Shown: positions 1 through 64,000 of the stretch, piece by piece
How the letters are laid out: each line of letters starts with the position of its first letter
How positions within the stretch are numbered: the first letter of the stretch is position 1
NCBI RefSeq assembly: GCF_005862305.2
Contig: NZ_CP054021.1
Span: forward strand, 2,808,501-2,872,500
Length of the DNA stretch: 64,000 bases
Reading direction: 5' to 3'
Origin: Rhizobium indicum
GTDB lineage: Bacteria; Pseudomonadota; Alphaproteobacteria; Rhizobiales; Rhizobiaceae
Position numbers and translations under genes: made by a program
Notes under the pieces: model-generated
Told to the model about the DNA's origin: nothing
Databases searched by the model: none
Seen by the model: the letters and a program-made list of their open reading frames with translations, nothing else

Positions 1-692
1 CTGAAGATTGCTCTGGCGCTGCCCGTTTCCACCACGCTGCCGGCTTCCAGGAAAACCACGTCATTGGCGATCTTCGAGGCGAGCCGGAGATCGTGGGTCG
101 CCATCACCATCGTCGTGCCTTCGCTGGCAAGCTTGCCCAGCACATCGACCACTTCGGCCGAAAGCTCGGGATCGAGGGCGGATGTCGGCTCGTCGCACAG
201 AAGCACGCGCGGCGACGGCGCCAGCGCGCGGGCGATCGCGACGCGCTGCTGCTGGCCGCCCGACAATGTCGAAGGCCAGGCATCGGCCTTGTGGGTCATG
301 CCGACCTTGGTCAGCAATTCCATCGCACGCTCGCGAGCTTTTTCTTTCGGCCATCTCAGCACCGTCACCAGGCCTTCCATGACATTCTCGATCGCGGTCT
401 GATGCGGGAAGAGCTGGAAATTCTGGAAGACCATGCCGGTCTGGCGGCGGATCTTCTGGATCGCCGGCCAGCTCGTTCGTTTGCCCGGTGCAAAGGCCAG
501 CTTCTCCTCTCCGAGGCGGATGGAGCCGGCGGTCGGAATTTCGAGCAGGTTGATGCAGCGCAGCAGTGTACTCTTGCCGCCGCCGGAAGGCCCGACCAGC
601 GCGGTGACACTGCCTTCGGGGATACGGATACTGATATCCTTGAGGATGACGGCGTCGCCGAAGCGCTTTTCGATGTTGGAAAGCTCGATCAT
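1..692 (-). CDS. Amino acid ABC transporter ATP-binding protein (3' end cut by window edge)
   Basis: ATPase of a polar amino acid uptake ABC transporter, acting on the cytoplasmic face with the permease just upstream. Reading the minus strand from the ATG at 692 gives MIELSNIEKRFGDAV, a Walker A (GPSGGGKST near residue 35), the signature LSGGQQQR, Walker B (VLLCDEP) and the H-loop MATHDL. About 230 codons are present and the frame is still open at base 1, so only the last few residues (usual length 240-260) are missing. The start overlaps the permease stop by four bases (ATGA, 689-692), which indicates translational coupling. Family assignment is secure; cystine-type specificity is inferred from the neighbours. 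Confidence 0.93.
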   Translation of the reverse strand, partial: MIELSNIEKRFGDAVILKDISIRIPEGSVTALVGPSGGGKSTLLRCINLLEIPTAGSIRLGEEKLAFAPGKRTSWPAIQKIRRQTGMVFQNFQLFPHQTAIENVMEGLVTVLRWPKEKARERAMELLTKVGMTHKADAWPSTLSGGQQQRVAIARALAPSPRVLLCDEPTSALDPELSAEVVDVLGKLASEGTTMVMATHDLRLASKIANDVVFLEAGSVVETGSARAIF

Positions 693-1369
693 GCATTTGC
701 CTCCAGCATGCCGCCATAACGCGCGAAGCGGCGTTCCAGCCGCACCTGCAGCTGCGAGAGGACGGAGCTCAGGACGAGATAGACCAGCGCCGCCTCGATA
801 TAGAGGATCAGCGGCTCATAGGTGGTGGCGACGATGCGCTGTGCTGCCTGGAAAAGCTCAGGCACGGTGATGGCCGCAGCAAGCGAGGTGTCTTTGACCA
901 GCGAGATGAAAGTGTTCGACAAAGGCGGCACGGCGACGCGAGCCGCCTGCGGCAGGATGGTGCGGCTCATCGCCTGGCGCCAGCTCATGCCGATCGAATA
1001 GGCGGCTTCCCACTGGCCCTTCGGCACCGAGGAAATGACGGCGCGGATGATCTCGGAGCTATAGGCGCCGATATTCAGCGTGAAGCCGATGAGGGCGGCC
1101 GGAAAGGCATCGAGCAGGATGCCGAGGCTCGGCAGGCCGTAGAAGATGACGAAGAGCTGTACGAGTAGCGGCGTGCCGCGGATGACCCAGACATAGAAGC
1201 GCGCGACGGCCGAAAGCGGCATCGGCCCGAAGAGCCGGGCGATCGCGGTGGCGAGCCCAAGCGCCAGGCCGAAGACGAAGGATAGCAGGGTCAGCGGAAT
1301 GGTGAAGATCAGCCCCGCCCAGAGGAGCGAGGGGAGTGATTCCGCCATCAGTTGGAGCCAGTGCGCCAA
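689..1369 (-). CDS. Amino acid (cystine-type) ABC transporter permease
   Basis: Inner-membrane permease of the same importer, 226 residues, HisM/GlnP type. The protein begins LAHWLQLMAESLPSLLWAGL and carries five or so hydrophobic segments. An EAA-loop-like stretch follows around GMSWRQAMSRTILPQAARVA. I chose the TTG at 1369, preceded by GAGGGAA at good spacing, because the longer frame back to 1435 reads into an intergenic repeat and adds residues unlike this family. The gene is coupled to the downstream ATPase by a 4-bp overlap. It is separated from the binding-protein gene by 214 bp that hold an inverted repeat pair. Confidence 0.9.
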   Translation of the reverse strand: MAHWLQLMAESLPSLLWAGLIFTIPLTLLSFVFGLALGLATAIARLFGPMPLSAVARFYVWVIRGTPLLVQLFVIFYGLPSLGILLDAFPAALIGFTLNIGAYSSEIIRAVISSVPKGQWEAAYSIGMSWRQAMSRTILPQAARVAVPPLSNTFISLVKDTSLAAAITVPELFQAAQRIVATTYEPLILYIEAALVYLVLSSVLSQLQVRLERRFARYGGMLEANA

Positions 1370-1410
1370 GGGAGTTCCCTCTCGTCGGTTGGGTCGCGAT
1401 ATCTCGAAAT

Positions 1411-1566
1411 ACCCCTCCCCAACCCCTCCCCACAAGAGGGAGGGACTTATCTAGGTGCCGCCTCGCGAGAAATAGCGACCGAGCGGCAGGCCGAAACGTT
1501 TATTTGGAGATGAGGCGGCCCGCCGGCGAAGCCCCTCCCCCTTGTGGGGAGGAGTTGGGGAGGGGA
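1411..1566. repeat. 35-bp inverted repeat pair between binding-protein and permease genes
   Basis: Two C/G-rich arms (1411-1445 and 1532-1566) are near-perfect inverted copies of one another. Each contains CTCCCCAAC(C/T)CCTCCCC followed by ACAAG, and they differ at only a few positions. They sit about 86 bp apart inside the amino acid transporter operon. Elements of this look are common between rhizobial genes; naming a family is inference. They could form a stem in the mRNA and lower permease/ATPase expression relative to the binding protein. Confidence 0.75.
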
Positions 1567-1583
1567 CTTTTCTTCAGTTTAAC

Positions 1584-2357
1584 TTACTTGGAAACGTCCT
1601 GGCCGAAATACTTGTCGGCGATCTTCTTGTAGGTGCCGTCGGCCTTGATGTCGGCAAGCGCCTTGTTGATTTCGGCGAGAAGCTCCGGCTCGTTCTTGCG
1701 GATGATGATGCCGGAGTAATCGGCATTTTCCTGCTCGGCGACGATCTTCACCGGTGCGTCCGGCTTGTGCTTCTTGAAATCGAGGAAGGAGAGGCTGTCG
1801 TTGATCGTGGCGTCGGCGCGCTTGGTCAACACCAGCTGGATCGACTGATCGAAACCGTCGGTGCCGACGAGCTCGGCGCCGGCTTCGGTTGCGAGCTTGC
1901 CGAAGTTGCTGGTCAGCGACTGGGCGGACTTCTTGCCCTTCAGGTCGGCGAAAGACTTGATGCTGTCGTCGCCGTCGCGGGCGATCAATACGGCCTTGGA
2001 GGCGATATAGGGCTCGGAGAAATCGTATTTCTGCTTGCGGGTTTCGGTGATGCCGACCTGGTTGATGACGGTGTCGTAGCGCTTGGCATCGAGGCCGGCG
2101 ATCAGGCCATCCCACTTGCCTTCGACGAACTCGGCTTTGACGCCGAGCTTGGCGGCGATCGCTTCGCCGATCTCGACGTCGAAGCCGACGAGCTTGCCGC
2201 TTTCGTCATGATAGGTGAAGGGCGCATAGGTGCCTTCGGTGCCGATCTTGAAGACGCCGGCCGATTTGATGGCGGCGAGGTTTTCACCGGCATGGGCAGG
2301 CAGGAGGGCCGCGGCCTGAATGAGGGCAGCGGCGGCGACGGTTTTCAACCAGTTCAT
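1584..2357 (-). CDS. Amino acid ABC transporter periplasmic substrate-binding protein
   Basis: Periplasmic solute-binding protein (family 3, SBP_bac_3) feeding the permease/ATPase encoded downstream, 257 residues. It has a Sec signal peptide (MNWLKTVAAAALIQ...PAHA, cleavage near residue 22). The core shows KIGTEGTYAPFTYHD, FDVEIGEAIA and YDTVINQVGITETR, as in cystine/polar amino acid binders. I chose the ATG at 2357; another ATG four codons upstream (2369) sits too close to the AAGGA Shine-Dalgarno. It is the first gene of the three-gene minus-strand operon. Cystine as substrate is a similarity guess. Confidence 0.9.
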   Translation of the reverse strand: MNWLKTVAAAALIQAAALLPAHAGENLAAIKSAGVFKIGTEGTYAPFTYHDESGKLVGFDVEIGEAIAAKLGVKAEFVEGKWDGLIAGLDAKRYDTVINQVGITETRKQKYDFSEPYIASKAVLIARDGDDSIKSFADLKGKKSAQSLTSNFGKLATEAGAELVGTDGFDQSIQLVLTKRADATINDSLSFLDFKKHKPDAPVKIVAEQENADYSGIIIRKNEPELLAEINKALADIKADGTYKKIADKYFGQDVSK

Positions 2358-2509
2358 TGTTTCATCCATCCTTGGGAGGTTGTTATCGGATGGGGATAGT
2401 TGGCAGAAAATTATGGCGCCGGAAGCGTAGAAAACTGCGAATAAAAGCAGCAACTGCAAATATTTTTCTCAAACGGCCGCTCGAACCATGAATCCCGCAG
2501 AAACAGGCA

Positions 2510-3379
2510 TCAGGCGGTGATGCGGCGGCGCAGTTTTTCGCTGACGATGATGATCAATCCGGCGCCGAGGATCATCGCCGCGCCGACGACCACATTGTGC
2601 GTGGGGATATCGGCCCAGATTAGATAACCCAAGAGGAAGGCCCAGATGAGAGAGCTATATTCGAATGGCGCAAGCACGGAGACGGGCGCCTGACGCATGC
2701 CTTCGAAAAGGGCGAACTGCGCGCAGCCGGCAACGATGCCGGTGGCGATGAGGAGCGCGAGCTGCGTCATATCGGGGGTCTGCCATGTCCAGATCACGGC
2801 AACGCCGGTCATGGCAAGGAAAAAGACGTTGGAAACGGTGAGCTGGATAATCGTCTTCTCATGCAGCGAGGTCTTGCGCAGCAGCACCATGGCAGAGGCC
2901 CAGAGCACGGCCGCCTGCAGCGCCAGGTAGACCGGCCAGGAGATGGTGAGGCCGATCGGATTGCAGGCAATGAGGACGCCGACGAAGCCGACGCCAACGG
3001 CCAGCCAGCGCGCCGGCGTGACCTTCTCCTTCAGGATGAACCAGGCAAGCAAGGTGCCGACGACAGGTGCGGCGTAATAAAGCGTGGTCACTTCGGCAAG
3101 CTGCAGGTGGCTTGCGGCGGAATAATAGGAAAGCCAGGCGCAGAGCAGAAGCACACTGCGCGCAATCATCGGCTTGATGATCGGCGACCTCAGCGTCTGT
3201 TGGACGAGCTTGCCGCGGCCATAAGCGAGACAACCGACGAGGATCGTGAGGCTGCGGAAAAACAGGATCTGCCAGACCGGAATGCTAACCGTCAGGATTT
3301 TGATGATCGCATCATGGAAGGTGAACGCCATATAGGCGAGGGTCGTGAGCAGGATGCCCAGGCTGACGGAGTTTTTCAC
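2510..3379 (-). CDS. DMT superfamily (EamA) transporter
   Basis: Inner-membrane carrier of the drug/metabolite transporter superfamily, 289 residues with about ten hydrophobic helices in two EamA repeats. The second half starts near PIGLTISWPVYLALQAAVLW. A typical EamA stretch, TTLYYAAPVVGTLLAWFILKE, closes the first repeat. The start is a GTG at 3379 with only a weak ribosome-binding site, so the start is less certain than the gene. It stands alone, divergent from the DeoR gene. Substrate is unknown; relatives move amino acids, purines or metabolite overflow. Confidence 0.85.
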   Translation of the reverse strand: MKNSVSLGILLTTLAYMAFTFHDAIIKILTVSIPVWQILFFRSLTILVGCLAYGRGKLVQQTLRSPIIKPMIARSVLLLCAWLSYYSAASHLQLAEVTTLYYAAPVVGTLLAWFILKEKVTPARWLAVGVGFVGVLIACNPIGLTISWPVYLALQAAVLWASAMVLLRKTSLHEKTIIQLTVSNVFFLAMTGVAVIWTWQTPDMTQLALLIATGIVAGCAQFALFEGMRQAPVSVLAPFEYSSLIWAFLLGYLIWADIPTHNVVVGAAMILGAGLIIIVSEKLRRRITA

Positions 3380-3591
3380 GGGGAGAACGGACCAGGTGGC
3401 GGATATGCCGGCGGGAATCGGGAACGATCAATCGATATTCCCGCCTCCCGGACCGGTCAATAGGGCATATTCGCTCTGGTGGTGGAGCTTTGTTTCCGAA
3501 CGTCAGAAAACGTGTGACCGTGCATATTGCCTGCACGATCGTAAGCGGTTATGCACGTTTTCGGTTTATGAGGTCTCGATCCGGTAGGAAC

Positions 3592-4368
3592 ATGCAGGAT
3601 TTTTTGTTGCGAGAGCGCCAAGGCGTGATTTCCGAGAGGCTGCGGCTGAACGGCCGCGTGCTGGCGACGGAGTTGGCGCTCGAATTCGGTGTCTCCGAGG
3701 ATACTGTGCGGCGGGATCTGCGGGAGATGGCAGCGGCAGGGCTCTGCGAGCGGGTTTATGGCGGTGCATTGCCGGTCTCGCCGGCGCATGGAAGCCTGAC
3801 GCAACGCATCGGCTTTGCCGCTGACCGGAAACAGGCGCTGGCGCGCGCAGCGGCAAAGCAGATTGCCGCCGGTTCGACCGTGTTCTTCGACGCCGGCAGC
3901 ACCAATCTGGCGATTGCCAATGCGTTGCCGGCCGAACTTGTACTGACGGCTGCGACCAATGCGCCGGCGATTGCTGCAGCGCTAATCGACAAGCCTGGCG
4001 TCAACGTCATCCTGATCGGCGGGATGGTCGACCGGCAGACCGGCGGTTCGCTCGGCGCCAAGGCCTTGCGGGATATGGAACAGATTTCGCCTGATCTCTG
4101 CATTCTCGGCGCCTGTGGCGTCGATCTCGAAGCCGGCATCACGGTGTTCGGCTTCGAGGATGCGGAGTTCAAGCGGTTTGCGGCATCCAGGAGCAGAAAA
4201 GTGTTGGTGGCTGCAACCTCGGAGAAATTCGGCACGGCTGCCCCCCATAGCATCCTGCCGGTTGCGCATTGCGAATGCCTGGTCGTCGAGCACGATGCCG
4301 ATCCGGCCATTCTCGCCCGTTACCGCGAGCGCGGATGCAGAACTGTTCTCGCCGAGCAAACGAACTGA
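3592..4368 (+). CDS. DeoR/GlpR family transcriptional regulator
   Basis: DNA-binding repressor-type protein of 258 residues. The N-terminal DeoR winged helix reads RQGVISERLRLNGRV then EFGVSEDTVRRDLREM (about residues 10-55). The C-terminal DeoRC sugar-phosphate sensing domain has the typical FFDAGSTNLAIA and the late DFxE-like FEDAEFKR. The ATG at 3592 has an AGGAAC ribosome-binding site, so the longer frame from 3490 is rejected. It lies 63 bp before the MFS gene on the same strand and probably controls it. Effector unknown, probably a phosphorylated sugar. Confidence 0.88.
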   Translation: MQDFLLRERQGVISERLRLNGRVLATELALEFGVSEDTVRRDLREMAAAGLCERVYGGALPVSPAHGSLTQRIGFAADRKQALARAAAKQIAAGSTVFFDAGSTNLAIANALPAELVLTAATNAPAIAAALIDKPGVNVILIGGMVDRQTGGSLGAKALRDMEQISPDLCILGACGVDLEAGITVFGFEDAEFKRFAASRSRKVLVAATSEKFGTAAPHSILPVAHCECLVVEHDADPAILARYRERGCRTVLAEQTN

Positions 4369-4431
4369 GGCGACGTCATAGAGTTTAGGGAAACCGGGCG
4401 GGTGAAAGCCCGGCAATGAGGAAGACCGGAA

Positions 4432-5622
4432 ATGGATAGTCATGTGAGTGCGCCGGGAGCCCGGAGCGGCTTCATTACCAGAAGCAGGGCGGCGGTTTCC
4501 CTGCTCTTTCTTATGAATGGTTTTGTTGTCGGCTGCTGGGCGCCGAAGATCCCGGATTTTGCCGAGCGTCTGGCGCTGACCAAGTTCGAGCTTGGGCTGA
4601 TGATCCTGGTCTTCGGCGTCGGCTCGCTGGTCATGATGCCGATCGCCGGTGCGCAGATCGCCAAACACGGCTCGCGTGTCGTCGTTCAGGTCCTAGCTGT
4701 CTGTGTGCTGCCGTTGCTGCTGGCATTGACGCTCGCGCCAAACGTGCTCACCGGGGCAATCTCGCTCTTCCTGTTCGGCGGCTTCATCGGCGCAATGGAT
4801 GTGGCGATGAATGCCAATGCAGTGTCGGTCGAGAAATCCATGCGCCGCGCCATCATGTCGTCCTGCCATGCTTTCTGGAGCCTTGGCGGACTGATCGGCT
4901 CAGGTCTCGGTGGCATCGTGATCTCCAAGCTCGGCATTCTCGGCCATGCGCAGCTGGCGACGGTGCTGGCGGCGATCTTCCTTGCCGTCGCCTGGCCGAT
5001 GATCCTTGCGGATCCGCCGCATCCCGACACCAAGAAGGAAAAGACGAAGCTGCCGATGGTGCCGCTGCCGTGGCTGCTCGGATTGATGGCGCTGTTCAGC
5101 ATGGTGCCGGAAGGTGCTGTTCTCGACTGGGGCGCGCTCTATCTTCGGCAGGAAATGGATGCGTCCGTGGCACTTTCCGGTCTTGGTTTCGCAGCCTTTT
5201 CGGCCACCATGGCAATCATGCGCTTTGGCGGCGACCTGGTGCGCGACCGTCTGGGCGGCGTCAAGACGCTGCGGATCTGCACGCTTTTTGCCATTGTCGG
5301 CATGCTGCTTGCTGGCCTGGCGCCCAATGCCGAGCTTGCCATCCTGGGCTTTGCGTTTTGCGGTATCGGCATTTCCAACATGGTGCCGATCGCTTTCTCG
5401 GCGGCGGGCAATATTCCAGGACTCAAGCCCGGCATCGGCATCTCGGTGGTCACGACCATGGGTTATTCCGGCATGCTGGTTGCGCCATCGTTGATCGGCT
5501 TCGTCGCCGAGCATATCGGTTTTGCCGTCGTTTTCATGGCGCTGCCGGTGCTGCTCATCGTCGTTCTGCTGCTCTCCAACCTGGCCCATTATGCCGATGA
5601 GACCTCCGGAGGCGGTCACTGA
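4432..5622 (+). CDS. MFS transporter
   Basis: Major facilitator superfamily membrane protein, 396 residues with about twelve hydrophobic segments. The start of helix 1 reads LLFLMNGFVVGCWAPKIPDF, a pattern seen in YbjJ-like sugar/metabolite MFS proteins. Helix 4 contains GFIGAMDVAMNANAVSVE. GAGGAAG lies 10 bp before the ATG. It follows the DeoR regulator with a 63-bp gap, so a regulator-transporter pair is likely. Export or uptake cannot be decided from sequence. Confidence 0.85.
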   Translation: MDSHVSAPGARSGFITRSRAAVSLLFLMNGFVVGCWAPKIPDFAERLALTKFELGLMILVFGVGSLVMMPIAGAQIAKHGSRVVVQVLAVCVLPLLLALTLAPNVLTGAISLFLFGGFIGAMDVAMNANAVSVEKSMRRAIMSSCHAFWSLGGLIGSGLGGIVISKLGILGHAQLATVLAAIFLAVAWPMILADPPHPDTKKEKTKLPMVPLPWLLGLMALFSMVPEGAVLDWGALYLRQEMDASVALSGLGFAAFSATMAIMRFGGDLVRDRLGGVKTLRICTLFAIVGMLLAGLAPNAELAILGFAFCGIGISNMVPIAFSAAGNIPGLKPGIGISVVTTMGYSGMLVAPSLIGFVAEHIGFAVVFMALPVLLIVVLLLSNLAHYADETSGGGH

Positions 5623-5719
5623 GCCGCCTCCCAACAAAAGTGATATCAGGGGCGGTTGACAAGCAGCCGGCCTTGATCCACCTGAAAAGCACTGTTTTTT
5701 AGGGGTGCAAGAACTCTCC

Positions 5720-6970
5720 ATGTCTTCAGCCGCCGATTTTGATCCGAAACCGCGCCGTGCTTCCGTTGCCGTCGATGTCGGCGGTGTCATCGTCGGCGGC
5801 GGGGCGCCGGTCGTCGTGCAGTCCATGACGAACACCGATACGGCCGATATCGATTCCACCGTCGCGCAGGTCGCCGCTCTCCACCGGGCGGGTTCGGAAC
5901 TGGTGCGCATCACCGTCGACCGCGACGAGAGTGCGGCCGCCGTGCCGAGGATCCGCGATCGGCTGCTGCGCCTCGGCATGGACGTGCCCTTGATCGGCGA
6001 CTTCCATTACATCGGCCATAAGCTGCTCGCCGATCATCCGGATTGTGCCGAAGCGCTGGCGAAATACCGCATCAACCCCGGCAATGTCGGCTTCAAGGAC
6101 AAGAAGGACAAACAGTTCGCCGAGATCATCGAGATGGCGATCCGCTATGACAAGCCGGTGCGCATCGGCGTCAACTGGGGCTCGCTCGATCAGGATCTGC
6201 TGACGGCGCTGATGGACCGGAACGCCGAAGCCGGATCGCCGCTTTCGGCCCGCCAGGTGACGCGCGAGGCGATTGTGCAATCGGCGCTGCTGTCGGCTGC
6301 CCTTGCCGAAGAAATCGGCCTGCCGCGCAACCGCATCATCCTGTCGGCCAAGGTCAGCCAGGTTCAGGACCTGATCGCCGTCAATTCCATGCTCGCCGAA
6401 CGCTCCAATCATGCGCTGCATCTCGGCCTGACTGAAGCCGGCATGGGCACCAAGGGCATCGTCGCCTCGTCGGCGGCGATGGGCTTCGTGCTGCAGCACG
6501 GCATCGGCGATACGATCCGCGTGTCGCTGACGCCCGAGCCGAACGGCGACCGCACGCGCGAAGTCCAGGTGGCGCAGGAAATCCTGCAGGTCATGGGCTT
6601 CCGCCAGTTCATACCCGTCGTTGCGGCCTGTCCGGGCTGTGGACGGACGACGTCGACGGTGTTCCAGGAGCTTGCCCAGAACATCCAGAACGACATCCGC
6701 AAAAACATGCCGGTCTGGCGCGAGAAATATCCTGGGGTCGAGGCGCTGAACGTCGCCGTCATGGGCTGCATCGTCAACGGGCCGGGCGAAAGCAAACATG
6801 CCGATATCGGCATTTCGCTTCCGGGCACCGGTGAAACGCCGGCCGCCCCCGTCTTCATCGACGGCCGGAAGGCGCTGACATTGCGCGGTGCCAATATCGC
6901 CGCCGATTTCGAGGCGCTTGTCGTCGACTATATCGAGAAGCGTTTCGGCCAGCGGACGGCGGCGGAATGA
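5720..6970 (+). CDS. ispG: 4-hydroxy-3-methylbut-2-en-1-yl diphosphate synthase (flavodoxin)
   Basis: IspG (GcpE) converts methylerythritol cyclodiphosphate to HMBPP, the penultimate step of the MEP isoprenoid pathway, using a [4Fe-4S] cluster. The 416-residue protein shows the N-terminal TIM-barrel signature [14 protein letters not shown] and [10 protein letters not shown]. The C-terminal cluster ligands are CPGCGRTT and GCIVNGPGE. The usual rhizobial start MSSAADF (ATG 5720) is chosen over a GTG five codons upstream. The downstream product IPP/DMAPP feeds IspA encoded at 8058-8972. The next gene, hisC, follows after 16 bp. Confidence 0.97.
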
Positions 6971-6986
6971 ACGCCCGCAACTTCGG

Positions 6987-8048
6987 ATGAGCCAGTACTG
7001 GTCGCCCATCGTCAGCAAGCTTCGGCCCTATGTCGCGGGCGAGCAGCCCCGTATCGCGAACATGCTCAAGCTCAATACCAACGAAAATCCTTATGGGCCG
7101 TCTCCGAAGGCGCTCGAGGCGATCCGGGACGCGGCGGACGATCGTCTGCGGCTCTATCCCGATCCCACTGCCACGGAATTGCGCGAGACGATCGCGGCTC
7201 GTTTCGGCCTGACGGCTGAGGAAGTATTCGTCGGCAATGGCTCCGACGAGGTTCTCGCGCATGCGTTCCAGGCGCTGCTGAAACACGAGCGGCCGCTTCT
7301 CTACCCCGATGTGACCTACGCCTTCTATTCGACCTATAGCCTGCTATACGGCGTCGAAGCGATCGAGGTGGCTGTTGACGATGGGTTCCGGATCCGGCTG
7401 GAAGATTACGACAGGCCCTGCGGCGCGATCATCATCCCCAATCCGAATGCGCCGACCGGCATCGGCTTGCCACTTGCCAGTATCGAAGCACTTCTTGCCA
7501 CCCATCCGGATGCGGTCGTCGTCATAGACGAGGCCTATATCGATTTCGGCGGCGAGAGCGCCGCCGGGCTCGTTTCAACCTATCCCAACCTACTGGTGAT
7601 CCAGACCCTGTCGAAGTCCCGTTCGCTTGCCGGTCTGCGCATCGGCTTCGCGCTGGGGCAGCGGCCGCTGATCGAGGCGCTGGAGCGGGTCAAGGACAGC
7701 TTCAATTCCTATCCGCTCGATCGTCTGGCGCAGCTTGCGGCGACGGCGGCGATCAAGGACGAGGCGTGGTTCGAGACATGCCGGAGGAACATCATCGCCA
7801 GCCGGGAAATCCTCGTCTCTGAACTCGAAGCTTCGGGTTTCGAGGTCTTGCCGTCGCAGGCGAACTTCGTTTTCGCGAGGCACCAAAGCCGTTCGGGGGC
7901 AGCGCTTCAAGCCGCTTTGCGGGAGCGCGGCATTCTCGTCCGGCATTTCGCCAAACCGCGTATTTCCGACTTCCTGCGGATCAGCATCGGCACGGATGAG
8001 GAGTGTGCCCGTCTCGTTTCCGCTCTCAAGGAGATACTGGCAGCCTGA
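6987..8048 (+). CDS. hisC: Histidinol-phosphate aminotransferase
   Basis: PLP-dependent class I/II aminotransferase converting imidazole acetol-phosphate and glutamate to histidinol phosphate, 353 residues. Visible landmarks are [18 protein letters not shown], the PNPNAPTG loop, [10 protein letters not shown] and the PLP lysine in [12 protein letters not shown]. The ATG at 6987 gives the usual N-terminus [15 protein letters not shown]. An in-frame start at 6888 lies inside ispG and is rejected. It sits 16 bp after ispG in a probable two-gene unit, although it is not near other his genes. Rhizobia often have several HisC paralogues, so a related role (aromatic amino acids) is possible. Confidence 0.9.
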
Positions 8049-8057
8049 CCTGCCGCT

Positions 8058-8972
8058 TCAGCTCTTCCGGTCGGCGATGAAATGCGCCGCAGCAATGAGG
8101 GTCGAGGCACGGGCGCCATAGGGGGCAAGCAGGGCCTCGGCATCGCGGACATGCTGGTGCAGTTGGGTCTCGGCCCATTCCATGCCGCGCAGGGCCACAA
8201 GCGTTCCCTTGCCGCGGGCCGCATCCTTGCCGGTCGCCTTGCCCATGGTCGCGGTGTCCGAGGTCAGGTCGAGAATGTCGTCGGCAAGCTGGAAGGCAAG
8301 ACCGATCTTTTCGCCGAAGGCGCGCAGGCGGCGGCGATCTTCCGGCGGGCTTGCCGAGATGACGGCGCCGGCTTCACAGGCGAAGCGGATCAGCGCGCCT
8401 GTTTTCATCGCCTGCAGGCGGATGATGCCGGCCTCGTCGGGGGCCTGCTTTTCCGCCGCGAGGTCGAGCGCCTGGCCGCCGGCCATGCCGCCGAGACCGG
8501 CTGCGCGGGCAAGGGCCAGCACCAGCGATGCCTTGCTCGTATCGGGAAGGGTCGTTTCCGGCGAGGCGATAATGTCGAAGGCGTAGGTCAGCAGGCTGTC
8601 GCCGGCGAGGATTGCCGTCGCTTCGTCGAACTTTATGTGTACCGTCGGTTTGCCGCGGCGCAGGTCGTCATCGTCCATGGCAGGCAGGTCGTCATGCACG
8701 AGGGAATAGCAGTGGACGCATTCAAGTGCGGCGCCGACGCGAAGCGCTGCCTCTGCGTCGCCGCCGAGAAGGGCTGCACTTTCGACGACGAGAAACGGAC
8801 GCAGCCGCTTACCGCCGTTCAGCACGGCATAATGCATGGCATCGCGCAGCGTCTCGGGTCTGGCGATTTCATCGGAAAGGGGGCTTGGCGAAAGCAATAG
8901 GTCGAGCAGCGCCTCGATTTCGCTGGCGTTATTCTTCAGCCTCGTCTCGAAAGTGTCCCGGTTCGCGTCCAT
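8058..8972 (-). CDS. ispA: Farnesyl diphosphate synthase / geranyltranstransferase
   Basis: Short-chain trans-polyprenyl synthase condensing DMAPP/IPP to farnesyl diphosphate, 304 residues. The first aspartate-rich motif is DDLPAMDDDD and the second is DDILD, with GGKRLRP at the N-terminal substrate loop. Start MDANRDTF at 8972; an open frame extending to 9809 overlaps mtgA and has no family similarity. The gene converges on hisC (9-bp gap) and diverges from mtgA. Its product supplies undecaprenyl, ubiquinone and hopanoid pathways. Confidence 0.95.
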   Translation of the reverse strand: MDANRDTFETRLKNNASEIEALLDLLLSPSPLSDEIARPETLRDAMHYAVLNGGKRLRPFLVVESAALLGGDAEAALRVGAALECVHCYSLVHDDLPAMDDDDLRRGKPTVHIKFDEATAILAGDSLLTYAFDIIASPETTLPDTSKASLVLALARAAGLGGMAGGQALDLAAEKQAPDEAGIIRLQAMKTGALIRFACEAGAVISASPPEDRRRLRAFGEKIGLAFQLADDILDLTSDTATMGKATGKDAARGKGTLVALRGMEWAETQLHQHVRDAEALLAPYGARASTLIAAAHFIADRKS

Positions 8973-9143
8973 GGGCGCTGTTTGGCATGAGCGCCCACGG
9001 GCTTGCAACGGAATTGTCGATGGCGGCAGCAAGATTCGCCACGCACTCTGGCATAAGCTCTGCACAGGCGTTATGAGAACGACAGGAGCGAAATCGGACT
9101 GGGGACATTGGATATAGCGCCGGAGAGAGAGGACAGCGTCGAC

Positions 9144-9845
9144 ATGCCGGCTCGTCGGCGATGGTTCGGAGACGGGCGTGTGTTGAAACGCATTGTTCTT
9201 GCCGTGCTCGTCTTGCTGATTCTTCCCTATGCGCTGATCTTTTTCTATCTGCTGCCTTTCATTCATCCCGTCTCGACGCTGATGCTGCGCGATCTCGTGC
9301 TGCTGCGGGGTTACGACAGGCAATGGGTGTCGCTTGATAACATTGCCCCGGTTGTGGTGCAGTCGGTGATGATGTCGGAGGACGGGCAATATTGCTTTCA
9401 CGGCGGTGTCGACTGGGCGGAAATGCGCATGCTGGTCGAGGATACGCTGAAAGGTCAGGCGACACGTGGCGGCAGCACCATCCCGATGCAGACGGCGAAA
9501 AACCTCTTCCTCTGGAACGGCCGCTCCTTCGTGCGCAAGGCGCTGGAACTTCCGCTCGCGGTGAGCACGGATTTCGTCCTGTCGAAACGGCGGCTGATGG
9601 AAATCTATCTCAATATCGCCGAATGGGGTCCCGGCATTTACGGTATCGAGGCGGCGGCCCAGCATCATTTCAAGGTGCCGGCCTCGAAGCTGACGCGGCG
9701 CCAGGCATCGCTGCTTGCCGTCTCGCTGCCGAACCCGATCGACCGCAATGCCGGCAAGCCCGGACGAGGTCTTCGCCGGCTCGCCGGCGTAATCGAGAGA
9801 CGCGCACAAGGTTCGGGCGATTACATCAGGTGCATCTATGATTGA
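9144..9845 (+). CDS. mtgA: Monofunctional biosynthetic peptidoglycan transglycosylase
   Basis: Inner-membrane GT51 enzyme polymerising lipid II glycan strands in the periplasm. The protein has a short cytoplasmic N-terminus, one transmembrane helix ([20 protein letters not shown]) and the GT51 domain. The catalytic glutamate lies in [13 protein letters not shown], followed by [16 protein letters not shown] and [19 protein letters not shown] use the ATG at 9144 (233 residues). A TTG at 9108 with GGGGA close upstream would add twelve residues and cannot be excluded. Divergent from ispA. Confidence 0.94.
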
Positions 9846-9867
9846 GATCAGAACTTATCGTTAGAAC

Positions 9868-9911
9868 AGGATGTCGTCCGAAAACCGCTCACACTTTTCG
9901 GTATCGTGCTC
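9868..9911. repeat. Intergenic palindromic element, type A
   Basis: Imperfect palindrome with core TCCGAAAACCGCTCACAC then TTTTCGG, between mtgA and the DUF1868 gene. The same core recurs at 15469-15512 and, inverted, at 39165-39214. It resembles rhizobial intergenic mosaic (RIME-like) elements. Confidence 0.8.
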
Positions 9912-9991
9912 GAGACGTGGCAAGTGTCATCTGACATTCTTGGTTCTGCCATATGGGCGAATGCAGTCCAACCAGAGCCCCCGAGTCGCCC

Positions 9992-10714
9992 ATGACCATC
10001 ACGACATTTTCGCCCGAGCTTCTCTTTTATTCGAAGAGGCACAATCCAACCCCGCCCGCCCATCTCGGCAGCCGTTATCGCAAGGTCGGCGGCTTTCTGC
10101 CGGAAGCCGGCAACACCATCGTTTGCCATATCGAGAAGGGTTCGCAAACGCAGGCGGTGCTGATCGAGGCGCGTGAGAAATATCTGGCGATGCCCGAAGC
10201 CCCGCAGTTCCTCTTCACGCCGATATCAAGCATTCACATGACACTTTTCGAAGGTGTCATCGAGACCAGGCGCCGCCAGGATTGCTGGCCGGGCGACCTG
10301 CCTCTCGATACGCCGATCGACGACATGATAGCGCTGATGGCGGCCCGGCTCGAAGGTTTCTCGATGGCCGATCCCTTCAAGGTCGCCATCGTCGAAGCTC
10401 GCCCGTCGGGCCTGCTCGTCGACGGGGCGACGGAGAGAGACCGCAAGGTCATGCGCGCCTGGCGCAATGCGCTGGCCGAGCTTCTGGGCTATCGCCAGCC
10501 GAACCATGAGGACTATAAGTTCCACATGACCTTCGCCTATGCGATCGAACGGTTGGAGGACGAAGCCTTGCCGCGATGGCAGGCAATGCTCGACAACGTG
10601 GCCGACGATGTCCGCCGCAAGGCCCCTGTTTTCGAGCTGACCCCGCCGGCATTCTGCCTGTTCGAGGACATGAACCATTTCCACGAATTGTTGATCTTCG
10701 ATTTTGAAGCCTGA
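9992..10714 (+). CDS. DUF1868 protein, 2H phosphoesterase-like
   Basis: Cytoplasmic protein of 240 residues with two H-x-T motifs, SIHMTLFEGV and KFHMTFAYAI, about 90 residues apart. This is the hallmark of the 2H phosphoesterase superfamily, to which DUF1868 belongs. Family members hydrolyse 2',3'-cyclic phosphates or related RNA/nucleotide ends; no substrate is assigned here. The start ATG at 9992 (MTITTFSPELLF) is preferred over 9953, but neither has a strong ribosome-binding site. It lies 13 bp before the GST gene and may be cotranscribed. Confidence 0.8.
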   Translation: MTITTFSPELLFYSKRHNPTPPAHLGSRYRKVGGFLPEAGNTIVCHIEKGSQTQAVLIEAREKYLAMPEAPQFLFTPISSIHMTLFEGVIETRRRQDCWPGDLPLDTPIDDMIALMAARLEGFSMADPFKVAIVEARPSGLLVDGATERDRKVMRAWRNALAELLGYRQPNHEDYKFHMTFAYAIERLEDEALPRWQAMLDNVADDVRRKAPVFELTPPAFCLFEDMNHFHELLIFDFEA

Positions 10715-10727
10715 ACGGGAGAAGCCC

Positions 10728-11375
10728 ATGGATAGACCGACGCTCTACATCGCCAACAAGAACTATTCCTCCTGGTCGTTCCGGCCGTGGATGGCGCTGA
10801 CGGGCGCCGGCGTCGATTTCGAGGAAGTCCTGATCCCCTTCGACTATCCTGGTGGCAACCCCGATATCAAGGCGGTCTCACCGACCGGGCGAGTACCACT
10901 TCTGCAGCACGGCGCATTGAAGATCTGGGAATCGCTGGCGATCATCGAATATGTCGCCGAGCTTTATCCGAACGCCGGCCTTCTGCCGAGGGATCGCGCC
11001 GAGCGGGCGCTCGCCCGTTCGGTTTCGATGGAAATGCTTTCGGGCTTCCGGGCGCTGCGCGGTGCCTGCCCGATGAATATCCGCCGGCCGAAGGGCAAGA
11101 TCGCGTTGCCGGATGGTGTCGACGCCGATATCAGCCGCATCGAGACGATCTGGCGCGACCTCCTGCAGCAATCCGGCGGACCGTTTCTGTTTGGCGCGTT
11201 CAGCGGGGCGGATGCGATGTTTGCGCCTGTCGTCAACCGGTTCGAAATCTATGATCTCGTCAGCCAAAACGATACGCTGGCCTATATGGAGACCATGAAG
11301 GCGCATCCGGCCTGGCGGAAATGGGAAGAGGCGGCCCGCGCCGAGCCTTGGATCGTGCCGGAAGACGAAGTCTGA
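10728..11375 (+). CDS. Glutathione S-transferase family protein
   Basis: Soluble 215-residue GST-fold protein. The N-terminal thioredoxin-like half begins TLYIANKNYSSWSFRPW, with the cis-proline region GRVPLLQ and the glutathione-binding WESLAIIEYVAE. The C-terminal half is helical. The SSWS motif near residue 15 holds the likely catalytic serine of the YfcF/zeta-like bacterial GSTs. GGGAGAAG precedes the ATG at 10728. Substrate is unknown. Confidence 0.87.
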   Translation: MDRPTLYIANKNYSSWSFRPWMALTGAGVDFEEVLIPFDYPGGNPDIKAVSPTGRVPLLQHGALKIWESLAIIEYVAELYPNAGLLPRDRAERALARSVSMEMLSGFRALRGACPMNIRRPKGKIALPDGVDADISRIETIWRDLLQQSGGPFLFGAFSGADAMFAPVVNRFEIYDLVSQNDTLAYMETMKAHPAWRKWEEAARAEPWIVPEDEV

Positions 11376-11530
11376 GCCTGGAATCATCGGCTTTGCAAAA
11401 AATACGCATGGGGACTGGTCAAGGTCACCCCTTGCATGTATAAGCGCGCCAAATTCCGAAATCGCGACATGTCCGTTTCGGCCGCCGGTGTGGCCGTGGG
11501 AATGTTTTGCCCGCAAGTGGAGTAAGAGAA

Positions 11531-11716
11531 ATGGCTGTACCGAAGAGAAAAACAAGCCCGTCCAAGCGCGGTATGCGCCGTTCGGCAGACGCCCTGAAGG
11601 CTCCGACCTACGTCGAAGACAAGAATTCCGGCGAACTGCGCCGCCCGCATCATATCGATCTGAAGACCGGTATGTATCGCGGACGCCAGGTTCTGACGCC
11701 GAAGGAAAGCGCATAA
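11531..11716 (+). CDS. rpmF: 50S ribosomal protein L32
   Basis: 61-residue ribosomal large-subunit protein with the conserved start [20 protein letters not shown] and the alphaproteobacterial tail (GMYRGRQVL). A GGAG box 9 bp before the ATG at 11531 fixes the start. It has its own intrinsic terminator at 11749-11773. No zinc-binding cysteines are present, as usual in alphaproteobacterial L32. Confidence 0.97.
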
Positions 11717-11748
11717 TTTCCCGATCCGGCTTGTCCGATCGAAGTTTC

Positions 11749-11773
11749 AAGGCCGGCGTCACGCCGGCCTTTT
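11749..11773 (+). terminator. Intrinsic terminator after rpmF
   Basis: 8-bp GC stem GGCCGGCG / CGCCGGCC with a TCA loop followed by TTTT, 35 bp after the rpmF stop. Confidence 0.85.
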
Positions 11774-11861
11774 GCATTTCGACAATATAATATTTGCAAT
11801 GACTTGCGGTGGGGCAAGGGTTTGCGGCAGTATTGTTCCATGATGCACTGGGAGATTGCCG

Positions 11862-12269
11862 ATGATAGCCGCCATGCCCCTGATGATTATCCCATTTATT
11901 CTTTACAATCTTGCGATGCTGGGCCTGATGGGCAATGGCGGCATTCCAGCACTGCAACATGATATCATCGTGCTGTCGATGATCTCGGGCGCGATCTGGA
12001 GCATGGCGCTCGGTGATCTTTTCATCGTCATCGCACTTGTCGTGCTGTTCTTCGAAATCCTCAAAGCGACCAGAACTGGTCCCGGCAATCTCGTCAACCA
12101 CATGCTGTCGATGCTGGTGTTCATCGCTTTCCTGGTCGAGTTTTTGCTCGTCCGGGATGCTGCGACGCAGGTCTTCTTCATTTTGATGACGATCGCTCTG
12201 ATCGATGTCATCGGCGGTTTTGCCGTATCGATCCGAAGCGCCGGGCGGGATGTCTCGATCGGATTATAG
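11862..12269 (+). CDS. Small integral membrane protein, function unknown
   Basis: 135-residue hydrophobic protein with about four transmembrane segments (for example MIIPFILYNLAMLGLMG and MALGDLFIVIALVVLFFEIL). No recognised catalytic motif. GGGAG seven bases before the ATG at 11862 supports the start. The stop overlaps the stop of the convergent phaR gene by six bases. I do not recognise a family with certainty. Confidence 0.75.
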   Translation: MIAAMPLMIIPFILYNLAMLGLMGNGGIPALQHDIIVLSMISGAIWSMALGDLFIVIALVVLFFEILKATRTGPGNLVNHMLSMLVFIAFLVEFLLVRDAATQVFFILMTIALIDVIGGFAVSIRSAGRDVSIGL

Positions 12270-12836
12270 GTTGTCGAGTTTGTTCTGAAGGGCGCGGAGC
12301 TGTTCCTTCAGCTCATCGATATCCTTGGCCTCGGCCTTGCGGCTTTCCTTGGCAGGCGGCGTCATGAAGGGCGAGAACATCTGCATCGCCTGCTGAAACA
12401 GCTCGGTGTTGCGGCGAACATGGTCCTCGACCATCTGCATCGGCAACTGCAGGTTCTTGCCGAGCGGCGTTTCGCCGAAGGCGCGGTTTACTTGCTCGCG
12501 CATCTGGGCCTGTTGTTCGGTGAAGGAGCGCATCGAATGTTCGAGAAAGCTCGGCACGACCATTTGCATCTGGTCGCCGTAATAGGTGATGAGCTGGCGC
12601 AGGAAGGAGATCGGGAGCAATGTGTTGCCGGTCTTCGATTCCTGTTCGAAGATGATCTGGGTCAGCACCGAATGGGTGATGTCATCTCCGCTTTTTGCAT
12701 CTTGTACGTTAAATTCTTCGCCCTTCTTCACCATCTCCGCCAGGTCTTCCAGCGTCACATAGGTGCTGGTGCCTGTGTTGTATAGGCGGCGATTGGCGTA
12801 TTTCTTGATAACGATCTGACCCTCATGCTTCGCCAT
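12264..12836 (-). CDS. phaR: Polyhydroxyalkanoate synthesis repressor PhaR (AniA)
   Basis: Cytoplasmic repressor of PHB granule genes, 190 residues. The N-terminal PHB_acc_N domain reads IVIKKYANRRLYNTGTSTYV and TLEDLAEMVKKG. The central PHB_acc domain contains LLPISFLRQLITYYGDQMQ. A C-terminal coiled coil reads IDELKEQLRALQNKL. The start at 12836 gives the typical MAKHEGQ; in-frame codons upstream to 13040 are non-coding. It diverges from phaAB, the genes it is expected to influence, as in other rhizobia where it is called aniA. Confidence 0.95.
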   Translation of the reverse strand: MAKHEGQIVIKKYANRRLYNTGTSTYVTLEDLAEMVKKGEEFNVQDAKSGDDITHSVLTQIIFEQESKTGNTLLPISFLRQLITYYGDQMQMVVPSFLEHSMRSFTEQQAQMREQVNRAFGETPLGKNLQLPMQMVEDHVRRNTELFQQAMQMFSPFMTPPAKESRKAEAKDIDELKEQLRALQNKLDNL

Positions 12837-13074
12837 ATCAGTCTCCTGAACCCCCGTCTGATTTATGGATATTCCTCCACTTGAGACTGTAAACGCAAAA
12901 GAAGGCCGGTGACAATCTCTTTGTGCGATGCGGCAAACCTTTAACAGAGCAGATGAATTGGGCTTTGAAAGGCTTTGCCGAAAAATGACAGCAGCCGGTC
13001 TTCGCGTTTGACTTGTGCTCCAAGCTTTGCCAGTTTCCACTTATGTAAGTGAGACGAAAACGAGGAGCGTCCCC

Positions 13075-14256
13075 ATGAGCAATCCATCCATCGTCATCGC
13101 CAGCGCAGGGCGAACAGCAGTCGGCGCCTTCAACGGTGCTTTCGCGACGGTCCTCGCGCATGAGCTCGGGGCGGCCGTCATCAAGGGCGCGCTCGAGCGT
13201 GCCGGCGTCGATGCCGGCGAGGTGGATGAGGTCATCCTCGGCCAGGTGCTTGCCGCCGGCGAGGGTCAGAACCCGGCCCGCCAGGCGGCGATGAAGGCCG
13301 GCATTCCGCAGGAAGCGACGGCCTGGGGCGTTAACCAGCTCTGCGGCTCGGGCTTGCGCGCCGTCGCGCTCGGCATGCAGCAGATCGCCACCGGCGACGC
13401 CAAGATCATCGTTGCCGGCGGCCAGGAATCCATGTCGATGGCCCCGCATGCCGCGCACTTACGCGGCGGCGTCAAGATGGGCGACATGAAGATGATCGAC
13501 ACGATGATCAAGGACGGCTTGACCGACGCTTTCCACGGCTACCACATGGGCATCACCGCCGAGAATGTTGCGCGCCAGTGGCAGCTTTCGCGCGACGACC
13601 AGGATCAGTTCGCCGTCAGTTCGCAGAACAAGGCGGAGGCAGCGCAGAAGGCCGGTCGCTTTGTCGACGAGATCATCCCCTACGTCATCAAGACACGTAA
13701 GGGCGACGTTACGGTCGATGCTGACGAATATATCCGTCACGGCGCGACTATCGAGGCGATGGGGAAGCTGCGCCCGGCCTTCGACAAGGACGGCACGGTC
13801 ACGGCCGCGAACGCGTCCGGCCTCAACGACGGTGCCGCTGTGGCGGTGCTGATGAGCGAAGCGGAGGCGGTCCGGCGCGGCGTCCAGCCGCTCGCCCGCA
13901 TCGTTTCCTGGGCAACAGCGGGTGTCGATCCGCAGATCATGGGCACCGGACCGATCCCGGCTTCGCGCAAGGCGCTCGAAAAGGCCGGCTGGTCGGTCAA
14001 CGATCTCGATCTCGTCGAAGCCAATGAGGCCTTCGCGGCGCAAGCCTGTGCCGTCACCAAGGATCTCGGGTGGGATCCGTCGATCGTCAACGTCAATGGC
14101 GGAGCGATCGCGATCGGCCATCCGATCGGCGCCTCCGGTGCGCGCGTTCTCAACACGCTGCTGTTCGAAATGAAGCGCCGCGGCGCCAAGAAGGGTCTCG
14201 CCACGCTGTGCATCGGGGGTGGCATGGGTGTGGCCATGTGCTTTGAAGCGCTTTAA
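13075..14256 (+). CDS. phaA: Acetyl-CoA acetyltransferase (beta-ketothiolase)
   Basis: Thiolase condensing two acetyl-CoA to acetoacetyl-CoA, the first step of PHB synthesis, 393 residues. The nucleophilic Cys90 lies in [10 protein letters not shown]. The C-terminal catalytic motifs are [17 protein letters not shown] and CIGGGMG. A strong GAGGAG precedes the ATG at 13075. phaB follows 71 bp downstream on the same strand and phaR is divergent. Confidence 0.96.
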
Positions 14257-14327
14257 ATAGCATACGATCCATGTTTGATTGAAGATCCCGCCAAGCGGTG
14301 GGGCGAAAAACAAAAGGGGAGCGGAAC

Positions 14328-15053
14328 ATGAGCAGAGTGGCTTTGGTCACCGGGGGTACACGCGGCATCGGCGCGGCAATATCCATGGCACTGAGAAATG
14401 CCGGATACAGGGTCGCCGCCAGCTATGCCGGCAACGACGAGAAGGCCAAAGCCTTCCACGACGTTACCGGCGTTCCGGTGTTCAAATGGGATGTTTCGGA
14501 TTATCTCGCCTGCGGCGAGGGAATTGCCAGGGTCGAAAGCGAGATCGGCCCGGTCGAAATCCTCGTCAACAATGCTGGCATCACCCGCGACGCGATGTTC
14601 CACAAGATGACGCAGCAGCAATGGCACGAGGTGATCAATACCAACCTCACCGGCCTGTTCAACATGACGCATCAGGTCTGGACCGGCATGCGTGACCGCA
14701 GCTTCGGCCGTATCGTCAATATCTCGTCGATCAACGGCCAAAAGGGCCAGATGGGCCAAGTGAATTATTCGGCGGCCAAGGCGGGCGATCTCGGTTTTAC
14801 CAAGGCGCTGGCTCAGGAGGGGGCGAACAAGAACATCACCGTCAACGCCATTTGCCCCGGTTACATCGGAACGGAAATGGTGCTTGCCGTGCCGGAGAAG
14901 GTGCTGAACGAACGTATCATTCCGCAGATCCCCGTCGGCCGGCTCGGCGAACCGGAAGAGATCGCGCGCTGCGTCACCTTCCTCGTCTCCGACGATGCCG
15001 GCTTCATCACCGGTTCGACGCTGACGGCCAATGGCGGACAGTTCTTCGCCTAG
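14328..15053 (+). CDS. phaB: Acetoacetyl-CoA reductase
   Basis: NADPH-dependent short-chain dehydrogenase making (R)-3-hydroxybutyryl-CoA, the PHB monomer, 241 residues. The cofactor motif is VTGGTRGIG, the active site has NISSINGQKGQ and YSAAK, and the C-terminal motif is GFITGSTLTANGG. AAGGGGAG precedes the ATG at 14328. It pairs with phaA; the PHB synthase gene is not in the window. Confidence 0.95.
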   Translation: MSRVALVTGGTRGIGAAISMALRNAGYRVAASYAGNDEKAKAFHDVTGVPVFKWDVSDYLACGEGIARVESEIGPVEILVNNAGITRDAMFHKMTQQQWHEVINTNLTGLFNMTHQVWTGMRDRSFGRIVNISSINGQKGQMGQVNYSAAKAGDLGFTKALAQEGANKNITVNAICPGYIGTEMVLAVPEKVLNERIIPQIPVGRLGEPEEIARCVTFLVSDDAGFITGSTLTANGGQFFA

Positions 15054-15194
15054 GCTTTCTGTCTTCACGTCGACATTAGGAATTAGATTCAAAGCGATGG
15101 CGCGTCCGGCAGGATCGCGCCATCGCTGTTTATGGGCGTCTCGTGATGCCGGTTGCGATTTTGTGGCCGGAGCAGTCGCGCTGTTTCGAGAAGA

Positions 15195-15353
15195 TCAAGA
15201 GCGGCGGTCTGTGTTCGGACGTCGCTGTGGCCGAACTCTGGCCGGCACTTTGCGCAGCGAAAGATCATTGGCGCTGAGGGCTGATATTGCGGTTGTCAGG
15301 AAAGCCGACGCGATGAGAACGGCGACGAGGGAATTCAGCAAAATCTGAATCAT
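15195..15353 (-). CDS. Candidate 52-residue secreted or membrane-anchored peptide
   Basis: Minus-strand frame of 52 codons beginning MIQILLNSLVAVLIASAFL, with a signal-peptide-like hydrophobic stretch and an AxA-like end (ISALSA). A basic tail follows (LRKVPARVRPQRRP). An AAGGAAA ribosome-binding site lies about 9 bases before the ATG at 15353. It fills an otherwise empty 600-bp gap and converges on phaB. No homologue recognised; support is architecture only. Confidence 0.45.
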   Translation of the reverse strand: MIQILLNSLVAVLIASAFLTTAISALSANDLSLRKVPARVRPQRRPNTDRRS

Positions 15354-15408
15354 GGAAGCGTTTCCTTTCCGGTGCGCCGGGCGGCTCTGCCTGTCCGTTG
15401 CGCTCCAA

Positions 15409-15512
15409 AACAGGATGATCTTAGGCCGGGTCGGCCTAAAATCATCCTGTTCTACATTTACAGTGAGAGCATGATGTCGTCCGAAAACCGCTCACACTTT
15501 TCGGCATCATGC
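15409..15512. repeat. Two-part palindromic mosaic element
   Basis: First part 15409-15452: inverted repeat with outer arms AACAGGATGAT / ATCATCCTGTT and inner arms TTAGGCC / GGCCTAA. A 16-bp connector leads to the second part, 15469-15512, with arms GCATGATG / CATCATGC around the type A core (CCGAAAACCGCTCACAC). The remainder of 15354-15654 shows no gene. Confidence 0.8.
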
Positions 15513-15654
15513 TCTGAAGGAAATATGTGCCTGCCCGTTGGGCGGCGCTAGATTTGACTTTCGCAACCGATTGTCAACGTCTCGTTGACGGATACGACCG
15601 GCAAAGAAAACGGGCGCCGAAGCGCCCGTTGGGAGTCCGATATGCTTGTGCCGA

Positions 15655-15912
15655 TCAGCGGCAACGAGCCTCATAGCGGCGACCGTAGCGGTCGCGATAG
15701 ACGCAGTAGCCGCGGCGTTCGACCGACTGGCCGATCAGAGCGCCAGTCAGACCGCCGGCAACGGCGCCGACGGCGGCACCACCCCAGCTGTTGGTGACGA
15801 CACCGCCGATAACAGCGCCAGTGCCGGCGCCGATCGCCGTGCCTTGCTCGGTCGCTGTGCAAGATGCGAGTGCGCCCACGAGCGCACCAATAAGAACAAT
15901 CTTCTTCATCAT
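15655..15912 (-). CDS. Glycine-zipper lipoprotein
   Basis: 85-residue predicted lipoprotein. The signal MMKKIVLIGALVGALASC ends in a lipobox cysteine. A glycine-zipper domain follows, rich in small residues (GAGTGAVIGGVVTNSWGGAA, GALIGQSVERR), then a short basic tail. GGGGAG seven bases before the ATG at 15912 fixes the start. Such proteins insert in or associate with the outer membrane or envelope; function unknown. The DUF3309 gene lies 27 bp upstream on the same strand. Confidence 0.85.
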   Translation of the reverse strand: MMKKIVLIGALVGALASCTATEQGTAIGAGTGAVIGGVVTNSWGGAAVGAVAGGLTGALIGQSVERRGYCVYRDRYGRRYEARCR

Positions 15913-15939
15913 GTCGTAACTCCCCAGGTTAGTTGGCCT

Positions 15940-16095
15940 TTAGACGCGGCCCATTAGTACAAGGATAATGATAATCACGAGAACTAGCCCCAAACCGCCA
16001 GAAGGTCCATAGCCCCAGCCACGGCTATAACCCCAATTCGGCAAGGCTCCAATCAAGAGCAGAATGAGGATAACAAGTAGTATCGTGCCAAGCAT
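15940..16095 (-). CDS. DUF3309 small membrane protein
   Basis: 51-residue protein read on the minus strand from the ATG at 16095. It starts MLGTILLVILILLLIGALP, has a central SRGWGYGPSGGLG and ends LVLVIIIILVLMGRV. This two-helix hairpin with a glycine/tryptophan loop is the DUF3309 pattern common in rhizobia. AAGGAA lies 7 bases before the start. It precedes the glycine-zipper lipoprotein gene and may be cotranscribed with it. Role unknown; relatives are often linked to stress. Confidence 0.88.
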   Translation of the reverse strand: MLGTILLVILILLLIGALPNWGYSRGWGYGPSGGLGLVLVIIIILVLMGRV

Positions 16096-16919
16096 GGTGT
16101 GTTTCCTTCATTTCATCCGCAATTTGGATGGACTGGAAACACGTATTGGCGATTTTTGTTCCCGGTTAAGCTCTGGAAATGTGACGAAGCCTGATTCACG
16201 GTTTAATTTCCGTCATTTCCGAAAATTGCCGCTATGGTTAAAAAGACATTTAAATACAATATGTTGCGGTGAACAAAGCGGGAAAATCGCGATGTCGCCG
16301 ATTCGTCAGCGATTCGTTCCGTTTTTGATCGGCGAGCCGAGAGTGGCCGCCCCTGAGTTAACGCTGCGACTTAACGCCGTCTGAATCCGGTTTCCGAAAG
16401 ATTAATGCCGATCTGACGAGGGCGGGGCGAAGGATCTGCCGCCCATGCGCATTCTAGGACCTGGACCTGATAGCGCCACAAGATGTGGGCGTGAACGAAA
16501 GGCGAAAACGGCGGAGTCAGCGATTCGTCTCCGATTCGTTCCGGCTTTGGTCGAGAGGTTAATTTCGGGCGGATTTTCGCCTATCCAAGATCGGGCGGGA
16601 ATTGCGGAGTCGCGATAGCGAAAATATGAACAGGTGAGAGTCTTGCGATTCAGCATCTAGTGGGAAAAAGTGATTCAAAATCAATACTTAGCCGTGAACA
16701 AAAGCTGAATCAGCGGGAGTCATCGATTCGTCGCTGATTCGTTCTTGCGCTGTTCCGAATCGGAAATTCGGGCGTTCCACGGGACTCGCAAAGGTCGTAA
16801 TCCCCGATGCATTTTGAAATCTGCCCTTGCGTTTGCGACGGCAGCTGTCCATGTGTTGTCCAGCTTCCATCGAGGAGCCGAGATTTTCCTGGGGCCACCC
16901 GCCTCATTTGCATGGACTC
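16096..16919. other. Non-coding block dense in GANTC (CcrM) sites, upstream of mgpS
   Basis: No convincing gene is present; the open frames are short and interrupted. I counted 17 GANTC motifs between 16193 and 16787, plus three at 16915, 16922 and 16943 around the mgpS start. Two to three would be expected in this length from base composition. GANTC is the methylation site of the alphaproteobacterial cell-cycle methylase CcrM. The block is AT-richer than its surroundings and holds three spaced 52-bp repeats. Confidence 0.75.
16269..16745. repeat. Three spaced 52-bp direct repeats carrying phased GANTC sites
   Basis: Copies at 16269-16320, 16491-16542 and 16694-16745. Each starts GTGAAC(A/G)AA and ends with CGATTCGTC, three variable bases, then GATTCGTT. 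In copies 2 and 3, GANTC motifs fall at repeat positions 24, 32 and 43; copy 1 keeps the last two and has GATGTC at the first. Start-to-start spacing is 222 and 203 bp. Confidence 0.8.
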
Positions 16920-19900
16920 ATGACTCTGATTTCGCAGCCGATGATTCTGAGCGGGCGCGGTGTGACCGCGGTGCTCGGGCCGACCAATACCGGCAAGACC
17001 CATTATGCCATCGAGCGCATGGTTGCGCACGGGACGGGCGTGATCGGCCTGCCACTTCGGCTTCTGGCCCGCGAGGTCTATACGCGGGTGGTAGAGAAGG
17101 TCGGCGCGCAGAATGTGGCGCTGGTCACCGGCGAGGAAAAGATTTCGCCGCCCAATGCGCGTTTTTCCGTCTGCACTGTCGAAGCGATGCCGCGCGAGAC
17201 CAAGGCTGCCTTCGTCGCGATCGACGAGGTGCAGCTCGCCGGCGATCTCGAACGCGGCCATATCTTCACCGACCGCATCCTGCATCTTCGCGGCCGCGAG
17301 GAAACGCTGCTGCTCGGCGCGGCAACGATGCGGCCGATCCTGCAGCAGCTCCTGCCCGGCATCACTATCGTCGAGCGGCCACGGCTTTCGCATCTTTTCT
17401 ACGCCGGGCAGAAGAAGATCACACGGCTGCCGCAGCGCTCGGCCATCGTCGCCTTCTCCGCTGACGAGGTCTACGCCATCGCCGAGCTTATTCGCCGGCA
17501 GCGCGGTGGCGCGGCGGTCGTGCTCGGCGCGCTCAGCCCACGCACCCGCAATGCGCAGGTGGCGCTCTATAAGGCGGGCGACGTCGAATATCTGGTGGCG
17601 ACCGATGCGATCGGCATGGGCCTCAACCTCGATGTCGATCACGTCGCCTTTGCCCAGGACCGGAAATTCGACGGCTACCAGTTCCGCAATCTCAATCCGG
17701 GCGAACTCGGCCAGGTCGCCGGGCGCGCCGGACGGCATGTGCGGGACGGGACCTTCGGCGTCACCGGGCAAGTCTCGCCCTTCGATGACGAACTGGTGCA
17801 GCGCATCGAGGGGCACGAATTCGACAACGTCAAGGTTTTGCAGTGGCGGACGACGGAGATGGACTTCTCCTCAATCGCATCGCTGCGCGCCAGCCTTGAG
17901 GTGGGACCGCGCGTGCCGGGGCTGACGCGGGCATTGCCTGCGGTCGACCAGCAGGCGCTGGAACAGCTTTCGCGCTATCCCGAGGTCATCGATCTTGCCG
18001 ACAGGCCGGCGCGCGTCGAAAAACTCTGGGAGGCTTGCGCGCTTCCCGATTATCGGCGTATCACCCCAGCACAACATGCCGATCTTATCTCGACCCTCTT
18101 TTCCGATCTTGTCCGCTATGGCACGGTGAATGAGCAGTTTCTTGCGGAGCAGGTTCATCGCTCCGATCGAACAGATGGGGAAATTGACACGCTTTCGGCG
18201 CGAATCGCGCAGATAAGGACCTGGACCTACGTTTCGAATCGGCCCGGTTGGCTTGCCGATCCGACACACTGGCAGGAAAAGACGCGGGAAATCGAAGATC
18301 GATTGTCCGACGCGTTACATGAAAGGTTGACGAAACGCTTTGTTGATCGCAGGACATCTGTGCTCATGAAGCGCCTGAGAGAGAATGCGATGCTGGAAGC
18401 TGAAATCAGTGTGAATGGCGATGTCTTCGTTGAAGGACATCATGTAGGGCAATTGAGCGGGTTCCGTTTCACGCCGGTGGCGGGAACGGACGGACCGGAT
18501 GCCAAGGCGGTTCAGGCTGCGTCGCAGAAGGCGCTCGGGCTCGAGTTCGAAGCCCGCGCGGCCCGGATGCATGCCGCCGGCAACAGCGATCTGGTGATCG
18601 GTTCGGATGGGTTGATCCGTTGGCTGGGCGACCCGGTGGCGCGGCTTTCGGGCAGTGATCACATCATGCGTCCGCGCGTGATCCTGCTGGCCGACGAACA
18701 ACTGACGGGCAATGCCCGCGATCACGTCGCCGCCCGCATCGAGCGCTTCGTCAATCATCATATCAGCACGGTGCTGAAGCCGCTCGATGATCTGTCGCGC
18801 GCCGAGGATCTGCAGGGCCTTGCCAAAGGGCTTGCCTTCCAGCTCGTCGAGAATCTCGGGGTGCTCTTCCGCCGCGACGTGACCGAAGAGGTGAAGTCGC
18901 TGGACCAGGAGGCCCGTGCCTCCATGCGCCGCTACGGCGTGCGTTTCGGCGCCTATCATATCTTCGTTCCCGCACTTCTGAAGCCGGCGCCGGCCGAGCT
19001 CATCACGCTGCTCTGGGCGCTGAAGAACGACGGTCTCGACAAGCCCGGCTACGGTGATCTCATTCCGGTGCTTGCCGCCGGCCGCACCTCCGTCGTCACG
19101 GATCCGACCTTCGAGCGGATGTTCTACAAGCTCGCCGGCTTCCGTTTCCTCGGCAAGCGAGCCGTACGCATCGACATCCTGGAACGGCTGGCCGATATCA
19201 TCCGTCCGCTGCTGCAATGGAAGCCCGGCCAAAACAACCGTCCGGAGGGCGCCTATGATGGCCGCCGCTTCACGACGACGACGGCGATGCTGTCGATCCT
19301 CGGTGCGACGCTCGAGGACATGGAAGAAATCCTCAAGGGTCTCGGCTATCGCGCCGATGCCGTGAAGGCGGAAGAGGCATCACTACATCTTGCAGCGCAG
19401 GATGTGGCCTCGGTGCCTGCCGCCAGCGCACAAACGCCTGCGGAAGAGACAGCCGAGAAGGCCGATCACGACGATGCCGATGGCGCTGCGGAAGAGACTG
19501 CTGCCGAGCCATCCGCAACCGAGGCGGCTTCGGCGGTCGCCCACGCGCCGGTGACGGAAGCGGTCGAAACTCCCGCTCCGGCCGAACCGATCGAGACATC
19601 CGCTCCTGCGGAAGCGGTATCGGCTTCCGAGGAAGCAGGATCTGCTCCTGGGGAAGCCGGCGAGCCGACGGAACCGAAGCCGGTTCTTCTGTGGCGTCTT
19701 GGCGGTCGCAACGACAATCAGCGCCAGGCGCGCGGCGGGCATGGCGAACGCCGTGGCGGCCAGGGCCAGGAGCGCGGTCAAAACCAGGAGCGCGGCGACC
19801 GCAATCGCCGGCCGGGCGGCGGTGAAGGCGGCGAGGGCAATCGCAATGGCGACGGCCGCGACAACAATCGCCAGAACCGTGGCAAGGAAGGCGGCGGTCG

Positions 19901-20156
19901 CGATGGTGGCCGGCCGCAGCAGGCAAGAGGCGACCGCAATAACCAACCACGGGGCGACCAGCCGCGCGGTGACCGGCAGGACCGTGGCGATCGCAAGGAT
20001 CGCGGCGAGCGTAACGATCGCAACGACCGCAACAACAATCGTGGCGGCTCGCAGCCGTTGCGCTTCGAGGCCAAGCCGCCGCGCAAGGAGAAGCCGATCG
20101 ATCCGGATTCGCCTTTCGCCAAGCTCGCTGCTCTCAAGGAGCAGATGAAGAAGTAA
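16920..20156 (+). CDS. mgpS: SUV3-like DExH helicase (MgpS type)
   Basis: Predicted ATP-dependent RNA/DNA helicase of 1078 residues. Walker A is LGPTNTGKTHYAIERM at the extreme N-terminus; motif II is IDEVQLAGD (a DExQ box). Motif VI lies in GELGQVAGRAGRHVRDGTFG, and SUV3-type middle and C-terminal domains follow. Residues from about 818 to 923 form an acidic Ala/Glu/Pro tract. About 928-1043 is a basic Arg/Gly/Asn/Asp-rich tract, followed by the conserved-looking end DSPFAKLAALKEQMKK. The ATG at 16920 is chosen because it places Walker A about 25 residues in. The rhizobial name MgpS is by recall of S. meliloti annotation. An S4 RNA-binding protein gene follows two bases later, suggesting RNA metabolism. 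Confidence 0.9.
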   Translation: MTLISQPMILSGRGVTAVLGPTNTGKTHYAIERMVAHGTGVIGLPLRLLAREVYTRVVEKVGAQNVALVTGEEKISPPNARFSVCTVEAMPRETKAAFVAIDEVQLAGDLERGHIFTDRILHLRGREETLLLGAATMRPILQQLLPGITIVERPRLSHLFYAGQKKITRLPQRSAIVAFSADEVYAIAELIRRQRGGAAVVLGALSPRTRNAQVALYKAGDVEYLVATDAIGMGLNLDVDHVAFAQDRKFDGYQFRNLNPGELGQVAGRAGRHVRDGTFGVTGQVSPFDDELVQRIEGHEFDNVKVLQWRTTEMDFSSIASLRASLEVGPRVPGLTRALPAVDQQALEQLSRYPEVIDLADRPARVEKLWEACALPDYRRITPAQHADLISTLFSDLVRYGTVNEQFLAEQVHRSDRTDGEIDTLSARIAQIRTWTYVSNRPGWLADPTHWQEKTREIEDRLSDALHERLTKRFVDRRTSVLMKRLRENAMLEAEISVNGDVFVEGHHVGQLSGFRFTPVAGTDGPDAKAVQAASQKALGLEFEARAARMHAAGNSDLVIGSDGLIRWLGDPVARLSGSDHIMRPRVILLADEQLTGNARDHVAARIERFVNHHISTVLKPLDDLSRAEDLQGLAKGLAFQLVENLGVLFRRDVTEEVKSLDQEARASMRRYGVRFGAYHIFVPALLKPAPAELITLLWALKNDGLDKPGYGDLIPVLAAGRTSVVTDPTFERMFYKLAGFRFLGKRAVRIDILERLADIIRPLLQWKPGQNNRPEGAYDGRRFTTTTAMLSILGATLEDMEEILKGLGYRADAVKAEEASLHLAAQDVASVPAASAQTPAEETAEKADHDDADGAAEETAAEPSATEAASAVAHAPVTEAVETPAPAEPIETSAPAEAVSASEEAGSAPGEAGEPTEPKPVLLWRLGGRNDNQRQARGGHGERRGGQGQERGQNQERGDRNRRPGGGEGGEGNRNGDGRDNNRQNRGKEGGGRDGGRPQQARGDRNNQPRGDQPRGDRQDRGDRKDRGERNDRNDRNNNRGGSQPLRFEAKPPRKEKPIDPDSPFAKLAALKEQMKK

Positions 20157-20158
20157 TC

Positions 20159-20563
20159 ATGAGCGGGGAGACACAGCCGACAAGCGGTTCGCGCCAGCGC
20201 ATCGACAAGTGGCTGTTCTTCGCGCGCATGGTGAAGTCGCGCTCGCTGGCGCAGAGCCATATCCAATCGGGCCATGTGCGCATCAACGGCGAGCGTTGCA
20301 GCCATCCAAGCCAGATGGTCAAGCCGGGCGACCGTATCGAGCTAACGCTGGAGCGGCGCGATGTCGTTCTCGTCATGCGCCTTGCCGGCGAACGGCGGGG
20401 GCCTTACGAAGAGGCGCGCCTGCTCTACGACGACCAATCCCCGCCGCCCGATGAGGCAAAACGTCTCACGGCCTACGAGCAGGCGATCCGGGCGACCGGC
20501 ACCGGCCGTCCGACCAAAAAGGAAAGACGTGCAATCGACAGGCTGATGTCGGACGAGGATTAG
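20159..20563 (+). CDS. S4-domain RNA-binding protein (Hsp15/HslR-like)
   Basis: 134-residue basic protein whose first 60 residues form an S4 domain: QRIDKWLFFARMVKSRSLAQ, HVRINGERCSHPSQ and KPGDRIELTL. Family members such as E. coli Hsp15 bind stalled 50S-tRNA complexes. The C-terminal tail is charged (TKKERRAIDRLMSDED). The ATG at 20159 lies two bases after the mgpS stop, so it is translated from the same mRNA. Confidence 0.9.
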   Translation: MSGETQPTSGSRQRIDKWLFFARMVKSRSLAQSHIQSGHVRINGERCSHPSQMVKPGDRIELTLERRDVVLVMRLAGERRGPYEEARLLYDDQSPPPDEAKRLTAYEQAIRATGTGRPTKKERRAIDRLMSDED

Positions 20564-20757
20564 AAAACTCTGTCTGCGGCGGCGGCTTTTGCAGATCGTT
20601 TATCCTTGAAATCCGGCGATAAAGCCGATAGGTCACTGACAACCTGCCGGAAGCGTGCTTGCCTCCCAAGCCTGCTCACGCTTTTCCTCCGGCACGGGGA
20701 TAGGCGCGACGTTCCAGGTTGCCCGGCCCCATCCGCATGGAAATCCTGGAGTTCTTC

Positions 20758-21096
20758 ATGACCTATGTCGTGACCGACAATTGCATCAAGTGCAAATACA
20801 CCGATTGCGTGGAAGTCTGCCCTGTCGACTGCTTTTATGAGGGCGAGAATTTCCTCGTCATCCATCCCGACGAGTGCATCGATTGCGGCGTCTGCGAACC
20901 TGAATGTCCCGCCGAGGCGATCAAGCCCGATACCGAGCCGGGCCTCGACAAATGGCTGAAGATCAATACCGAATATGCCACGATCTGGCCGAATATCACG
21001 GTCAAGAAGGACCCGTTGCCCGAGGCCAAGGAAATGGATGGTGAGACCGGAAAATTCGAGAAGTATTTTTCGGAGAAGCCCGGTTCCGGCGATTGA
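20758..21096 (+). CDS. fdxA: 7Fe ferredoxin FdxA
   Basis: 112-residue electron carrier with [3Fe-4S] and [4Fe-4S] clusters. Cysteines at 9, 17, 21 and 25 lie in [17 protein letters not shown]. Cysteines at 40, 43, 46 and 50 lie in [12 protein letters not shown]. The start MTYVVTDN at 20758 (GGAG seven bases upstream) is the family norm. The longer frame from 20719 is unsupported. The position between the S4 gene and carD is typical of Rhizobiales. Confidence 0.96.
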
Positions 21097-21490
21097 GACA
21101 GCACCCACATTCGGCCCCCGGATTCGGGCGGCCGCGGGGCGAAACGTTTTTAAAAGCTGCGTGAGGCATATGGGTGACATGTGTTGCCCGCATGACTCAA
21201 GCGAAGCAAATTATTGATTTCCTCATATTTTTATGATAGGTTTCGTCTACTGTTCCATTTGTGGCATGACGCATGCCCAAAACCATCACGAAAGCAAAAC
21301 AAATCCGTACACGGTTTCCGTGACATATCAACGCTTTGAGCGCCGGGTCCCAAGATCGTGCGCAAGAAGTCTTTGCTTTTGCCCGATGGGACCAGAGTGA
21401 AGTCACCCGACGGATACTACCGTCTCACCCGGGCCTGACTGACCCGGCTCCGGCCGCCGCCGGAAGCGTAACAGGGAGTTTTTGAATAGA
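21097..21490. other. fdxA-carD intergenic region, probable carD promoter and leader
   Basis: No gene seen. An AT-rich stretch around 21200-21245 contains TTGATT at 21214 and is the best place for a promoter, but the matching -10 is poor. Close to carD a GC-rich segment can fold: CCGGG / CCCGG arms at 21429-21447 and a neighbouring CCGGC / GCCGG pair. Confidence 0.5.
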
Positions 21491-22063
21491 ATGACGACTC
21501 AGCAGAAAAAGCCTTCTACAGCACGTCACGGCTTCAAGACCGGTGAATCGATCGTCTACCCCGCTCATGGCGTCGGTACCATCACCGCTATCGAAGAGCA
21601 AGAAGTTGCCGGCATGAAGCTCGAACTTTTCGTTATCGATTTCGAGAAGGACAAGATGCGTCTGAAGGTTCCGGTCGCGAAGGCGATGAGCATTGGTATG
21701 CGCAAGCTTTCGGAAACGGATTTCGTCGAGCGTGCTTTGAAGGTCGTGCAGGGCAAGGCGCGCGTCAAGCGCACCATGTGGTCCCGCCGCGCCCAGGAAT
21801 ATGATGCCAAGATCAATTCCGGCGACCTGATTTCCATCGCTGAAGTCGTGCGCGATCTCTATCGTGCCGAGAACCAGCCCGAGCAGTCCTATTCCGAGCG
21901 CCAGCTTTATGAGGCTGCGCTCGACCGCATGGCGCGCGAAATCGCCGCTGTCAACAAGATGTCGGAAACCGAAGCCGTTCGCCTCGTCGAGACCAATCTC
22001 AACAAGGGTCCGAAGCGCGGCAAAGCGATCGAAGAAGACGATTCACAGGACGAAGCCGCATAA
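21491..22063 (+). CDS. carD: CarD family transcriptional regulator
   Basis: 190-residue RNA polymerase-binding protein. The N-terminal RID/Tudor-like domain contains GESIVYPAHGVGTITAIEEQ and LELFVIDFEKDKM. A helical CarD domain follows (MWSRRAQEYDAKINSGDL, AEVVRDLYRA) and contacts the upstream edge of promoter DNA. The acidic tail ends EEDDSQDEAA. The ATG at 21491 is used; a TTG nine bases upstream is possible. CarD stabilises open complexes at rRNA and housekeeping promoters. A strong terminator follows. Confidence 0.95.
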   Translation: MTTQQKKPSTARHGFKTGESIVYPAHGVGTITAIEEQEVAGMKLELFVIDFEKDKMRLKVPVAKAMSIGMRKLSETDFVERALKVVQGKARVKRTMWSRRAQEYDAKINSGDLISIAEVVRDLYRAENQPEQSYSERQLYEAALDRMAREIAAVNKMSETEAVRLVETNLNKGPKRGKAIEEDDSQDEAA

Positions 22064-22084
22064 AAGCGACGCCTGTCTTCTATC

Positions 22085-22117
22085 AAAAAACCCGGCCTTC
22101 GAGCCGGGTTTTTTTAT
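22085..22117 (+). terminator. Intrinsic terminator after carD
   Basis: Stem CCCGGC / GCCGGG with a CTTCGA loop, flanked by A and T runs (TTTTTTT at its 3' side), so it may work in both directions. Confidence 0.9.
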
Positions 22118-22229
22118 TGGAACTTTTTCCCGACTGCCGCGTTTATCACACGTAATTGCGAACTGCTCGTCGGGCAACGGCCTCAACGGGCGAACTGCTA
22201 TTCCGTCAATGTTCGATGAGGAGCGGATC

Positions 22230-22301
22230 ATGCCTTTTCTATATTGCCAATCCGGCAAAGTGAAGAAACAGGTCCAGCCCGGCCGTCTTACCGGCACATG
22301 A
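22230..22301 (+). CDS. Candidate 23-residue small ORF
   Basis: MPFLYCQSGKVKKQ...GRLTGT, 23 codons, with a very good GAGGAG ribosome-binding site seven bases before the ATG at 22230. It lies between the carD terminator (22085-22117) and its own terminator (22313-22346), so it would be an independent short transcript. Coding evidence is only the ribosome site and terminator placement; it could instead be a small RNA. Confidence 0.35.
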   Translation: MPFLYCQSGKVKKQVQPGRLTGT

Positions 22302-22312
22302 TGAGAAATAGG

Positions 22313-22346
22313 GCCTCCCCCTGAAAAGTCCAGGGGCGAGGCTTTT
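22313..22346 (+). terminator. Intrinsic terminator upstream of rpoH2
   Basis: Stem GCCTCCCCCTG / CAGGGGCGAGGC (one mismatch) with an AAAAGTC loop, then TTTT. It ends the short unit starting near 22200. Confidence 0.75.
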
Positions 22347-22444
22347 ATGCATTCAGAACCCCATTCAATCCGGACAGCGATGTTCCGGAAGATGAGTTTT
22401 ATTGTTCATTTCAGGGCGAGAGAGGCCTGTTTCGGGAGATCGAA

Positions 22445-23308
22445 ATGAAGAACATGTCTGCAGATCGGCGCATGATCAAAATCGCGATGGCCGCGCCTTA
22501 TCTCGCCCGCCAGGAAGAGCACGATCTCGCCACCCGTTGGAAGGATCATGACGACCGCGGCGCGCGCAACCAGATCGCCATGGCTCATATGCGCCTCGTC
22601 ATATCGATGGCCGGCAAGTTCCGCAATTTCGGCCTGCCGATGAGCGATCTGGTGCAGGAGGGCTATGTCGGTCTGCTCGAGGCCGCCGCCCGCTTCGAGC
22701 CGGAACGCGACGTGCGCTTTTCCACCTATGCAAGCTGGTGGATCAGGGCGTCGATCCAGGATTATATCCTGCGCAACTGGTCGATCGTGCGCGGCGGCAC
22801 GAGTTCGGCGCAAAAAGCGCTGTTCTTCAATCTGCGCCGTCTGCGCGCCAAGCTCGCCAAGGGCGACACCCAACTGACGCTGCAATCCATTCACCAGGAA
22901 ATCGCCGCGGCCCTCGGCGTCAGCCTCTCCGATGTGCAGACGATGGATGCCAGGCTTTCCGGCAACGACGCTTCGCTGCAGGCGCCTTCGGTCTCCGGCG
23001 ATGCCGAGAGCGCGGAGAAGATGGACTTCCTCGTCAGCGACGATCCCCTGCCGGACGAGCAGGTGTCCAACATGATCGACGGCGAACGCCGCCGCGTCTG
23101 GCTCGCCTCGGCGCTGAAACATCTCAACGAACGCGAGATGAAGATCATCAGCGCCCGACGACTGGCGGAAGATGGTGCCACGCTCGAAGAGCTGGGTGCC
23201 GATCTCGGCATTTCCAAGGAGCGCGTGCGTCAGATCGAAAGCCGGGCGATGGAGAAGCTTCGCAGCGCGCTCGTCAGCGCCGATCCGCATATGGCGGCCT
23301 ACGCCTGA
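22445..23308 (+). CDS. rpoH2: Heat-shock type sigma factor RpoH (RpoH2)
   Basis: Sigma-32 family protein of 287 residues. Region 2 reads NQIAMAHMRLVISMAGKFRN and DLVQEGYVGLLEAAARF, then FSTYASWWIRASIQDYILRN. The RpoH box is present as QKALFFNLRRLR. Region 4 ends LEELGADLGISKERVRQIES. CGGGAG lies six bases before the ATG at 22445. The RpoH2 assignment rather than RpoH1 is by divergence of the N-terminus and is moderately sure. RpoH2 in rhizobia serves oxidative/osmotic stress under RpoE control. Confidence 0.93.
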   Translation: MKNMSADRRMIKIAMAAPYLARQEEHDLATRWKDHDDRGARNQIAMAHMRLVISMAGKFRNFGLPMSDLVQEGYVGLLEAAARFEPERDVRFSTYASWWIRASIQDYILRNWSIVRGGTSSAQKALFFNLRRLRAKLAKGDTQLTLQSIHQEIAAALGVSLSDVQTMDARLSGNDASLQAPSVSGDAESAEKMDFLVSDDPLPDEQVSNMIDGERRRVWLASALKHLNEREMKIISARRLAEDGATLEELGADLGISKERVRQIESRAMEKLRSALVSADPHMAAYA

Positions 23309-23311
23309 ACC

Positions 23312-23370
23312 GAAAGCGCGTCGCGCTTTAGGTCATTGTCGCAAAAGCACCGCACAGTTTTGCGCCAGAT
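23312..23370. repeat. Palindromic mosaic element, type B variant
   Basis: AAAGCGCG / CGCGCTTT palindrome followed by a connector (GGTCATTGT) and a CGCAAAAGCACCGCACAG then TTTTGCG core. It matches the architecture of the elements at 39064-39214 and 61193-61276. Confidence 0.7.
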
Positions 23371-23397
23371 GTTTTATCCCCTCCAGCAGCAGAGACT

Positions 23398-23423
23398 GGC
23401 CCGGCGCAAGCCGGGCCTCTTTT
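23398..23423 (+). terminator. Intrinsic terminator after rpoH2
   Basis: 8-bp stem GGCCCGGC / GCCGGGCC with GCAA loop and TCTTTT. Its 3' end touches the stop codon of the convergent M48 gene. Confidence 0.85.
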
Positions 23424-24966
23424 ATTCGGCGATGATCTTGACGCGATCGCCTGTTGCAACGGCTGCACCCGTGGGCAGGGCGTTGATGAGCTTGAAGAGA
23501 TCGAGCTTGCGGTCTGTGCCCATCATGCGGGCGGCCAGTGTCGAGATGTTCTCGCCCGGCCGGACGGTGACGACGCGGATGCGCAGCGGCTTCAGCGAGG
23601 CGGCCTCTGCCGGCGTCATGCGGCGGAAACTCGCGCGCAGGACATTCGCCGTTGGCTCAAGGGCGCCGCTGCCTTTCGGCACGGCGGTCAGGAAACGGAA
23701 GATCTGCGAATTGTTGCGGATCACGGTCACATCGAAATCCCAGCGGTCGGCGCTGGCGCGCGCGGTGGCTGCTTCCATGCCGTTGATGGTGATCGGCTGG
23801 ATGGTCGACGGGTCGAGGCCGGTCACCCAGCCGCTGGAGATATAGTTGGTGAGGCTCTGGTTCTGATTGTCGGCGACGCCGTCGAAGCGGACGGCAATGT
23901 CGTTCGGGCCGGTGGCCATCACCGCTTCGACCTTGTTGTCGATGTGGAAATCCGGGGGCACGTCGAAGCGGATGCCGAGACCGCCATGCAGGAAGGTCTG
24001 GCCGCGCACATAGCCTTCTTCCGGGCTGTCGCCGTAGAGCAGCCCGTCTATGCCGTCGAGATAATAATTGCGACCCTTGTCGCCGACCGAGCCTTCCTGG
24101 CCGAAGGCGCGGGCGTGGGTGCGGGCAAGTTCGATGCGCTGGGCCGAATTCGGATGGCTCGACAGGAAGTCAAGGCTCTGGTCGGCTTCGGGATCAACTG
24201 ACATGAAGCGACTGTAAGCGGCCATCGAATCGAGGAACCGGGCGGCGGCATAGGGGTCGTAGCCGGCTTCGCCGAGCATGCGCACGCCGATGACATCGGC
24301 CTGCAGCTCCTGCTGGCGGGAGAAGGCGGCGAGCCGCAGCTTGCCGCGGGCAAGCGCCTGTTTGCCGGCGATGTCGCTGGAGAGGACCTCGGCGACGACG
24401 CGGCTGGCGATGACCTCAGCCTCTTCGCGCTTCTGCCGCTCGATGCCGTGGTTCGCGGTCACATGGCCCATTTCGTGCGAGAGCACGGCGGCGACTTCCG
24501 AGGCGTCGTTGGCAAGGGCGAGCAGGCCGCGGGTAACATAGAGATAACCGCCCGGCAGCGCGAAGGCGTTGATCGCCGGCGAATTCAGGATGGTGATGCG
24601 GTAGGACTGGCTCGGATTTTCCGACACCGCCGTCAGCGCGCCGGCGATGCGGGCGACGAGGCGCTCGGTTTTGGCGTCCTTGTATTCGCCGCCGTAGCTG
24701 GCCACGATGCGCGGATGCTCACGAGCGCCCATCGCCGCGCGCGGATCGTTCTTCTGCACCTCGTCGACGATCTGCGGATTGGATGAAGGCGAAACACTGG
24801 GCTGATAGGATTGGTCGATCAGCGATTGACAGCCATTCAGCGCCATTGCGAGGGCCGAAAGCAGCATCATGCGACGCGCGAAGCGCCGCGGTGCGGAGAT
24901 GGCATCACTGGAAAGCGCGGGCGATTTCCACGTCGTCAAGCTGTCCAGTCTGGTTCTCCGCATCAT
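23422..24966 (-). CDS. M48 family metalloprotease, BepA/YfgC-like
   Basis: Zinc protease of the cell envelope, 514 residues from the ATG at 24966. The N-terminal signal ends near MMLLSALAMALNGCQ, a possible lipoprotein cysteine, although the lipobox is not canonical. The catalytic motif is LSHEMGHVTANHG and the downstream zinc ligand lies in QQELQADVIG. The C-terminal part includes DFHIDNKVEAVM and ends in a LysM-like segment (VRPGENISTLAARMMG). Relatives degrade misassembled outer-membrane proteins. The exact start is uncertain; 24963 and about 24885 are alternatives. Confidence 0.88.
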   Translation of the reverse strand: MMRRTRLDSLTTWKSPALSSDAISAPRRFARRMMLLSALAMALNGCQSLIDQSYQPSVSPSSNPQIVDEVQKNDPRAAMGAREHPRIVASYGGEYKDAKTERLVARIAGALTAVSENPSQSYRITILNSPAINAFALPGGYLYVTRGLLALANDASEVAAVLSHEMGHVTANHGIERQKREEAEVIASRVVAEVLSSDIAGKQALARGKLRLAAFSRQQELQADVIGVRMLGEAGYDPYAAARFLDSMAAYSRFMSVDPEADQSLDFLSSHPNSAQRIELARTHARAFGQEGSVGDKGRNYYLDGIDGLLYGDSPEEGYVRGQTFLHGGLGIRFDVPPDFHIDNKVEAVMATGPNDIAVRFDGVADNQNQSLTNYISSGWVTGLDPSTIQPITINGMEAATARASADRWDFDVTVIRNNSQIFRFLTAVPKGSGALEPTANVLRASFRRMTPAEAASLKPLRIRVVTVRPGENISTLAARMMGTDRKLDLFKLINALPTGAAVATGDRVKIIAE

Positions 24967-25357
24967 GTCGCTGTCTTGCCGGTTTGCCGCAGATTCGGAC
25001 CGACCGTGGCAAGGGGAACTCAACAGGTGCGCACCCCTGATCTCGCGCTGCACAATCGGCCGATACAAGTCGTTGCTGTAGCTGATTTACGCATCGGTTG
25101 CATAGCGAGACTCTGTTTAAATGTGGCGCCGTTGCATTTTAGCAAGCCTCAGGCATTAAGGCTTCCTTTCGCTCGGATGAAATTATGGCGAAAGTTCCGT
25201 CACAAAGCCGAGATTCGTCGACGGCGCGGAAAAAGAACGGCCCGATTGAAGCAACCGGCTCGATAGCCACAGTCTTGCGAGAAAATTACAACCCTTGATA
25301 TAGGCATCGAGAGGGAACGCCTCCTGATGAAGCATTCTCTCGCAGGTAACGATTCGA
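24967..25357. other. Gap between M48 protease and DHA2 exporter genes
   Basis: 391 bp between two minus-strand genes. I see no terminator or repeat, only a weak plus-strand 37-codon frame (listed separately). The promoter of the M48 gene should lie in its first half. Nothing else is supported. Confidence 0.5.
25185..25298 (+). CDS. Weak candidate 37-residue ORF
   Basis: Frame beginning MAKVPSQSRDSSTARKKNGP and ending VLRENYNP, basic and Ser-rich at its start. The ribosome-binding site is poor. Codon use is only moderately GC3-rich, so it may be chance. Listed because the gap is otherwise empty. Confidence 0.25.
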   Translation: MAKVPSQSRDSSTARKKNGPIEATGSIATVLRENYNP

Positions 25358-26905
25358 CTATTCGGCGGCTTCCGCCGTCGCCGGTTGCGGCTTCGTCGTC
25401 TCGCCGGCGCGGGGCAGCTGCACGGGTTTCAGCATGATGGCGGCGGCAAGGCCGATCAGCGCAATGGCGCAGGAAGTCATGAAGAGCGGCGAGAACGCGG
25501 CGGCATAGGTATCGGCGACGGCCTGGCGGCTCGCTTCAGGAAGGGCGGCCATCATTTTCGGCGTCAGCTGCTTGATATCGGCGACGCCGGGAATGGAGAC
25601 GCCGACCTTGCCGAGCTCGGAGGCGATGATGGCGCCATAGATGGAAATGGCGATCGAGGCGCCGCCCATGCGCGACAGCGTCACCGAGCCGGTGGCGGCG
25701 CCGACGTCGCGGGCGGGTGCTGCATTCTGTACGCCGATGACGGGAACCTGCTGGGCAAGGCCGATGCCGATGCCGTGCAGCATCATGACCGCGCCGATGA
25801 AGGCGATCGGCGTTCCGGCGTGGATCTGCGACATCAGCGCAAAGGCGATGGCGCTGCAGGTGAGGCTTGCGATGGCGAAGGGCTTGTAGCGCCCCGTCTT
25901 CGAGATGATGCGGCCTGCGGAAAGCGACCCGCAGACGAGGCCGCCGGTCAGAAGGATGAAGAGCAGGCCGGCGGCCGACGGCGAAAGGCCGGTCGTGGTC
26001 TGCAGAAAGAGGGCGAGATAATTGACCATGCCGATGGCAATGGCGCCGCCCATGATCGAGATCACCAGAAGCAGGCTGAAGGTCGAATTGCGAAACAGCT
26101 GCAGGGGAACGATAGGTTCGGGCGCGCGGCGCTCGACGAACACCCAGGTGACGGCGCAGACGATGCCGAAGACAACGATGCCGATGCTCTCAGGCGAAAT
26201 CAATGCACCGAACAGTTCGCTGCTGTCGGTCGCAAGCACGATGCTTGTCGTCGTCATGGCAAGCAGGAGCGCACCGGCATAATCGATCTTGGGGCGGCGA
26301 TGCGGTTTGCGGTACGGCAGCATGAAGGCAAGGCCGGTGAGCACGATGAAGCCGATCGGCACGTTGACGAGGAAGATCGAGCGCCAGCCGAAGAGATCGC
26401 TCATCGTACCGCCGAGCACCGGGCCGATCGCGCCCGATGCCATCAGCACGAGGCTGGAATAGCTTTGGTAGCGCGCCCGCTCGCGTGGCTCGAACAGGTC
26501 GGCGTTGACGGCGAAGATCGATACCATGATGCCGCCGCCGCCAAGGCCCTGCAGCACACGGGCGGCGATCAGCGTGTCCATCGAGACCGCAAGGCCGCAG
26601 ACTGTCGATCCGACGGTGAAGATCATGATCGCCGTCATCATCACGTATTTGCGGCCGAACAGATCGCCGAGCTTGCCGTAGACCGGCATGACGGCGCTGA
26701 GCGACAGGAGATAGGCCGAGCCGATCCAGCCGAAGCGCTCGAGATGGCCGAATTCGCCAACGATCGTCGGCAGCGCCGTGGAGACGATCTGATTATCGAG
26801 CGTCGCCATGAACATGGCGGTCATCAGAAAGAAGAAGAGGATAAGCCGGCGACGAGGATCCGTCACGAGCGGCGCAGGCGCGAGTTGCATGTCCATGGGA
26901 GGCAT
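25358..26905 (-). CDS. DHA2 family MFS exporter (EmrB/QacA type)
   Basis: Proton-driven multidrug exporter with about 14 transmembrane helices, 515 residues. The helix 1 motif is ATLDNQIVSTALPTIVGEF and motif A-like GKLGDLFGRKYVMM follows. Motif C is in SGAIGPVLGGTMSDLFGWR (helix 5). The start MPPMDMQL at 26905 has GGAACG upstream. It diverges from a MarR gene across a 107-bp region with palindromes, the usual layout for a repressed efflux pump. No membrane-fusion partner (EmrA) is encoded nearby. Confidence 0.93.
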   Translation of the reverse strand: MPPMDMQLAPAPLVTDPRRRLILFFFLMTAMFMATLDNQIVSTALPTIVGEFGHLERFGWIGSAYLLSLSAVMPVYGKLGDLFGRKYVMMTAIMIFTVGSTVCGLAVSMDTLIAARVLQGLGGGGIMVSIFAVNADLFEPRERARYQSYSSLVLMASGAIGPVLGGTMSDLFGWRSIFLVNVPIGFIVLTGLAFMLPYRKPHRRPKIDYAGALLLAMTTTSIVLATDSSELFGALISPESIGIVVFGIVCAVTWVFVERRAPEPIVPLQLFRNSTFSLLLVISIMGGAIAIGMVNYLALFLQTTTGLSPSAAGLLFILLTGGLVCGSLSAGRIISKTGRYKPFAIASLTCSAIAFALMSQIHAGTPIAFIGAVMMLHGIGIGLAQQVPVIGVQNAAPARDVGAATGSVTLSRMGGASIAISIYGAIIASELGKVGVSIPGVADIKQLTPKMMAALPEASRQAVADTYAAAFSPLFMTSCAIALIGLAAAIMLKPVQLPRAGETTKPQPATAEAAE

Positions 26906-26947
26906 CGTTCCGGGTTGAGATGCTTTTATGTGCTAACAGCATATAGT

Positions 26948-26991
26948 TGTCAATGGCACATTAATGACATCGGCATATTCAATTTTTGAAT
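26948..26991. promoter_or_regulatory. Candidate MarR operators between exporter and marR
   Basis: ATTCAATTTTTGAAT at 26977-26991 is a perfect 15-bp palindrome, and TGTCA / TGACA arms lie at 26948-26969. Both fall in the short divergent region, where a MarR dimer would control both genes. Confidence 0.5.
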
Positions 26992-27012
26992 CGGCTCTGT
27001 TATGGTCCTGTG

Positions 27013-27540
27013 ATGAGCGACGTCCTGACCAAGACCCCTTCTGTGGAGCCGGCCGAGCCGGATTGTGAAAACGTGCCGCGTATCGGCCGGAGCATGGCGC
27101 GCATGCGGCTGATGACCGGGCGGCGGCTGATCGGCCGGCTGGCGATCCAAAGTGCTGCACCAGGCCTCGAGCTTTCGCATCTCGACGTGCTCGATGCCGT
27201 GCGCAGGGCGCAGCCTGCCGGCGAGGTCACGGTCGGCATGATCGCGGAGATGCTGCGCATCGATCCGTCACGGGCAAGCCGGGTGGTGGCCGACATGGTC
27301 GGGCGCAACGTATTGCGCCGCGAGGCCTCGCAGACCGATGCGCGGCGGATCGTCGTCGTCATGACCGAGGTCGGCCAGGACCTGCTTGCCGAGATCGTCG
27401 CGCAGAAGCTTGCGATCATTTCCGAGATCGTTTCCGACTGGCCGCAGGAAGATGTCGAGCGCTTCGCAGCGCTTTTCGAGCGCTTCATCGGCGGCTACGA
27501 GGCGGTTTTCCTGTCGCGCGACAAGGATACGCCGGGCTGA
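27013..27540 (+). CDS. MarR family transcriptional regulator
   Basis: 175-residue winged-helix repressor-type protein. The HTH and wing read VTVGMIAEMLRIDPSRASRV then RREASQTDARRIVVVMTEVG, the DxR wing typical of MarR. Flanking helices form the dimer interface. The ATG at 27013 (MSDVLTKTPS) is preferred to an upstream one at 26986 lying in the operator region. It probably represses the divergent DHA2 exporter and itself. Confidence 0.9.
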   Translation: MSDVLTKTPSVEPAEPDCENVPRIGRSMARMRLMTGRRLIGRLAIQSAAPGLELSHLDVLDAVRRAQPAGEVTVGMIAEMLRIDPSRASRVVADMVGRNVLRREASQTDARRIVVVMTEVGQDLLAEIVAQKLAIISEIVSDWPQEDVERFAALFERFIGGYEAVFLSRDKDTPG

Positions 27541-27603
27541 GGCAGACGCGGTCGTTCGCCGGCCCTTCCCCTCGACCCCTCGTTTGCGCTAAGGGCAATG
27601 CCC

Positions 27604-28254
27604 ATGAGCCAATCCACCTTCACCATTCTCCTTGGCGGCGAACTCAGCCTGACGGAGCGCCTGCGCGATGCCATCGAAGACAGCCGCTTCATTGCGGCCG
27701 ATGGCGGCATGCGGCATGCGGCAGCACTCGGCATTACGCCGGAGCTCTGGGTCGGCGATTTCGATTCGACGCCTGATGATCTCGCGGGTGCATTTCCCGA
27801 TGTGCCGAAACAGCCCTATCCGGCTGCGAAGGCGGCGACGGACGGTGAAATCGCCGTGGCGGAGGCAATCGCGCGGGGCGCGCGGCGGCTGATCCTCGCC
27901 GGTGCGCTCGGCGGCGAGCGTTCCGACCACGCGCTTCAGCATCTGCTGTCGGCCGTCAGCCTGGCGGAAGAGGGTTTCGACCTGCTGCTGACCTCGGGCA
28001 AGGAAGAGGCGGTGCCGCTGGTTGCTTGTACGATCGAACTGGACCTTCCCAAAGGCAGCCTGTTTTCCGTGCCCGGATTCAGCGAGCTGAGAGGGCTTAC
28101 CATCGAGAATGCGCGTTATCCGCTGGCAGATTTCCATCTGCCTTTCGGCTCGTCGCGCACCATTTCCAATGTTGCGGAAGGCAAGGTTCGCTTTTCGCTC
28201 CGCAGCGGCCGGGCAATCGTGCTCGCCCGGCCCTACGATCTTTCCGGAGTCTGA
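27604..28254 (+). CDS. thiN: Thiamine pyrophosphokinase
   Basis: Transfers pyrophosphate from ATP to thiamine to make thiamine diphosphate, 216 residues. The catalytic domain shows FIAADGGMRHA, ELWVGDFDS and ATDGEIAVAEAIARG, then GALGGERSDHAL. The C-terminal beta domain (LRGLTIENARYPL, GSSRTISN) binds thiamine. The ATG at 27604 has AGGG eight bases upstream; an ATG two codons earlier is also possible. The uup gene follows after three bases. Confidence 0.92.
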   Translation: MSQSTFTILLGGELSLTERLRDAIEDSRFIAADGGMRHAAALGITPELWVGDFDSTPDDLAGAFPDVPKQPYPAAKAATDGEIAVAEAIARGARRLILAGALGGERSDHALQHLLSAVSLAEEGFDLLLTSGKEEAVPLVACTIELDLPKGSLFSVPGFSELRGLTIENARYPLADFHLPFGSSRTISNVAEGKVRFSLRSGRAIVLARPYDLSGV

Positions 28255-28257
28255 TTT

Positions 28258-30075
28258 TTGGCCCCTCCCATTCTGAAACTCGACGATATCTTCCTGAGCT
28301 TTGGCGGCGCACCGCTTCTGGCGGGTGCTGGCCTGCAGATCGAGCCCGGTGATAAAATCTGTCTCGTCGGGCGCAACGGCTCGGGAAAATCGACGCTGCT
28401 GAAGATTGCCGCCGGCCTGGTCGAGGCGCAGTCCGGCGAGGTCTTCCGCCATCCTTCCTCGACGGTGCGTTATCTCGAACAGGCGCCGGATTTTGCCGGC
28501 TTCAACACGGTGCAGGCCTATGCCGAGGCCGGCCTCGGGCCAGGCGATGACCCCTATCGTGTCACCTATCTGCTGTCGCATCTCGGGCTGAGCGGCGATG
28601 AAGACCCCAGAATGCTGTCCGGTGGCGAATCGCGGCGCGCAGCCCTTGCCCGCGTTATGGCACCCGAGCCGGACATTCTTCTGCTCGACGAACCGACCAA
28701 CCATCTCGACCTGCCGACCATCGAATGGCTGGAAGGCGAGCTGCAGAAGACACGCAGCGCCTTGGTGCTGATTTCGCATGACCGGCGTTTCCTCGAAAAG
28801 GTCTCGACGGCAACCGTCTGGCTCGACCGCGGCACCTCGCGGCGACTCGACAGAGGCTTTGCGCATTTCGAAGCCTGGCGCGACCAGGTGCTGGAGGCCG
28901 AGGAGCTGGAGCAGCACAAGCTCGGCAAGTCGATCGAGCGTGAGGAGCACTGGCTGCGCTACGGCGTCACGGCGCGGCGCAAGCGTAACATGCGCCGTCT
29001 CGGCGAGTTGCAGACGATGCGCTCGAACTATCGCGGCCACAAGGGGCCGCAGGGCACGGTGCAGGCGACGGTTTCGGACGCGCAGGAATCCGGCAAGCTG
29101 GTGATCGAGGCCGACAAGATCACCAAGAGCTTCGGCGAGCGGGTAATCGTCACGCCGTTTTCGATCCGCGTGCATCGCGGCGACTGCATTGGTCTCGTCG
29201 GACCGAACGGCGCCGGCAAGACGACGCTGCTGAAGATGCTGACCGGGCAGCTTTCGCCCGATAGCGGCATCGTCAAGCTCGGCACCAATCTGGAGATTGC
29301 GACGCTCGACCAGAAACGCGAGGATCTCGACCCCGAGGATACGCTTGCCAACTATCTGACGGATGGGCGCGGCGAAAACCTGCTCGTCAACGGCGAGCAG
29401 CGCCATGTCACCGGCTACATGAAGGAATTTCTGTTCCAGCCGGAACAGGCGCGTACGCCGATCAGAAACCTCTCCGGCGGCGAACGCGCCCGGCTGATGC
29501 TGGCGCGCATCCTTTCGCGCCCGACGAACCTCTTGATCCTCGACGAGCCGACCAACGATCTCGATATCGAAACGCTCGATCTCCTGCAGGAGATTGTCGC
29601 CGGTTTTCCCGGCACCGTCATTCTCGTCAGCCACGACCGCGATTTCCTCGACCGCACCGTGACCTCGACGATCGCACCCGCCGTGCCGGATGCGCCTGAT
29701 GGTCGCTGGATCGAATATGCCGGCGGCTACTCGGACATGCTTGTACAGCGCAAGGGCGCGCTCGAGGAGCGCAAGAGGGCCGAGAAGGCGGCGGAGAAGC
29801 CGAAGACGCAGCAAGCAACAGCGTCAGGCAGCTCGAAGGTCAAGCTCTCCTTCAAGCAGAAATTTGCACTGGAAAACCTGCCGAAGGAAATGGCGAAGAC
29901 CGAAGCCGAAATCGCCAAGCGCGAAAAGGTGATGGCAGATCCCAATCTTTTCACGCGCGATCCCTCAGCCTTCAACCGGCTTGCCGGCGAGATGGAAAAA
30001 CTGCGCACCAGCCTGACCGACATGGAAGAGGAGTGGCTGGAGCTCGAAATGCTGCGGGAAGAGCTGGAAGGCTGA
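28258..30075 (+). CDS. uup: ABC-F ATPase, Uup type
   Basis: Soluble 605-residue protein with two ABC ATPase domains and no membrane part. Walker A motifs are VGRNGSGKSTLLK and VGPNGAGKTTLLK; signatures are LSGGESRRAALAR and LSGGERARLMLAR. Walker B lines are LLLDEPTNHLD and LILDEPTNDLD. A Uup-type C-terminal coiled coil follows (LENLPKEMAKTEAEIAKREK). The start is TTG at 28258 with GGAG eight bases upstream. ABC-F proteins act on ribosomes or branched DNA. It is three bases after thiN, so likely cotranscribed. Confidence 0.93.
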   Translation: MAPPILKLDDIFLSFGGAPLLAGAGLQIEPGDKICLVGRNGSGKSTLLKIAAGLVEAQSGEVFRHPSSTVRYLEQAPDFAGFNTVQAYAEAGLGPGDDPYRVTYLLSHLGLSGDEDPRMLSGGESRRAALARVMAPEPDILLLDEPTNHLDLPTIEWLEGELQKTRSALVLISHDRRFLEKVSTATVWLDRGTSRRLDRGFAHFEAWRDQVLEAEELEQHKLGKSIEREEHWLRYGVTARRKRNMRRLGELQTMRSNYRGHKGPQGTVQATVSDAQESGKLVIEADKITKSFGERVIVTPFSIRVHRGDCIGLVGPNGAGKTTLLKMLTGQLSPDSGIVKLGTNLEIATLDQKREDLDPEDTLANYLTDGRGENLLVNGEQRHVTGYMKEFLFQPEQARTPIRNLSGGERARLMLARILSRPTNLLILDEPTNDLDIETLDLLQEIVAGFPGTVILVSHDRDFLDRTVTSTIAPAVPDAPDGRWIEYAGGYSDMLVQRKGALEERKRAEKAAEKPKTQQATASGSSKVKLSFKQKFALENLPKEMAKTEAEIAKREKVMADPNLFTRDPSAFNRLAGEMEKLRTSLTDMEEEWLELEMLREELEG

Positions 30076-30195
30076 GATTTTCTCGAGGCTCGAGGCTCAC
30101 TTTTCCTTGATTCGTCAGTGTGTCGTCCTGCGGCATAAGGTGCCGTCCGGCAGCCGGGGATATTGCCGATCGCAATGGCGACAAGGAAAAGTCAT

Positions 30196-30825
30196 ATGTC
30201 TCGCAAGCCTCATTCCCGTTTTCTCACAGCACTTACTGCCGGCAGCCTCGTTGCGCTTGCCCTGTCGCAAGCCGCACAGGCGCAGGATGCCCAGCGCATT
30301 CGTGTTCGCGGCGCAATCGAAAGCCTCAGCGGCGATACGCTCGTCGTCAAGACGCGCGAGGGCAGTGATGCGACGGTCGCGCTAAAAGCCGGCTGGAAGG
30401 TCGGCGGCATCAAGAAAGCCTCCGTCGAGGATATCAAACCCGGCGATTTCGTCGGCGTCGCTTCGCTTCCGAAGGGCACGGGCCCGGACGGGGCGATCGA
30501 GGTGCTGATCTTTCCGGCGTCGATGAAGGGAACCGGTGAGGGCAACCGTCCCTGGGATGCGCAGCCGAACAGCCAGATGACCAACGCGACTGTCAGCAAC
30601 GCCGTCAAATCCGTCGACGGCCACACGATCACGCTGACCTATCAGGGCAAGGAAAAGACCATCTCGATGGCCGATGGCACGCCGATCGTGACGTTGGCGC
30701 CTGCGACCAAGGATGATCTGAAGCCCGGCGCCGGCGTCGTCGTCACCGGCGAGAAGGCGGCGGATGGCAGCATCTCGGCCAGCCAGATCGCCGTCGGTCT
30801 CAACGGCGTCATACCGCCTATGTGA
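30196..30825 (+). CDS. Periplasmic DUF5666-like protein
   Basis: 209 residues with a clear Sec signal (RFLTALTAGSLVALALSQAA, cleavage at AQA-QD). Two similar segments follow: VRGAIESLSGDTLVVKTREG with KPGDFVGVAS, and VKSVDGHTITLTYQGKEK with KPGAGVVVTG. This suggests a duplicated OB-like beta domain. AAGGA lies nine bases before the ATG at 30196. No enzyme motif; function unknown. Confidence 0.75.
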   Translation: MSRKPHSRFLTALTAGSLVALALSQAAQAQDAQRIRVRGAIESLSGDTLVVKTREGSDATVALKAGWKVGGIKKASVEDIKPGDFVGVASLPKGTGPDGAIEVLIFPASMKGTGEGNRPWDAQPNSQMTNATVSNAVKSVDGHTITLTYQGKEKTISMADGTPIVTLAPATKDDLKPGAGVVVTGEKAADGSISASQIAVGLNGVIPPM

Positions 30826-30853
30826 CCAGCGGCTCAAATCCTTGTCTTATGCG

Positions 30854-30896
30854 TGCCGTCATCCCAAAACCGCTCCACACTTTTGGGCGGCATGCA
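30854..30896. repeat. Intergenic palindromic element, type B
   Basis: TGCCGTCATCCCAAAACCGC followed by TCCACACTTTTGGG and CGGCATGCA. Its arms (TGCCG / CGGCA) enclose the shared AAAACCGC...CACACTTTT core. It abuts the stop codon of the convergent ABC gene. Confidence 0.75.
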
Positions 30897-32747
30897 TTAA
30901 AGCGCCGGCGCGGGCACGGCGGCAGCGCCCGCACTGGCGCTGGCGCCGGTCTGGACGGCAGGCGGCTCCTCGGATGCTGACGGCAGCGCCTGCAGATGCA
31001 GCACGCGCGGCCTCAGCGCCTCGAGATAGGCCTCGGAGCGGCCGATATAGATCATGCCGCTTTCGGGCATCGAGGTGAGCAGTTTGGCCATCGTTTCCTG
31101 TAATTCCGGCTCCATGCCTTCCAACACTTCGTCGAAGATGATCCAGCGCGGGCGCACGAGAAGCAGCCGGGCAAATCCGATCGCTTTCTGCTGGTCGCCG
31201 TCGAGCATCTTGTCCCAGCGGGCGCGGGTATCGAGCCTTGCGATCAGCGAATGGAGACCAACCTTGTCGAGGGCCGCCTCGACGGCGGCTTTCTCGTAGG
31301 CTTCGGGACGTTCGGGAAAGGCCAGCGCCTCGCGCAGCGTGCCGCCGGGAACATAGGCAACCTGCGGAACGAAGAGCATGTCGTCGATTGGCGGCAGGCC
31401 TATCGTGCCGCTGCCGCACGGCCAGAGGCCGGCCATCGCCTGGAAGAGCAGCTTGCGATTGACGCTGTGATCGCCGTTGATCATGATCTTTTCGCCGGCC
31501 TTGATCACGACATCGGTTTCACGCAGGCGAAAACCGCCGCATTCCTCGATGTCTTCGCCGACCTTGGCGACGATCACCACATCCTTCAACGTCAGCGTGT
31601 CGGGCGCGGCGTTTTCATAGGCGATGCTGTCCTTGAGGTCGAAGTCCTCTTCCATCTCGACCAGCGCCTGGCGGAAATCGGTGACGCGCATCAGCGTGGC
31701 GCGCCATTCGGCGATCGGGCCGAAATTGGAGACATACCAGCGCAGCGCCGTGTTGACCTGGTTGAAGGCACCGACCGACATCATCAGCTGGCCGAGGGTG
31801 AGGCCGCCAGAGAAATAGGCGGGGGCGGCAACGATGATCGGGATGACGATCACCAGCCAGCCATAGCCGGCCGAAACCCAGGTGAGATTGGTATTGGCCA
31901 TGGCAAGCCGCTTGACGACTGTCAGGACCGAGCTGATGTCGGTGTTGATGCGCCGGCGTTCGTTCTCCTCGCCGCGGGCAACAGTAATTGCCGGCATGTT
32001 CTCATTGGCATGCATCAGCGTGAAGCGAAGCTCGGCCTCTTTCGAAAAACGGTCGGCATTGAGCTTCACCAGCTTCCGACCGACGACCTGGCTCAGCACC
32101 GAGGCGGAAGCGGCATAGAAAATCGCCGCCCAGACCATGTAGCCTGGAATGGAGAAGCTATGGCCGCTGATGCGGAAGATGAAGCCGCTGGAAAGTTCCC
32201 AGAGCACGCCGATGAAGCTCACCAGAAGAATGGTCGACTGCAGCAGGCCGAGAACCAATCCCGTCGTGCTTTCGGCGAGGTTGCGGGAATCTTCGTGCAG
32301 GCGCTGGTCCGGATTGACGCCGATCAGGCCGCTGGAGGCAAGCCGCAGCGCCCGCTTGCGCTTCAGCCACTGGTCAACCAGATCGCGGGACAAGCCTTCG
32401 CGCATATAGAGCGCCGTCATCTGATTCAGCCAGGCCTGCAGCACGTTGAGCAGCAGCAGTGTGCCGGCGATCATCGCGAAGATTTCGAGTTGGTGGAAGA
32501 ATTCGCCGAGGTCGCGGCGCTCCAGCGAGTCGTAGAAGGGCGCATTCCACTCGTTCAAAATGACCTGGCCGTAGGACGTCGCCAGGATAACGAGGATCAG
32601 CACGGTCGCCAGAAACAGCACCTTGCCACGCACTTCCGAATTCCAGAATGCTGAGAACATGACGCCGAGGCGATATGTCAGGCTTAAATCATACCCTACC
32701 CTATCCTGCCTCCGGATGCCCGGCCTCCCCTCGATTTTATCTGCCAT
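30897..32747 (-). CDS. SbmA/BacA-YddA-like ABC transporter with degenerate ATPase
   Basis: 616-residue fusion of an SbmA/BacA-like membrane domain (about residues 20-340) with a nucleotide-binding domain. The membrane part has VILNEWNAPFYDSLERRDL and NPDQRLHEDSRNLAESTTGL, typical of the YddA family. The NBD is unusual. The Walker A position reads NGDHSVNRKLLFQAMAGLWP, lacking GxGK(S/T). The signature reads LDGDQQKAIGFAR instead of LSGGE. Walker B remains WIIFDEVLEGM. The start MADKIEG at 32747 has GGAAAA upstream. A Pro/Ala-rich tail ends the protein. It may be a poor or dead ATPase, or a peptide/vitamin importer working by another mechanism. Confidence 0.85.
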   Translation of the reverse strand: MADKIEGRPGIRRQDRVGYDLSLTYRLGVMFSAFWNSEVRGKVLFLATVLILVILATSYGQVILNEWNAPFYDSLERRDLGEFFHQLEIFAMIAGTLLLLNVLQAWLNQMTALYMREGLSRDLVDQWLKRKRALRLASSGLIGVNPDQRLHEDSRNLAESTTGLVLGLLQSTILLVSFIGVLWELSSGFIFRISGHSFSIPGYMVWAAIFYAASASVLSQVVGRKLVKLNADRFSKEAELRFTLMHANENMPAITVARGEENERRRINTDISSVLTVVKRLAMANTNLTWVSAGYGWLVIVIPIIVAAPAYFSGGLTLGQLMMSVGAFNQVNTALRWYVSNFGPIAEWRATLMRVTDFRQALVEMEEDFDLKDSIAYENAAPDTLTLKDVVIVAKVGEDIEECGGFRLRETDVVIKAGEKIMINGDHSVNRKLLFQAMAGLWPCGSGTIGLPPIDDMLFVPQVAYVPGGTLREALAFPERPEAYEKAAVEAALDKVGLHSLIARLDTRARWDKMLDGDQQKAIGFARLLLVRPRWIIFDEVLEGMEPELQETMAKLLTSMPESGMIYIGRSEAYLEALRPRVLHLQALPSASEEPPAVQTGASASAGAAAVPAPAL

Positions 32748-32873
32748 TACGCTTTTCCAAATCGCCCATACCCTTATAAATAACATGGTGGCGTTACCGG
32801 TCTATCAACAGATTCTATCAGTCATTAAAGTGTGATGATGCTTGCATGAGTCTCTCCTGCATGTACTCGCCAG

Positions 32874-32902
32874 TTGATTCGCAATCCGACTGGGTCTAAT
32901 TA
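32874..32902 (+). promoter_or_regulatory. Sigma-70 type promoter of metA
   Basis: TTGATT (32874-32879), 17-bp spacer, TAATTA (32897-32902). The predicted transcription start, about 32909, coincides with the first base of the SAM-II aptamer. Confidence 0.65.
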
Positions 32903-32908
32903 AGGCCT

Positions 32909-32965
32909 CCGTGGTGATTTGGCCGGCCGGCTTGCAGCCACGTTAAAAAAGTCGCTAAAGGGCCG
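32909..32965 (+). promoter_or_regulatory. SAM-II riboswitch upstream of metA
   Basis: The segment CGTGGTGATTTGGCCGGCCG, then GCTTGCAGCCACG and TTAAAAAAGTCGCTAAAG, matches the compact SAM-II (metA) pseudoknot consensus of alphaproteobacteria as I recall it. The P1 stem pairs CGTGG...C with the CCACG that follows GCAG. The pseudoknot strand is the GTCGCTAAAG 3' end. It senses S-adenosylmethionine and lowers metA expression. An intrinsic terminator follows within 10 bases. Confidence 0.9.
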
Positions 32966-32972
32966 CGTGCGG

Positions 32973-33010
32973 ACCGGTAGCGATTTTTGTCGCCGCCGGT
33001 TTTTTGTTTT
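32973..33010 (+). terminator. Terminator/attenuator between SAM-II aptamer and metA
   Basis: ACCGG...GCGA pairs with TCGC...CCGGT around a TTTTTG loop, followed by a T run broken only by one G (TTTTTTGTTTTT region). Its position after the aptamer and 17 bases before the metA ATG fits transcription attenuation. Confidence 0.75.
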
Positions 33011-33026
33011 TGATCGAGTGACCGCA

Positions 33027-33950
33027 ATGCCCATCAAGATCCCCGATACGCTGCCCGCCTTCGAAACCCTGGTTCAGGAGGGTGTGCGGGTGATGACCGA
33101 GACGTTGGCGATCCGTCAGGATATCCGACCGTTGCAGATCGGGCTGCTCAACCTCATGCCGAACAAGATCAAGACCGAACTGCAGATGGCCCGTCTCGTC
33201 GGCGCCTCGCCGCTGCAGGTGGAGCTGTCGCTTATCCGTATCGGCGGCCACAAGGCGAAGAATACGTCCGAGGACCATCTGCTTGCCTTCTACCAGACCT
33301 GGGAAGAAGTAAAGCACCGCAAGTTCGACGGCTTCATCATCACCGGGGCGCCGATCGAGCTTTTGCCCTATGAGGATGTCACCTATTGGCCGGAGATGCA
33401 GGAGATTCTTGACTGGACGGAAACGAATGTCCATTCGACGATGAACGTCTGCTGGGGCGCGATGGCGGCAGTCTATCATTTTCACGGCGTTCCGAAATAC
33501 GAGCTGAAAGAGAAGGCCTTCGGCGTCTACCGCCACCGGAACCTGAAGCCTTCCTCGATCTATCTCAACGGCTTTTCCGACAATTTCGAAGTGCCGGTGT
33601 CGCGCTGGACCGAAGTGCGCCGCGCCGATATCGAGAAATCCGAAAGCCTGGAGATCCTGATGGAGTCCAGCGAAATGGGCGTCTGCCTCGTGCATGAGAA
33701 GAGGGGCCGGCGGCTCTACATGTTCAACCATGTCGAATATGATTCCACGTCGCTTTCCGACGAGTATTTCCGCGACGTCAATGCCGGCGTGCCGATCAAG
33801 ATGCCGCACAATTACTTCCCGCATAACGATCCGGCGCTTGCGCCGCAGAACCGCTGGCGCAGCCATGCGCATCTTTTGTTCGGCAACTGGATCAACGAAA
33901 TCTACCAGACGACGCCCTTTGATGTGGAAGAGATCGGCAGCGATCTCTGA
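33027..33950 (+). CDS. metAA: Homoserine O-acetyltransferase (MetA family)
   Basis: First enzyme of methionine synthesis, acylating homoserine, 307 residues. Conserved blocks are [37 protein letters not shown] (family glutamate) and [20 protein letters not shown] with the acyl-nucleophile cysteine. FNHVEYD follows. The ATG at 33027 ([10 protein letters not shown]) is the family start; the frame back to 32919 runs through the riboswitch. Most MetA proteins outside enterics use acetyl-CoA, so acetyl rather than succinyl is inferred. Controlled by the SAM-II element. Confidence 0.95.
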
Positions 33951-34176
33951 CCGTTGCCGATCACGCCTGGAGCCGATGCCGCCGCACCACTGCTGTGGCT
34001 TTTCTTTCTGATCCGCCGGTTGCGGATCGAAGCAAATCCGGGCAGGTTCCTGTCCTGAAGCCTACCACACCGCGCGTCTTCGTCGGACGTGCAATGCACA
34101 CTTTCAATCGCTGCACATTCCTCAAATCGATTCCGAATTGAGGAATTTTCAGCAGGGACAGAATGGACGGTCGATC

Positions 34177-35199
34177 ATGTCGGATAAGTTGGAGCGGGAC
34201 GTTTTCGGGCAGACGCAGGCGGGCGAGACCGTCTATCGCGTCGTGATCAAGGGCGGCGGGCTGACGGCCAAGATCATCAGCTGGGGCGCGGTCATCCAGG
34301 ATCTGCGTCTCGAAGGACATGATGCGCCGCTGCAGCTCGGCTTCGACGATTTCGACAGCTACCTCCTCTATTCGTCCTACTTCGGCGCGACGCCCGGCCG
34401 CTGCGCCAACCGCGTCGGCGGCGGCAGGTTCACGCTTGACGGCAAGGACTATCAGCTCGAGCCGAATGAAAACGGCGTCACGCATCTGCATGGCGGCAGC
34501 GACAATATCGCCAAACGCAATTGGACGATCGTCGAGCATGACCACGACCGCGTGGTGCTGAAGATCGTCGATCCCGATGGCCGCGCCGGCTATCCCGGCA
34601 ATTGCACCATCCAGGCGACTTTCTGGGTGCATGGCAATGGTGAACTGTCGATCACCTACGAATCGACCAGCGACCAGCCGACGCTCGCCAATGTCTGCCA
34701 GCACGCCTATTTCAATCTCGACGGCCGCGAAGATGCACTTGGCCATGACATCATGATAGCCGCCGATCACTATCTGCCGACTGATGAGAAGCAGGTGCCG
34801 ACCGGTGAGATCCGTCCCGTCGAGGGCACGGAATTCGATTTCCGCGAGATGGCGCCGATGAAGCGTTTCGTCGGCAGCCAACAAGCGTTTTACGACCATA
34901 ATTTCTGCCTGTCGGGCGAGCGTACCGCCAAGCGGAGCGTCGCGCTTGCCCGCAGCCTCTATTCCGGTGTGTCGCTGGAAGTGCGCAGCACGGAGCCAGG
35001 CGTGCAGTTCTATGCCGGCTTCAAGCTCGATGTCGGGGCGCCCGGCATCGGCGGGCGCAAATACGGTCCATTCGCCGGCTTCTGCCTGGAGACACAGGTC
35101 TGGCCGGATGCCATCAATCACCAAGGTTTTCCGAATGCGGTCCTGCGCCCCGGCGAAGTGCTGCGCCAGGAGACGGATTATATCTTCACCAAGAACTGA
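34177..35199 (+). CDS. galM: Aldose 1-epimerase
   Basis: Mutarotase interconverting alpha and beta anomers of aldoses, 340 residues. Landmarks are ISWGAVIQDLRLEG, SYFGATPGRCANRVGGGRF with the substrate-contacting Arg, and GVTHLHGG. The catalytic His lies in NVCQHAYFNLDG and the catalytic Glu in FCLETQVWPDAINH. The ATG at 34177 (MSDKLERDVFG) is chosen. The stop is immediately followed by a very long perfect hairpin. No sugar operon adjoins it apart from the amino-sugar genes after two terminator-like structures. Confidence 0.94.
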   Translation: MSDKLERDVFGQTQAGETVYRVVIKGGGLTAKIISWGAVIQDLRLEGHDAPLQLGFDDFDSYLLYSSYFGATPGRCANRVGGGRFTLDGKDYQLEPNENGVTHLHGGSDNIAKRNWTIVEHDHDRVVLKIVDPDGRAGYPGNCTIQATFWVHGNGELSITYESTSDQPTLANVCQHAYFNLDGREDALGHDIMIAADHYLPTDEKQVPTGEIRPVEGTEFDFREMAPMKRFVGSQQAFYDHNFCLSGERTAKRSVALARSLYSGVSLEVRSTEPGVQFYAGFKLDVGAPGIGGRKYGPFAGFCLETQVWPDAINHQGFPNAVLRPGEVLRQETDYIFTKN

Positions 35200-35247
35200 G
35201 CATCCTCCAGCGCCGCGCGTTTAGTAACGCGCGGCGCTGGAGGATGC
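35200..35247. repeat. Perfect 22-bp hairpin immediately after galM
   Basis: Arms 35200-35221 and 35226-35247 are exact reverse complements around a TAGT loop, starting at the base after the galM stop. No T run follows, so it is not a standard terminator; it could protect the mRNA 3' end or be a mobile palindrome remnant. Confidence 0.85.
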
Positions 35248-35272
35248 ACGGCTGTCAAATTTGATCGCTATG

Positions 35273-35307
35273 AAACCCTCGACGGTCCGCCGGCGAGGGT
35301 TTTTTTA
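35273..35307 (+). terminator. Intrinsic terminator upstream of the nag operon
   Basis: AAACCCTCG pairs with CGAGGGTTT around ACGGTCCGCCGG, followed by seven T. It probably ends the galM transcript. Confidence 0.85.
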
Positions 35308-35326
35308 TTCCGTGCTCGATTCCGAC

Positions 35327-35375
35327 TTGCCGATTGGTTCTATATAGGTTCTATTGTGCGCCCATGGATAGAACC
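35327..35375 (+). promoter_or_regulatory. Promoter and GntR operator repeats of the amino-sugar operon
   Basis: GGTTCTAT occurs at 35336-35343 and 35347-35354 as direct repeats, and inverted as ATAGAACC at 35368-35375 just inside the gene. A possible -35 TTGCCG (35327) and -10 TCTATT (35350) have a 17-bp spacer and overlap the repeats. The transcript would begin within a few bases of the ATG. Confidence 0.6.
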
Positions 35376-36137
35376 AGTCTGATAGCGGAACTGAACAGCC
35401 GCGGCCTGCGTGACGAGGCGCTGACCGGGCCGCTTTACAAGCGGCTGGCGCAGACGCTGACCGGCCTCATTCAGGAAGGGCTACTGAAGCCCGGCACGGC
35501 GCTGCCGGGCGAGCGCGACCTTGCCGAGGCTCTGAAACTCGGCCGCGTTACCGTGCGCACCGCCTATCGCGATCTGATGGCATCCGGCGCACTGGAATCG
35601 CGCCATGGAAGCGGTACTTTCGTATCGAGCAGGGTGGAACGCATGGAACAGTCGCTGTGGCGGCTTTCCTCCTTCTCCGCCGACATGCGCTCGCGCGGGC
35701 GTCTGCCGGCCGCACGGATATTGTCGCGGGCGGTCAACACGCCGTCGCCGGAGGAATCCTTCCTGCTCGGCCTCGGCGGCGACGAGCCGGTGCTGAGGCT
35801 CGACCGCTTGCGCCTTGCCGACGGCCTGCCGCTGGCGATCGAACGCGCCGTGGTGCCGATCAAGTTCCTGGGGCACGACGCCGGCGGCGAGGGATCGCTC
35901 TATGATGCGCTGACGGCCAGTGGCCACAGGCCCGTGCGCGCGCTGCAGCGGCTGACCGCGGTCACGCTCGATCCGTCGTCTGCCGCGATCCTGAACGTCA
36001 AATCAGGCGCGCCGGCGCTTCTGATCGAACGTGTCTCGCGCCTGGAAGACCAGCGCGTCGTCGAATACACCCGCTCGCATTATCGCGGCGATGCCTATGA
36101 TTTCGTTGCCGAATTGAGAATCGGAGATGACCTATGA
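35364..36137 (+). CDS. GntR/HutC family regulator of the amino-sugar operon
   Basis: 257-residue regulator. The GntR winged helix is at residues 20-85 (PGERDLAEALKLGRVTVRTA) and ends with ALESRHGSGTFVSS. The C-terminal UTRA ligand-binding domain contains LRLDRLRLADGLPLAIERAV and VVEYTRSHYRGDAYDF. The ATG at 35364 lacks a clear ribosome-binding site and lies close to the predicted start of transcription. It overlaps the SIS gene by four bases and is most like NagR/DasR regulators that sense amino-sugar phosphates. Confidence 0.9.
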   Translation: MDRTSLIAELNSRGLRDEALTGPLYKRLAQTLTGLIQEGLLKPGTALPGERDLAEALKLGRVTVRTAYRDLMASGALESRHGSGTFVSSRVERMEQSLWRLSSFSADMRSRGRLPAARILSRAVNTPSPEESFLLGLGGDEPVLRLDRLRLADGLPLAIERAVVPIKFLGHDAGGEGSLYDALTASGHRPVRALQRLTAVTLDPSSAAILNVKSGAPALLIERVSRLEDQRVVEYTRSHYRGDAYDFVAELRIGDDL

Positions 36138-37165
36138 ATGACAACCAGTCACTGATGCTGCAGGAAGCCGGCCAATCGCCAGAGGTGGTCGCCACGCTGC
36201 TCGAAAAGGAAAAACCGGTCTTTGCCGAGATCGCCCGGCTGTTTTCGTCCGCCCGCCCGAGCGTGGTGACGACGGCGGCGCGCGGCTCCTCGGACCACGC
36301 CGCCACCTTTTTCAAATATCTGTTCGAGATCACCTGTGGCGTTCCGGTCGCCTCGCTCGGCCCGTCGATCGCTTCGGTCTATGGTGCGGCGCTGCATCTG
36401 AAGGGCGGTGTCCATTTCACCGTCTCGCAGTCGGGTGCCAGCCCCGACATCGTCGCGCTGCAGGATGCAGCGAAGAAGGGCGGAGCAACGACGATCGCCG
36501 TCGTCAACGTCACCGATAGCCCGCTTGCGAAGCAGGCCGACATCGTTCTCGGTCTCAATGCCGGCGCGGAAAAGAGTGTCGCGGCGACAAAATCCTTCAT
36601 CGCCTCGGTCGCCGCCCTTTCCGGGGTGACGGCTGCGATCGGCGGTGCGTCCGATTTGCAGGCGGCGCTCGGCAAGCTGCCGGAGGCGCTGTCGGCGACC
36701 GCCGGGATCGACACGGCGGCAGCCGAGGAGGTGCTCTTCAACGCGACCTCGCTTTATACGGCCGGCCGTGGCCCAGCCTTCGCGATCGCGCTCGAAGCTG
36801 CGCTGAAGGCCAAGGAAACCTCCGGCCTGCATGCCGAAGCCTTTTCGCTGGCGGAACTGATGCATGGCCCGATGCGCCTGGTGCAGCCGGGCTTCCCGAT
36901 CGTCGCCTTTGCGCCTGACGACGCGGCCTTCGCCAACAATGTGCAGGCGCTGGAACGCCTGCAGAAACTCGGCGCCACCACCGTCGGCTTCTCGACGCAG
37001 CCGCTTTCCGGCGTCCATCTGCGCGTACCGACGACGGGCAACGGCCTTGTCGATCCGCTGGTGTCGCTGCTTGTCTACTACCGGCTGATCGAGTCGGTGA
37101 CGCGCCGCAAGGGCTTCGATCCCGACAAGCCGGCAAACCTGCTCAAGGTGACGGAGACGGTTTGA
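36134..37165 (+). CDS. SIS-domain glucosamine-6-phosphate deaminase (NagB-II type)
   Basis: 343-residue cytoplasmic protein with two SIS domains and no N-terminal glutaminase. Motifs are TTAARGSSDHAATFFKYL, FTVSQSGASPDIVALQDAAK and AATKSFIASVAALSG. The second domain has YTAGRGPAFAIALEAALKAK and a late HAEAFSLAELMHGPM. This is the isomerase half of GlmS working as a deaminase, GlcN6P to Fru6P plus ammonia. Start ATG at 36134 overlaps the regulator stop (ATGA). nagA follows directly, so N-acetylglucosamine catabolism is likely. Confidence 0.9.
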   Translation: MNDNQSLMLQEAGQSPEVVATLLEKEKPVFAEIARLFSSARPSVVTTAARGSSDHAATFFKYLFEITCGVPVASLGPSIASVYGAALHLKGGVHFTVSQSGASPDIVALQDAAKKGGATTIAVVNVTDSPLAKQADIVLGLNAGAEKSVAATKSFIASVAALSGVTAAIGGASDLQAALGKLPEALSATAGIDTAAAEEVLFNATSLYTAGRGPAFAIALEAALKAKETSGLHAEAFSLAELMHGPMRLVQPGFPIVAFAPDDAAFANNVQALERLQKLGATTVGFSTQPLSGVHLRVPTTGNGLVDPLVSLLVYYRLIESVTRRKGFDPDKPANLLKVTETV

Positions 37166-38316
37166 TGGCCCGCAAGATCTTCCTCGGCGCCCGCATTTTC
37201 GACGGCGAGCGCTTCCACGACGACAAAGCCCTCATCGTTGCCGGCGGCCGCGTCGAAGCGATCGTCGCAAGAAATGATCTGCCGGACGGCGAGGTGGTGA
37301 CGCTTGCCGGTGGTGTTTTGTCGGCCGGCTTCATCGATGCGCAGGTCAATGGCGGCGCCGGGCGGATGCTGAACGACCAGCCTTCCGTTGCCTCGATGGA
37401 CATCATCGCCGGCGGGCACCGTCCCTATGGCACGACGTCGCTGCTGCCGACGCTGATCACCGACACATCAGAGGCCTCCATTGCCGCCATCGAGGCCGCC
37501 AAGGAGGCAGTGAAAATGAACCGCGGCGTCGCCGGCTTGCATCTCGAAGGCCCGCATCTGGCGCCTGCGAGGAAGGGCGCGCATCTGGCCGAACTGATGC
37601 GGCCGGTGGAGGACCGCGATGTCAAAGCCTTCATCCGGGCGCGCGAGGCGATCGGCACGCTGCTGGTCACCATGGCCGCCGAGCAGGTGACGGTTGCCCA
37701 GGTGCGCGAGCTTGCGGAAGCCGGCGTCACCGTCAGCATCGGCCATTCCGATTGTTCGAGCGAGGCGGCGGAAGAACGTTTCGATGCCGGCGCGCGGGGC
37801 GTCACGCATCTCTTCAACGCCATGAGCCAGTTGGGACACCGGGCGCCCGGTCTCGTCGGCGCAGCGATCGATCATCCCTCGACCTGGTGCGGCATCATCG
37901 CCGACGGCCATCATGTCGATCCGAAGGCCCTGCGCACGGCGCTGCGCGCCAAACGCGGCGAAGGCAAGCTGTTCTTCGTCACCGACGCGATGTCGCTCGT
38001 CGGGTCGGAAAAGGACTCGTTCACGCTGAACGGGCGCACCGTCCGGCGCGAAAGGGGCGGCTTCTGCTCGAAGCTGGTGCTGTCCGACGGTACGCTGGCC
38101 GGTTCCGACGTCGACATGATCTCGACGATCCGTTACGGCGTCACCTATCTCGACCTGACGCTCGCCGAGGCCTTGCGCATGGCGACCCTTTATCCCGCGC
38201 GGTTTCTCAGGCTTGCCGATCGCGGCCATCTTTCGCCGGGCGCGCGTGCCGATCTCGTGCATCTCACCGATGCGCTTGCCGTCACCGCCATCTGGCTCAG
38301 CGGCGAAGTAGCCTGA
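37165..38316 (+). CDS. nagA: N-acetylglucosamine-6-phosphate deacetylase
   Basis: Metal-dependent amidohydrolase releasing acetate from GlcNAc-6-P, 383 residues. Motifs are [29 protein letters not shown] (metal-binding Glu), [20 protein letters not shown] (His) and [20 protein letters not shown]. The catalytic Asp lies in [11 protein letters not shown]. The ATG at 37165 overlaps the previous stop by one base (TGATG), so it is tightly coupled to the SIS deaminase that uses its product. Confidence 0.95.
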
Positions 38317-38333
38317 AATCAAGGATAAGCCGG

Positions 38334-39062
38334 ATGACTGACATTACCGATGCCTACTTCTCCAATCTGATCGGCCGGCTGGAAGAACTCAAGCAGACGC
38401 TTGCCCAGCCGATGGCGCAGGCAGCAGCCGTCATCCTCGATGCTGCCCATGGCGACAAGCGCGTCTATGTCTTCGGCACCGGCCATTCGCATATGCTGGC
38501 GGAAGAGGTGCACTATCGTGCCGGCGGGCTCGCCTTCACCGTGCCGGTACTCGTCGGCTCGGCCATGCTGCACGAGGGCGCGGTCATCAGTTCGGTCTAT
38601 GAGCGCACGCAGGGCCTGGTGCGGCCGATGCTGGAGCGTTACGGCATGCAGCCGGGCGATGTCATCATCATCGCCTCCAATTCGGGCGTGAACGCCGCGC
38701 CGATCGAGGCCGCCGACTATGCGCGCGAAATCGGCGCAAAGGTGATTGCCATCACGTCGATCGCCTATTCCTCAGCGATCGCCAATGGACGCCGGCGGCT
38801 CGCCGACGTGGCCGATGTGGTGCTCGACAACGGGCTGCCACCGGGTGACGCCGTCGTCGATCTCGAAGGCACGGGGCTTAGGGTTGGGCCAGTCTCGACG
38901 GCGGTCGGGGTGACCGTCATCAATGCGATCTTCGCCGAAGTCGCCTCGGAGCTTTCCAAATCCGGCGATGCGCCAATTTATCTCAGCGCCAACATGCCGG
39001 GTGCTGCCGAGATCAACCAGAAGCTCGTCAAGAAATACCGGCCGCGCAACCCGCATCTCTAA
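38334..39062 (+). CDS. SIS-domain protein, UPF0309 family
   Basis: 242-residue single-SIS phosphosugar-binding protein. The core reads [20 protein letters not shown], then [20 protein letters not shown] and [14 protein letters not shown]0309 members are predicted phosphosugar isomerases/etherases related to MurQ, but none with sure function comes to mind. AAGGA lies nine bases before the ATG at 38334. It is the last gene of the gntR-SIS-nagA unit, 17 bp after nagA. A role in recycling murein or chitin amino sugars is inference. Confidence 0.88.
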
Positions 39063-39063
39063 A

Positions 39064-39214
39064 GCATGTCGCGCAAAAGTGTGCCGCGGTTTTGCGATAA
39101 CGACATGCGTAAAAACAAAGACCTAAAGCGCGATGAGCGAATCTGAAAGATCGCGACGCGCTTTAGAGCTTGATGCCGAAAAGTGTGAGCGGCTTTCGGA
39201 CGGCATCACGCTCT
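39064..39214. repeat. Three-palindrome mosaic element downstream of nag operon
   Basis: Consecutive palindromes: 39064-39108 (GCATGTCG / CGACATGC arms around a CGCAAAA...TTTTGCG core), 39122-39164 (CTAAAGCGCG / CGCGCTTTAG region) and 39165-39214 (type A core, inverted). Parts one and two recur in inverse order and orientation at 61193-61276. Confidence 0.85.
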
Positions 39215-39239
39215 ACTTATTAATTGAGACGGCGGATAC

Positions 39240-39264
39240 AAAAAAAGGCCGGCGTGAGCCGGCC
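39240..39264 (-). terminator. Intrinsic terminator of efp
   Basis: Read on the minus strand: GGCCGGC, loop TCAC, GCCGGCC, then seven T. It lies 23 bp after the efp stop. Confidence 0.9.
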
Positions 39265-39287
39265 TCTTCGATAGGCTGAAACCAGGA

Positions 39288-39857
39288 TCAGTCCTTGGCG
39301 CGTTCGACGTAGGAATTGTCTTCCGTCGCGATGACGACGCGGGTGCCGGCATTGATGTGCGGCGGCACCATGGCGCGCACGCCGTTCGACAAAATCGCCG
39401 GCTTGTAGGAGGACGATGCCGTCTGTCCCTTGACGACCGGTTCCGTCTCCATGATTTCGAGCGTGACGTGGCGCGGCAGTTGGAGCGCCAGCGCAATACC
39501 TTCATGCATCGAGAGGATGCAGGACATGCCTTCCTGCAGATAAGCCTTGTCGTCACCCATCGTGGCGACATCGACGACGACCTGATCGTAGCTCGCCGGG
39601 TTCATGAAGTGGAAGCCTTCGCCGTCTTCATAGAGAAACTGGAAGGAGACGTCTTCGACGAAGGCGCGCTCGACCTGTTCGGTGGTGCGCCAGCGCTCGG
39701 AAACCTTCACGCCGTCGACGATGCGGCGCATGTCGACCTGGGTGACCGGCGTGCCTTTGCCCGGATGAAAGTTCTGGGCGGTGAGAACGACGTAGAGCTT
39801 GCCGTCGACATCGAGAACGTTGCCCTTGCGGACCGAAGAGGCGATGACCTTGACCAT
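39288..39857 (-). CDS. efp: Translation elongation factor P
   Basis: 189-residue factor that rescues ribosomes stalled on polyproline. The KOW-like N-domain has the modified-lysine loop [12 protein letters not shown], with Lys34 at the tip. The OB domains contain [17 protein letters not shown] and a C-terminal [16 protein letters not shown]. The ATG at 39857 has AAGGAAG upstream; the frame to 39977 is only an extension. It is divergent from epmA-epmB, whose products beta-lysylate Lys34. Confidence 0.97.
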
Positions 39858-40006
39858 AAGACTTCCTTGTAACTCGGCTTTCGGCGTCGTAAATGACTGT
39901 CGAGACGCCCCCGAAGACGCAAATGTTTTTCTTTGGGGCGCAACTAACCTAAAATCCGGGAAATAGCCACCCCCCATACCGGCCTCTCCGGCGAAGAAAG
40001 CTTGGA

Positions 40007-41068
40007 ATGAACTCTTCGGCGAAAGCGTCCCCCTGGTGGACCCCGTCCGTGCATGCAGACCGCCGTCCGCTCCTGATCGGACGCAATGCGATCCAGGCGG
40101 CGTTGCGCGGGTTTTTCGCGCGCGAGGATTTCATCGAGGTGGATACGGCGGTGCTGCAGGTCTCTCCCGGCAACGAGGCGCATCTGCATGCCTTCGCGAC
40201 GGAAGCGCTGACGACGGATGGGCAAAAGGCGCCGTTCTACCTTCATACCTCGCCGGAATTTGCCTGCAAGAAGCTGCTTGCGGCGGGCGAGGAGCGCATC
40301 TCGTGTTTTGCCCATGTCTATCGCAACCGCGAGCGCGGGCCGCTGCATCATCCTGAGTTCACCATGCTCGAATGGTATCGGGCCGGCGAAAGCTACGAGA
40401 GCCTGATGATGGATTGCGTGCGGATCCTGGCGCTGGCGACTGAGACGGTGAAGACCGGCAAGCTTGCCTATCGCGGTGCCGAGAGCGATCCCTTCGCCGG
40501 GCCGGAGCGGACCAGCGTTGCCGAAGCGTTCGAGCGTCATGCCGGCATCGATCTTCTCGCCTCGGTCGTAGCCGACGGTTCGACCGATCGCGACCATCTG
40601 GCCGCCGAGATGAAGCGCGTCGGCATGCGTGTTGCCGATGACGACGGTTGGGCCGATCTCTTCAGCCGGGTGCTGGTCGAAAAGATCGAGCCGCATCTCG
40701 GTTTCGGCCGCATCACCATTCTCGACGAATATCCGGTCTCGGAGGCAGCCCTTGCCCGTCCCTCGGCGCGCGACTCCAGGGTTGCCGAACGTTTCGAGCT
40801 CTATGCCTGCGGCGTCGAGCTTGCGAACGGCTTCGGTGAACTCACCAACGCTGCCGAACAGCGGCGACGGTTCGAGATCGAGATGGCCGAGAAGGCGCGG
40901 GTCTACGGCGAGACCTATCCGATTGACGAGGATTTCCTCGCCGCGCTGTCGCTGATGCCTGAGGCAAGCGGTATCGCGCTCGGCTTCGACCGGTTGGTGA
41001 TGCTGGCGACGGGAGCATCGCGCATCGACCAGGTGCTCTGGGCGCCGGTGGCGGAGTATGGAAGATGA
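40007..41068 (+). CDS. epmA: EF-P lysine lysyltransferase EpmA (PoxA/GenX)
   Basis: Class II lysyl-tRNA synthetase paralogue lacking the anticodon-binding domain, 353 residues. It activates beta-lysine and attaches it to Lys34 of EF-P. Class II motifs are motif 2 ([20 protein letters not shown] then MLEWYRAG) and motif 3 ([15 protein letters not shown]). [20 protein letters not shown] is the LysRS-type substrate site. Divergent from efp and overlapping epmB by four bases. Confidence 0.95.
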
Positions 41069-42117
41069 ATGTCGTCAAATCGATCAAGAGCGTCCACGAT
41101 CTTGTGAAGGCGGGGCTGGTCGTGCCTGCCGATCGTGCGAGGCTTGAGGAGGTTGCGGCGCGCTACGCGATTGCGTTGACGCCTGCGATCAGCAAGCTCA
41201 TCGATCGAGCCGATCCCGATGATCCGATCGCTCGGCAATTCGTGCCCGATGCGGCAGAACTCACGATCGCCCCGGAAGAACGCACCGATCCGATCGGCGA
41301 TCATGCCCACAGCCCCGTCGAAGGCATCGTTCACCGCTATCCCGATCGTGTCTTGCTCAAGGCCGTGCATGTCTGCCCGGTCTATTGCCGCTTCTGCTTC
41401 CGGCGCGAAATGGTCGGGCCGCAAGGCCTCGGCACGCTCGATGCGGCGGCGATGCAGGCCGCTTTCGATTACATCCGCGGTCATGAGGAGATCTGGGAGG
41501 TCATCCTCACCGGCGGCGATCCGCTGGTGCTTTCGCCGCGCCGGCTCCGCGAGATCATGGAGGCGCTTGCCGAGATCGCGCATGTGAAGATCGTGCGTTT
41601 CCATACGCGTGTTCCGGTCGTCGACCCCGAGAAGATCGATGCGGCGCTGATCGCCGCTCTGAAGGCGAGCGGCAAGACGGTCTATGTCGCGCTGCATGCC
41701 AACCACCCCCGGGAACTGACGCCGGAAGCGCGGGCGGCTTGCGGCCGCCTCGTCGATGCCGGCATCGCCATGGTCAGCCAGTCGGTGCTGCTCAAGGGTG
41801 TCAACGACGATCCCGACGTGCTGGCGAAGCTGATGAAGGCCTTCGTCGAAATCCGCGTCAAACCCTATTACCTGCATCATCCGGATCTGGCGCCTGGCAC
41901 CAGCCATTTCAGAGTGACGATCGAGGAGGGGCAGGAGATCGTCGCGGCGCTGCGCGGGCGGATTTCCGGTCTCTGCCAGCCGGCCTACATCCTCGATATC
42001 CCCGGCGGTCACGGCAAGGCCGTCGTCAGTGGGAGCGCGATCCGGGCAACAGGCGACGGATGTTATTCCGTCACCGATTATCGCGGCGGCGAGCATTCCT
42101 ATCCGCCGGCCGATTGA
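41065..42117 (+). CDS. epmB: EF-P beta-lysylation protein EpmB (lysine 2,3-aminomutase family)
   Basis: Radical SAM enzyme of 350 residues converting lysine to beta-lysine for EF-P modification. The radical SAM cysteines are C104, C108 and C111 (VCPVYCRFCF). ILTGGDPLVLSPRRLREIM and RFHTRVPVVDPEKI are aminomutase signatures. PYYLHHPDLAPGTSHFRV contains PLP/zinc-region residues. The ATGA overlap with epmA shows coupling. Together with efp this makes the complete EF-P modification pathway. Confidence 0.93.
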   Translation: MNVVKSIKSVHDLVKAGLVVPADRARLEEVAARYAIALTPAISKLIDRADPDDPIARQFVPDAAELTIAPEERTDPIGDHAHSPVEGIVHRYPDRVLLKAVHVCPVYCRFCFRREMVGPQGLGTLDAAAMQAAFDYIRGHEEIWEVILTGGDPLVLSPRRLREIMEALAEIAHVKIVRFHTRVPVVDPEKIDAALIAALKASGKTVYVALHANHPRELTPEARAACGRLVDAGIAMVSQSVLLKGVNDDPDVLAKLMKAFVEIRVKPYYLHHPDLAPGTSHFRVTIEEGQEIVAALRGRISGLCQPAYILDIPGGHGKAVVSGSAIRATGDGCYSVTDYRGGEHSYPPAD

Positions 42118-42193
42118 GACAAAACGCGGCGTTTGCGTGTCATTTCTGTACTCTCCACGCCAGAAACCAGAGTGTGTCGCAGTATCGAAATTA

Positions 42194-42214
42194 CCTTAAG
42201 TCATTGATTTAAGG
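42194..42214. promoter_or_regulatory. Inverted repeat upstream of the carrier-protein operon
   Basis: CCTTAA / TTAAGG arms around a 9-base spacer in the AT-rich region between epmB and the carrier-protein gene. It may be an operator or a weak terminator for epmB. No T run follows. Confidence 0.4.
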
Positions 42215-42380
42215 TGGTTGTTTACGACGGAGCGGGAGTGATCGCTAAAATCCTAACTGTGAGCCTTAGTCATATTTAACTCAATTAATTAGCGGAATGT
42301 TCTGTTTTCCGCACTAAAAGAACGCTCATGACAAGGCGATGAACGCCGGTTCGGGATCATGAGAATCTTGGAGTGATGGG

Positions 42381-42632
42381 ATGAATAAGGCAATCCGCGA
42401 CCTCGTAGCCAAATTCGGCAAGCTTCCTGGGTCGATCGACCAGGTCGCCGACGACGCCGATCTTTATGCGGCGGGTTTGACGTCCTTTGCTTCTGTGCAG
42501 TTGATGCTTGGCCTCGAAGAGGCCTTCGACATCGAATTTCCCGACAATCTCCTGAACCGCAAATCCTTCGCGAGCATCTCGGCCATCGCCAGGACCGTCG
42601 ATCTGATCCGGGACAGCCGGAAGGTCGCCTGA
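42381..42632 (+). CDS. Stand-alone acyl/aminoacyl carrier protein
   Basis: 83-residue carrier protein with four-helix ACP layout. The phosphopantetheine serine is Ser35 in YAAGLTSFASVQLMLGLEEA; the usual DSL is LTS here, as in carrier proteins paired with aminoacyl:CP ligases. The C-terminal helix follows DNLLNRKSFASISAIA. GGAG lies seven bases before the ATG. It starts the operon, and its stop overlaps the dehydrogenase start by one base. It is probably loaded with an amino acid by the ligase encoded at 43819-44727. Confidence 0.92.
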   Translation: MNKAIRDLVAKFGKLPGSIDQVADDADLYAAGLTSFASVQLMLGLEEAFDIEFPDNLLNRKSFASISAIARTVDLIRDSRKVA

Positions 42633-43813
42633 TGAATTTCCCCGTCAAGATCATGCAGGACGGTCTTGTCACAAGGGTAGCCCGTGTCGCCGAAATCGCG
42701 GCGAAACACGCGGATACCGTTGATGCCGAGGCCCGCTTCCCCCGGGAAGCCGTCGATGCGATGAAGGCCGAAAGGCTGCTCGGCATCCAGGTGCCGCGCC
42801 ACTTCGGCGGCGAATCCGCCTCGATCACCGAGATCGCCGAATTGTGCTCGATGCTCGGCCAGGCCTGCGCTGCAAGCGCCATGGTCTTCGCCATGCACCA
42901 CATCAAGCTGTCGAGCCTCGTTGAACATGGCGCCGACAGCGAATGGCATCGCGGTTTCATGCGCCGCATCGCAGCCGAGCAGTTGCTGATCGCATCCGCC
43001 ACCACCGAAGGCGGTATCGGCGGAAATCTGCGCAACAGCATCTGCGCGGTCGAGGTCGATGGCGACACGTGCCGCCTCGAAAAGGATGCGACCGTCATTT
43101 CCTACGGCTCGCACGCCGACGCCATCCTTATCACCTCGCGCGCCCATGCGCAGGCGGCTTCCTCCGATCAGGTGCTGACGGCCTTCCTCAAGGACCAGTA
43201 CACGATCGAGAAAACGCATGTCTGGAATACCCTCGGCATGCGCGGCACCTGCTCCGATGGGTTCCTGTTCAAGGGCGAAGCGCCGGCTTGCCAGATCCTG
43301 CCGAAGCCTTTCGCTGAGATCGCGGCGCAATCCATGCTCGCCTCTTCGCATCTGCTTTGGAGCGGCGTCTGGTACGGCATCGCCGTCGATGCCGTTGTGC
43401 GCGCCCAGGCTTTCGTGCGCGCTGCCGCCCGCAAGGCGCCGGATGCCCAGCCGCCGGGCGCGCTGCGCCTCGCCGAGGTTTCGAACCTGCTGCAGATGGT
43501 GAAATCCAACGTGGTTGCCGGCCTCAAGGCCTATGAGGATGCCAAGGCCGATGCCGACAGGCTGTCTTCGATGGGATTTGCGGTGGCGATGAACAATGTC
43601 AAAATTGCCTCGTCCGAGACGATCCTGGAGATCGTCAACCATGCCATGCTGATCTGCGGCATCATGGGCTACAAGAACGGCACGCCCTTCAGCCTCGGAC
43701 GCCATCTGCGCGACGCGCATTCCGCACAGCTCATGATTTCGAATGACCGCATCCTCGGCAACACGTCGAGCATGCTTCTTGTCCATAAGCAGGACACTAG
43801 CCTACTGGGGTGA
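42632..43813 (+). CDS. Acyl-CoA dehydrogenase-like flavoprotein
   Basis: 393-residue FAD enzyme of the acyl-CoA dehydrogenase fold. It has an N-terminal helical domain ([40 protein letters not shown]), a middle domain with [20 protein letters not shown], and a C-terminal helical bundle. The substrate is presumably carried on the adjacent carrier protein rather than CoA, as with dehydrogenases that oxidise aminoacyl-S-carrier intermediates. The start overlaps the carrier-protein stop (TGATG). I could not assign the catalytic base with certainty. Confidence 0.85.
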
Positions 43814-43818
43814 CAGTC

Positions 43819-44727
43819 ATGGATATGCAGACCTCGTTTCTGGACCGGCTTTTCGAATCCGGCTTGTTGATCGATACCGGCATCGACGGGCTCTACGGCC
43901 GCAGCGGCCAGTTCGAAGACGTGATCGCTGCCTTCGAGCGCCTGATCGACACGTTCGGCGGCGCCGATGGTGCCGAAGCCATGCGTTTTCCGCCCGGCAT
44001 GAACCGCGCCTTCTTCGAAAAGAGCGGCTACATGAAGAGCTTTCCGCAGCTCGCCGGCACGGTGCACAGCTTCTGCGGCAGCGAGCTCGATCATGTCAGC
44101 CTGCTGCAATGCATGGAAGTCGGGGAAGACTGGACCAAGGGACAGGAGGCGACCGACATCGTGCTGACGCCGGCTGCCTGCTATCCGCTCTATCCGACGA
44201 TCGCCAAGCGCGGCAATCTGCCGGAGACGGGCGGCCTCTTCGACCTGCAATCCTATTGCTTCCGCCATGAGCCGTCGAAAGACCCTGCCCGACAGCAGCT
44301 GTTCCGCATGCGTGAATATGTCTGCATGGGCACAGAGCTGCACGTCACCGATTTCCGCCAGCGCTGGATGGATCGCGGCGTCGAGATGATGAAGACCGTC
44401 GGCCTCGAGGTGACGATCGACGTTGCCAATGATCCGTTCTTCGGCCGCGCCGGCAAGATGCTCGCCAACAATCAGCGCGACCAGAACCTGAAGTTCGAGC
44501 TGCTGATCCCGATCACCTCGGCTGCCAATCCGACCGCCTGCATGAGCTTCAACTACCATCAGGATGCCTTCGGCACGAAATGGGGTCTCAATCTCGAGGA
44601 CGGCAGTGTCGCGCACACCGCCTGCGTCGGCTTCGGACTGGAGCGCATCGCCCTTGCCCTCTTCCATCATCACGGACTCGATGTGAAGCACTGGCCGGCC
44701 AGCGTACGGAAAGCGCTGTGGGGCTGA
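43819..44727 (+). CDS. Amino acid:carrier-protein ligase (class II aaRS-like)
   Basis: 302-residue homologue of the catalytic core of atypical seryl-tRNA synthetases without a tRNA-binding arm. Known relatives from Bradyrhizobium and Agrobacterium activate glycine or alanine and acylate a carrier protein. Zinc ligands are seen at C121 ([10 protein letters not shown]), E166 ([11 protein letters not shown]) and C269 ([11 protein letters not shown]). They are offset by ten from the C131/E176/C279 I recall for the Bradyrhizobium enzyme. Motif 2 is [11 protein letters not shown]...MREY and motif 3 is [11 protein letters not shown]. The ATG at 43819 is used; a GTG three codons earlier overlaps the previous stop. 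It lies in the operon with its likely carrier partner. Confidence 0.93.
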
Positions 44728-44735
44728 GCAAATCG

Positions 44736-45698
44736 ATGACATCGGTCTTTTCGGGAATCGACCCGGAAACCTACCGGGCGCATGCGCTGCATACCGGCGA
44801 GCGCGCCTGGCCGGAAACCAATTGCTATGTCGATCTCTGGATCGAGGTTCTGGCGACATCAGGCGTTGCGCCCGAGGCGATGCTGGGTTTTACCCTGACG
44901 CAGGATTTCGAGGGCGACCAGTTCACCTTCTTCAAGGTGCCGCTTGAGGATCTGGAAGCGCTCTACGGCATTCGTGTGACCGAGCTTGCCATCTACGACC
45001 GTGTCGAACGCCATGTCGAGGTTCAGATCGCGCGGGCTCGTCTCTGCCTGATCGAAATGGATTCCTTCTACATGCCGGATACGCGCGGCACGGCCTACCG
45101 GCAGGAGCACGGCAAGACGACGGTTGCTATCAACCGCCTGGACGTTGCGGCCAAGCGCGTCGATTATTTCCACAATGCCGGTTATTTCCGTCTCGAAGGC
45201 GAGGATTTCGACGGTTTGTTCCAGCTGCATCTGACGGAAAACGACCCGCCATTCCTGCCCTACACGGAATTTGCGCGTTTCCCGGAAAGGCCGGCAGATG
45301 AGGCGCATCTGCGCGCGAGCGCACGGCGGCTTGCCGGTTTTCATTTTGCCCGGCGTCCCCGCGAAAACCCGATCCGCGCCTTTGCAAGCGTCTTTCCGCA
45401 ACAGGTCGAATCGCTGGCGGAACGGCCGTTCGGCTTCTTCCACAAATACGCCTTCAACACGCTTCGCCAGGTGGGCGCCAATTTCGAGCTGGCGGCCGAT
45501 TACCTCGCCTGGCTTTCCCCTGGTGAATTCGCCGCTGCCGCCGAGCATGCCAGGCGTATTTCGGAGGTGGCGAAATCGGTGCAGTTCCAGCTTGCCCGCG
45601 CCGTCACCCGCAGGAAGTTCGAGCCGTTGCAGGCAGCACTTGATCCGGCCGCCGATGCATGGGATTCCATGATGGCGTCGCTTGCGGGGCGAATCTGA
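44736..45698 (+). CDS. DUF1839 family protein
   Basis: 320-residue cytoplasmic protein of the DUF1839 family, found beside amino acid:carrier-protein ligases. Features include the N-terminal ETNCYVDLWIEVLATSGVAP, FTLTQDFEGDQFTFFKVPLE, MDSFYMPDTRGTAYRQEHGK and YFHNAGYFRLEGEDF. No catalytic motif is known to me. Its constant pairing with the ligase suggests it receives or transfers the aminoacyl group, which is inference. ATG at 44736 is eight bases after the ligase stop. Confidence 0.85.
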   Translation: MTSVFSGIDPETYRAHALHTGERAWPETNCYVDLWIEVLATSGVAPEAMLGFTLTQDFEGDQFTFFKVPLEDLEALYGIRVTELAIYDRVERHVEVQIARARLCLIEMDSFYMPDTRGTAYRQEHGKTTVAINRLDVAAKRVDYFHNAGYFRLEGEDFDGLFQLHLTENDPPFLPYTEFARFPERPADEAHLRASARRLAGFHFARRPRENPIRAFASVFPQQVESLAERPFGFFHKYAFNTLRQVGANFELAADYLAWLSPGEFAAAAEHARRISEVAKSVQFQLARAVTRRKFEPLQAALDPAADAWDSMMASLAGRI

Positions 45699-45714
45699 GG
45701 CCGGAGATCTGACC

Positions 45715-48195
45715 ATGCGGGGGCGTTTGGCAAGCATCGGTGCCGAGGAAAGTCTACTTTCCGAAGGCTGGAACCTGATCCTGACGGAGCCGGGCGCCTG
45801 CGCCGTGCCGCACGACATCCCGCTTTCCGCACAGTTCATTCCAGCACCCGTTCCAGGCACCGTCGCCGCAGCGCTTGAAAAAGCCGGGCTCTTCGACCGG
45901 GAAAATCCCGAGCCGCTGAACACGCGGGATGCCTGGTATCTCTGCCGGCTTTTCGATGCCGAACCCGGCGACGCGATCCTGCGTTTCGCAGGGCTGGCGA
46001 CGCTCTGCCACGTCTTCCTGAACGGCCAGGAAATCCTGTTTTCCGAGAGCATGTTCACGGCGCACGAGATTCCGGTGACGCTTTCGGGCGGCGACGAACT
46101 GGCGCTGTGCTTCCGGGCGCTTGGCCCCCGCCTGTCGGAGCCGGGCCCGCGCGCGCGCTGGCGGCCGCAGATGATCACGCCGGCGGGCTTGAAGAATTTC
46201 CGCACGACGCTGCTCGGCCACATGCCGGGCTGGTGCCCCGATATCCATGCCGTCGGGCCATGGCGGCCGATTTCGATGGTGCGGCGTCATCCCGTCTCGA
46301 TCGACAATGTCTCGATCCGCGCCGTATTGGAGGAGAGTGGTGTCGGCCGCCTCAGCGTTTCCCTGCATAGCAATGCCGAGGATCCGGCAATGCTGCTGCG
46401 CTGCGGCGGGATGGAGCAGCCCTTCGAGAAGGTCGGCGACAGTCATTACTCGGCTATCCTCAAGCTTTCCGACATCGAGGCCTGGTGGCCGCATACGCAT
46501 GGCGCTCCGCGTCTCTACGCGCTGACGCTGGTTTCCGACGGCGTGGAATATCCGCTCGGCAGGACCGGCTTTCGACGTATCGACATCGACCGTGGTGCCC
46601 ATGGCGATGACTTCGCGCTCCTCGTCAACGGCGAACGCATCTTCTGCCGCGGCGCGGTGTGGACGACGGCCGATATCGCGCGATTGCCGGGCGGGCGGGC
46701 GGACTATGAGCCGTTCCTGCGGCTTGCCGCTGCAGCTGGCATGAACATGATCCGCATCGGCGGCACCATGGCCTACGAAACGCCGGATTTCTTCGCGCTC
46801 TGCAACGAACTCGGTCTGCTCGTCTGGCAGGATTTCATGTTCGCCAATTTTGATTATCCGCGCAACGACAAGGCTTTTCTTGGCCACGTGCATGCGGAGG
46901 TCGAGGAATTCCTCCACGGCGTGCAGGCGTCGCCTTCGCTGGCCGTGCTCTGCGGCGGCAGCGAAGTCCACCAGCAGGCGGCAATGCTCGGCCTGCCGGC
47001 GGAATTCTGGAGCGGGCCGGTCACCGATGAAATCATCCCGGCGGTCGTCGCGCGCATGCGCCCCGACGTGCCCTATGTGCCGAACTCGCCATACGGCGGA
47101 GCGATGCCCTTTTCGCCCAATGCCGGTATCGCGCATTATTACGGCGTCGGTGCCTATATGCGGCCGATTGCCGATGCGCGCCGCGCCGATGTGCGTTTTG
47201 CCTCGGAAAGCCTCGCCTTCGCGCATGTGCCGCAGCAAAGGACGCTGCAGCGTCATCTCGATGTGCCCGCCGTCCACAGCCCGCTATGGAAGGCTCGCGT
47301 GCCCCGCGACCGCAGTGCATCGTGGGATTTCGAGGATGTTCGCGACTTCTACCTGCAGCTTCTCTACGGTTTCGATCCGGCTGAGCTGCGCCGCGAAGAT
47401 CCGGAACGCTATCTCGATCTCTCCCGCGCCGTTACCGGCGAGGTGATCGAGGAGACTTTTGCTGAATGGCGGCGCAAGGGCTCCGCCTGCAATGGCGCGC
47501 TCGTCTGGACGCTGCAGGATCTGCTGCCCGGCCCCGGCTGGGGAGTGATCGACTCCACCGGAGAGCCGAAGCCGGTCTGGTATGCGATGCGCCGTGCATT
47601 CCGGCCGGTGCAAGTGGTCTTCACCGACGAGGGAACGAACGGTCTCGACGTGCATGTCGTCAACGAGACGGATGAAGCACTCGATGTCGAGCTCGAGGTC
47701 GTCTGTCTGCGCGGTGGAAAACAGCAGGTCGTCAGCGGCAGCAGGGCCTTCAAGCTGGCGGCAAGAGATACGGAGCGCCTTGCCTGCACCGCGCTGTTCG
47801 GCGCCTTCTTCGACACGACCTATGCCTTCCGTTTCGGGCCGCCGGCGCATAATGCCAGTGTGGCGCGCCTGCGCTCGCTGGCGGACGGCGCCATTCTCGC
47901 CGAGAGCTTCCACTTCCCGTGCGGACGGGGGAAGGCGCTGCATGATGCAGGTATCGAAGCATCATTCACCAGAGACGGCGACGACTGGTTCGTTGACCTC
48001 AGGGCCGACCGGCTGGCGCAATCTGTGCATATCGACGTCGAAGGCTATCGGGCCGACGACGACTGGTTCCACCTTGCCCCCGGCGCGATGCGGCGCGTGA
48101 AGCTCCACGCGCTGTCCGGCGTGGAAAGCGACATTCCGCCTGCGGGCGAGATCAGAAGTCTAGGCAGTTCGCATCGCGTCGCAATCGAGGGCTGA
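45715..48195 (+). CDS. Glycoside hydrolase family 2 (beta-mannosidase-like) protein
   Basis: 826-residue GH2-type protein. The N-terminal sugar-binding domain has APVPGTVAAALEKAGLF and RDAWYLCRLF, as in beta-mannosidases, then an Ig-like domain and a TIM barrel (FALLVNGERIFCRGAVWTT). The acid/base is probably Glu417 (CGGSEVHQQA) and the nucleophile Glu498 (VRFASESLAF), so both catalytic carboxylates are kept. No signal peptide is seen. GGAG precedes the ATG at 45715, 17 bp after DUF1839. A cytoplasmic glycosidase in this operon may act in reverse as an assembling enzyme or trim intermediates. Confidence 0.88.
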   Translation: MRGRLASIGAEESLLSEGWNLILTEPGACAVPHDIPLSAQFIPAPVPGTVAAALEKAGLFDRENPEPLNTRDAWYLCRLFDAEPGDAILRFAGLATLCHVFLNGQEILFSESMFTAHEIPVTLSGGDELALCFRALGPRLSEPGPRARWRPQMITPAGLKNFRTTLLGHMPGWCPDIHAVGPWRPISMVRRHPVSIDNVSIRAVLEESGVGRLSVSLHSNAEDPAMLLRCGGMEQPFEKVGDSHYSAILKLSDIEAWWPHTHGAPRLYALTLVSDGVEYPLGRTGFRRIDIDRGAHGDDFALLVNGERIFCRGAVWTTADIARLPGGRADYEPFLRLAAAAGMNMIRIGGTMAYETPDFFALCNELGLLVWQDFMFANFDYPRNDKAFLGHVHAEVEEFLHGVQASPSLAVLCGGSEVHQQAAMLGLPAEFWSGPVTDEIIPAVVARMRPDVPYVPNSPYGGAMPFSPNAGIAHYYGVGAYMRPIADARRADVRFASESLAFAHVPQQRTLQRHLDVPAVHSPLWKARVPRDRSASWDFEDVRDFYLQLLYGFDPAELRREDPERYLDLSRAVTGEVIEETFAEWRRKGSACNGALVWTLQDLLPGPGWGVIDSTGEPKPVWYAMRRAFRPVQVVFTDEGTNGLDVHVVNETDEALDVELEVVCLRGGKQQVVSGSRAFKLAARDTERLACTALFGAFFDTTYAFRFGPPAHNASVARLRSLADGAILAESFHFPCGRGKALHDAGIEASFTRDGDDWFVDLRADRLAQSVHIDVEGYRADDDWFHLAPGAMRRVKLHALSGVESDIPPAGEIRSLGSSHRVAIEG

Positions 48196-48240
48196 CGCCG
48201 CTGCGAAGGATGATGCCGATCCATTGGGAAAGACCGTGAT

Positions 48241-49419
48241 TTGAGAACGATATACCGCTTTCTGCGCGCCCATGTTCTGCAGCGGCTGATCCCGCGGTCG
48301 CGTCTTGCTTTCAATCCGCGCAGGCCGGTGGAAATCGTCGGCTATCTCTCGATGGCGGTCGGCGTCGGCGAATCGGCAAGGCTCTGCGCCGGCGCATTGT
48401 CGGAGGCGGGGCGGGCGATTTCGCTCTCCGACGTCAGCACGCATCCTGACGAGAATTCCTTCGCCGGATGGATGCCGTCGCATCTCTCCACCGAACCCGC
48501 GGGAAGCCGGATCTGGCATCTCAATCCGCCGATGCTGCCGCGCGCCATCCTGAAGAAGGGCGTGGCGAATTTCACCCGCGCCTTCAACATCGGCTATTTC
48601 GCCTGGGAGCTCGAAGTCGTGCCGGCCGAGTGGCGCAATGCGATGCATTACATGAATGCCGTCTTCGTGCCGTCGGAATTCACCAGGCGGGCGATTGCGC
48701 CCCTCACTGCGGCACCGGTCATCGTCGTTCCGCATCCCGTCACCGAGAAGCCTGCGACGGAAGGCATGCGTCAGAGATTCGGCATCGAGGAAGACGCCTT
48801 TCTCGTCAGCTTCATCTTCAGCGCCGGCTCCTCGATCAACCGGAAGAATCCGCAAGCCGTCATCGAGGCCTTCTGGATATTTGCCGCCGAATGCCCCAGC
48901 GCCTTCCTGTTGATGAAGGCCAGCGGCGATATCAACAAGGATGAGGGCCTGCGCGAACTGGTCGCCTCGGTCGCGGGCAATACCCGGATCAGGATCGTTA
49001 CCGACAGGATGTCGGATTCCGATATCAATGGCCTCATCCGCTGCTCAGATGCCTATCTTTCACTGCATCGTTCCGAGGGTTTCGGGCTGACGGTGGCCGA
49101 GGCGATCATGCAGCGTACACCCGTCATTTCCACGGCCTGGTCGGGCACGGTGGATTTCTGCGATCCCGACAATAGCTGGCTGGTTGCCTCTCCCCTCATT
49201 CCGGTGGTCGATACCCATCCCGAATTTGCCGGGCTCGAAGGCGCGGTCTGGGCCGATCCCTCACCCGAGGCGGCGGCCGCGCACCTGCAAGATATCTTCC
49301 GCACACCCGAGCGTGCACGAGAGAAGGCCGAGAAGGCGCGGGAGTTCCTGCTACGTTACCTCGCGGAAAACAGCTACGAGAAGGCGCTTCAGACGCTGGC
49401 GGCGATGCAGGCCAGCTAA
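48241..49419 (+). CDS. GT4 family glycosyltransferase
   Basis: 392-residue GT-B fold enzyme. The N-terminal half contains VEIVGYLSMAVGVGESARLC and FNIGYFAWELEVVPAEWRN. The C-terminal nucleotide-sugar half has SFIFSAGSSINRKNPQAVIEAF and DAYLSLHRSEGFGLTVAEAI, the EGFG-type E-x7-E site of GT4. The start is TTG at 48241 with a weak ribosome-binding site. It sits between the GH2 and flippase genes, so it likely builds the same exported glycan. Confidence 0.9.
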   Translation: MRTIYRFLRAHVLQRLIPRSRLAFNPRRPVEIVGYLSMAVGVGESARLCAGALSEAGRAISLSDVSTHPDENSFAGWMPSHLSTEPAGSRIWHLNPPMLPRAILKKGVANFTRAFNIGYFAWELEVVPAEWRNAMHYMNAVFVPSEFTRRAIAPLTAAPVIVVPHPVTEKPATEGMRQRFGIEEDAFLVSFIFSAGSSINRKNPQAVIEAFWIFAAECPSAFLLMKASGDINKDEGLRELVASVAGNTRIRIVTDRMSDSDINGLIRCSDAYLSLHRSEGFGLTVAEAIMQRTPVISTAWSGTVDFCDPDNSWLVASPLIPVVDTHPEFAGLEGAVWADPSPEAAAAHLQDIFRTPERAREKAEKAREFLLRYLAENSYEKALQTLAAMQAS

Positions 49420-49501
49420 GGTGCCACTCCGCTTTATTTTAACATTTTCGCATTAGAGATGGCGGGTATGCGGCGGTAGGCCGATCCTGACGGATGGACA
49501 G

Positions 49502-52500
49502 ATGTCGAAGGGTATTATCGCAAACTCGGTGATGAACGCGGCGGCAGGCATGCTGCTGCTTCTGACGGGCTTTGTGTCATCGATCATAACCGCGCGGCTG
49601 CTCGGGCCGGAAGCCAACGGCATCGTCGCCTTCTCGCTCTGGCTGGTGGTGACCGGCGCCTCGATCGCCGAGCTCGGCTCCAGCATCACGCTGCTGAAGA
49701 CGTTGCCGCAACTTTCGGCGGAAGGCTTCGACGCGCGCCGCCGGCGGGGTTTTGCCGCCATCCTCGTCAGCTTCATGATGTTCTCGACCGTCGTGCTGCT
49801 GGCGCTCTACGCGCTGTTCTTCCTCACCTCCGAAAAGATGCACTGGGCCGACACCGCGCCATCCGTCGCTCTGGTCACGGGCGTGCTGTTCTTTATCCAG
49901 GCGATCGGATCCTTCGTCAAATTCTACCTGATCGGCGAAAAGAAGCTCGGCGCTTTCTTTAAGCTGACGGTCGCCGTCTCGATCGTGCAGCTTGCCGGCG
50001 TTGCCGTCGGCGCCGTTTTCTACGGCGTCGAGGGCGTTCTCGTCGGTTATGCGCTCGGCCAGCTCGTGCTGTTTTTCGCCACGCTGCCGATCCTTCTGGC
50101 GCGGCGCGACTGGTGCGGGGTCTCGCTGAAATATCTCGCCTCCTCTTCCGTCATCCTGTCGATCCAGTTCATCATCGATTCCATTTTCCTCAACCGCCTC
50201 GAGCTTCTCTTCCTGCAGCAGTTCTGGTCGGTGGAGATGGTCGGCTATTATGCCGTCGGCCTGTCGATCGCCAATATCGCGCTGCAACTGCCGATCCAGA
50301 TGACCGGCAGCCTGCTGCCCTATTATTCCGAGCGGCGGCACAGCAGCGACGATTCGACATTGCCGGTCGAGGTCTTTACCGCCGTTACCCGCAGCATGGC
50401 CTATATCGTGCTGCCGATGAGCCTGGGGCTCGCCGCGATCTCTAGCGAACTGGTGCTCGTGGTGTTCGGCGAAGCATTCCGCCGCAGCGGGACGGTAGTG
50501 GCGCTGCTTGCGCTTGTTGCTCCCGCCTATACCTTCATGCAGATCCTCAGCCTCTATTTGCTGTCGATGGACAGGGCCCGCTCCCGCCTGAACATCAGTG
50601 TGATAGGTGGCCTACTGATGGTAGCGGGTTGTTTACTGATCGTACCTAGGCTTGCCGCCGAGGGTGCCGCACTCGTGCGCATCCTCGTATTCGTTGCGAT
50701 GTCGGTGATGATGATCAGACAGACAGGATTCGGATCCCAGCTTTCGGGTCTCTACGCAAGCCTGACGAAGGTGACGCTCGCCTCCGTGCTGTGTGCTTGC
50801 GGAGCGACTTCCGTGCTGGAATTCGTCCAGGGTCCGGCCGGATTGGTCGGCGCCATCATCGCCGGCGCATTCGCCTATTTTGCAGCACTCCGGGTGCTGC
50901 GCGCCGTGCCGGGCGAGGATGTCGAAGTCATGCGCTCCATTCTCGAGAAGATGCCGTCCCTGCTGCGGCGACCGGTTGGCTACGCGATCAATTTCATCGC
51001 GCCGCGGCTTCCCGGCGATCCCGATCGTGCGAAGGTCGCGCCCGGTGAATTCTCGCTCGAACCGGCCGAGGGGGCGGGACGCAGCGCCGCCCTGCCTGTG
51101 GTCTTCGACGGCACGATCGGGCTGTTCATGCCTGAAAATCCTCTCGCCAAGAAACGTTCGGCCGCGGTGCTCTTCGTCAGTCCCTGGGGTTTCGAGGAGA
51201 TGTGCAGCCGTAAATTCTTCCGCGTCGCGGCCGAGCATTTCTCGGATATCGGCGTGCCGAGCCTGCGCTTCGACTATCGCGGCACCGGCGATGCGCTCGA
51301 TTTCGGCGCACTGCCGGCGAGGCTGGAAACCTGGGAAGATTCGATCCGTGCGGCCGCCGATAAGCTCAAGTCGCTGAGCGGCTGCGACCGCATCATCCTC
51401 ATCGCCCAGGGCCTCGGTGCGACGCTTGCCCACCGCGTCGGCTCCTCGATCGAAGGCGTCGACAGCCTGGTCATGCTGGCGCCGGTGCTGAGCGGCCGGG
51501 CCTATCTGCGCGAACTCAACATGTGGTCCAAGATCATCGATGCCGATCTTGGCCTCGGCAAGGAGCATGTCCAGATCGCCAAGGTGCAGATCGCCGGGCT
51601 CGTCATGCCCGAAGAGATCGCCGCCGAGCTCGGCAAGCTCAACATCACCTCGCCGCAGGGGCTCGCAACCTCCCGCTACCTGATCCTCGAACGTCCTGCC
51701 AAGGCCGAGGATACCGGCTTTGCCGATGCGCTGAAGGCGCTTGGCGCCGATGTCGAGCAGAAGGCTTTCGAAGGCTATGACGAGCTCGCCACCAACCCGC
51801 TGTTTGCCAAGACGCCGATGGCTGTCGTGGCGCTGCTGACGACGTGGCTGGAGGCAACGACGACAGAGACATCCGCCGCCCATTCGCCGACGGCGATCGA
51901 CAACCCGCCGCTTGCCGGCGATGGTTTTGCCGAAGCTCCGGTGCGTTTCGGAAGCCATAATCATCTGGTCGGCGTCGTCAGCCGGCCGCTCGGCGAGATC
52001 AAGGGCAATGCCGTGCTCTTCTTGTCGACGGCCTATGACCGGCATGCCGGCTGGGGACGGACGACGGTTGATATGGCGCGCGAGCTCGCCCGCCAAGGCG
52101 TCGTTTCGCTGCGCTTCGATTCCGCCAATGTCGGCGACAGCCCGCCCCGGCCGGATGCGCCGGAACAGGTGCTTTATTCGGATACGCAGACCGGAGATGC
52201 AGTCGCCGCGCTCGATCTGCTCGAAGGTGTCGTCGCCGGCCCCGTCATGGTCGCCGGCCGATGCAGCGGCGGCTATGTCGCCTTCCGCGCCGGCGTCGCC
52301 GATGAGCGCTTGAAGGCTGTCGTGTCGATCAATCCCTTCGTCTATTACTGGGATCCTGACATGCCGGTGCGCAGGGAACATGTCGTCTCCGTTCCCCGCA
52401 GCCTCGATGATTACAGCCAGCGCCTGGCGCGGCTCGACACGCTGAAGCGGCTGCTGCGCGGCCAGGTGGACGTCGTTGCGGCGCTGCAGAATATCGTCAT

Positions 52501-52813
52501 CGCCGCCGGCCGCCGGTTGTCGCCATGGATTGCGCCGCTGCTCGAGCTGCTTCCCGACCGGCGCCATATCGCCCGCGAGGTCCGGCACTCCTTCGCGCTG
52601 TTCGGCAAGCGCAAGGTGCCGCTGACGCTGATCTACAGCGAGGGCGATGTCGGGCTCGACCATGTCTATTTCCACTTCGGGCCGCGCGGCGCCAGGCTTT
52701 CCCGCTATCCGAACGTGCGGCTGCTGATGCTGCCGGATGCCGACCACAATCTGACGCCGCCGCAATCGCGCAAATTCGTGCTCGACGAGATCATTCGTCT
52801 CGCCAGAGCATGA
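49502..52813 (+). CDS. Fusion of Wzx-type flippase and two alpha/beta-hydrolase domains
   Basis: 1103-residue protein with three parts. Residues 1 to about 480 form a polysaccharide flippase (MATE/Wzx type, 12-14 helices: LLLLTGFVSSIITARLLGPE, FIIDSIFLNRLELLFLQQFW). About 540-780 is an alpha/beta-hydrolase in which the nucleophile elbow reads AQGLGA, with Gly637 where Ser is expected. About 810-1103 is a second, related hydrolase whose elbow reads AGRCSGG, placing Cys921 as nucleophile, with His1082 in DADHNLTP. The two hydrolases share SLRFDYRGTGD / SLRFDSANVGD, so they arose by duplication. Cytosolic hydrolases attached to a flippase suggest acyl transfer coupled to export. Confidence 0.88.
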   Translation: MSKGIIANSVMNAAAGMLLLLTGFVSSIITARLLGPEANGIVAFSLWLVVTGASIAELGSSITLLKTLPQLSAEGFDARRRRGFAAILVSFMMFSTVVLLALYALFFLTSEKMHWADTAPSVALVTGVLFFIQAIGSFVKFYLIGEKKLGAFFKLTVAVSIVQLAGVAVGAVFYGVEGVLVGYALGQLVLFFATLPILLARRDWCGVSLKYLASSSVILSIQFIIDSIFLNRLELLFLQQFWSVEMVGYYAVGLSIANIALQLPIQMTGSLLPYYSERRHSSDDSTLPVEVFTAVTRSMAYIVLPMSLGLAAISSELVLVVFGEAFRRSGTVVALLALVAPAYTFMQILSLYLLSMDRARSRLNISVIGGLLMVAGCLLIVPRLAAEGAALVRILVFVAMSVMMIRQTGFGSQLSGLYASLTKVTLASVLCACGATSVLEFVQGPAGLVGAIIAGAFAYFAALRVLRAVPGEDVEVMRSILEKMPSLLRRPVGYAINFIAPRLPGDPDRAKVAPGEFSLEPAEGAGRSAALPVVFDGTIGLFMPENPLAKKRSAAVLFVSPWGFEEMCSRKFFRVAAEHFSDIGVPSLRFDYRGTGDALDFGALPARLETWEDSIRAAADKLKSLSGCDRIILIAQGLGATLAHRVGSSIEGVDSLVMLAPVLSGRAYLRELNMWSKIIDADLGLGKEHVQIAKVQIAGLVMPEEIAAELGKLNITSPQGLATSRYLILERPAKAEDTGFADALKALGADVEQKAFEGYDELATNPLFAKTPMAVVALLTTWLEATTTETSAAHSPTAIDNPPLAGDGFAEAPVRFGSHNHLVGVVSRPLGEIKGNAVLFLSTAYDRHAGWGRTTVDMARELARQGVVSLRFDSANVGDSPPRPDAPEQVLYSDTQTGDAVAALDLLEGVVAGPVMVAGRCSGGYVAFRAGVADERLKAVVSINPFVYYWDPDMPVRREHVVSVPRSLDDYSQRLARLDTLKRLLRGQVDVVAALQNIVIAAGRRLSPWIAPLLELLPDRRHIAREVRHSFALFGKRKVPLTLIYSEGDVGLDHVYFHFGPRGARLSRYPNVRLLMLPDADHNLTPPQSRKFVLDEIIRLARA

Positions 52814-52904
52814 TTGCTCGCCATAGCATGATTGGGGATTTTACAGCGCCGGGGGTCTTTTCACACGCGCAAGGCTGTAGCGCTTATGCGGTAGGAAGAC
52901 AGGA

Positions 52905-54083
52905 TCAGATGCTTTCTGCGGCGCTGACATCAAGCGATCTGTAGAGATCAATATAATGTCCGGCGACGATATCCCAGGAATAGCCGCGGGCGGCGTCGAG
53001 AAGCTCGGCGCGAACGGCGTCCGGTTGGCGCGAAAGGTGTTCATATGCCGTTTCGATCGCCGTGGCGGCGCTCTCAGGATTGGTGAAATCGGCAAGCATG
53101 AGAACAGGATGCCGGGCGGCAAGCGTAACAAAGGCATCGTTGGCATTCAGCACCGGCAGGAGGCCGGCGCTCATCGCCTCCAGCGCCACCAGGCCGAAAC
53201 CTTCATATTCCGAGGCGGAGGCGAGAATCGAGGCTTCTGCGATGATGCGCCGGATGGTGTCGTTCTCGGGCGACACATGCAGGGTGACGCGGCCGGACAG
53301 ATGACGGCTTTCGATTGCGCCTTCGACATCCGCCCGGTTCAGGTCGGATTCGGCGCCGACGATGTCGAGATGCCATTCCGGATCGCGGGTCTTCAACATG
53401 GCCATCGCATCGAGCAGGTGGTCCAGCCGTTTGTTCACCGAAAATCGGCCGATCGTGACGATGCGGCGCTTTGCCCGGCGTGAAGCGGTGTCGGCAAACT
53501 TGCCGATATCGGCGCCGTTTTCGATCAGCAGGCTGTCGGGCACGATTTCTGAAAACTGCTTGAGGTCGGAGGCGCTGCAGCAGACGACGCGGCGATAGGC
53601 CATCGCCGAAGCGCGGGTCAGCGTCCGGAACCAGATCTTCTTGATCGCCGCGTATTTCCGCGTGTGGAAGAAGCCGCCATGGGTGGTGACGATCATCGGT
53701 TTTCCGTGCAGCAGCCGGCCCCAGGCGAGCGCGTCAAAGAAGAAGTCGATGGCATGGACATGCACCAGATCGGCATCGGCAAGATGGCGGAAAACCTGCG
53801 GTGCCAGCGGATAGCGGCTGGTGCCGAACCAGGGAATGCGCACCACCTCGATGCCGTCGATATCTTCGCGAAGCGGCAGCTTGTCCTCAGGCGCGGTGAA
53901 GAGCGAATCCAGCGTGACGACGCGCACGCGGTAACCACGGCGCACGGTCTGGCGGGCGAGATTGGCGACCACGTCTTCCAGGCCGCCGCGATTGGGCAGG
54001 AATTGGCGCACGACATGGACGATCAGCGGAGCCGTTTCCAACTGCGGCATCGCGTGCACCCTATCTGCCTCGACGATCGACAT
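52905..54083 (-). CDS. GT4 family glycosyltransferase
   Basis: 392-residue GT-B enzyme. The N-terminal domain has VVRQFLPNRGGLEDVVANLA and VHVHAIDFFFDALAWGRLLH, then MIVTTHGGFFHT. The C-terminal domain has RRIVTIGRFSVNKRLDHLLD and ASASEYEGFGLVALEAMSAG, the GT4 donor-binding E-x7-E. The ATG at 54083 has AGGTG upstream. It converges on the flippase fusion gene across a 91-bp gap and probably joins the same glycan pathway, though it is transcribed separately. Confidence 0.92.
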   Translation of the reverse strand: MSIVEADRVHAMPQLETAPLIVHVVRQFLPNRGGLEDVVANLARQTVRRGYRVRVVTLDSLFTAPEDKLPLREDIDGIEVVRIPWFGTSRYPLAPQVFRHLADADLVHVHAIDFFFDALAWGRLLHGKPMIVTTHGGFFHTRKYAAIKKIWFRTLTRASAMAYRRVVCCSASDLKQFSEIVPDSLLIENGADIGKFADTASRRAKRRIVTIGRFSVNKRLDHLLDAMAMLKTRDPEWHLDIVGAESDLNRADVEGAIESRHLSGRVTLHVSPENDTIRRIIAEASILASASEYEGFGLVALEAMSAGLLPVLNANDAFVTLAARHPVLMLADFTNPESAATAIETAYEHLSRQPDAVRAELLDAARGYSWDIVAGHYIDLYRSLDVSAAESI

Positions 54084-54233
54084 TTTTCACCTATCGCTGC
54101 ACGTACCGGCCCGCGCTGATGCGGGCCCCGTGATAACAACGACCAGATATGCCCGGCGTTAAGGCGCGGTTTAGGTGACCGCTTGCGAGGGCCAATCTTC
54201 GCGAAAAAGGTTAACCGTGTCTGACGGGAATTC

Positions 54234-54331
54234 AGAGCGTTTCCGTTTTTCTCGAATCACGGAAACGCTCTATCTCTTTTGTTTTCACGCAATTCCGGAC
54301 GCAAAACCGCTGCGCACTTTTGCTGGAATTG
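54234..54331. repeat. Two-part palindromic mosaic element
   Basis: 54234-54271: AGAGCGTTTCCG / CGGAAACGCTCT palindrome. 54290-54331: CAATTCC / GGAATTG arms around CGCAAAACCGCTGCGCAC then TTTTGC, the type B core. The rest of the 250-bp gap 54084-54333 shows nothing further. Confidence 0.8.
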
Positions 54332-54333
54332 CT

Positions 54334-54570
54334 CTAGAATGCCTTGAAGGTCAGCGTCGTTAGCGAGCGGACGATGCCGGGAATATTGGCGATGTTGTCG
54401 TTGATGAATTTGCCGATATCCTGGCCTTCCTCGATATAGACCTTCAGCAGCAGATCGTAGTCGCCGCTGGTCGAATAGAGCTCCGAGACCAGTTCGGTCT
54501 GGTAGATGGCGTCGGCGACATCATAGGTCTTGCCGGGTGCGCATTGGAGCTGGACGAAGATCGGCTTCAT
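54334..54570 (-). CDS. Stand-alone Lrp/AsnC ligand-binding (RAM) domain protein
   Basis: 78-residue protein consisting only of the RAM domain of Lrp/AsnC regulators (FVQLQCAPGKTYDVADAIYQ, STSGDYDLLLKVYIEEGQDI, VRSLTTLTFKAF), without the DNA-binding helix-turn-helix. AGGAAA precedes the ATG at 54570. Such proteins sense amino acids and form mixed oligomers. It lies 68 bp after the LysR gene on the same strand, next to lysine catabolic genes, so a lysine-related effector is plausible but unproven. Confidence 0.88.
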   Translation of the reverse strand: MKPIFVQLQCAPGKTYDVADAIYQTELVSELYSTSGDYDLLLKVYIEEGQDIGKFINDNIANIPGIVRSLTTLTFKAF

Positions 54571-54638
54571 GAAGATTTCCTGCAAAGTTGTTTGGATCGC
54601 ATAATGGTCGAAAGCGCCCTGCCGATGCAAGCCGTTCG

Positions 54639-55541
54639 TCACGCAGTCGGATTGGCGGTCGCTTCGGCGACGATCCAGTCGCGAAAAGCGGCAAGCGGTG
54701 CATAATCGGCGCGCTCGGGCGGAAAGGCGAGATAATAGCGCTCGCGACTTTCCATTTCACGGTCGACAGCGGCGACGAGATCGCCGCGCCCGATCTCCTC
54801 CTGCATCAGGAATGTCGGCAGCAGGGCGACGCCGAGGCCGGCGATTGCCGCCTGCGCGGCGGTGGCGAACTGGTCGAAGAGCATGCCGTGCACGCTTTCG
54901 AAGGAAACGCCATTGCCGGCGAACCATTGCTCCCAGGCGTCAGGACGCGTCGTCAGATGCAGAAGCGGAACGGCGAGCAGATCCTCCGGTCCTGAGATCG
55001 CATATTGCTTCAGAAAATCCGGACTGCAGGCCGGCACCGTGCGCTCCGACATCAGAAGCGCGAGTTCGGCGCCCGGCCAGTGCGGATGGCCGAAATGGAT
55101 GGCGGCGTCGATCGAATCGAGGCGGAAATCGAAGGGCGAAAGCCGGGTCACCAGATTGATGGTCACGCCGGCATTGGCGGCGAGAAAGCGCCCCAGGCGC
55201 GGCGCCAGCCAGCGTGTGCCGAAGGTCGGCAGGATGGCGAGATTGAGCGTGCCGCCATGCGGATTGGCGCGCAGGTTCAGCGAGGCGCTCGATATCCGTC
55301 GCAGCGCCTCGCGAATCTCGCGGGCATATCCGTCGCCGGCGAGCGTCAGCCGCATGGTCTGGCGTTCGCGCCGGAAGAGCTCGACGCCAAGTTGCTCCTC
55401 CAGCGCGCTGACCTGCCGGCTGACGGCGCTCTGCGTCAGATCGAGTTCGCGCGCCGCTGCCGTCACGCTGCCGGTGCGGGCAACCGCCTCGAAGGCGGCG
55501 AGATGCGAAATCGATGGCAGGAAACGTCTAGACGTCAGCAT
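54639..55541 (-). CDS. LysR family regulator, probable activator of lysine/pipecolate catabolism
   Basis: 300-residue LysR protein (GcvA-like). HTH: HLAAFEAVARTGSVTAAARE then LDLTQSAVSRQVSALEEQLG. The effector domain has LNLAILPTFGTRWLAPRLGR and VPACSPDFL. Start MLTSRRFLPS at 55541 (ATG two codons upstream also possible). It diverges from hglS across about 108 bp that contain a 17-bp palindrome with a LysR-type T-N11-A core, so it likely controls the catabolic genes. Confidence 0.9.
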   Translation of the reverse strand: MLTSRRFLPSISHLAAFEAVARTGSVTAAARELDLTQSAVSRQVSALEEQLGVELFRRERQTMRLTLAGDGYAREIREALRRISSASLNLRANPHGGTLNLAILPTFGTRWLAPRLGRFLAANAGVTINLVTRLSPFDFRLDSIDAAIHFGHPHWPGAELALLMSERTVPACSPDFLKQYAISGPEDLLAVPLLHLTTRPDAWEQWFAGNGVSFESVHGMLFDQFATAAQAAIAGLGVALLPTFLMQEEIGRGDLVAAVDREMESRERYYLAFPPERADYAPLAAFRDWIVAEATANPTA

Positions 55542-55562
55542 GATCATTCCGTTTCAGAATGG

Positions 55563-55579
55563 GCTATTTCCGAAATAGC
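55563..55579. promoter_or_regulatory. Candidate LysR operator between lysR and hglS
   Basis: GCTATTTCCGAAATAGC is a perfect 17-bp palindrome containing TATTTCCGAAATA (T-N11-A), 22 bases upstream of the LysR ATG and 71 bases upstream of hglS. Confidence 0.6.
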
Positions 55580-55649
55580 GATATTTGCGGCTTTGTCGCG
55601 CGTGTAAAGAGGTTCATCCTGCAAAAACGGAATGAGCCGGAGTTTCCCA

Positions 55650-57062
55650 ATGCCGCAAGCCTTCGTTTCCCCAGACCGCATCCGATCGCTGTTTACCGAG
55701 GCGATGTCGCAGATGTACCGGGCGGAGGTGCCGCAATACGGCACGCTGATCGAACTGGTGGCGGATGTGAATGCAGGCTGCCTCGAGAATGATCCCGATC
55801 TGCGCGATCGTCTGGCCGGCGCCGGCGAGCTGGAGCGCATCGATGTCGAGCGTCACGGCGCCATCCGGCTCGGTACGGCAGACGAGCTTTTCACCATCCG
55901 CAGGCTGTTTGCGGTCATGGGCATGCAGCCGGTCGGCTATTACGATCTTTCGGTCGCCGGCGTGCCGGTTCATTCCACCAGCTTCCGGCCGATCGACGAG
56001 GCAGCGCTCAACGTCAACCCGTTCCGTGTCTTCACCTCGCTGCTGCGACTGGAACTGATCGAGGACGAGGGGCTGCGCCGTGAGGCCGAAGCCATTCTGG
56101 CGAAACGGCGGATCTACACGCCGCGCGCCGTCGCGCTGATCGAGCGCCACGAGCAGAACGGTGGCCTGAGCGAGGCGGAAGCGACGGAATTCGTCGCCGA
56201 GGCGCTGGAAACCTTCCGCTGGCATGGCGAAGCGACGGTCAGCGCCGAAACCTACAAGCGCCTGCACGATGCCCATCGGCTGATCGCCGACGTCGTCAGC
56301 TTCAAGGGACCGCACATCAACCATCTGACGCCGCGCACGCTCGATATCGACGCGGTCCAGGCCCGCATGCCGGAACGCGGCATCACGCCGAAGGCTGTCA
56401 TCGAAGGGCCGCCGCGCCGTCATTGCGATATCCTGCTGCGACAGACGAGTTTTAAGGCGCTGGAGGAAACGATCGCCTTTTCGAATGGTGATGGTGCCGT
56501 TCAAGGTACGCATACCGCCCGCTTCGGCGAGATCGAACAGCGCGGCGTAGCGCTGACGGCGAAGGGCCGGGCGCTCTACGACCAGCTGCTCGCCTCGGTT
56601 CGCGGCGAGGTGCAGGTGGGCGCCGGCGGCGCCAAGGCCGGCGCCTACGACGATGAACTCGCCGCGCGTTTTAAGGCACTCCCGGATAGCTGGGATGAGC
56701 TGCGCAGGGCGGATCTGGCCTTCTTCCGCTATTCCGCGACGCCTGCGGGCATTGCCGCCGCGGCCGGCAGCAGGCTGTCCGGCGATCCGGGGGCGCTGAT
56801 CGCCAAGGGTTACCTCGCCTTCACTCCGATCGTCTACGAAGACTTCCTGCCCGTCAGCGCGGCCGGCATCTTCCAGTCGAACCTCGGCACCGACCAGCAG
56901 CAGAACTACGCGACCCGCTCGAACCGTGACGCCTTTGAGGCGGCACTGGGTGCTACCGTTCAGGACGAGCTGGTACTTTACGCCGAACGCCAGGCGGCAT
57001 CGCTGGATTCGGCACTGGCCGCGCTTGGCCTTGCGGACCTGCCGCTGAAGACCGTTGCGTGA
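55650..57062 (+). CDS. hglS: 2-oxoadipate dioxygenase/decarboxylase (DUF1338, HglS/YdcJ)
   Basis: Fe(II)-dependent enzyme converting 2-oxoadipate to D-2-hydroxyglutarate in lysine catabolism, 470 residues. The metal ligands match those I recall from the Pseudomonas putida enzyme: His69 with Arg73 (VERHGAIRLGT), His225 (GPHINHLTPRTLD) and Glu294 (RFGEIEQRG). The ATG at 55650 has GGAG seven bases upstream; an ATG at 55632 is a weaker alternative. It is followed by amaA and amaB, which produce its precursor from pipecolate/lysine. Regulated by the divergent LysR gene by layout. Confidence 0.93.
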   Translation: MPQAFVSPDRIRSLFTEAMSQMYRAEVPQYGTLIELVADVNAGCLENDPDLRDRLAGAGELERIDVERHGAIRLGTADELFTIRRLFAVMGMQPVGYYDLSVAGVPVHSTSFRPIDEAALNVNPFRVFTSLLRLELIEDEGLRREAEAILAKRRIYTPRAVALIERHEQNGGLSEAEATEFVAEALETFRWHGEATVSAETYKRLHDAHRLIADVVSFKGPHINHLTPRTLDIDAVQARMPERGITPKAVIEGPPRRHCDILLRQTSFKALEETIAFSNGDGAVQGTHTARFGEIEQRGVALTAKGRALYDQLLASVRGEVQVGAGGAKAGAYDDELAARFKALPDSWDELRRADLAFFRYSATPAGIAAAAGSRLSGDPGALIAKGYLAFTPIVYEDFLPVSAAGIFQSNLGTDQQQNYATRSNRDAFEAALGATVQDELVLYAERQAASLDSALAALGLADLPLKTVA

Positions 57063-57130
57063 AATGGCAGGTTCAACACTTTCTTTTATGCATTAGTGTA
57101 CCCGCGATTTCGCTCTGATCGGACTGAGCC

Positions 57131-58414
57131 ATGCTGAATGATCCGCGCTCCCACGGCCTCTGGGAAAAGACAGCGCCCGAAGCGCCGACGACCTCGCCTC
57201 TCGACGGCGCGATTTCGGCCGACGTCGTTATCGTCGGCGGTGGTTACACCGGCCTCTCTTCCGCCCTGCATCTTGCCGAAGCCGGGTCGAAGGTGGTGTT
57301 GCTGGAGGCCAAGGAGATCGGCTTCGGCGGTGCCGGGCGCAATGTCGGGCTGATTAATGCCGGCATGTGGGTGATGCCGAACGATCTGCCCAACGTGCTT
57401 GGCCCGGTGCATGGCGAACGTCTGCTCGACCTGCTCGGCAATGCGCCGAAGCTCGTCATGGAGCTGGTCGACAAACATCAGATTGCCTGCGAACTCGAAC
57501 GGAACGGTACGCTGCATTGCGCGGTCGGCGCGGACGGACTGAAGGAGATCGAGGATCGCGCGGCGCAATGGTCCGCCCGCGGCGCAGCCGTGACGCTACT
57601 CGATGCCGCGGAAACGGCAAAACGCATCGGCAGCGATGCCTATGCCGGTTCGCTGCTCGACAAACGCGCCGGCACGCTGCAGCCGCTTGCCTATGCGCGC
57701 GGCCTTGCCCATGCCGCCGTCAAGGCCGGCGTCGCCATTCATACGTCCAGCCCGGTCGTTGCAACGGAGCGTAATGGCAGCCGCTGGACCGTGAAGACGG
57801 CAAGCGGCGAAGTCAGCACGGAGTGGATCATCGTCGCAACGGATGCCTACAGCACCGGCCCGTGGGAGCAGGTGCGCAGCGAACAGGTGCATCTGCCCTA
57901 TTTCAATTTCGCCACCGTGCCACTCGGCCACAATCTGCGTCAATCGATCCTGCCGGGGCGGGAAGGTGCGTGGGATACCAAGGAAATCCTCTCCTCCTTC
58001 CGTATGGATCAGGCCGGCCGTCTCGTTTTCGGCAGTGTCGGGGCGCTGCGCAATACTGGGCTTGCCGTGCACAAGGGCTGGGCCAAACGCGCATTGAAGC
58101 GGCTCTTCCCTGATATCGGCGATGTCGAATTCGAGTGCGAATGGTATGGCCAGATCGGCATGACCGACAATGCGCTGCCGCGCTTCCACAAATTCGCGCC
58201 TGGGGTCGTCGGCTTTTCGGGTTACAATGGCCGCGGCATTGCGCCCGGCACGGTCTTCGGCCGGACGCTGGCGGAGCATATCCTCGGCCGGATTGGCGAA
58301 GCCGATCTGCCGTTGCCGTTGACTGCGCCCATCGAACCGAGCTTCCGCGCGCTCAAGGAAATATGGTACGAAGCCGGCGCTCAGGTCGCCCATTTCGCCG
58401 ATGCCCGCTTCTAA
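57131..58414 (+). CDS. amaA: FAD-dependent amine oxidoreductase, probable L-pipecolate oxidase
   Basis: DAO-family flavoprotein of 427 residues. The dinucleotide motif is VVIVGGGYTGLSSALHLAEAG, followed by GFGGAGRNVGLINAGMWV. The C-terminal FAD contact is GVVGFSGYNGRGIAPGTVFG. AmaA in Pseudomonas oxidises L-pipecolate to piperideine-6-carboxylate. That role is favoured because amaB and hglS, the later enzymes, flank it; oxidation of another cyclic or secondary amino acid is possible. Confidence 0.85.
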   Translation: MLNDPRSHGLWEKTAPEAPTTSPLDGAISADVVIVGGGYTGLSSALHLAEAGSKVVLLEAKEIGFGGAGRNVGLINAGMWVMPNDLPNVLGPVHGERLLDLLGNAPKLVMELVDKHQIACELERNGTLHCAVGADGLKEIEDRAAQWSARGAAVTLLDAAETAKRIGSDAYAGSLLDKRAGTLQPLAYARGLAHAAVKAGVAIHTSSPVVATERNGSRWTVKTASGEVSTEWIIVATDAYSTGPWEQVRSEQVHLPYFNFATVPLGHNLRQSILPGREGAWDTKEILSSFRMDQAGRLVFGSVGALRNTGLAVHKGWAKRALKRLFPDIGDVEFECEWYGQIGMTDNALPRFHKFAPGVVGFSGYNGRGIAPGTVFGRTLAEHILGRIGEADLPLPLTAPIEPSFRALKEIWYEAGAQVAHFADARF

Positions 58415-58440
58415 AGCACAATAAGATTGGAAACACGACA

Positions 58441-59979
58441 ATGACCATCGCCGTCCTCGATCTCGCCACCGAAACCGCCAAGCTGCTTGCCGAACTCGGC
58501 GTCGATGCCGGCCGCTATCACGGCGGCACGCTTTCCGTCACCTCGCCGGTCACCGGCAAGGAAATCGGCAAACTCAGGGAACATTCCGTTTCCGAGACGA
58601 AAGCGGCGATCGAAGCGGCGCACCAGGCCTCCCTCGAATGGCGTGCCGTGCCGGCGCCGAAGCGCGGCGAACTGGTCCGCCTGCTCGGCGAGGAACTGCG
58701 CGCCGCAAAGACGGCGCTCGGCCGTCTTGTCTCGATCGAGGTCGGCAAGATCACCTCCGAAGGCCTCGGCGAAGTGCAGGAGATGATCGACATCTGCGAT
58801 TTCGCCGTCGGCCTTTCCCGTCAGCTTTACGGTCTGACGATCGCCACCGAGCGCTCGGAGCACCGGATGATGGAAAGCTGGCATCCGCTCGGCGTGATCG
58901 GCATCATTTCCGCCTTCAATTTCCCCGTTGCCGTCTGGTCGTGGAATGCAGCACTTGCGATGGTCTGCGGCAATTCCACCGTCTGGAAGCCCTCGGAAAA
59001 GACCCCGTTGACGGCGCTTGCCGTGCAGGCTCTGTTCGAAAAGGCGCTGAAGCGTTTCGTCGCCGAGGGCGGTACCGCACCGGCCAATCTGTCGACGCTG
59101 ATCATCGGCGGCCGTGAGGTCGGCGAAGTGCTGGTCGACCATCCGAAGATCCCACTCGTTTCCGCCACGGGCTCGACGGCCATGGGCCGCTCCGTCGGTC
59201 CGCGCCTGTCGCAGCGTTTTGCCCGCGCCATTCTTGAGCTCGGCGGTAACAATGCGGCGATCGTCTGCCCGAGCGCCGATCTCGACCTGACGCTGCGTGG
59301 CGTCGCCTTCTCCGCCATGGGCACGGCCGGCCAGCGCTGCACGACGCTGCGCCGTCTCTTCGTGCATGACAGCATCTACGACCAGTTGGTGCCGCGCCTG
59401 CAGAAGGCCTACGGCTCCGTCACCATCGGCAATCCGCTGGAGACCGGCACGCTTGTAGGACCGTTGATCGACGGCCAGGCTTTTAAGAACATGCAGGCAG
59501 CGCTTGGCGAGGCGAAGTCGGCCGGCGGCACGGTGACCGGCGGCGACCGCGTCGAAACCGGCTCGACCGAGGCCTTCTACGTTCGCCCGGCGCTTGTCGA
59601 AATGCCCGATCAGACCGGACCGGTCGAGCATGAGACCTTCGCGCCGATCCTCTATGTGATGAAATACAGCGATTTCGACGAAGTGCTGGCGCTGCACAAT
59701 GCCGTGCCGCAAGGGCTGTCGTCGTCGATCTTCACCAACGACATGCGCGAGGCTGAAACCTTCGTCTCGGCGCGCGGTTCGGATTGCGGCATCGCCAACG
59801 TCAATCTCGGGCCATCGGGTGCCGAAATCGGCGGCGCCTTTGGCGGCGAGAAGGAGACTGGCGGCGGCCGCGAATCCGGCTCTGATGCCTGGAAGGCCTA
59901 TATGCGCCGCTCCACCAATACGATCAATTACGGCAGGACGCTGCCGCTGGCGCAAGGCGTCAAGTTCGACCTCGAATAG
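58441..59979 (+). CDS. amaB: 2-aminoadipate semialdehyde dehydrogenase (ALDH7 type)
   Basis: NAD-dependent aldehyde dehydrogenase of 512 residues. Cofactor and catalytic motifs are GIISAFNFPVAVWSWNAALA, the general-base Glu in ILELGGNNA and the nucleophile Cys in GTAGQRCTTLRRLF. ALDH7/antiquitin features such as GGAFGGEKETGGGRESGSDA mark it as aminoadipate-semialdehyde dehydrogenase. It follows amaA by 26 bp. A long in-frame upstream extension back to 58135 lies within amaA and is rejected. A terminator follows. Confidence 0.92.
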   Translation: MTIAVLDLATETAKLLAELGVDAGRYHGGTLSVTSPVTGKEIGKLREHSVSETKAAIEAAHQASLEWRAVPAPKRGELVRLLGEELRAAKTALGRLVSIEVGKITSEGLGEVQEMIDICDFAVGLSRQLYGLTIATERSEHRMMESWHPLGVIGIISAFNFPVAVWSWNAALAMVCGNSTVWKPSEKTPLTALAVQALFEKALKRFVAEGGTAPANLSTLIIGGREVGEVLVDHPKIPLVSATGSTAMGRSVGPRLSQRFARAILELGGNNAAIVCPSADLDLTLRGVAFSAMGTAGQRCTTLRRLFVHDSIYDQLVPRLQKAYGSVTIGNPLETGTLVGPLIDGQAFKNMQAALGEAKSAGGTVTGGDRVETGSTEAFYVRPALVEMPDQTGPVEHETFAPILYVMKYSDFDEVLALHNAVPQGLSSSIFTNDMREAETFVSARGSDCGIANVNLGPSGAEIGGAFGGEKETGGGRESGSDAWKAYMRRSTNTINYGRTLPLAQGVKFDLE

Positions 59980-59993
59980 GCGGGCTGAAAGAG

Positions 59994-60021
59994 AGGCGGC
60001 GCTCGGGAGTGCCGCCTTTTT
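59994..60021 (+). terminator. Intrinsic terminator after amaB
   Basis: GGCGGC / GCCGCC stem with a CTCGGGAGT-containing loop, then TTTTT, 15 bp past the amaB stop. Confidence 0.8.
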
Positions 60022-60051
60022 GTTCAAATCGAGACTTATTCCCTTGTAATA

Positions 60052-60066
60052 TGAAATATTTAGTCA
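60052..60066. promoter_or_regulatory. Possible iron-responsive (IRO/RirA-like) box
   Basis: TGA-N9-TCA in an AT-rich sequence, 35 bp upstream of the -35 element of the iron transporter genes. TGA-N9-TCA is the RirA IRO-box pattern, but it is short and the site lies further upstream than usual, so this is tentative. Confidence 0.3.
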
Positions 60067-60100
60067 AGATATTGTGATGTCTTTTCCTGCCAAGCCAAAC

Positions 60101-60129
60101 TTGAAATTGCCAGTCAGGAAAAATATACG
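60101..60129 (+). promoter_or_regulatory. Promoter of the iron ABC transporter binding-protein gene
   Basis: TTGAAA (60101-60106), 17-bp spacer, TATACG (60124-60129), ending 49 bp before the ATG at 60179. Confidence 0.55.
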
Positions 60130-60178
60130 CCTCTGATCGCCCTTGGAGAGCTCGGGTGACATCGCTACGGAGGCCATC

Positions 60179-61195
60179 ATGAAAATTGCTCTTAACCGTT
60201 TTTCCCTCGCGCTTGCCGCTTCGCTTCTTTCCGCCACCGCGCTTTCAGGCAGCGCCAATGCGCAGGATGAAGGTCTCGTCGTCTACAATGCCCAGCACGA
60301 AAGCCTCGGCCGCGAATGGATCGATGCCTTCACCAAGGAGACCGGCATCAAGGTCACCATGCGCCAGGGCAGCGACATGCAGTTCGCCAACCAGATCATC
60401 CAGGAAGGCGACGCCTCTCCGGCCGACGTATTCCTGACCGAGAATTCGCCGGCGATGACGCTGGTCGATGGCGCGGGCCTTTTCGCTCCCATCGAAAAGG
60501 AAACGCTGGATCAGGTTCCGGATCAGTATCGCCCGGCTGACGGCATGTGGACCGGCATTGCCGCCCGCACCACCGTTTTTGCCTATGACAAGACGAAGCT
60601 CACCGAAGACAAGCTGCCGAAGTCGCTGCTCGACCTCCAGGATCCGGCCTGGAAGGGCCGCTGGGGTGCGGCACCTGCCGGCGCCGACTTCCAGGCTATC
60701 GTCGCAGCCCTGCTGCAGCTGAAGGGCGAAGATGCCACCAAGGCATGGCTGAAGGGCCTCAAGGACAACGCCACCCCCTACAAGGGCAACAGCGTCGCCA
60801 TGAAGGCCGTCAATGCGGGCGAAGTCGAAGGCGCGGTCATCTATCACTACTACTGGTTCGGCGATCAGGCGAAAACCGGCGAGAACAGCAAGAATGTCGG
60901 CATGCATTACTTCAAGAACCAGGATCCGGGCGCTTTCGTCAGCGTTTCGGGCGGCGGCGTCCTGAAGTCTACCCAGCACATGAAGGAAGCCCAGGCTTTC
61001 CTGAAGTTCGTCACCGGTAAGGCAGGCCAGGGAGTTCTCAAGGACGGCACCTCCTATGAATATGCCATCGGCAAGGATGCGCCTTCCAACGACAAGCTCA
61101 CGCCGCTTGCCGACCTCAACGCGCCGAAGGTCGAAGCTTCGACCCTCGACAGCAAGAAGGTCGTCGAGCTGATGACGGCCGCCGGCCTGATCTAA
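60179..61195 (+). CDS. Ferric iron ABC transporter periplasmic binding protein
   Basis: 338-residue FbpA/SfuA-like binding protein. Signal peptide FSLALAASLLSATALSGSAN is cleaved at NAQ-DE. The mature part starts GLVVYNAQHESLGREWIDAF, the ferric-binding family pattern, with VEGAVIYHYYWFGDQ holding the tyrosines that normally bind Fe(III). ADVFLTENSPAMTLVDGAGL is also typical. GGAGG precedes the ATG at 60179. The permease and ATPase follow, separated by a repeat and a terminator-like hairpin, which may raise binding-protein yield over the membrane parts. Confidence 0.9.
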   Translation: MKIALNRFSLALAASLLSATALSGSANAQDEGLVVYNAQHESLGREWIDAFTKETGIKVTMRQGSDMQFANQIIQEGDASPADVFLTENSPAMTLVDGAGLFAPIEKETLDQVPDQYRPADGMWTGIAARTTVFAYDKTKLTEDKLPKSLLDLQDPAWKGRWGAAPAGADFQAIVAALLQLKGEDATKAWLKGLKDNATPYKGNSVAMKAVNAGEVEGAVIYHYYWFGDQAKTGENSKNVGMHYFKNQDPGAFVSVSGGGVLKSTQHMKEAQAFLKFVTGKAGQGVLKDGTSYEYAIGKDAPSNDKLTPLADLNAPKVEASTLDSKKVVELMTAAGLI

Positions 61196-61276
61196 AGCGT
61201 GGCGCGCCACACTTTAGATCTTTGGTTTTCCGCATGTCGTCGTCGCAAAACCGCGGCACACTTTTGCGCGACATGC
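61193..61276. repeat. Palindromic mosaic element between binding-protein and permease genes
   Basis: 61193-61216 (TAAAGCGTGGCGCGCCACAC then TTTA) overlaps the stop codon. A connector leads to 61232-61276 (GCATGTCG / CGACATGC arms around GCAAAACCGCGGCACAC). It is the reverse-complement counterpart of 39064-39164. Confidence 0.85.
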
Positions 61277-61356
61277 TTTGACCTTTCTGCCGCAGGCGTC
61301 TTCCGGCCAAAACTATTGCATTTGGCTCAAGAAAACCTTAGGGCATGACGACATCC

Positions 61357-61392
61357 GGCAACCGCCTTTCAAAGGCGGTTGCCTTCCTTTTT
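61357..61392 (+). terminator. Terminator-like hairpin ahead of the iron permease
   Basis: Perfect 13-bp inverted repeat GGCAACCGCCTTT / AAAGGCGGTTGCC centred on 61370, followed by TTCCTTTTT. It looks like an intrinsic terminator or attenuator within the iron transporter operon and lies inside the longest permease frame. Confidence 0.65.
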
Positions 61393-61413
61393 CAGCGTGT
61401 AAAGGCATCGGCC

Positions 61414-63012
61414 TTGCTGCAGGACAACAGATTGCTCGCATCCGGCAACCAGGCGCCGGTCGCGCCGAGGGCCACGCGAATGGTTTTGCCGCGCGGACGT
61501 ATGCCGCACGCTTCGGTGATCCTGCTTGCAACCGTCGTCGCGATCTTCAGTCTCGTGCCGCTCGGCTTCATCGGCTGGGTAACCTATGATGTCGGCTGGG
61601 AAACGGTGAAGACCCTGGTCTTCCGGCCACGCGTCGGTGAACTTCTCGTCAATACGGTTCTGCTGGAATCGATCACCATCCCGGTGTCGATCGCACTTGC
61701 CGTGACGCTCGCCTGGCTGACCGAGCGGACGGACATTCCTTTCGGCCGGCTCTGGGCCTGGCTGGCGATCGCTCCGCTCGCCGTGCCTGCCTTCGTGCAC
61801 AGCTATGCCTGGGTCAGCCTCGTTCCCGGCATGCGCGGCCTGCAGAGCGGCGTCTTCGTCTCGGTCATCGCCTACTATCCGTTCCTCTACCTGCCGGTCG
61901 CCGCAGCGCTGCGCCGTCTCGATCCGGCTATCGAGGATGCCGCGGCCTCGCTGGGCCTTAATCCCTGGCGCGTCTTCTTCCGCGCCGTGCTGCCGCAGCT
62001 CAGACTTGCCATCTGCGGCGGCTCGCTGCTGATCGCGCTACATCTGCTGTCGGAATACGGCCTGTTCGTGATGATCCGGTTCGACACGTTCGCGACGGCG
62101 ATCGTCGACCAGTTCCAGTCCTCCTACAACAGCCCGGCCTCCAACATGCTCGGCGGCGTGCTCGTCGCCTGCTGTCTTTTTCTGCTCGGATTCGAGGTGC
62201 TGGTGCGCGGCAATGAACGTTATGCCCGCGTCGGCTCCGGCTCGCCACGTCCGGCGGACCGCCGTCGGCTGGGCTGGTTCGTGGCGCCGGCCATGCTGCT
62301 GCCCGTCGTCCTGGCGGCGCTGACGCTCGGCGTGCCGCTGGTGACGCTTGGCCGCTGGCTCTATCTCGGCGGCACCGATATCTGGCGCATCGAAGTCGGC
62401 AGCGCTTTCCTGCAGACCATCGTGCTTGCCGTTGTCGGCGGCGTGCTGGCGACGATTGCCGCAGCACCGATGGCCTGGCTTTCCGTGCGGGCGCCCGGCC
62501 GCTTCCAGCGGGTGCTCGAAGCCTGCCATTATTATGTCGGCTCGCTGCCGGGCGTCGTCGTGGCGCTGGCGCTGGTGACGATCACCGTGCGTCTTGTGCT
62601 GCCGCTCTATCAGACCTTCGCAACGCTCATCGTCGCCTATGTGATGCTTTTCCTGCCGCGCGCCATGGTCGGGCTGCGCGCCAGCATCGCCCAGGCGCCG
62701 GTGGAATTGGAGCGCGCCGCGATGGGTCTCGGCCGCACCCCGGGTCAGGCGGTGCGGCAGATCACCATGCGGCTTGCAGCACCGGGAGCCGCAGCCAGCG
62801 TCGCGCTGGCCGCACTCGGCATCACCAATGAACTCACGGCGACACTGATGCTGTCGCCCAATGGCGTCGATACGCTGGCGACGAAATTCTGGTCGCTGAC
62901 CAGCGAGATCGATTATGTCTCGGCCGCCCCCTACGCCTTCATGATGATCGTGCTGTCCCTGCCGCTCACCTTGATGCTCTACCTCCAATCGAAACGGACC
63001 GCCGGCCAATGA
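61414..63012 (+). CDS. Ferric iron ABC transporter permease (fused FbpB type)
   Basis: Inner-membrane permease with two tandem permease halves and about 12 helices, 532 residues from the TTG at 61414. EAA-type loops are [20 protein letters not shown] and [20 protein letters not shown], one in each half as in FbpB/SfuB. The TTG is preceded by AAAGG at eight bases and lies after the terminator-like hairpin. The ATG at 61345 would put the hairpin inside the coding sequence and has AGGG only one base away. ATG 61480 is a third choice. It overlaps the ATPase gene by four bases. Confidence 0.85.
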
Positions 63013-64000
63013 CGCTGCTTACGATCGAGAACATCAGCAAGCGCTATGGCCCCGTCCAGGCGTTGAAGGATATTTCGCTCGACGTCGCGGCGGGCAGCCG
63101 CACGGCGGTCGTCGGCCCGTCCGGTTCAGGCAAGACGACGCTGCTGCGCATCATTGCCGGCTTCGAACAACCCGATGTCGGCAGGGTGACGCTGGATGGC
63201 GACCTGCTCGCCGACGGTCCGGCGACGGTACCGGCACACAAGCGCGGCATCGGCATCGTCTCTCAGGACGGCGCGCTGTTTCCGCACTTAAGCGTTGCCG
63301 AGAATATCGGCTTCGGCTTCGAGCGAGGGGCCGCTGATCGCGAGAAGCGCGTGCTCGAGCTGCTCGACATGGTCGAGCTCGACCGCGGCATGCTGATCCG
63401 GCGCCCGCATCAGCTTTCCGGCGGCCAGCAGCAGCGTGTGGCGCTCGCCCGCGCGCTCGGCCGTAAGCCGCGGCTGATGCTGCTCGACGAACCATTCTCG
63501 GCACTCGATACCGGCCTTCGTGAGAATATGCGCAAGGCGGTTGCGCGCGTGCTGCAGGCGGCCGGCATCACCACCATTCTCGTTACCCATGACCAGGAAG
63601 AGGCGCTGACCTTTGCCGATCAGGTGGCGGTGCTCAGGGAAGGACGGCTGATCCAGGCCGGGTCGCCGCAATCATTATATCTGCATCCGCGCGATCGCGA
63701 GACGGCGCTGTTCCTCGGCGATGCCGTGCTGCTTCCCGCCATCATCCGAAACGGCCTCGCAGACTGTGCCCTCGGCCGTGTTGCCGTCGAGGGCAGTCGT
63801 CAGGGGAAAGCGGAAATCATGCTGCGGCCCGAGCAGATCCGTGTCGTCGCCGATGAAAGCGATCGCGACTATGGCGGGCGTGTCGTCGAGGTGGAATTCG
63901 GCGGCGCGGTCTGCACGGTCGCCGTCTCGCTCGACGGCGTGGCGCTGCCGCCAATCCTGATCAAGACCTCGAGTGTCGCGCTTCCAGCGCGGGGAGACCT
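63009..64000 (+). CDS. Ferric iron ABC transporter ATP-binding protein (3' end beyond window)
   Basis: FbpC-like ATPase; about 330 codons are present and the frame is open at the window edge (usual length 340-360). Walker A is [14 protein letters not shown], signature [15 protein letters not shown], Walker [13 protein letters not shown] and H-loop [12 protein letters not shown]-terminal TOBE-like domain starts near [12 protein letters not shown]. The ATG at 63009 overlaps the permease stop (ATGA), so both are coupled. It energises the binding protein and permease encoded upstream. Confidence 0.93.

Follow-up and report, generated by a model that had tools for sequence, protein, structure and literature searches.

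Within a 64,000-nucleotide window of the Rhizobium indicum genome (contig NZ_CP054021.1, positions 2,808,501 to 2,872,500), eight open reading frames lie between window positions 42381 and 54083, all on the forward strand except the last. These are the frames and coordinates given in a preliminary description of the region, whose family assignments were borne out by profile matches. The first five genes encode a carrier protein of 83 amino acids (42381..42632; PF00550, 34 bits; NF005480, 122 bits for a cut-off of 72), an acyl-CoA dehydrogenase (ACAD)-fold flavoprotein of 393 amino acids (42632..43813; PF02771/PF00441), an amino acid:[carrier protein] ligase (43810..44727), a DUF1839 protein of 320 amino acids with a predicted CcbD/CtaG-like acyltransferase fold (44736..45698; PF08893, 454 bits) and a GH2 beta-mannosidase-like glycosidase of 826 amino acids (45715..48195; PF22666 and mannosidase Ig domains). 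Comparison of the neighbourhoods of related loci identified these five as the ordered conserved block. They are followed by a lineage-specific accessory glycosyltransferase, GT4a (48241..49419; PF00534), a fusion of a MOP-type flippase with two alpha/beta-hydrolase domains (49502..52813; PF13440, TIGR03101, TIGR03100) and a convergent accessory glycosyltransferase on the reverse strand, GT4b (52905..54083; PF00534/PF13439). The carrier and flavoprotein genes overlap by 1 base, and the flavoprotein gene overlaps the ligase gene by 4 bases if the latter starts at GTG 43810, or precedes it by 5 if translation starts at ATG 43819, which is the likelier start because MDMQ begins many aligned homologues. 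Gaps of 8, 16, 45 and 82 bases separate the ligase, DUF1839, GH2, GT4a and flippase genes in turn, with no terminator-like site in the GH2/GT4a or GT4a/flippase gaps.

The ligase is a clear member of the amino acid:[carrier protein] ligases (NF005479, 521 bits for a curated cut-off of 357) and matches the solved chains of aa:CP ligase 1 and Bll0957 with E values of 1.3e-99 and 1.9e-94. With 303-305 residues and a match confined to the core of seryl-tRNA synthetase models of 518 positions, it consists of the core catalytic domain without the tRNA-binding domain. At what we take, from Bll0957, to be the zinc-binding Cys, Glu and Cys positions, C122 is kept in 123 of 124 sequences and C270 in all 124 (numbering from 43816), and the Glu of the FR-x-RE motif in 25 of 25. 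Among aligned carriers with a score of 40 bits or more, all 112 have the phosphopantetheine-bearing Ser35 and all 112 have E46, which forms with E47 the acidic helix-II residues; this and the other residue counts contain a few repeats because the sets of named and unnamed loci overlap, with contigs of 327,285 (L023/L077) and 518,348 (L024/L143) bases in both. Related ligases load Gly or Ala onto carrier proteins. Nine probably Bradyrhizobium-like loci with Bll0957-type ligases (L053-L061) carry the flavoprotein and the ligase, six of them with a weak carrier match, and no match to DUF1839, GH2 or the hydrolase in the stretch fetched.

A membership test for acyl-CoA dehydrogenases confirmed the fold of the flavoprotein, in which H89, E126, R134, H240, W243, W247, N371 and R373 are invariant. 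At the C-terminal and IVD-like sites where we assume the catalytic base of ACADs to lie, Glu is absent from positions 236, 240, 243-245 and 367-371 in 122/122 flavoproteins and occupies position 372 in 4, the placement of these sites being not certain because it was set by alignment and a motif. The lack of Glu at these positions does not favour the earlier suggestion of an oxidation that leaves a 2-Da loss on the carrier. Comparison of folds did not decide between oxidation chemistries.

In DUF1839, Cys30 (codon 44823-44825) is conserved in 115 of 116 sequences, and D109, H125 (codon 45108-45110), H146, R244 and R288 in all 116. Both H125 and H146 are candidates for the catalytic histidine on grounds of conservation. 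Next to the ligase of one locus (L051) stands a DUF1839 copy without the Cys, which is retained by a second copy in that genome. The predicted structure, of low confidence at residues 52-67, matches the CcbD/CtaG/BtrH type of fold over most of the chain. At the sequence level, no link to BtrH_N was obtained with hhalign (E 0.031, probability 1.6%), only one of ten DUF1839 proteins, the Cys-less copy, gave a Pfam BtrH_N match (E 0.15, 12.8 bits versus 29.7), and a profile search of solved structures recovered none of three acyltransferase fold relatives. We thus regard DUF1839 as probably working like CcbD, CtaG and BtrH, not as a member of their family, because the BtrH_N match was not borne out. 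PMC10318531 proposes C(T/S)H for DUF1839 and assigns it to the papain-like superfamily. Such folds are common to many hydrolases, a point in favour of DUF1839 being a thioesterase or peptidase-like hydrolase in a pathway that yields an oxidised free amino acid for later use; we consider this quite improbable.

The GH2 protein matches beta-mannosidase 5n6u (E 1.1e-49), and its acid/base and nucleophile Glu, placed by alignment to what we take to be the catalytic positions of 2vjx, are both kept in 114/114 sequences. In the fusion protein, the flippase spans residues ~1-490 and hydrolase domains A and B residues ~546-736 and ~819-1093. These domains are related to exosortase A-associated hydrolases 1 and 2 (TIGR03100, TIGR03101), yet their scores of 70.7 and 65.9 bits lie below the curated cut-offs (168.45 and 202.75, respectively). 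Either DUF1839 or a hydrolase domain had been offered as the transferase. Fold and conserved residues favour DUF1839; in motifs drawn from an alignment of 77 sequences, both Ser and Cys are missing from the nucleophile elbow of domain A in the 17 rows inspected, while domain B carries a Cys-Asp-His set.

The gene set occurs in rhizobia, Azospirillum and relatives of Burkholderia, and hence extends beyond the rhizobia. In the family sample, ligase, DUF1839, GH2 and hydrolase have identical presence sets, even where the hydrolase lies on another contig or ~240 kb away, and the genomes with the hydrolase part are those with DUF1839 in both the family and the phylum samples, some genomes being common to the two samples. 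Genomes whose ligase scored below the cut-off were dropped (2/21 in the family sample, 16/37 in the phylum sample), as were matches of up to 170 bits for GH2, 57 for the hydrolase and 136 for the flippase; co-occurrence of the carrier, flavoprotein, GT4a and GT4b was read from gene neighbourhoods only. The carrier and ligase genes are linked to glycan-related genes in other genomes, so the refuting condition of the preliminary description, that they never occur together, fails, while the flippase, GT4a and GT4b vary by lineage. This variation fits an amino-acid-carrier operon that merely adjoins a glycan operon as an unrelated module, but GH2 and the hydrolase follow ligase and DUF1839 too exactly for that; as an account of the locus it is highly improbable, being largely refuted for GH2 and the hydrolase and standing only for GT4a, GT4b and the flippase. 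Chance juxtaposition is likewise ruled out for the four co-occurring genes by their identical presence sets and kept for the other three. We also considered EF-P, EpmA and EpmB as parts of the system and rejected them: of the 80 named loci, 58 have them upstream, but those of Agrobacterium and Shinella do not, and EpmA scores above the cut-off in 29 of 101 genomes and shares 15 of the 19 positives.

We lean towards the view that the conserved unit is a six-protein, carrier-based aminoacyl transfer pathway that joins an amino acid to a sugar, which in the R. leguminosarum group is exported with a surface glycan. By analogy with its close relatives, the ligase would activate a small amino acid, either Gly or Ala, and load it onto the phosphopantetheine of the carrier. 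The flavoprotein would then oxidise the aminoacyl group on its tether, for which oxygenation, perhaps at N, is a likelier reaction than classical alpha,beta-dehydrogenation. DUF1839 could take the acyl group onto Cys30 and hand it to a sugar at an amine (or hydroxyl); this acceptor would probably be an amino sugar in a cytoplasmic glycan precursor. GH2 and the Cys-type hydrolase domain may trim or proofread the same conjugate or catalyse a second acyl transfer on it. Because hydrolase and flippase form one protein in the R. leguminosarum group and are accompanied by GT4s, export of the product within a surface glycan is probable there.

The glycosyltransferases and flippase, presented earlier as part of the system, do not belong to its conserved portion. 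A flippase orthologue is found in 10 of 19 positive Rhizobiaceae genomes and missing from 9, GT4a, always together with the fused flippase, in 25 of the 80 named loci and a GT4b match in 42; several loci have no glycosyltransferase or flippase match nearby, and two Azospirillum and one Mycetohabitans plasmid records hold the six genes as a block with no flippase or GT4 match. The window GH2 protein has no strongly hydrophobic or signal-like N-terminus and is probably cytoplasmic judging from its sequence, an odd place for a glycosidase in polymer assembly that counts against the surface-glycan reading. These observations would suit a small diffusible aminoacyl-sugar metabolite, without polymer decoration, made by DUF1839 from a free amino sugar or glycoside as in lincosamide biosynthesis and released or recycled by GH2 and the hydrolase, with neighbouring glycan genes incidental in each lineage. 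We find this rather unlikely, however, given that the hydrolase-flippase fusion recurs in 36/80 named loci, Wza/Wzc-type genes adjoin 2 of 5 Burkholderiaceae-type loci, deacetylases occur at 2 of 35 loci, and an acyltransferase-family gene directly precedes the Mycetohabitans block, which also has an ArnT-like and an LTA synthase-family gene within ~9 kb.

Transfer of an amino acid to a surface sugar was previously predicted by Iyer and colleagues from neighbourhoods such as the Atu2574 region, in which gene order suggests that Atu2574 is DUF1839. The idea has been in print since 2010 (PMC2922099; Biol Direct 5:48), where a note added in proof lists a carrier, a redox enzyme, an uncharacterised ORF, a glycosidase and liposaccharide genes around a class II SerRS-like ligase, and predicts monooxygenation of the aminoacyl group and its ligation to a cell-surface sugar amino group, with the ORF as amide ligase. 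New here are a predicted fold and a putative active site for the ORF, neither of which that note names, as well as the twin hydrolase and the test of co-occurrence, both absent from it. CcbD/LmbD, like CtaG, AziU2-U3 and BtrH, resemble DUF1839 in whole-length predicted fold and would share with it a nucleophilic Cys and a carrier-bound amino acid donor, and the acceptor of CcbD is an amino sugar, as proposed for DUF1839. Their identity to DUF1839 is 12-15%, with no significant sequence match, and the present system differs in using a class II aaRS-like ligase for activation and in its conserved glycosidase and hydrolase partners. More speculatively, aa:CP ligases may serve a dedicated route in which tethered Gly or Ala is oxygenated by the ACAD-fold enzyme and attached by DUF1839 to a surface glycan through one of its amino sugars, as a Gram-negative, carrier-protein counterpart of teichoic acid alanylation. 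If so, these long-puzzling tRNA-synthetase look-alikes would gain a testable job, and CcbD-type chemistry would leave antibiotic clusters for a pathway that is widespread in symbiotic and soil bacteria and may be related to the cell surface; with a defined six-gene unit and a named transferase class, the question is directly testable. In the DltABCD system, a small carrier protein delivers D-alanine to teichoic acids. The present system would be similar if the amino acid on its small carrier is destined for a polymer at the surface; the two differ in ligase class and transferase, and the carrier scores 28 bits against DltC, for a cut-off of 68.

All eight ORFs from which the preliminary description had drawn an amino-acid-decorated glycan pathway (window 42381..54083) were found at those positions in the window (G000:C1:2808501-2872500, in a genome of 7.53 Mb). 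The DUF1839 protein encoded there shares 97% identity with that of Rhizobium johnstonii 3841 and 94% with that of a R. ruizarguesonis cluster. From the carrier gene through GH2, adjacent genes of the window overlap or almost touch, and no terminator-like site was found in the gaps between GH2 and GT4a, the GT4 gene that follows it, or between GT4a and the flippase fusion, which joins a flippase to two hydrolase domains. Among 40 stretches of at most 20 kb surrounding ligase or DUF1839 matches, 28 bear DUF1839, and 27 of these present carrier, flavoprotein, ligase, DUF1839 and GH2 in this order on one strand; at the sole exception, L052, the DUF1839 is an additional copy in a genome that also carries the operon. 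The order is kept in 78 loci of a second set, the best 80 of at least 584 loci (titles from Rhizobium, Agrobacterium, Shinella, Ferirhizobium and other Rhizobiales or Rhizobiaceae), the remaining two being truncated by the locus ends. Pairwise identities of five proteins, including the hydrolase, correlate mutually (r of 0.74 to 0.92, 20 to 43 loci per pair), a sequence pattern such as would be left by genes inherited together.

A search for co-occurrence of the eight families had been suggested as a check. In a single draw of 101 family genomes, four components share one set of 19 genomes: a ligase over its cut-off, DUF1839, the GH2 orthologue and the hydrolase. GH2 orthologues score 738 bits or more, against 170 or less for the remaining matches; the hydrolase scores 217 bits or more (in one genome it is in two pieces of 311 and 134 bits), with other matches at 22 or less. 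The flippase orthologue, scoring 411 bits or more, is present in 10 of the 101 genomes, every one within the 19. The chance figure for identical 19-genome sets, 1/C(101,19) or about 6e-21, is too small because the genomes are related. EpmA, encoded next to the operon, served for comparison: it exceeds its own cut-off in 29 of the 101 genomes, 15 of the 19 included. Adjacency does not explain the shared presence of the hydrolase, since it lies on a separate contig in three genomes (G011, G017 and G061) and about 240 kb away in a fourth (G057). Of 299 phylum genomes, 12 carry DUF1839, and the same 12 carry the hydrolase (scores of 129 bits or more; the next match has 57). All 12 are among the 21 with a ligase over the cut-off; the hydrolase therefore tracks DUF1839 and not the ligase. 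Ligase, DUF1839 and hydrolase are found together in one of the eight genomes listed for genus g73, and in two of the five ligase genomes of genus g103, the other three having the ligase alone. This mixed presence indicates that coupled gain or loss happened more than once.

DUF1839 is also found on 59 plasmid records (Rhizobium 18, Azospirillum 11, Mycetohabitans 9, Caballeronia 7, Cupriavidus 4, Burkholderia 4, Shinella 3, Methylobacterium 2 and Phyllobacterium 1), of which we examined seven, one having no annotation in that region. The six genes form a single co-directional block in A. lipoferum, A. brasilense and Mycetohabitans, with no flippase or GT4 match accompanying these blocks. The Mycetohabitans block is immediately preceded by an acyltransferase-family gene, and one ArnT-like gene and one member of the LTA synthase family are located no more than about 9 kb away. 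The hydrolase gene is convergent on the Phyllobacterium plasmid, and only the five-gene part was seen on those of Caballeronia and R. leguminosarum. On the latter (L156), insertion-sequence transposases flank the five-gene block, which is followed by a weak GT4a match (50 bits); these surroundings hint at transfer between replicons.

The glycan and export genes vary. Within the second set, the flippase-hydrolase fusion is present in 36 of 80 loci, a separate hydrolase gene in 19, and neither was found within the flanks of 25; GT4a occurs in 25 loci, all with the fusion, and GT4b, the convergent GT4, in 42. A scan of 35 DUF1839 loci against a few polysaccharide queries revealed Wza/Wzc-type matches, confirmed by Pfam, in two (L050 and L052), which are two of the five Burkholderiaceae-type loci (L050, L051, L052, L152 and L153); the best named matches of the L050 DUF1839 are from Paraburkholderia, and L052 bears the same family label. 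A polysaccharide deacetylase gene comes after GH2 in two of the 35 (L049, by Pfam, and L034, by 287 bits to the L049 protein). The observation in the preliminary description holds up and its core idea is strengthened, with the unit redrawn as six proteins and the export part as lineage-specific.

In a note added in proof, a 2010 article by Iyer and colleagues (PMC2922099) already described this gene neighbourhood and predicted that an amino acid becomes attached to a cell-surface sugar through the amino group of the latter, with the ORF typified by Atu2574 as amide ligase and the redox enzyme acting probably by monooxygenation. A 2023 classification (PMC10318531) places DUF1839 in the papain-like fold and proposes a role in the processing of glycans at the cell wall. 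The idea of an amino-acid-decorated glycan is thus not new in outline. No experimental test of this idea was found among the papers listed in literature searches that covered only a minority of subscription papers.

Gene order, co-occurrence, residues and a predicted fold are shown by the analysis, and from them each catalytic step and the product are inferred. GH2 aligns with beta-mannosidases, and both of its catalytic Glu are retained in all 114 sequences; no signal-like N-terminus is seen in the window protein. In the second hydrolase domain, G-x-C-S-G, Asp and His are each conserved at 90% or more across 77 aligned sequences, and its Cys nucleophile would suit acyl transfer from a thioester; the nucleophile elbow of the first domain is without Ser or Cys in the 17 rows shown. 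The flavoprotein certainly has the ACAD fold. None of 122 sequences has Glu at the positions tabulated around the two sites where ACADs keep their catalytic Glu (Glu occupies position 372 in 4), and His240, Trp243, Trp247, Asn371 and Arg373 are invariant. A profile search of solved structures places DnmZ and a nitrososynthase, both aminosugar N-oxygenases, within the top seven, interspersed with dehydrogenases, and fold comparison does not separate dehydrogenases from monooxygenases or from ColB1, a dehydrogenase of carrier-tethered cysteine. ColB1 is a precedent for the oxidation of a carrier-bound amino acid, as first proposed; were glycine the substrate, alpha,beta-desaturation would be chemically impossible because there is no beta carbon. 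We prefer oxygenation as the chemistry of the flavoprotein, although it is unproven.

Several neighbouring and related genes were also recorded. Immediately upstream of the operon lie genes for EF-P, EpmA and an EpmB-like radical SAM protein (window 39288-42117), the last fitting TIGR03822 (586 bits) and missing the EpmB equivalog cut-off (251 versus 369). A GntR/UTRA regulator, two SIS-domain proteins and a NagA-like amidohydrolase (35334-39062), a short way from the operon, look like an amino-sugar catabolism group, and a SAM_alpha riboswitch (81 bits) is located at 32901-32978. Downstream (54639-58414) are a LysR regulator, an HglS 2-oxoadipate dioxygenase/decarboxylase and an FAD-dependent oxidoreductase. 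Elsewhere, the DUF1839 at L051:9434-10417, which adjoins the ligase, has lost the Cys and nearby motifs, and a second DUF1839 of the same genome (L052:88-1299) keeps the Cys and lies near a hydrolase amid Wzc-type genes. Nine ligase-flavoprotein loci without DUF1839 (L053-L061), in six of which a carrier matches weakly (27-34 bits), possibly represent another, simpler role for the ligase; of the nine, L056-L058 are close to weak Wzc-like matches (33-59 bits), that of L057 being a Wzz/GNVR protein by Pfam.
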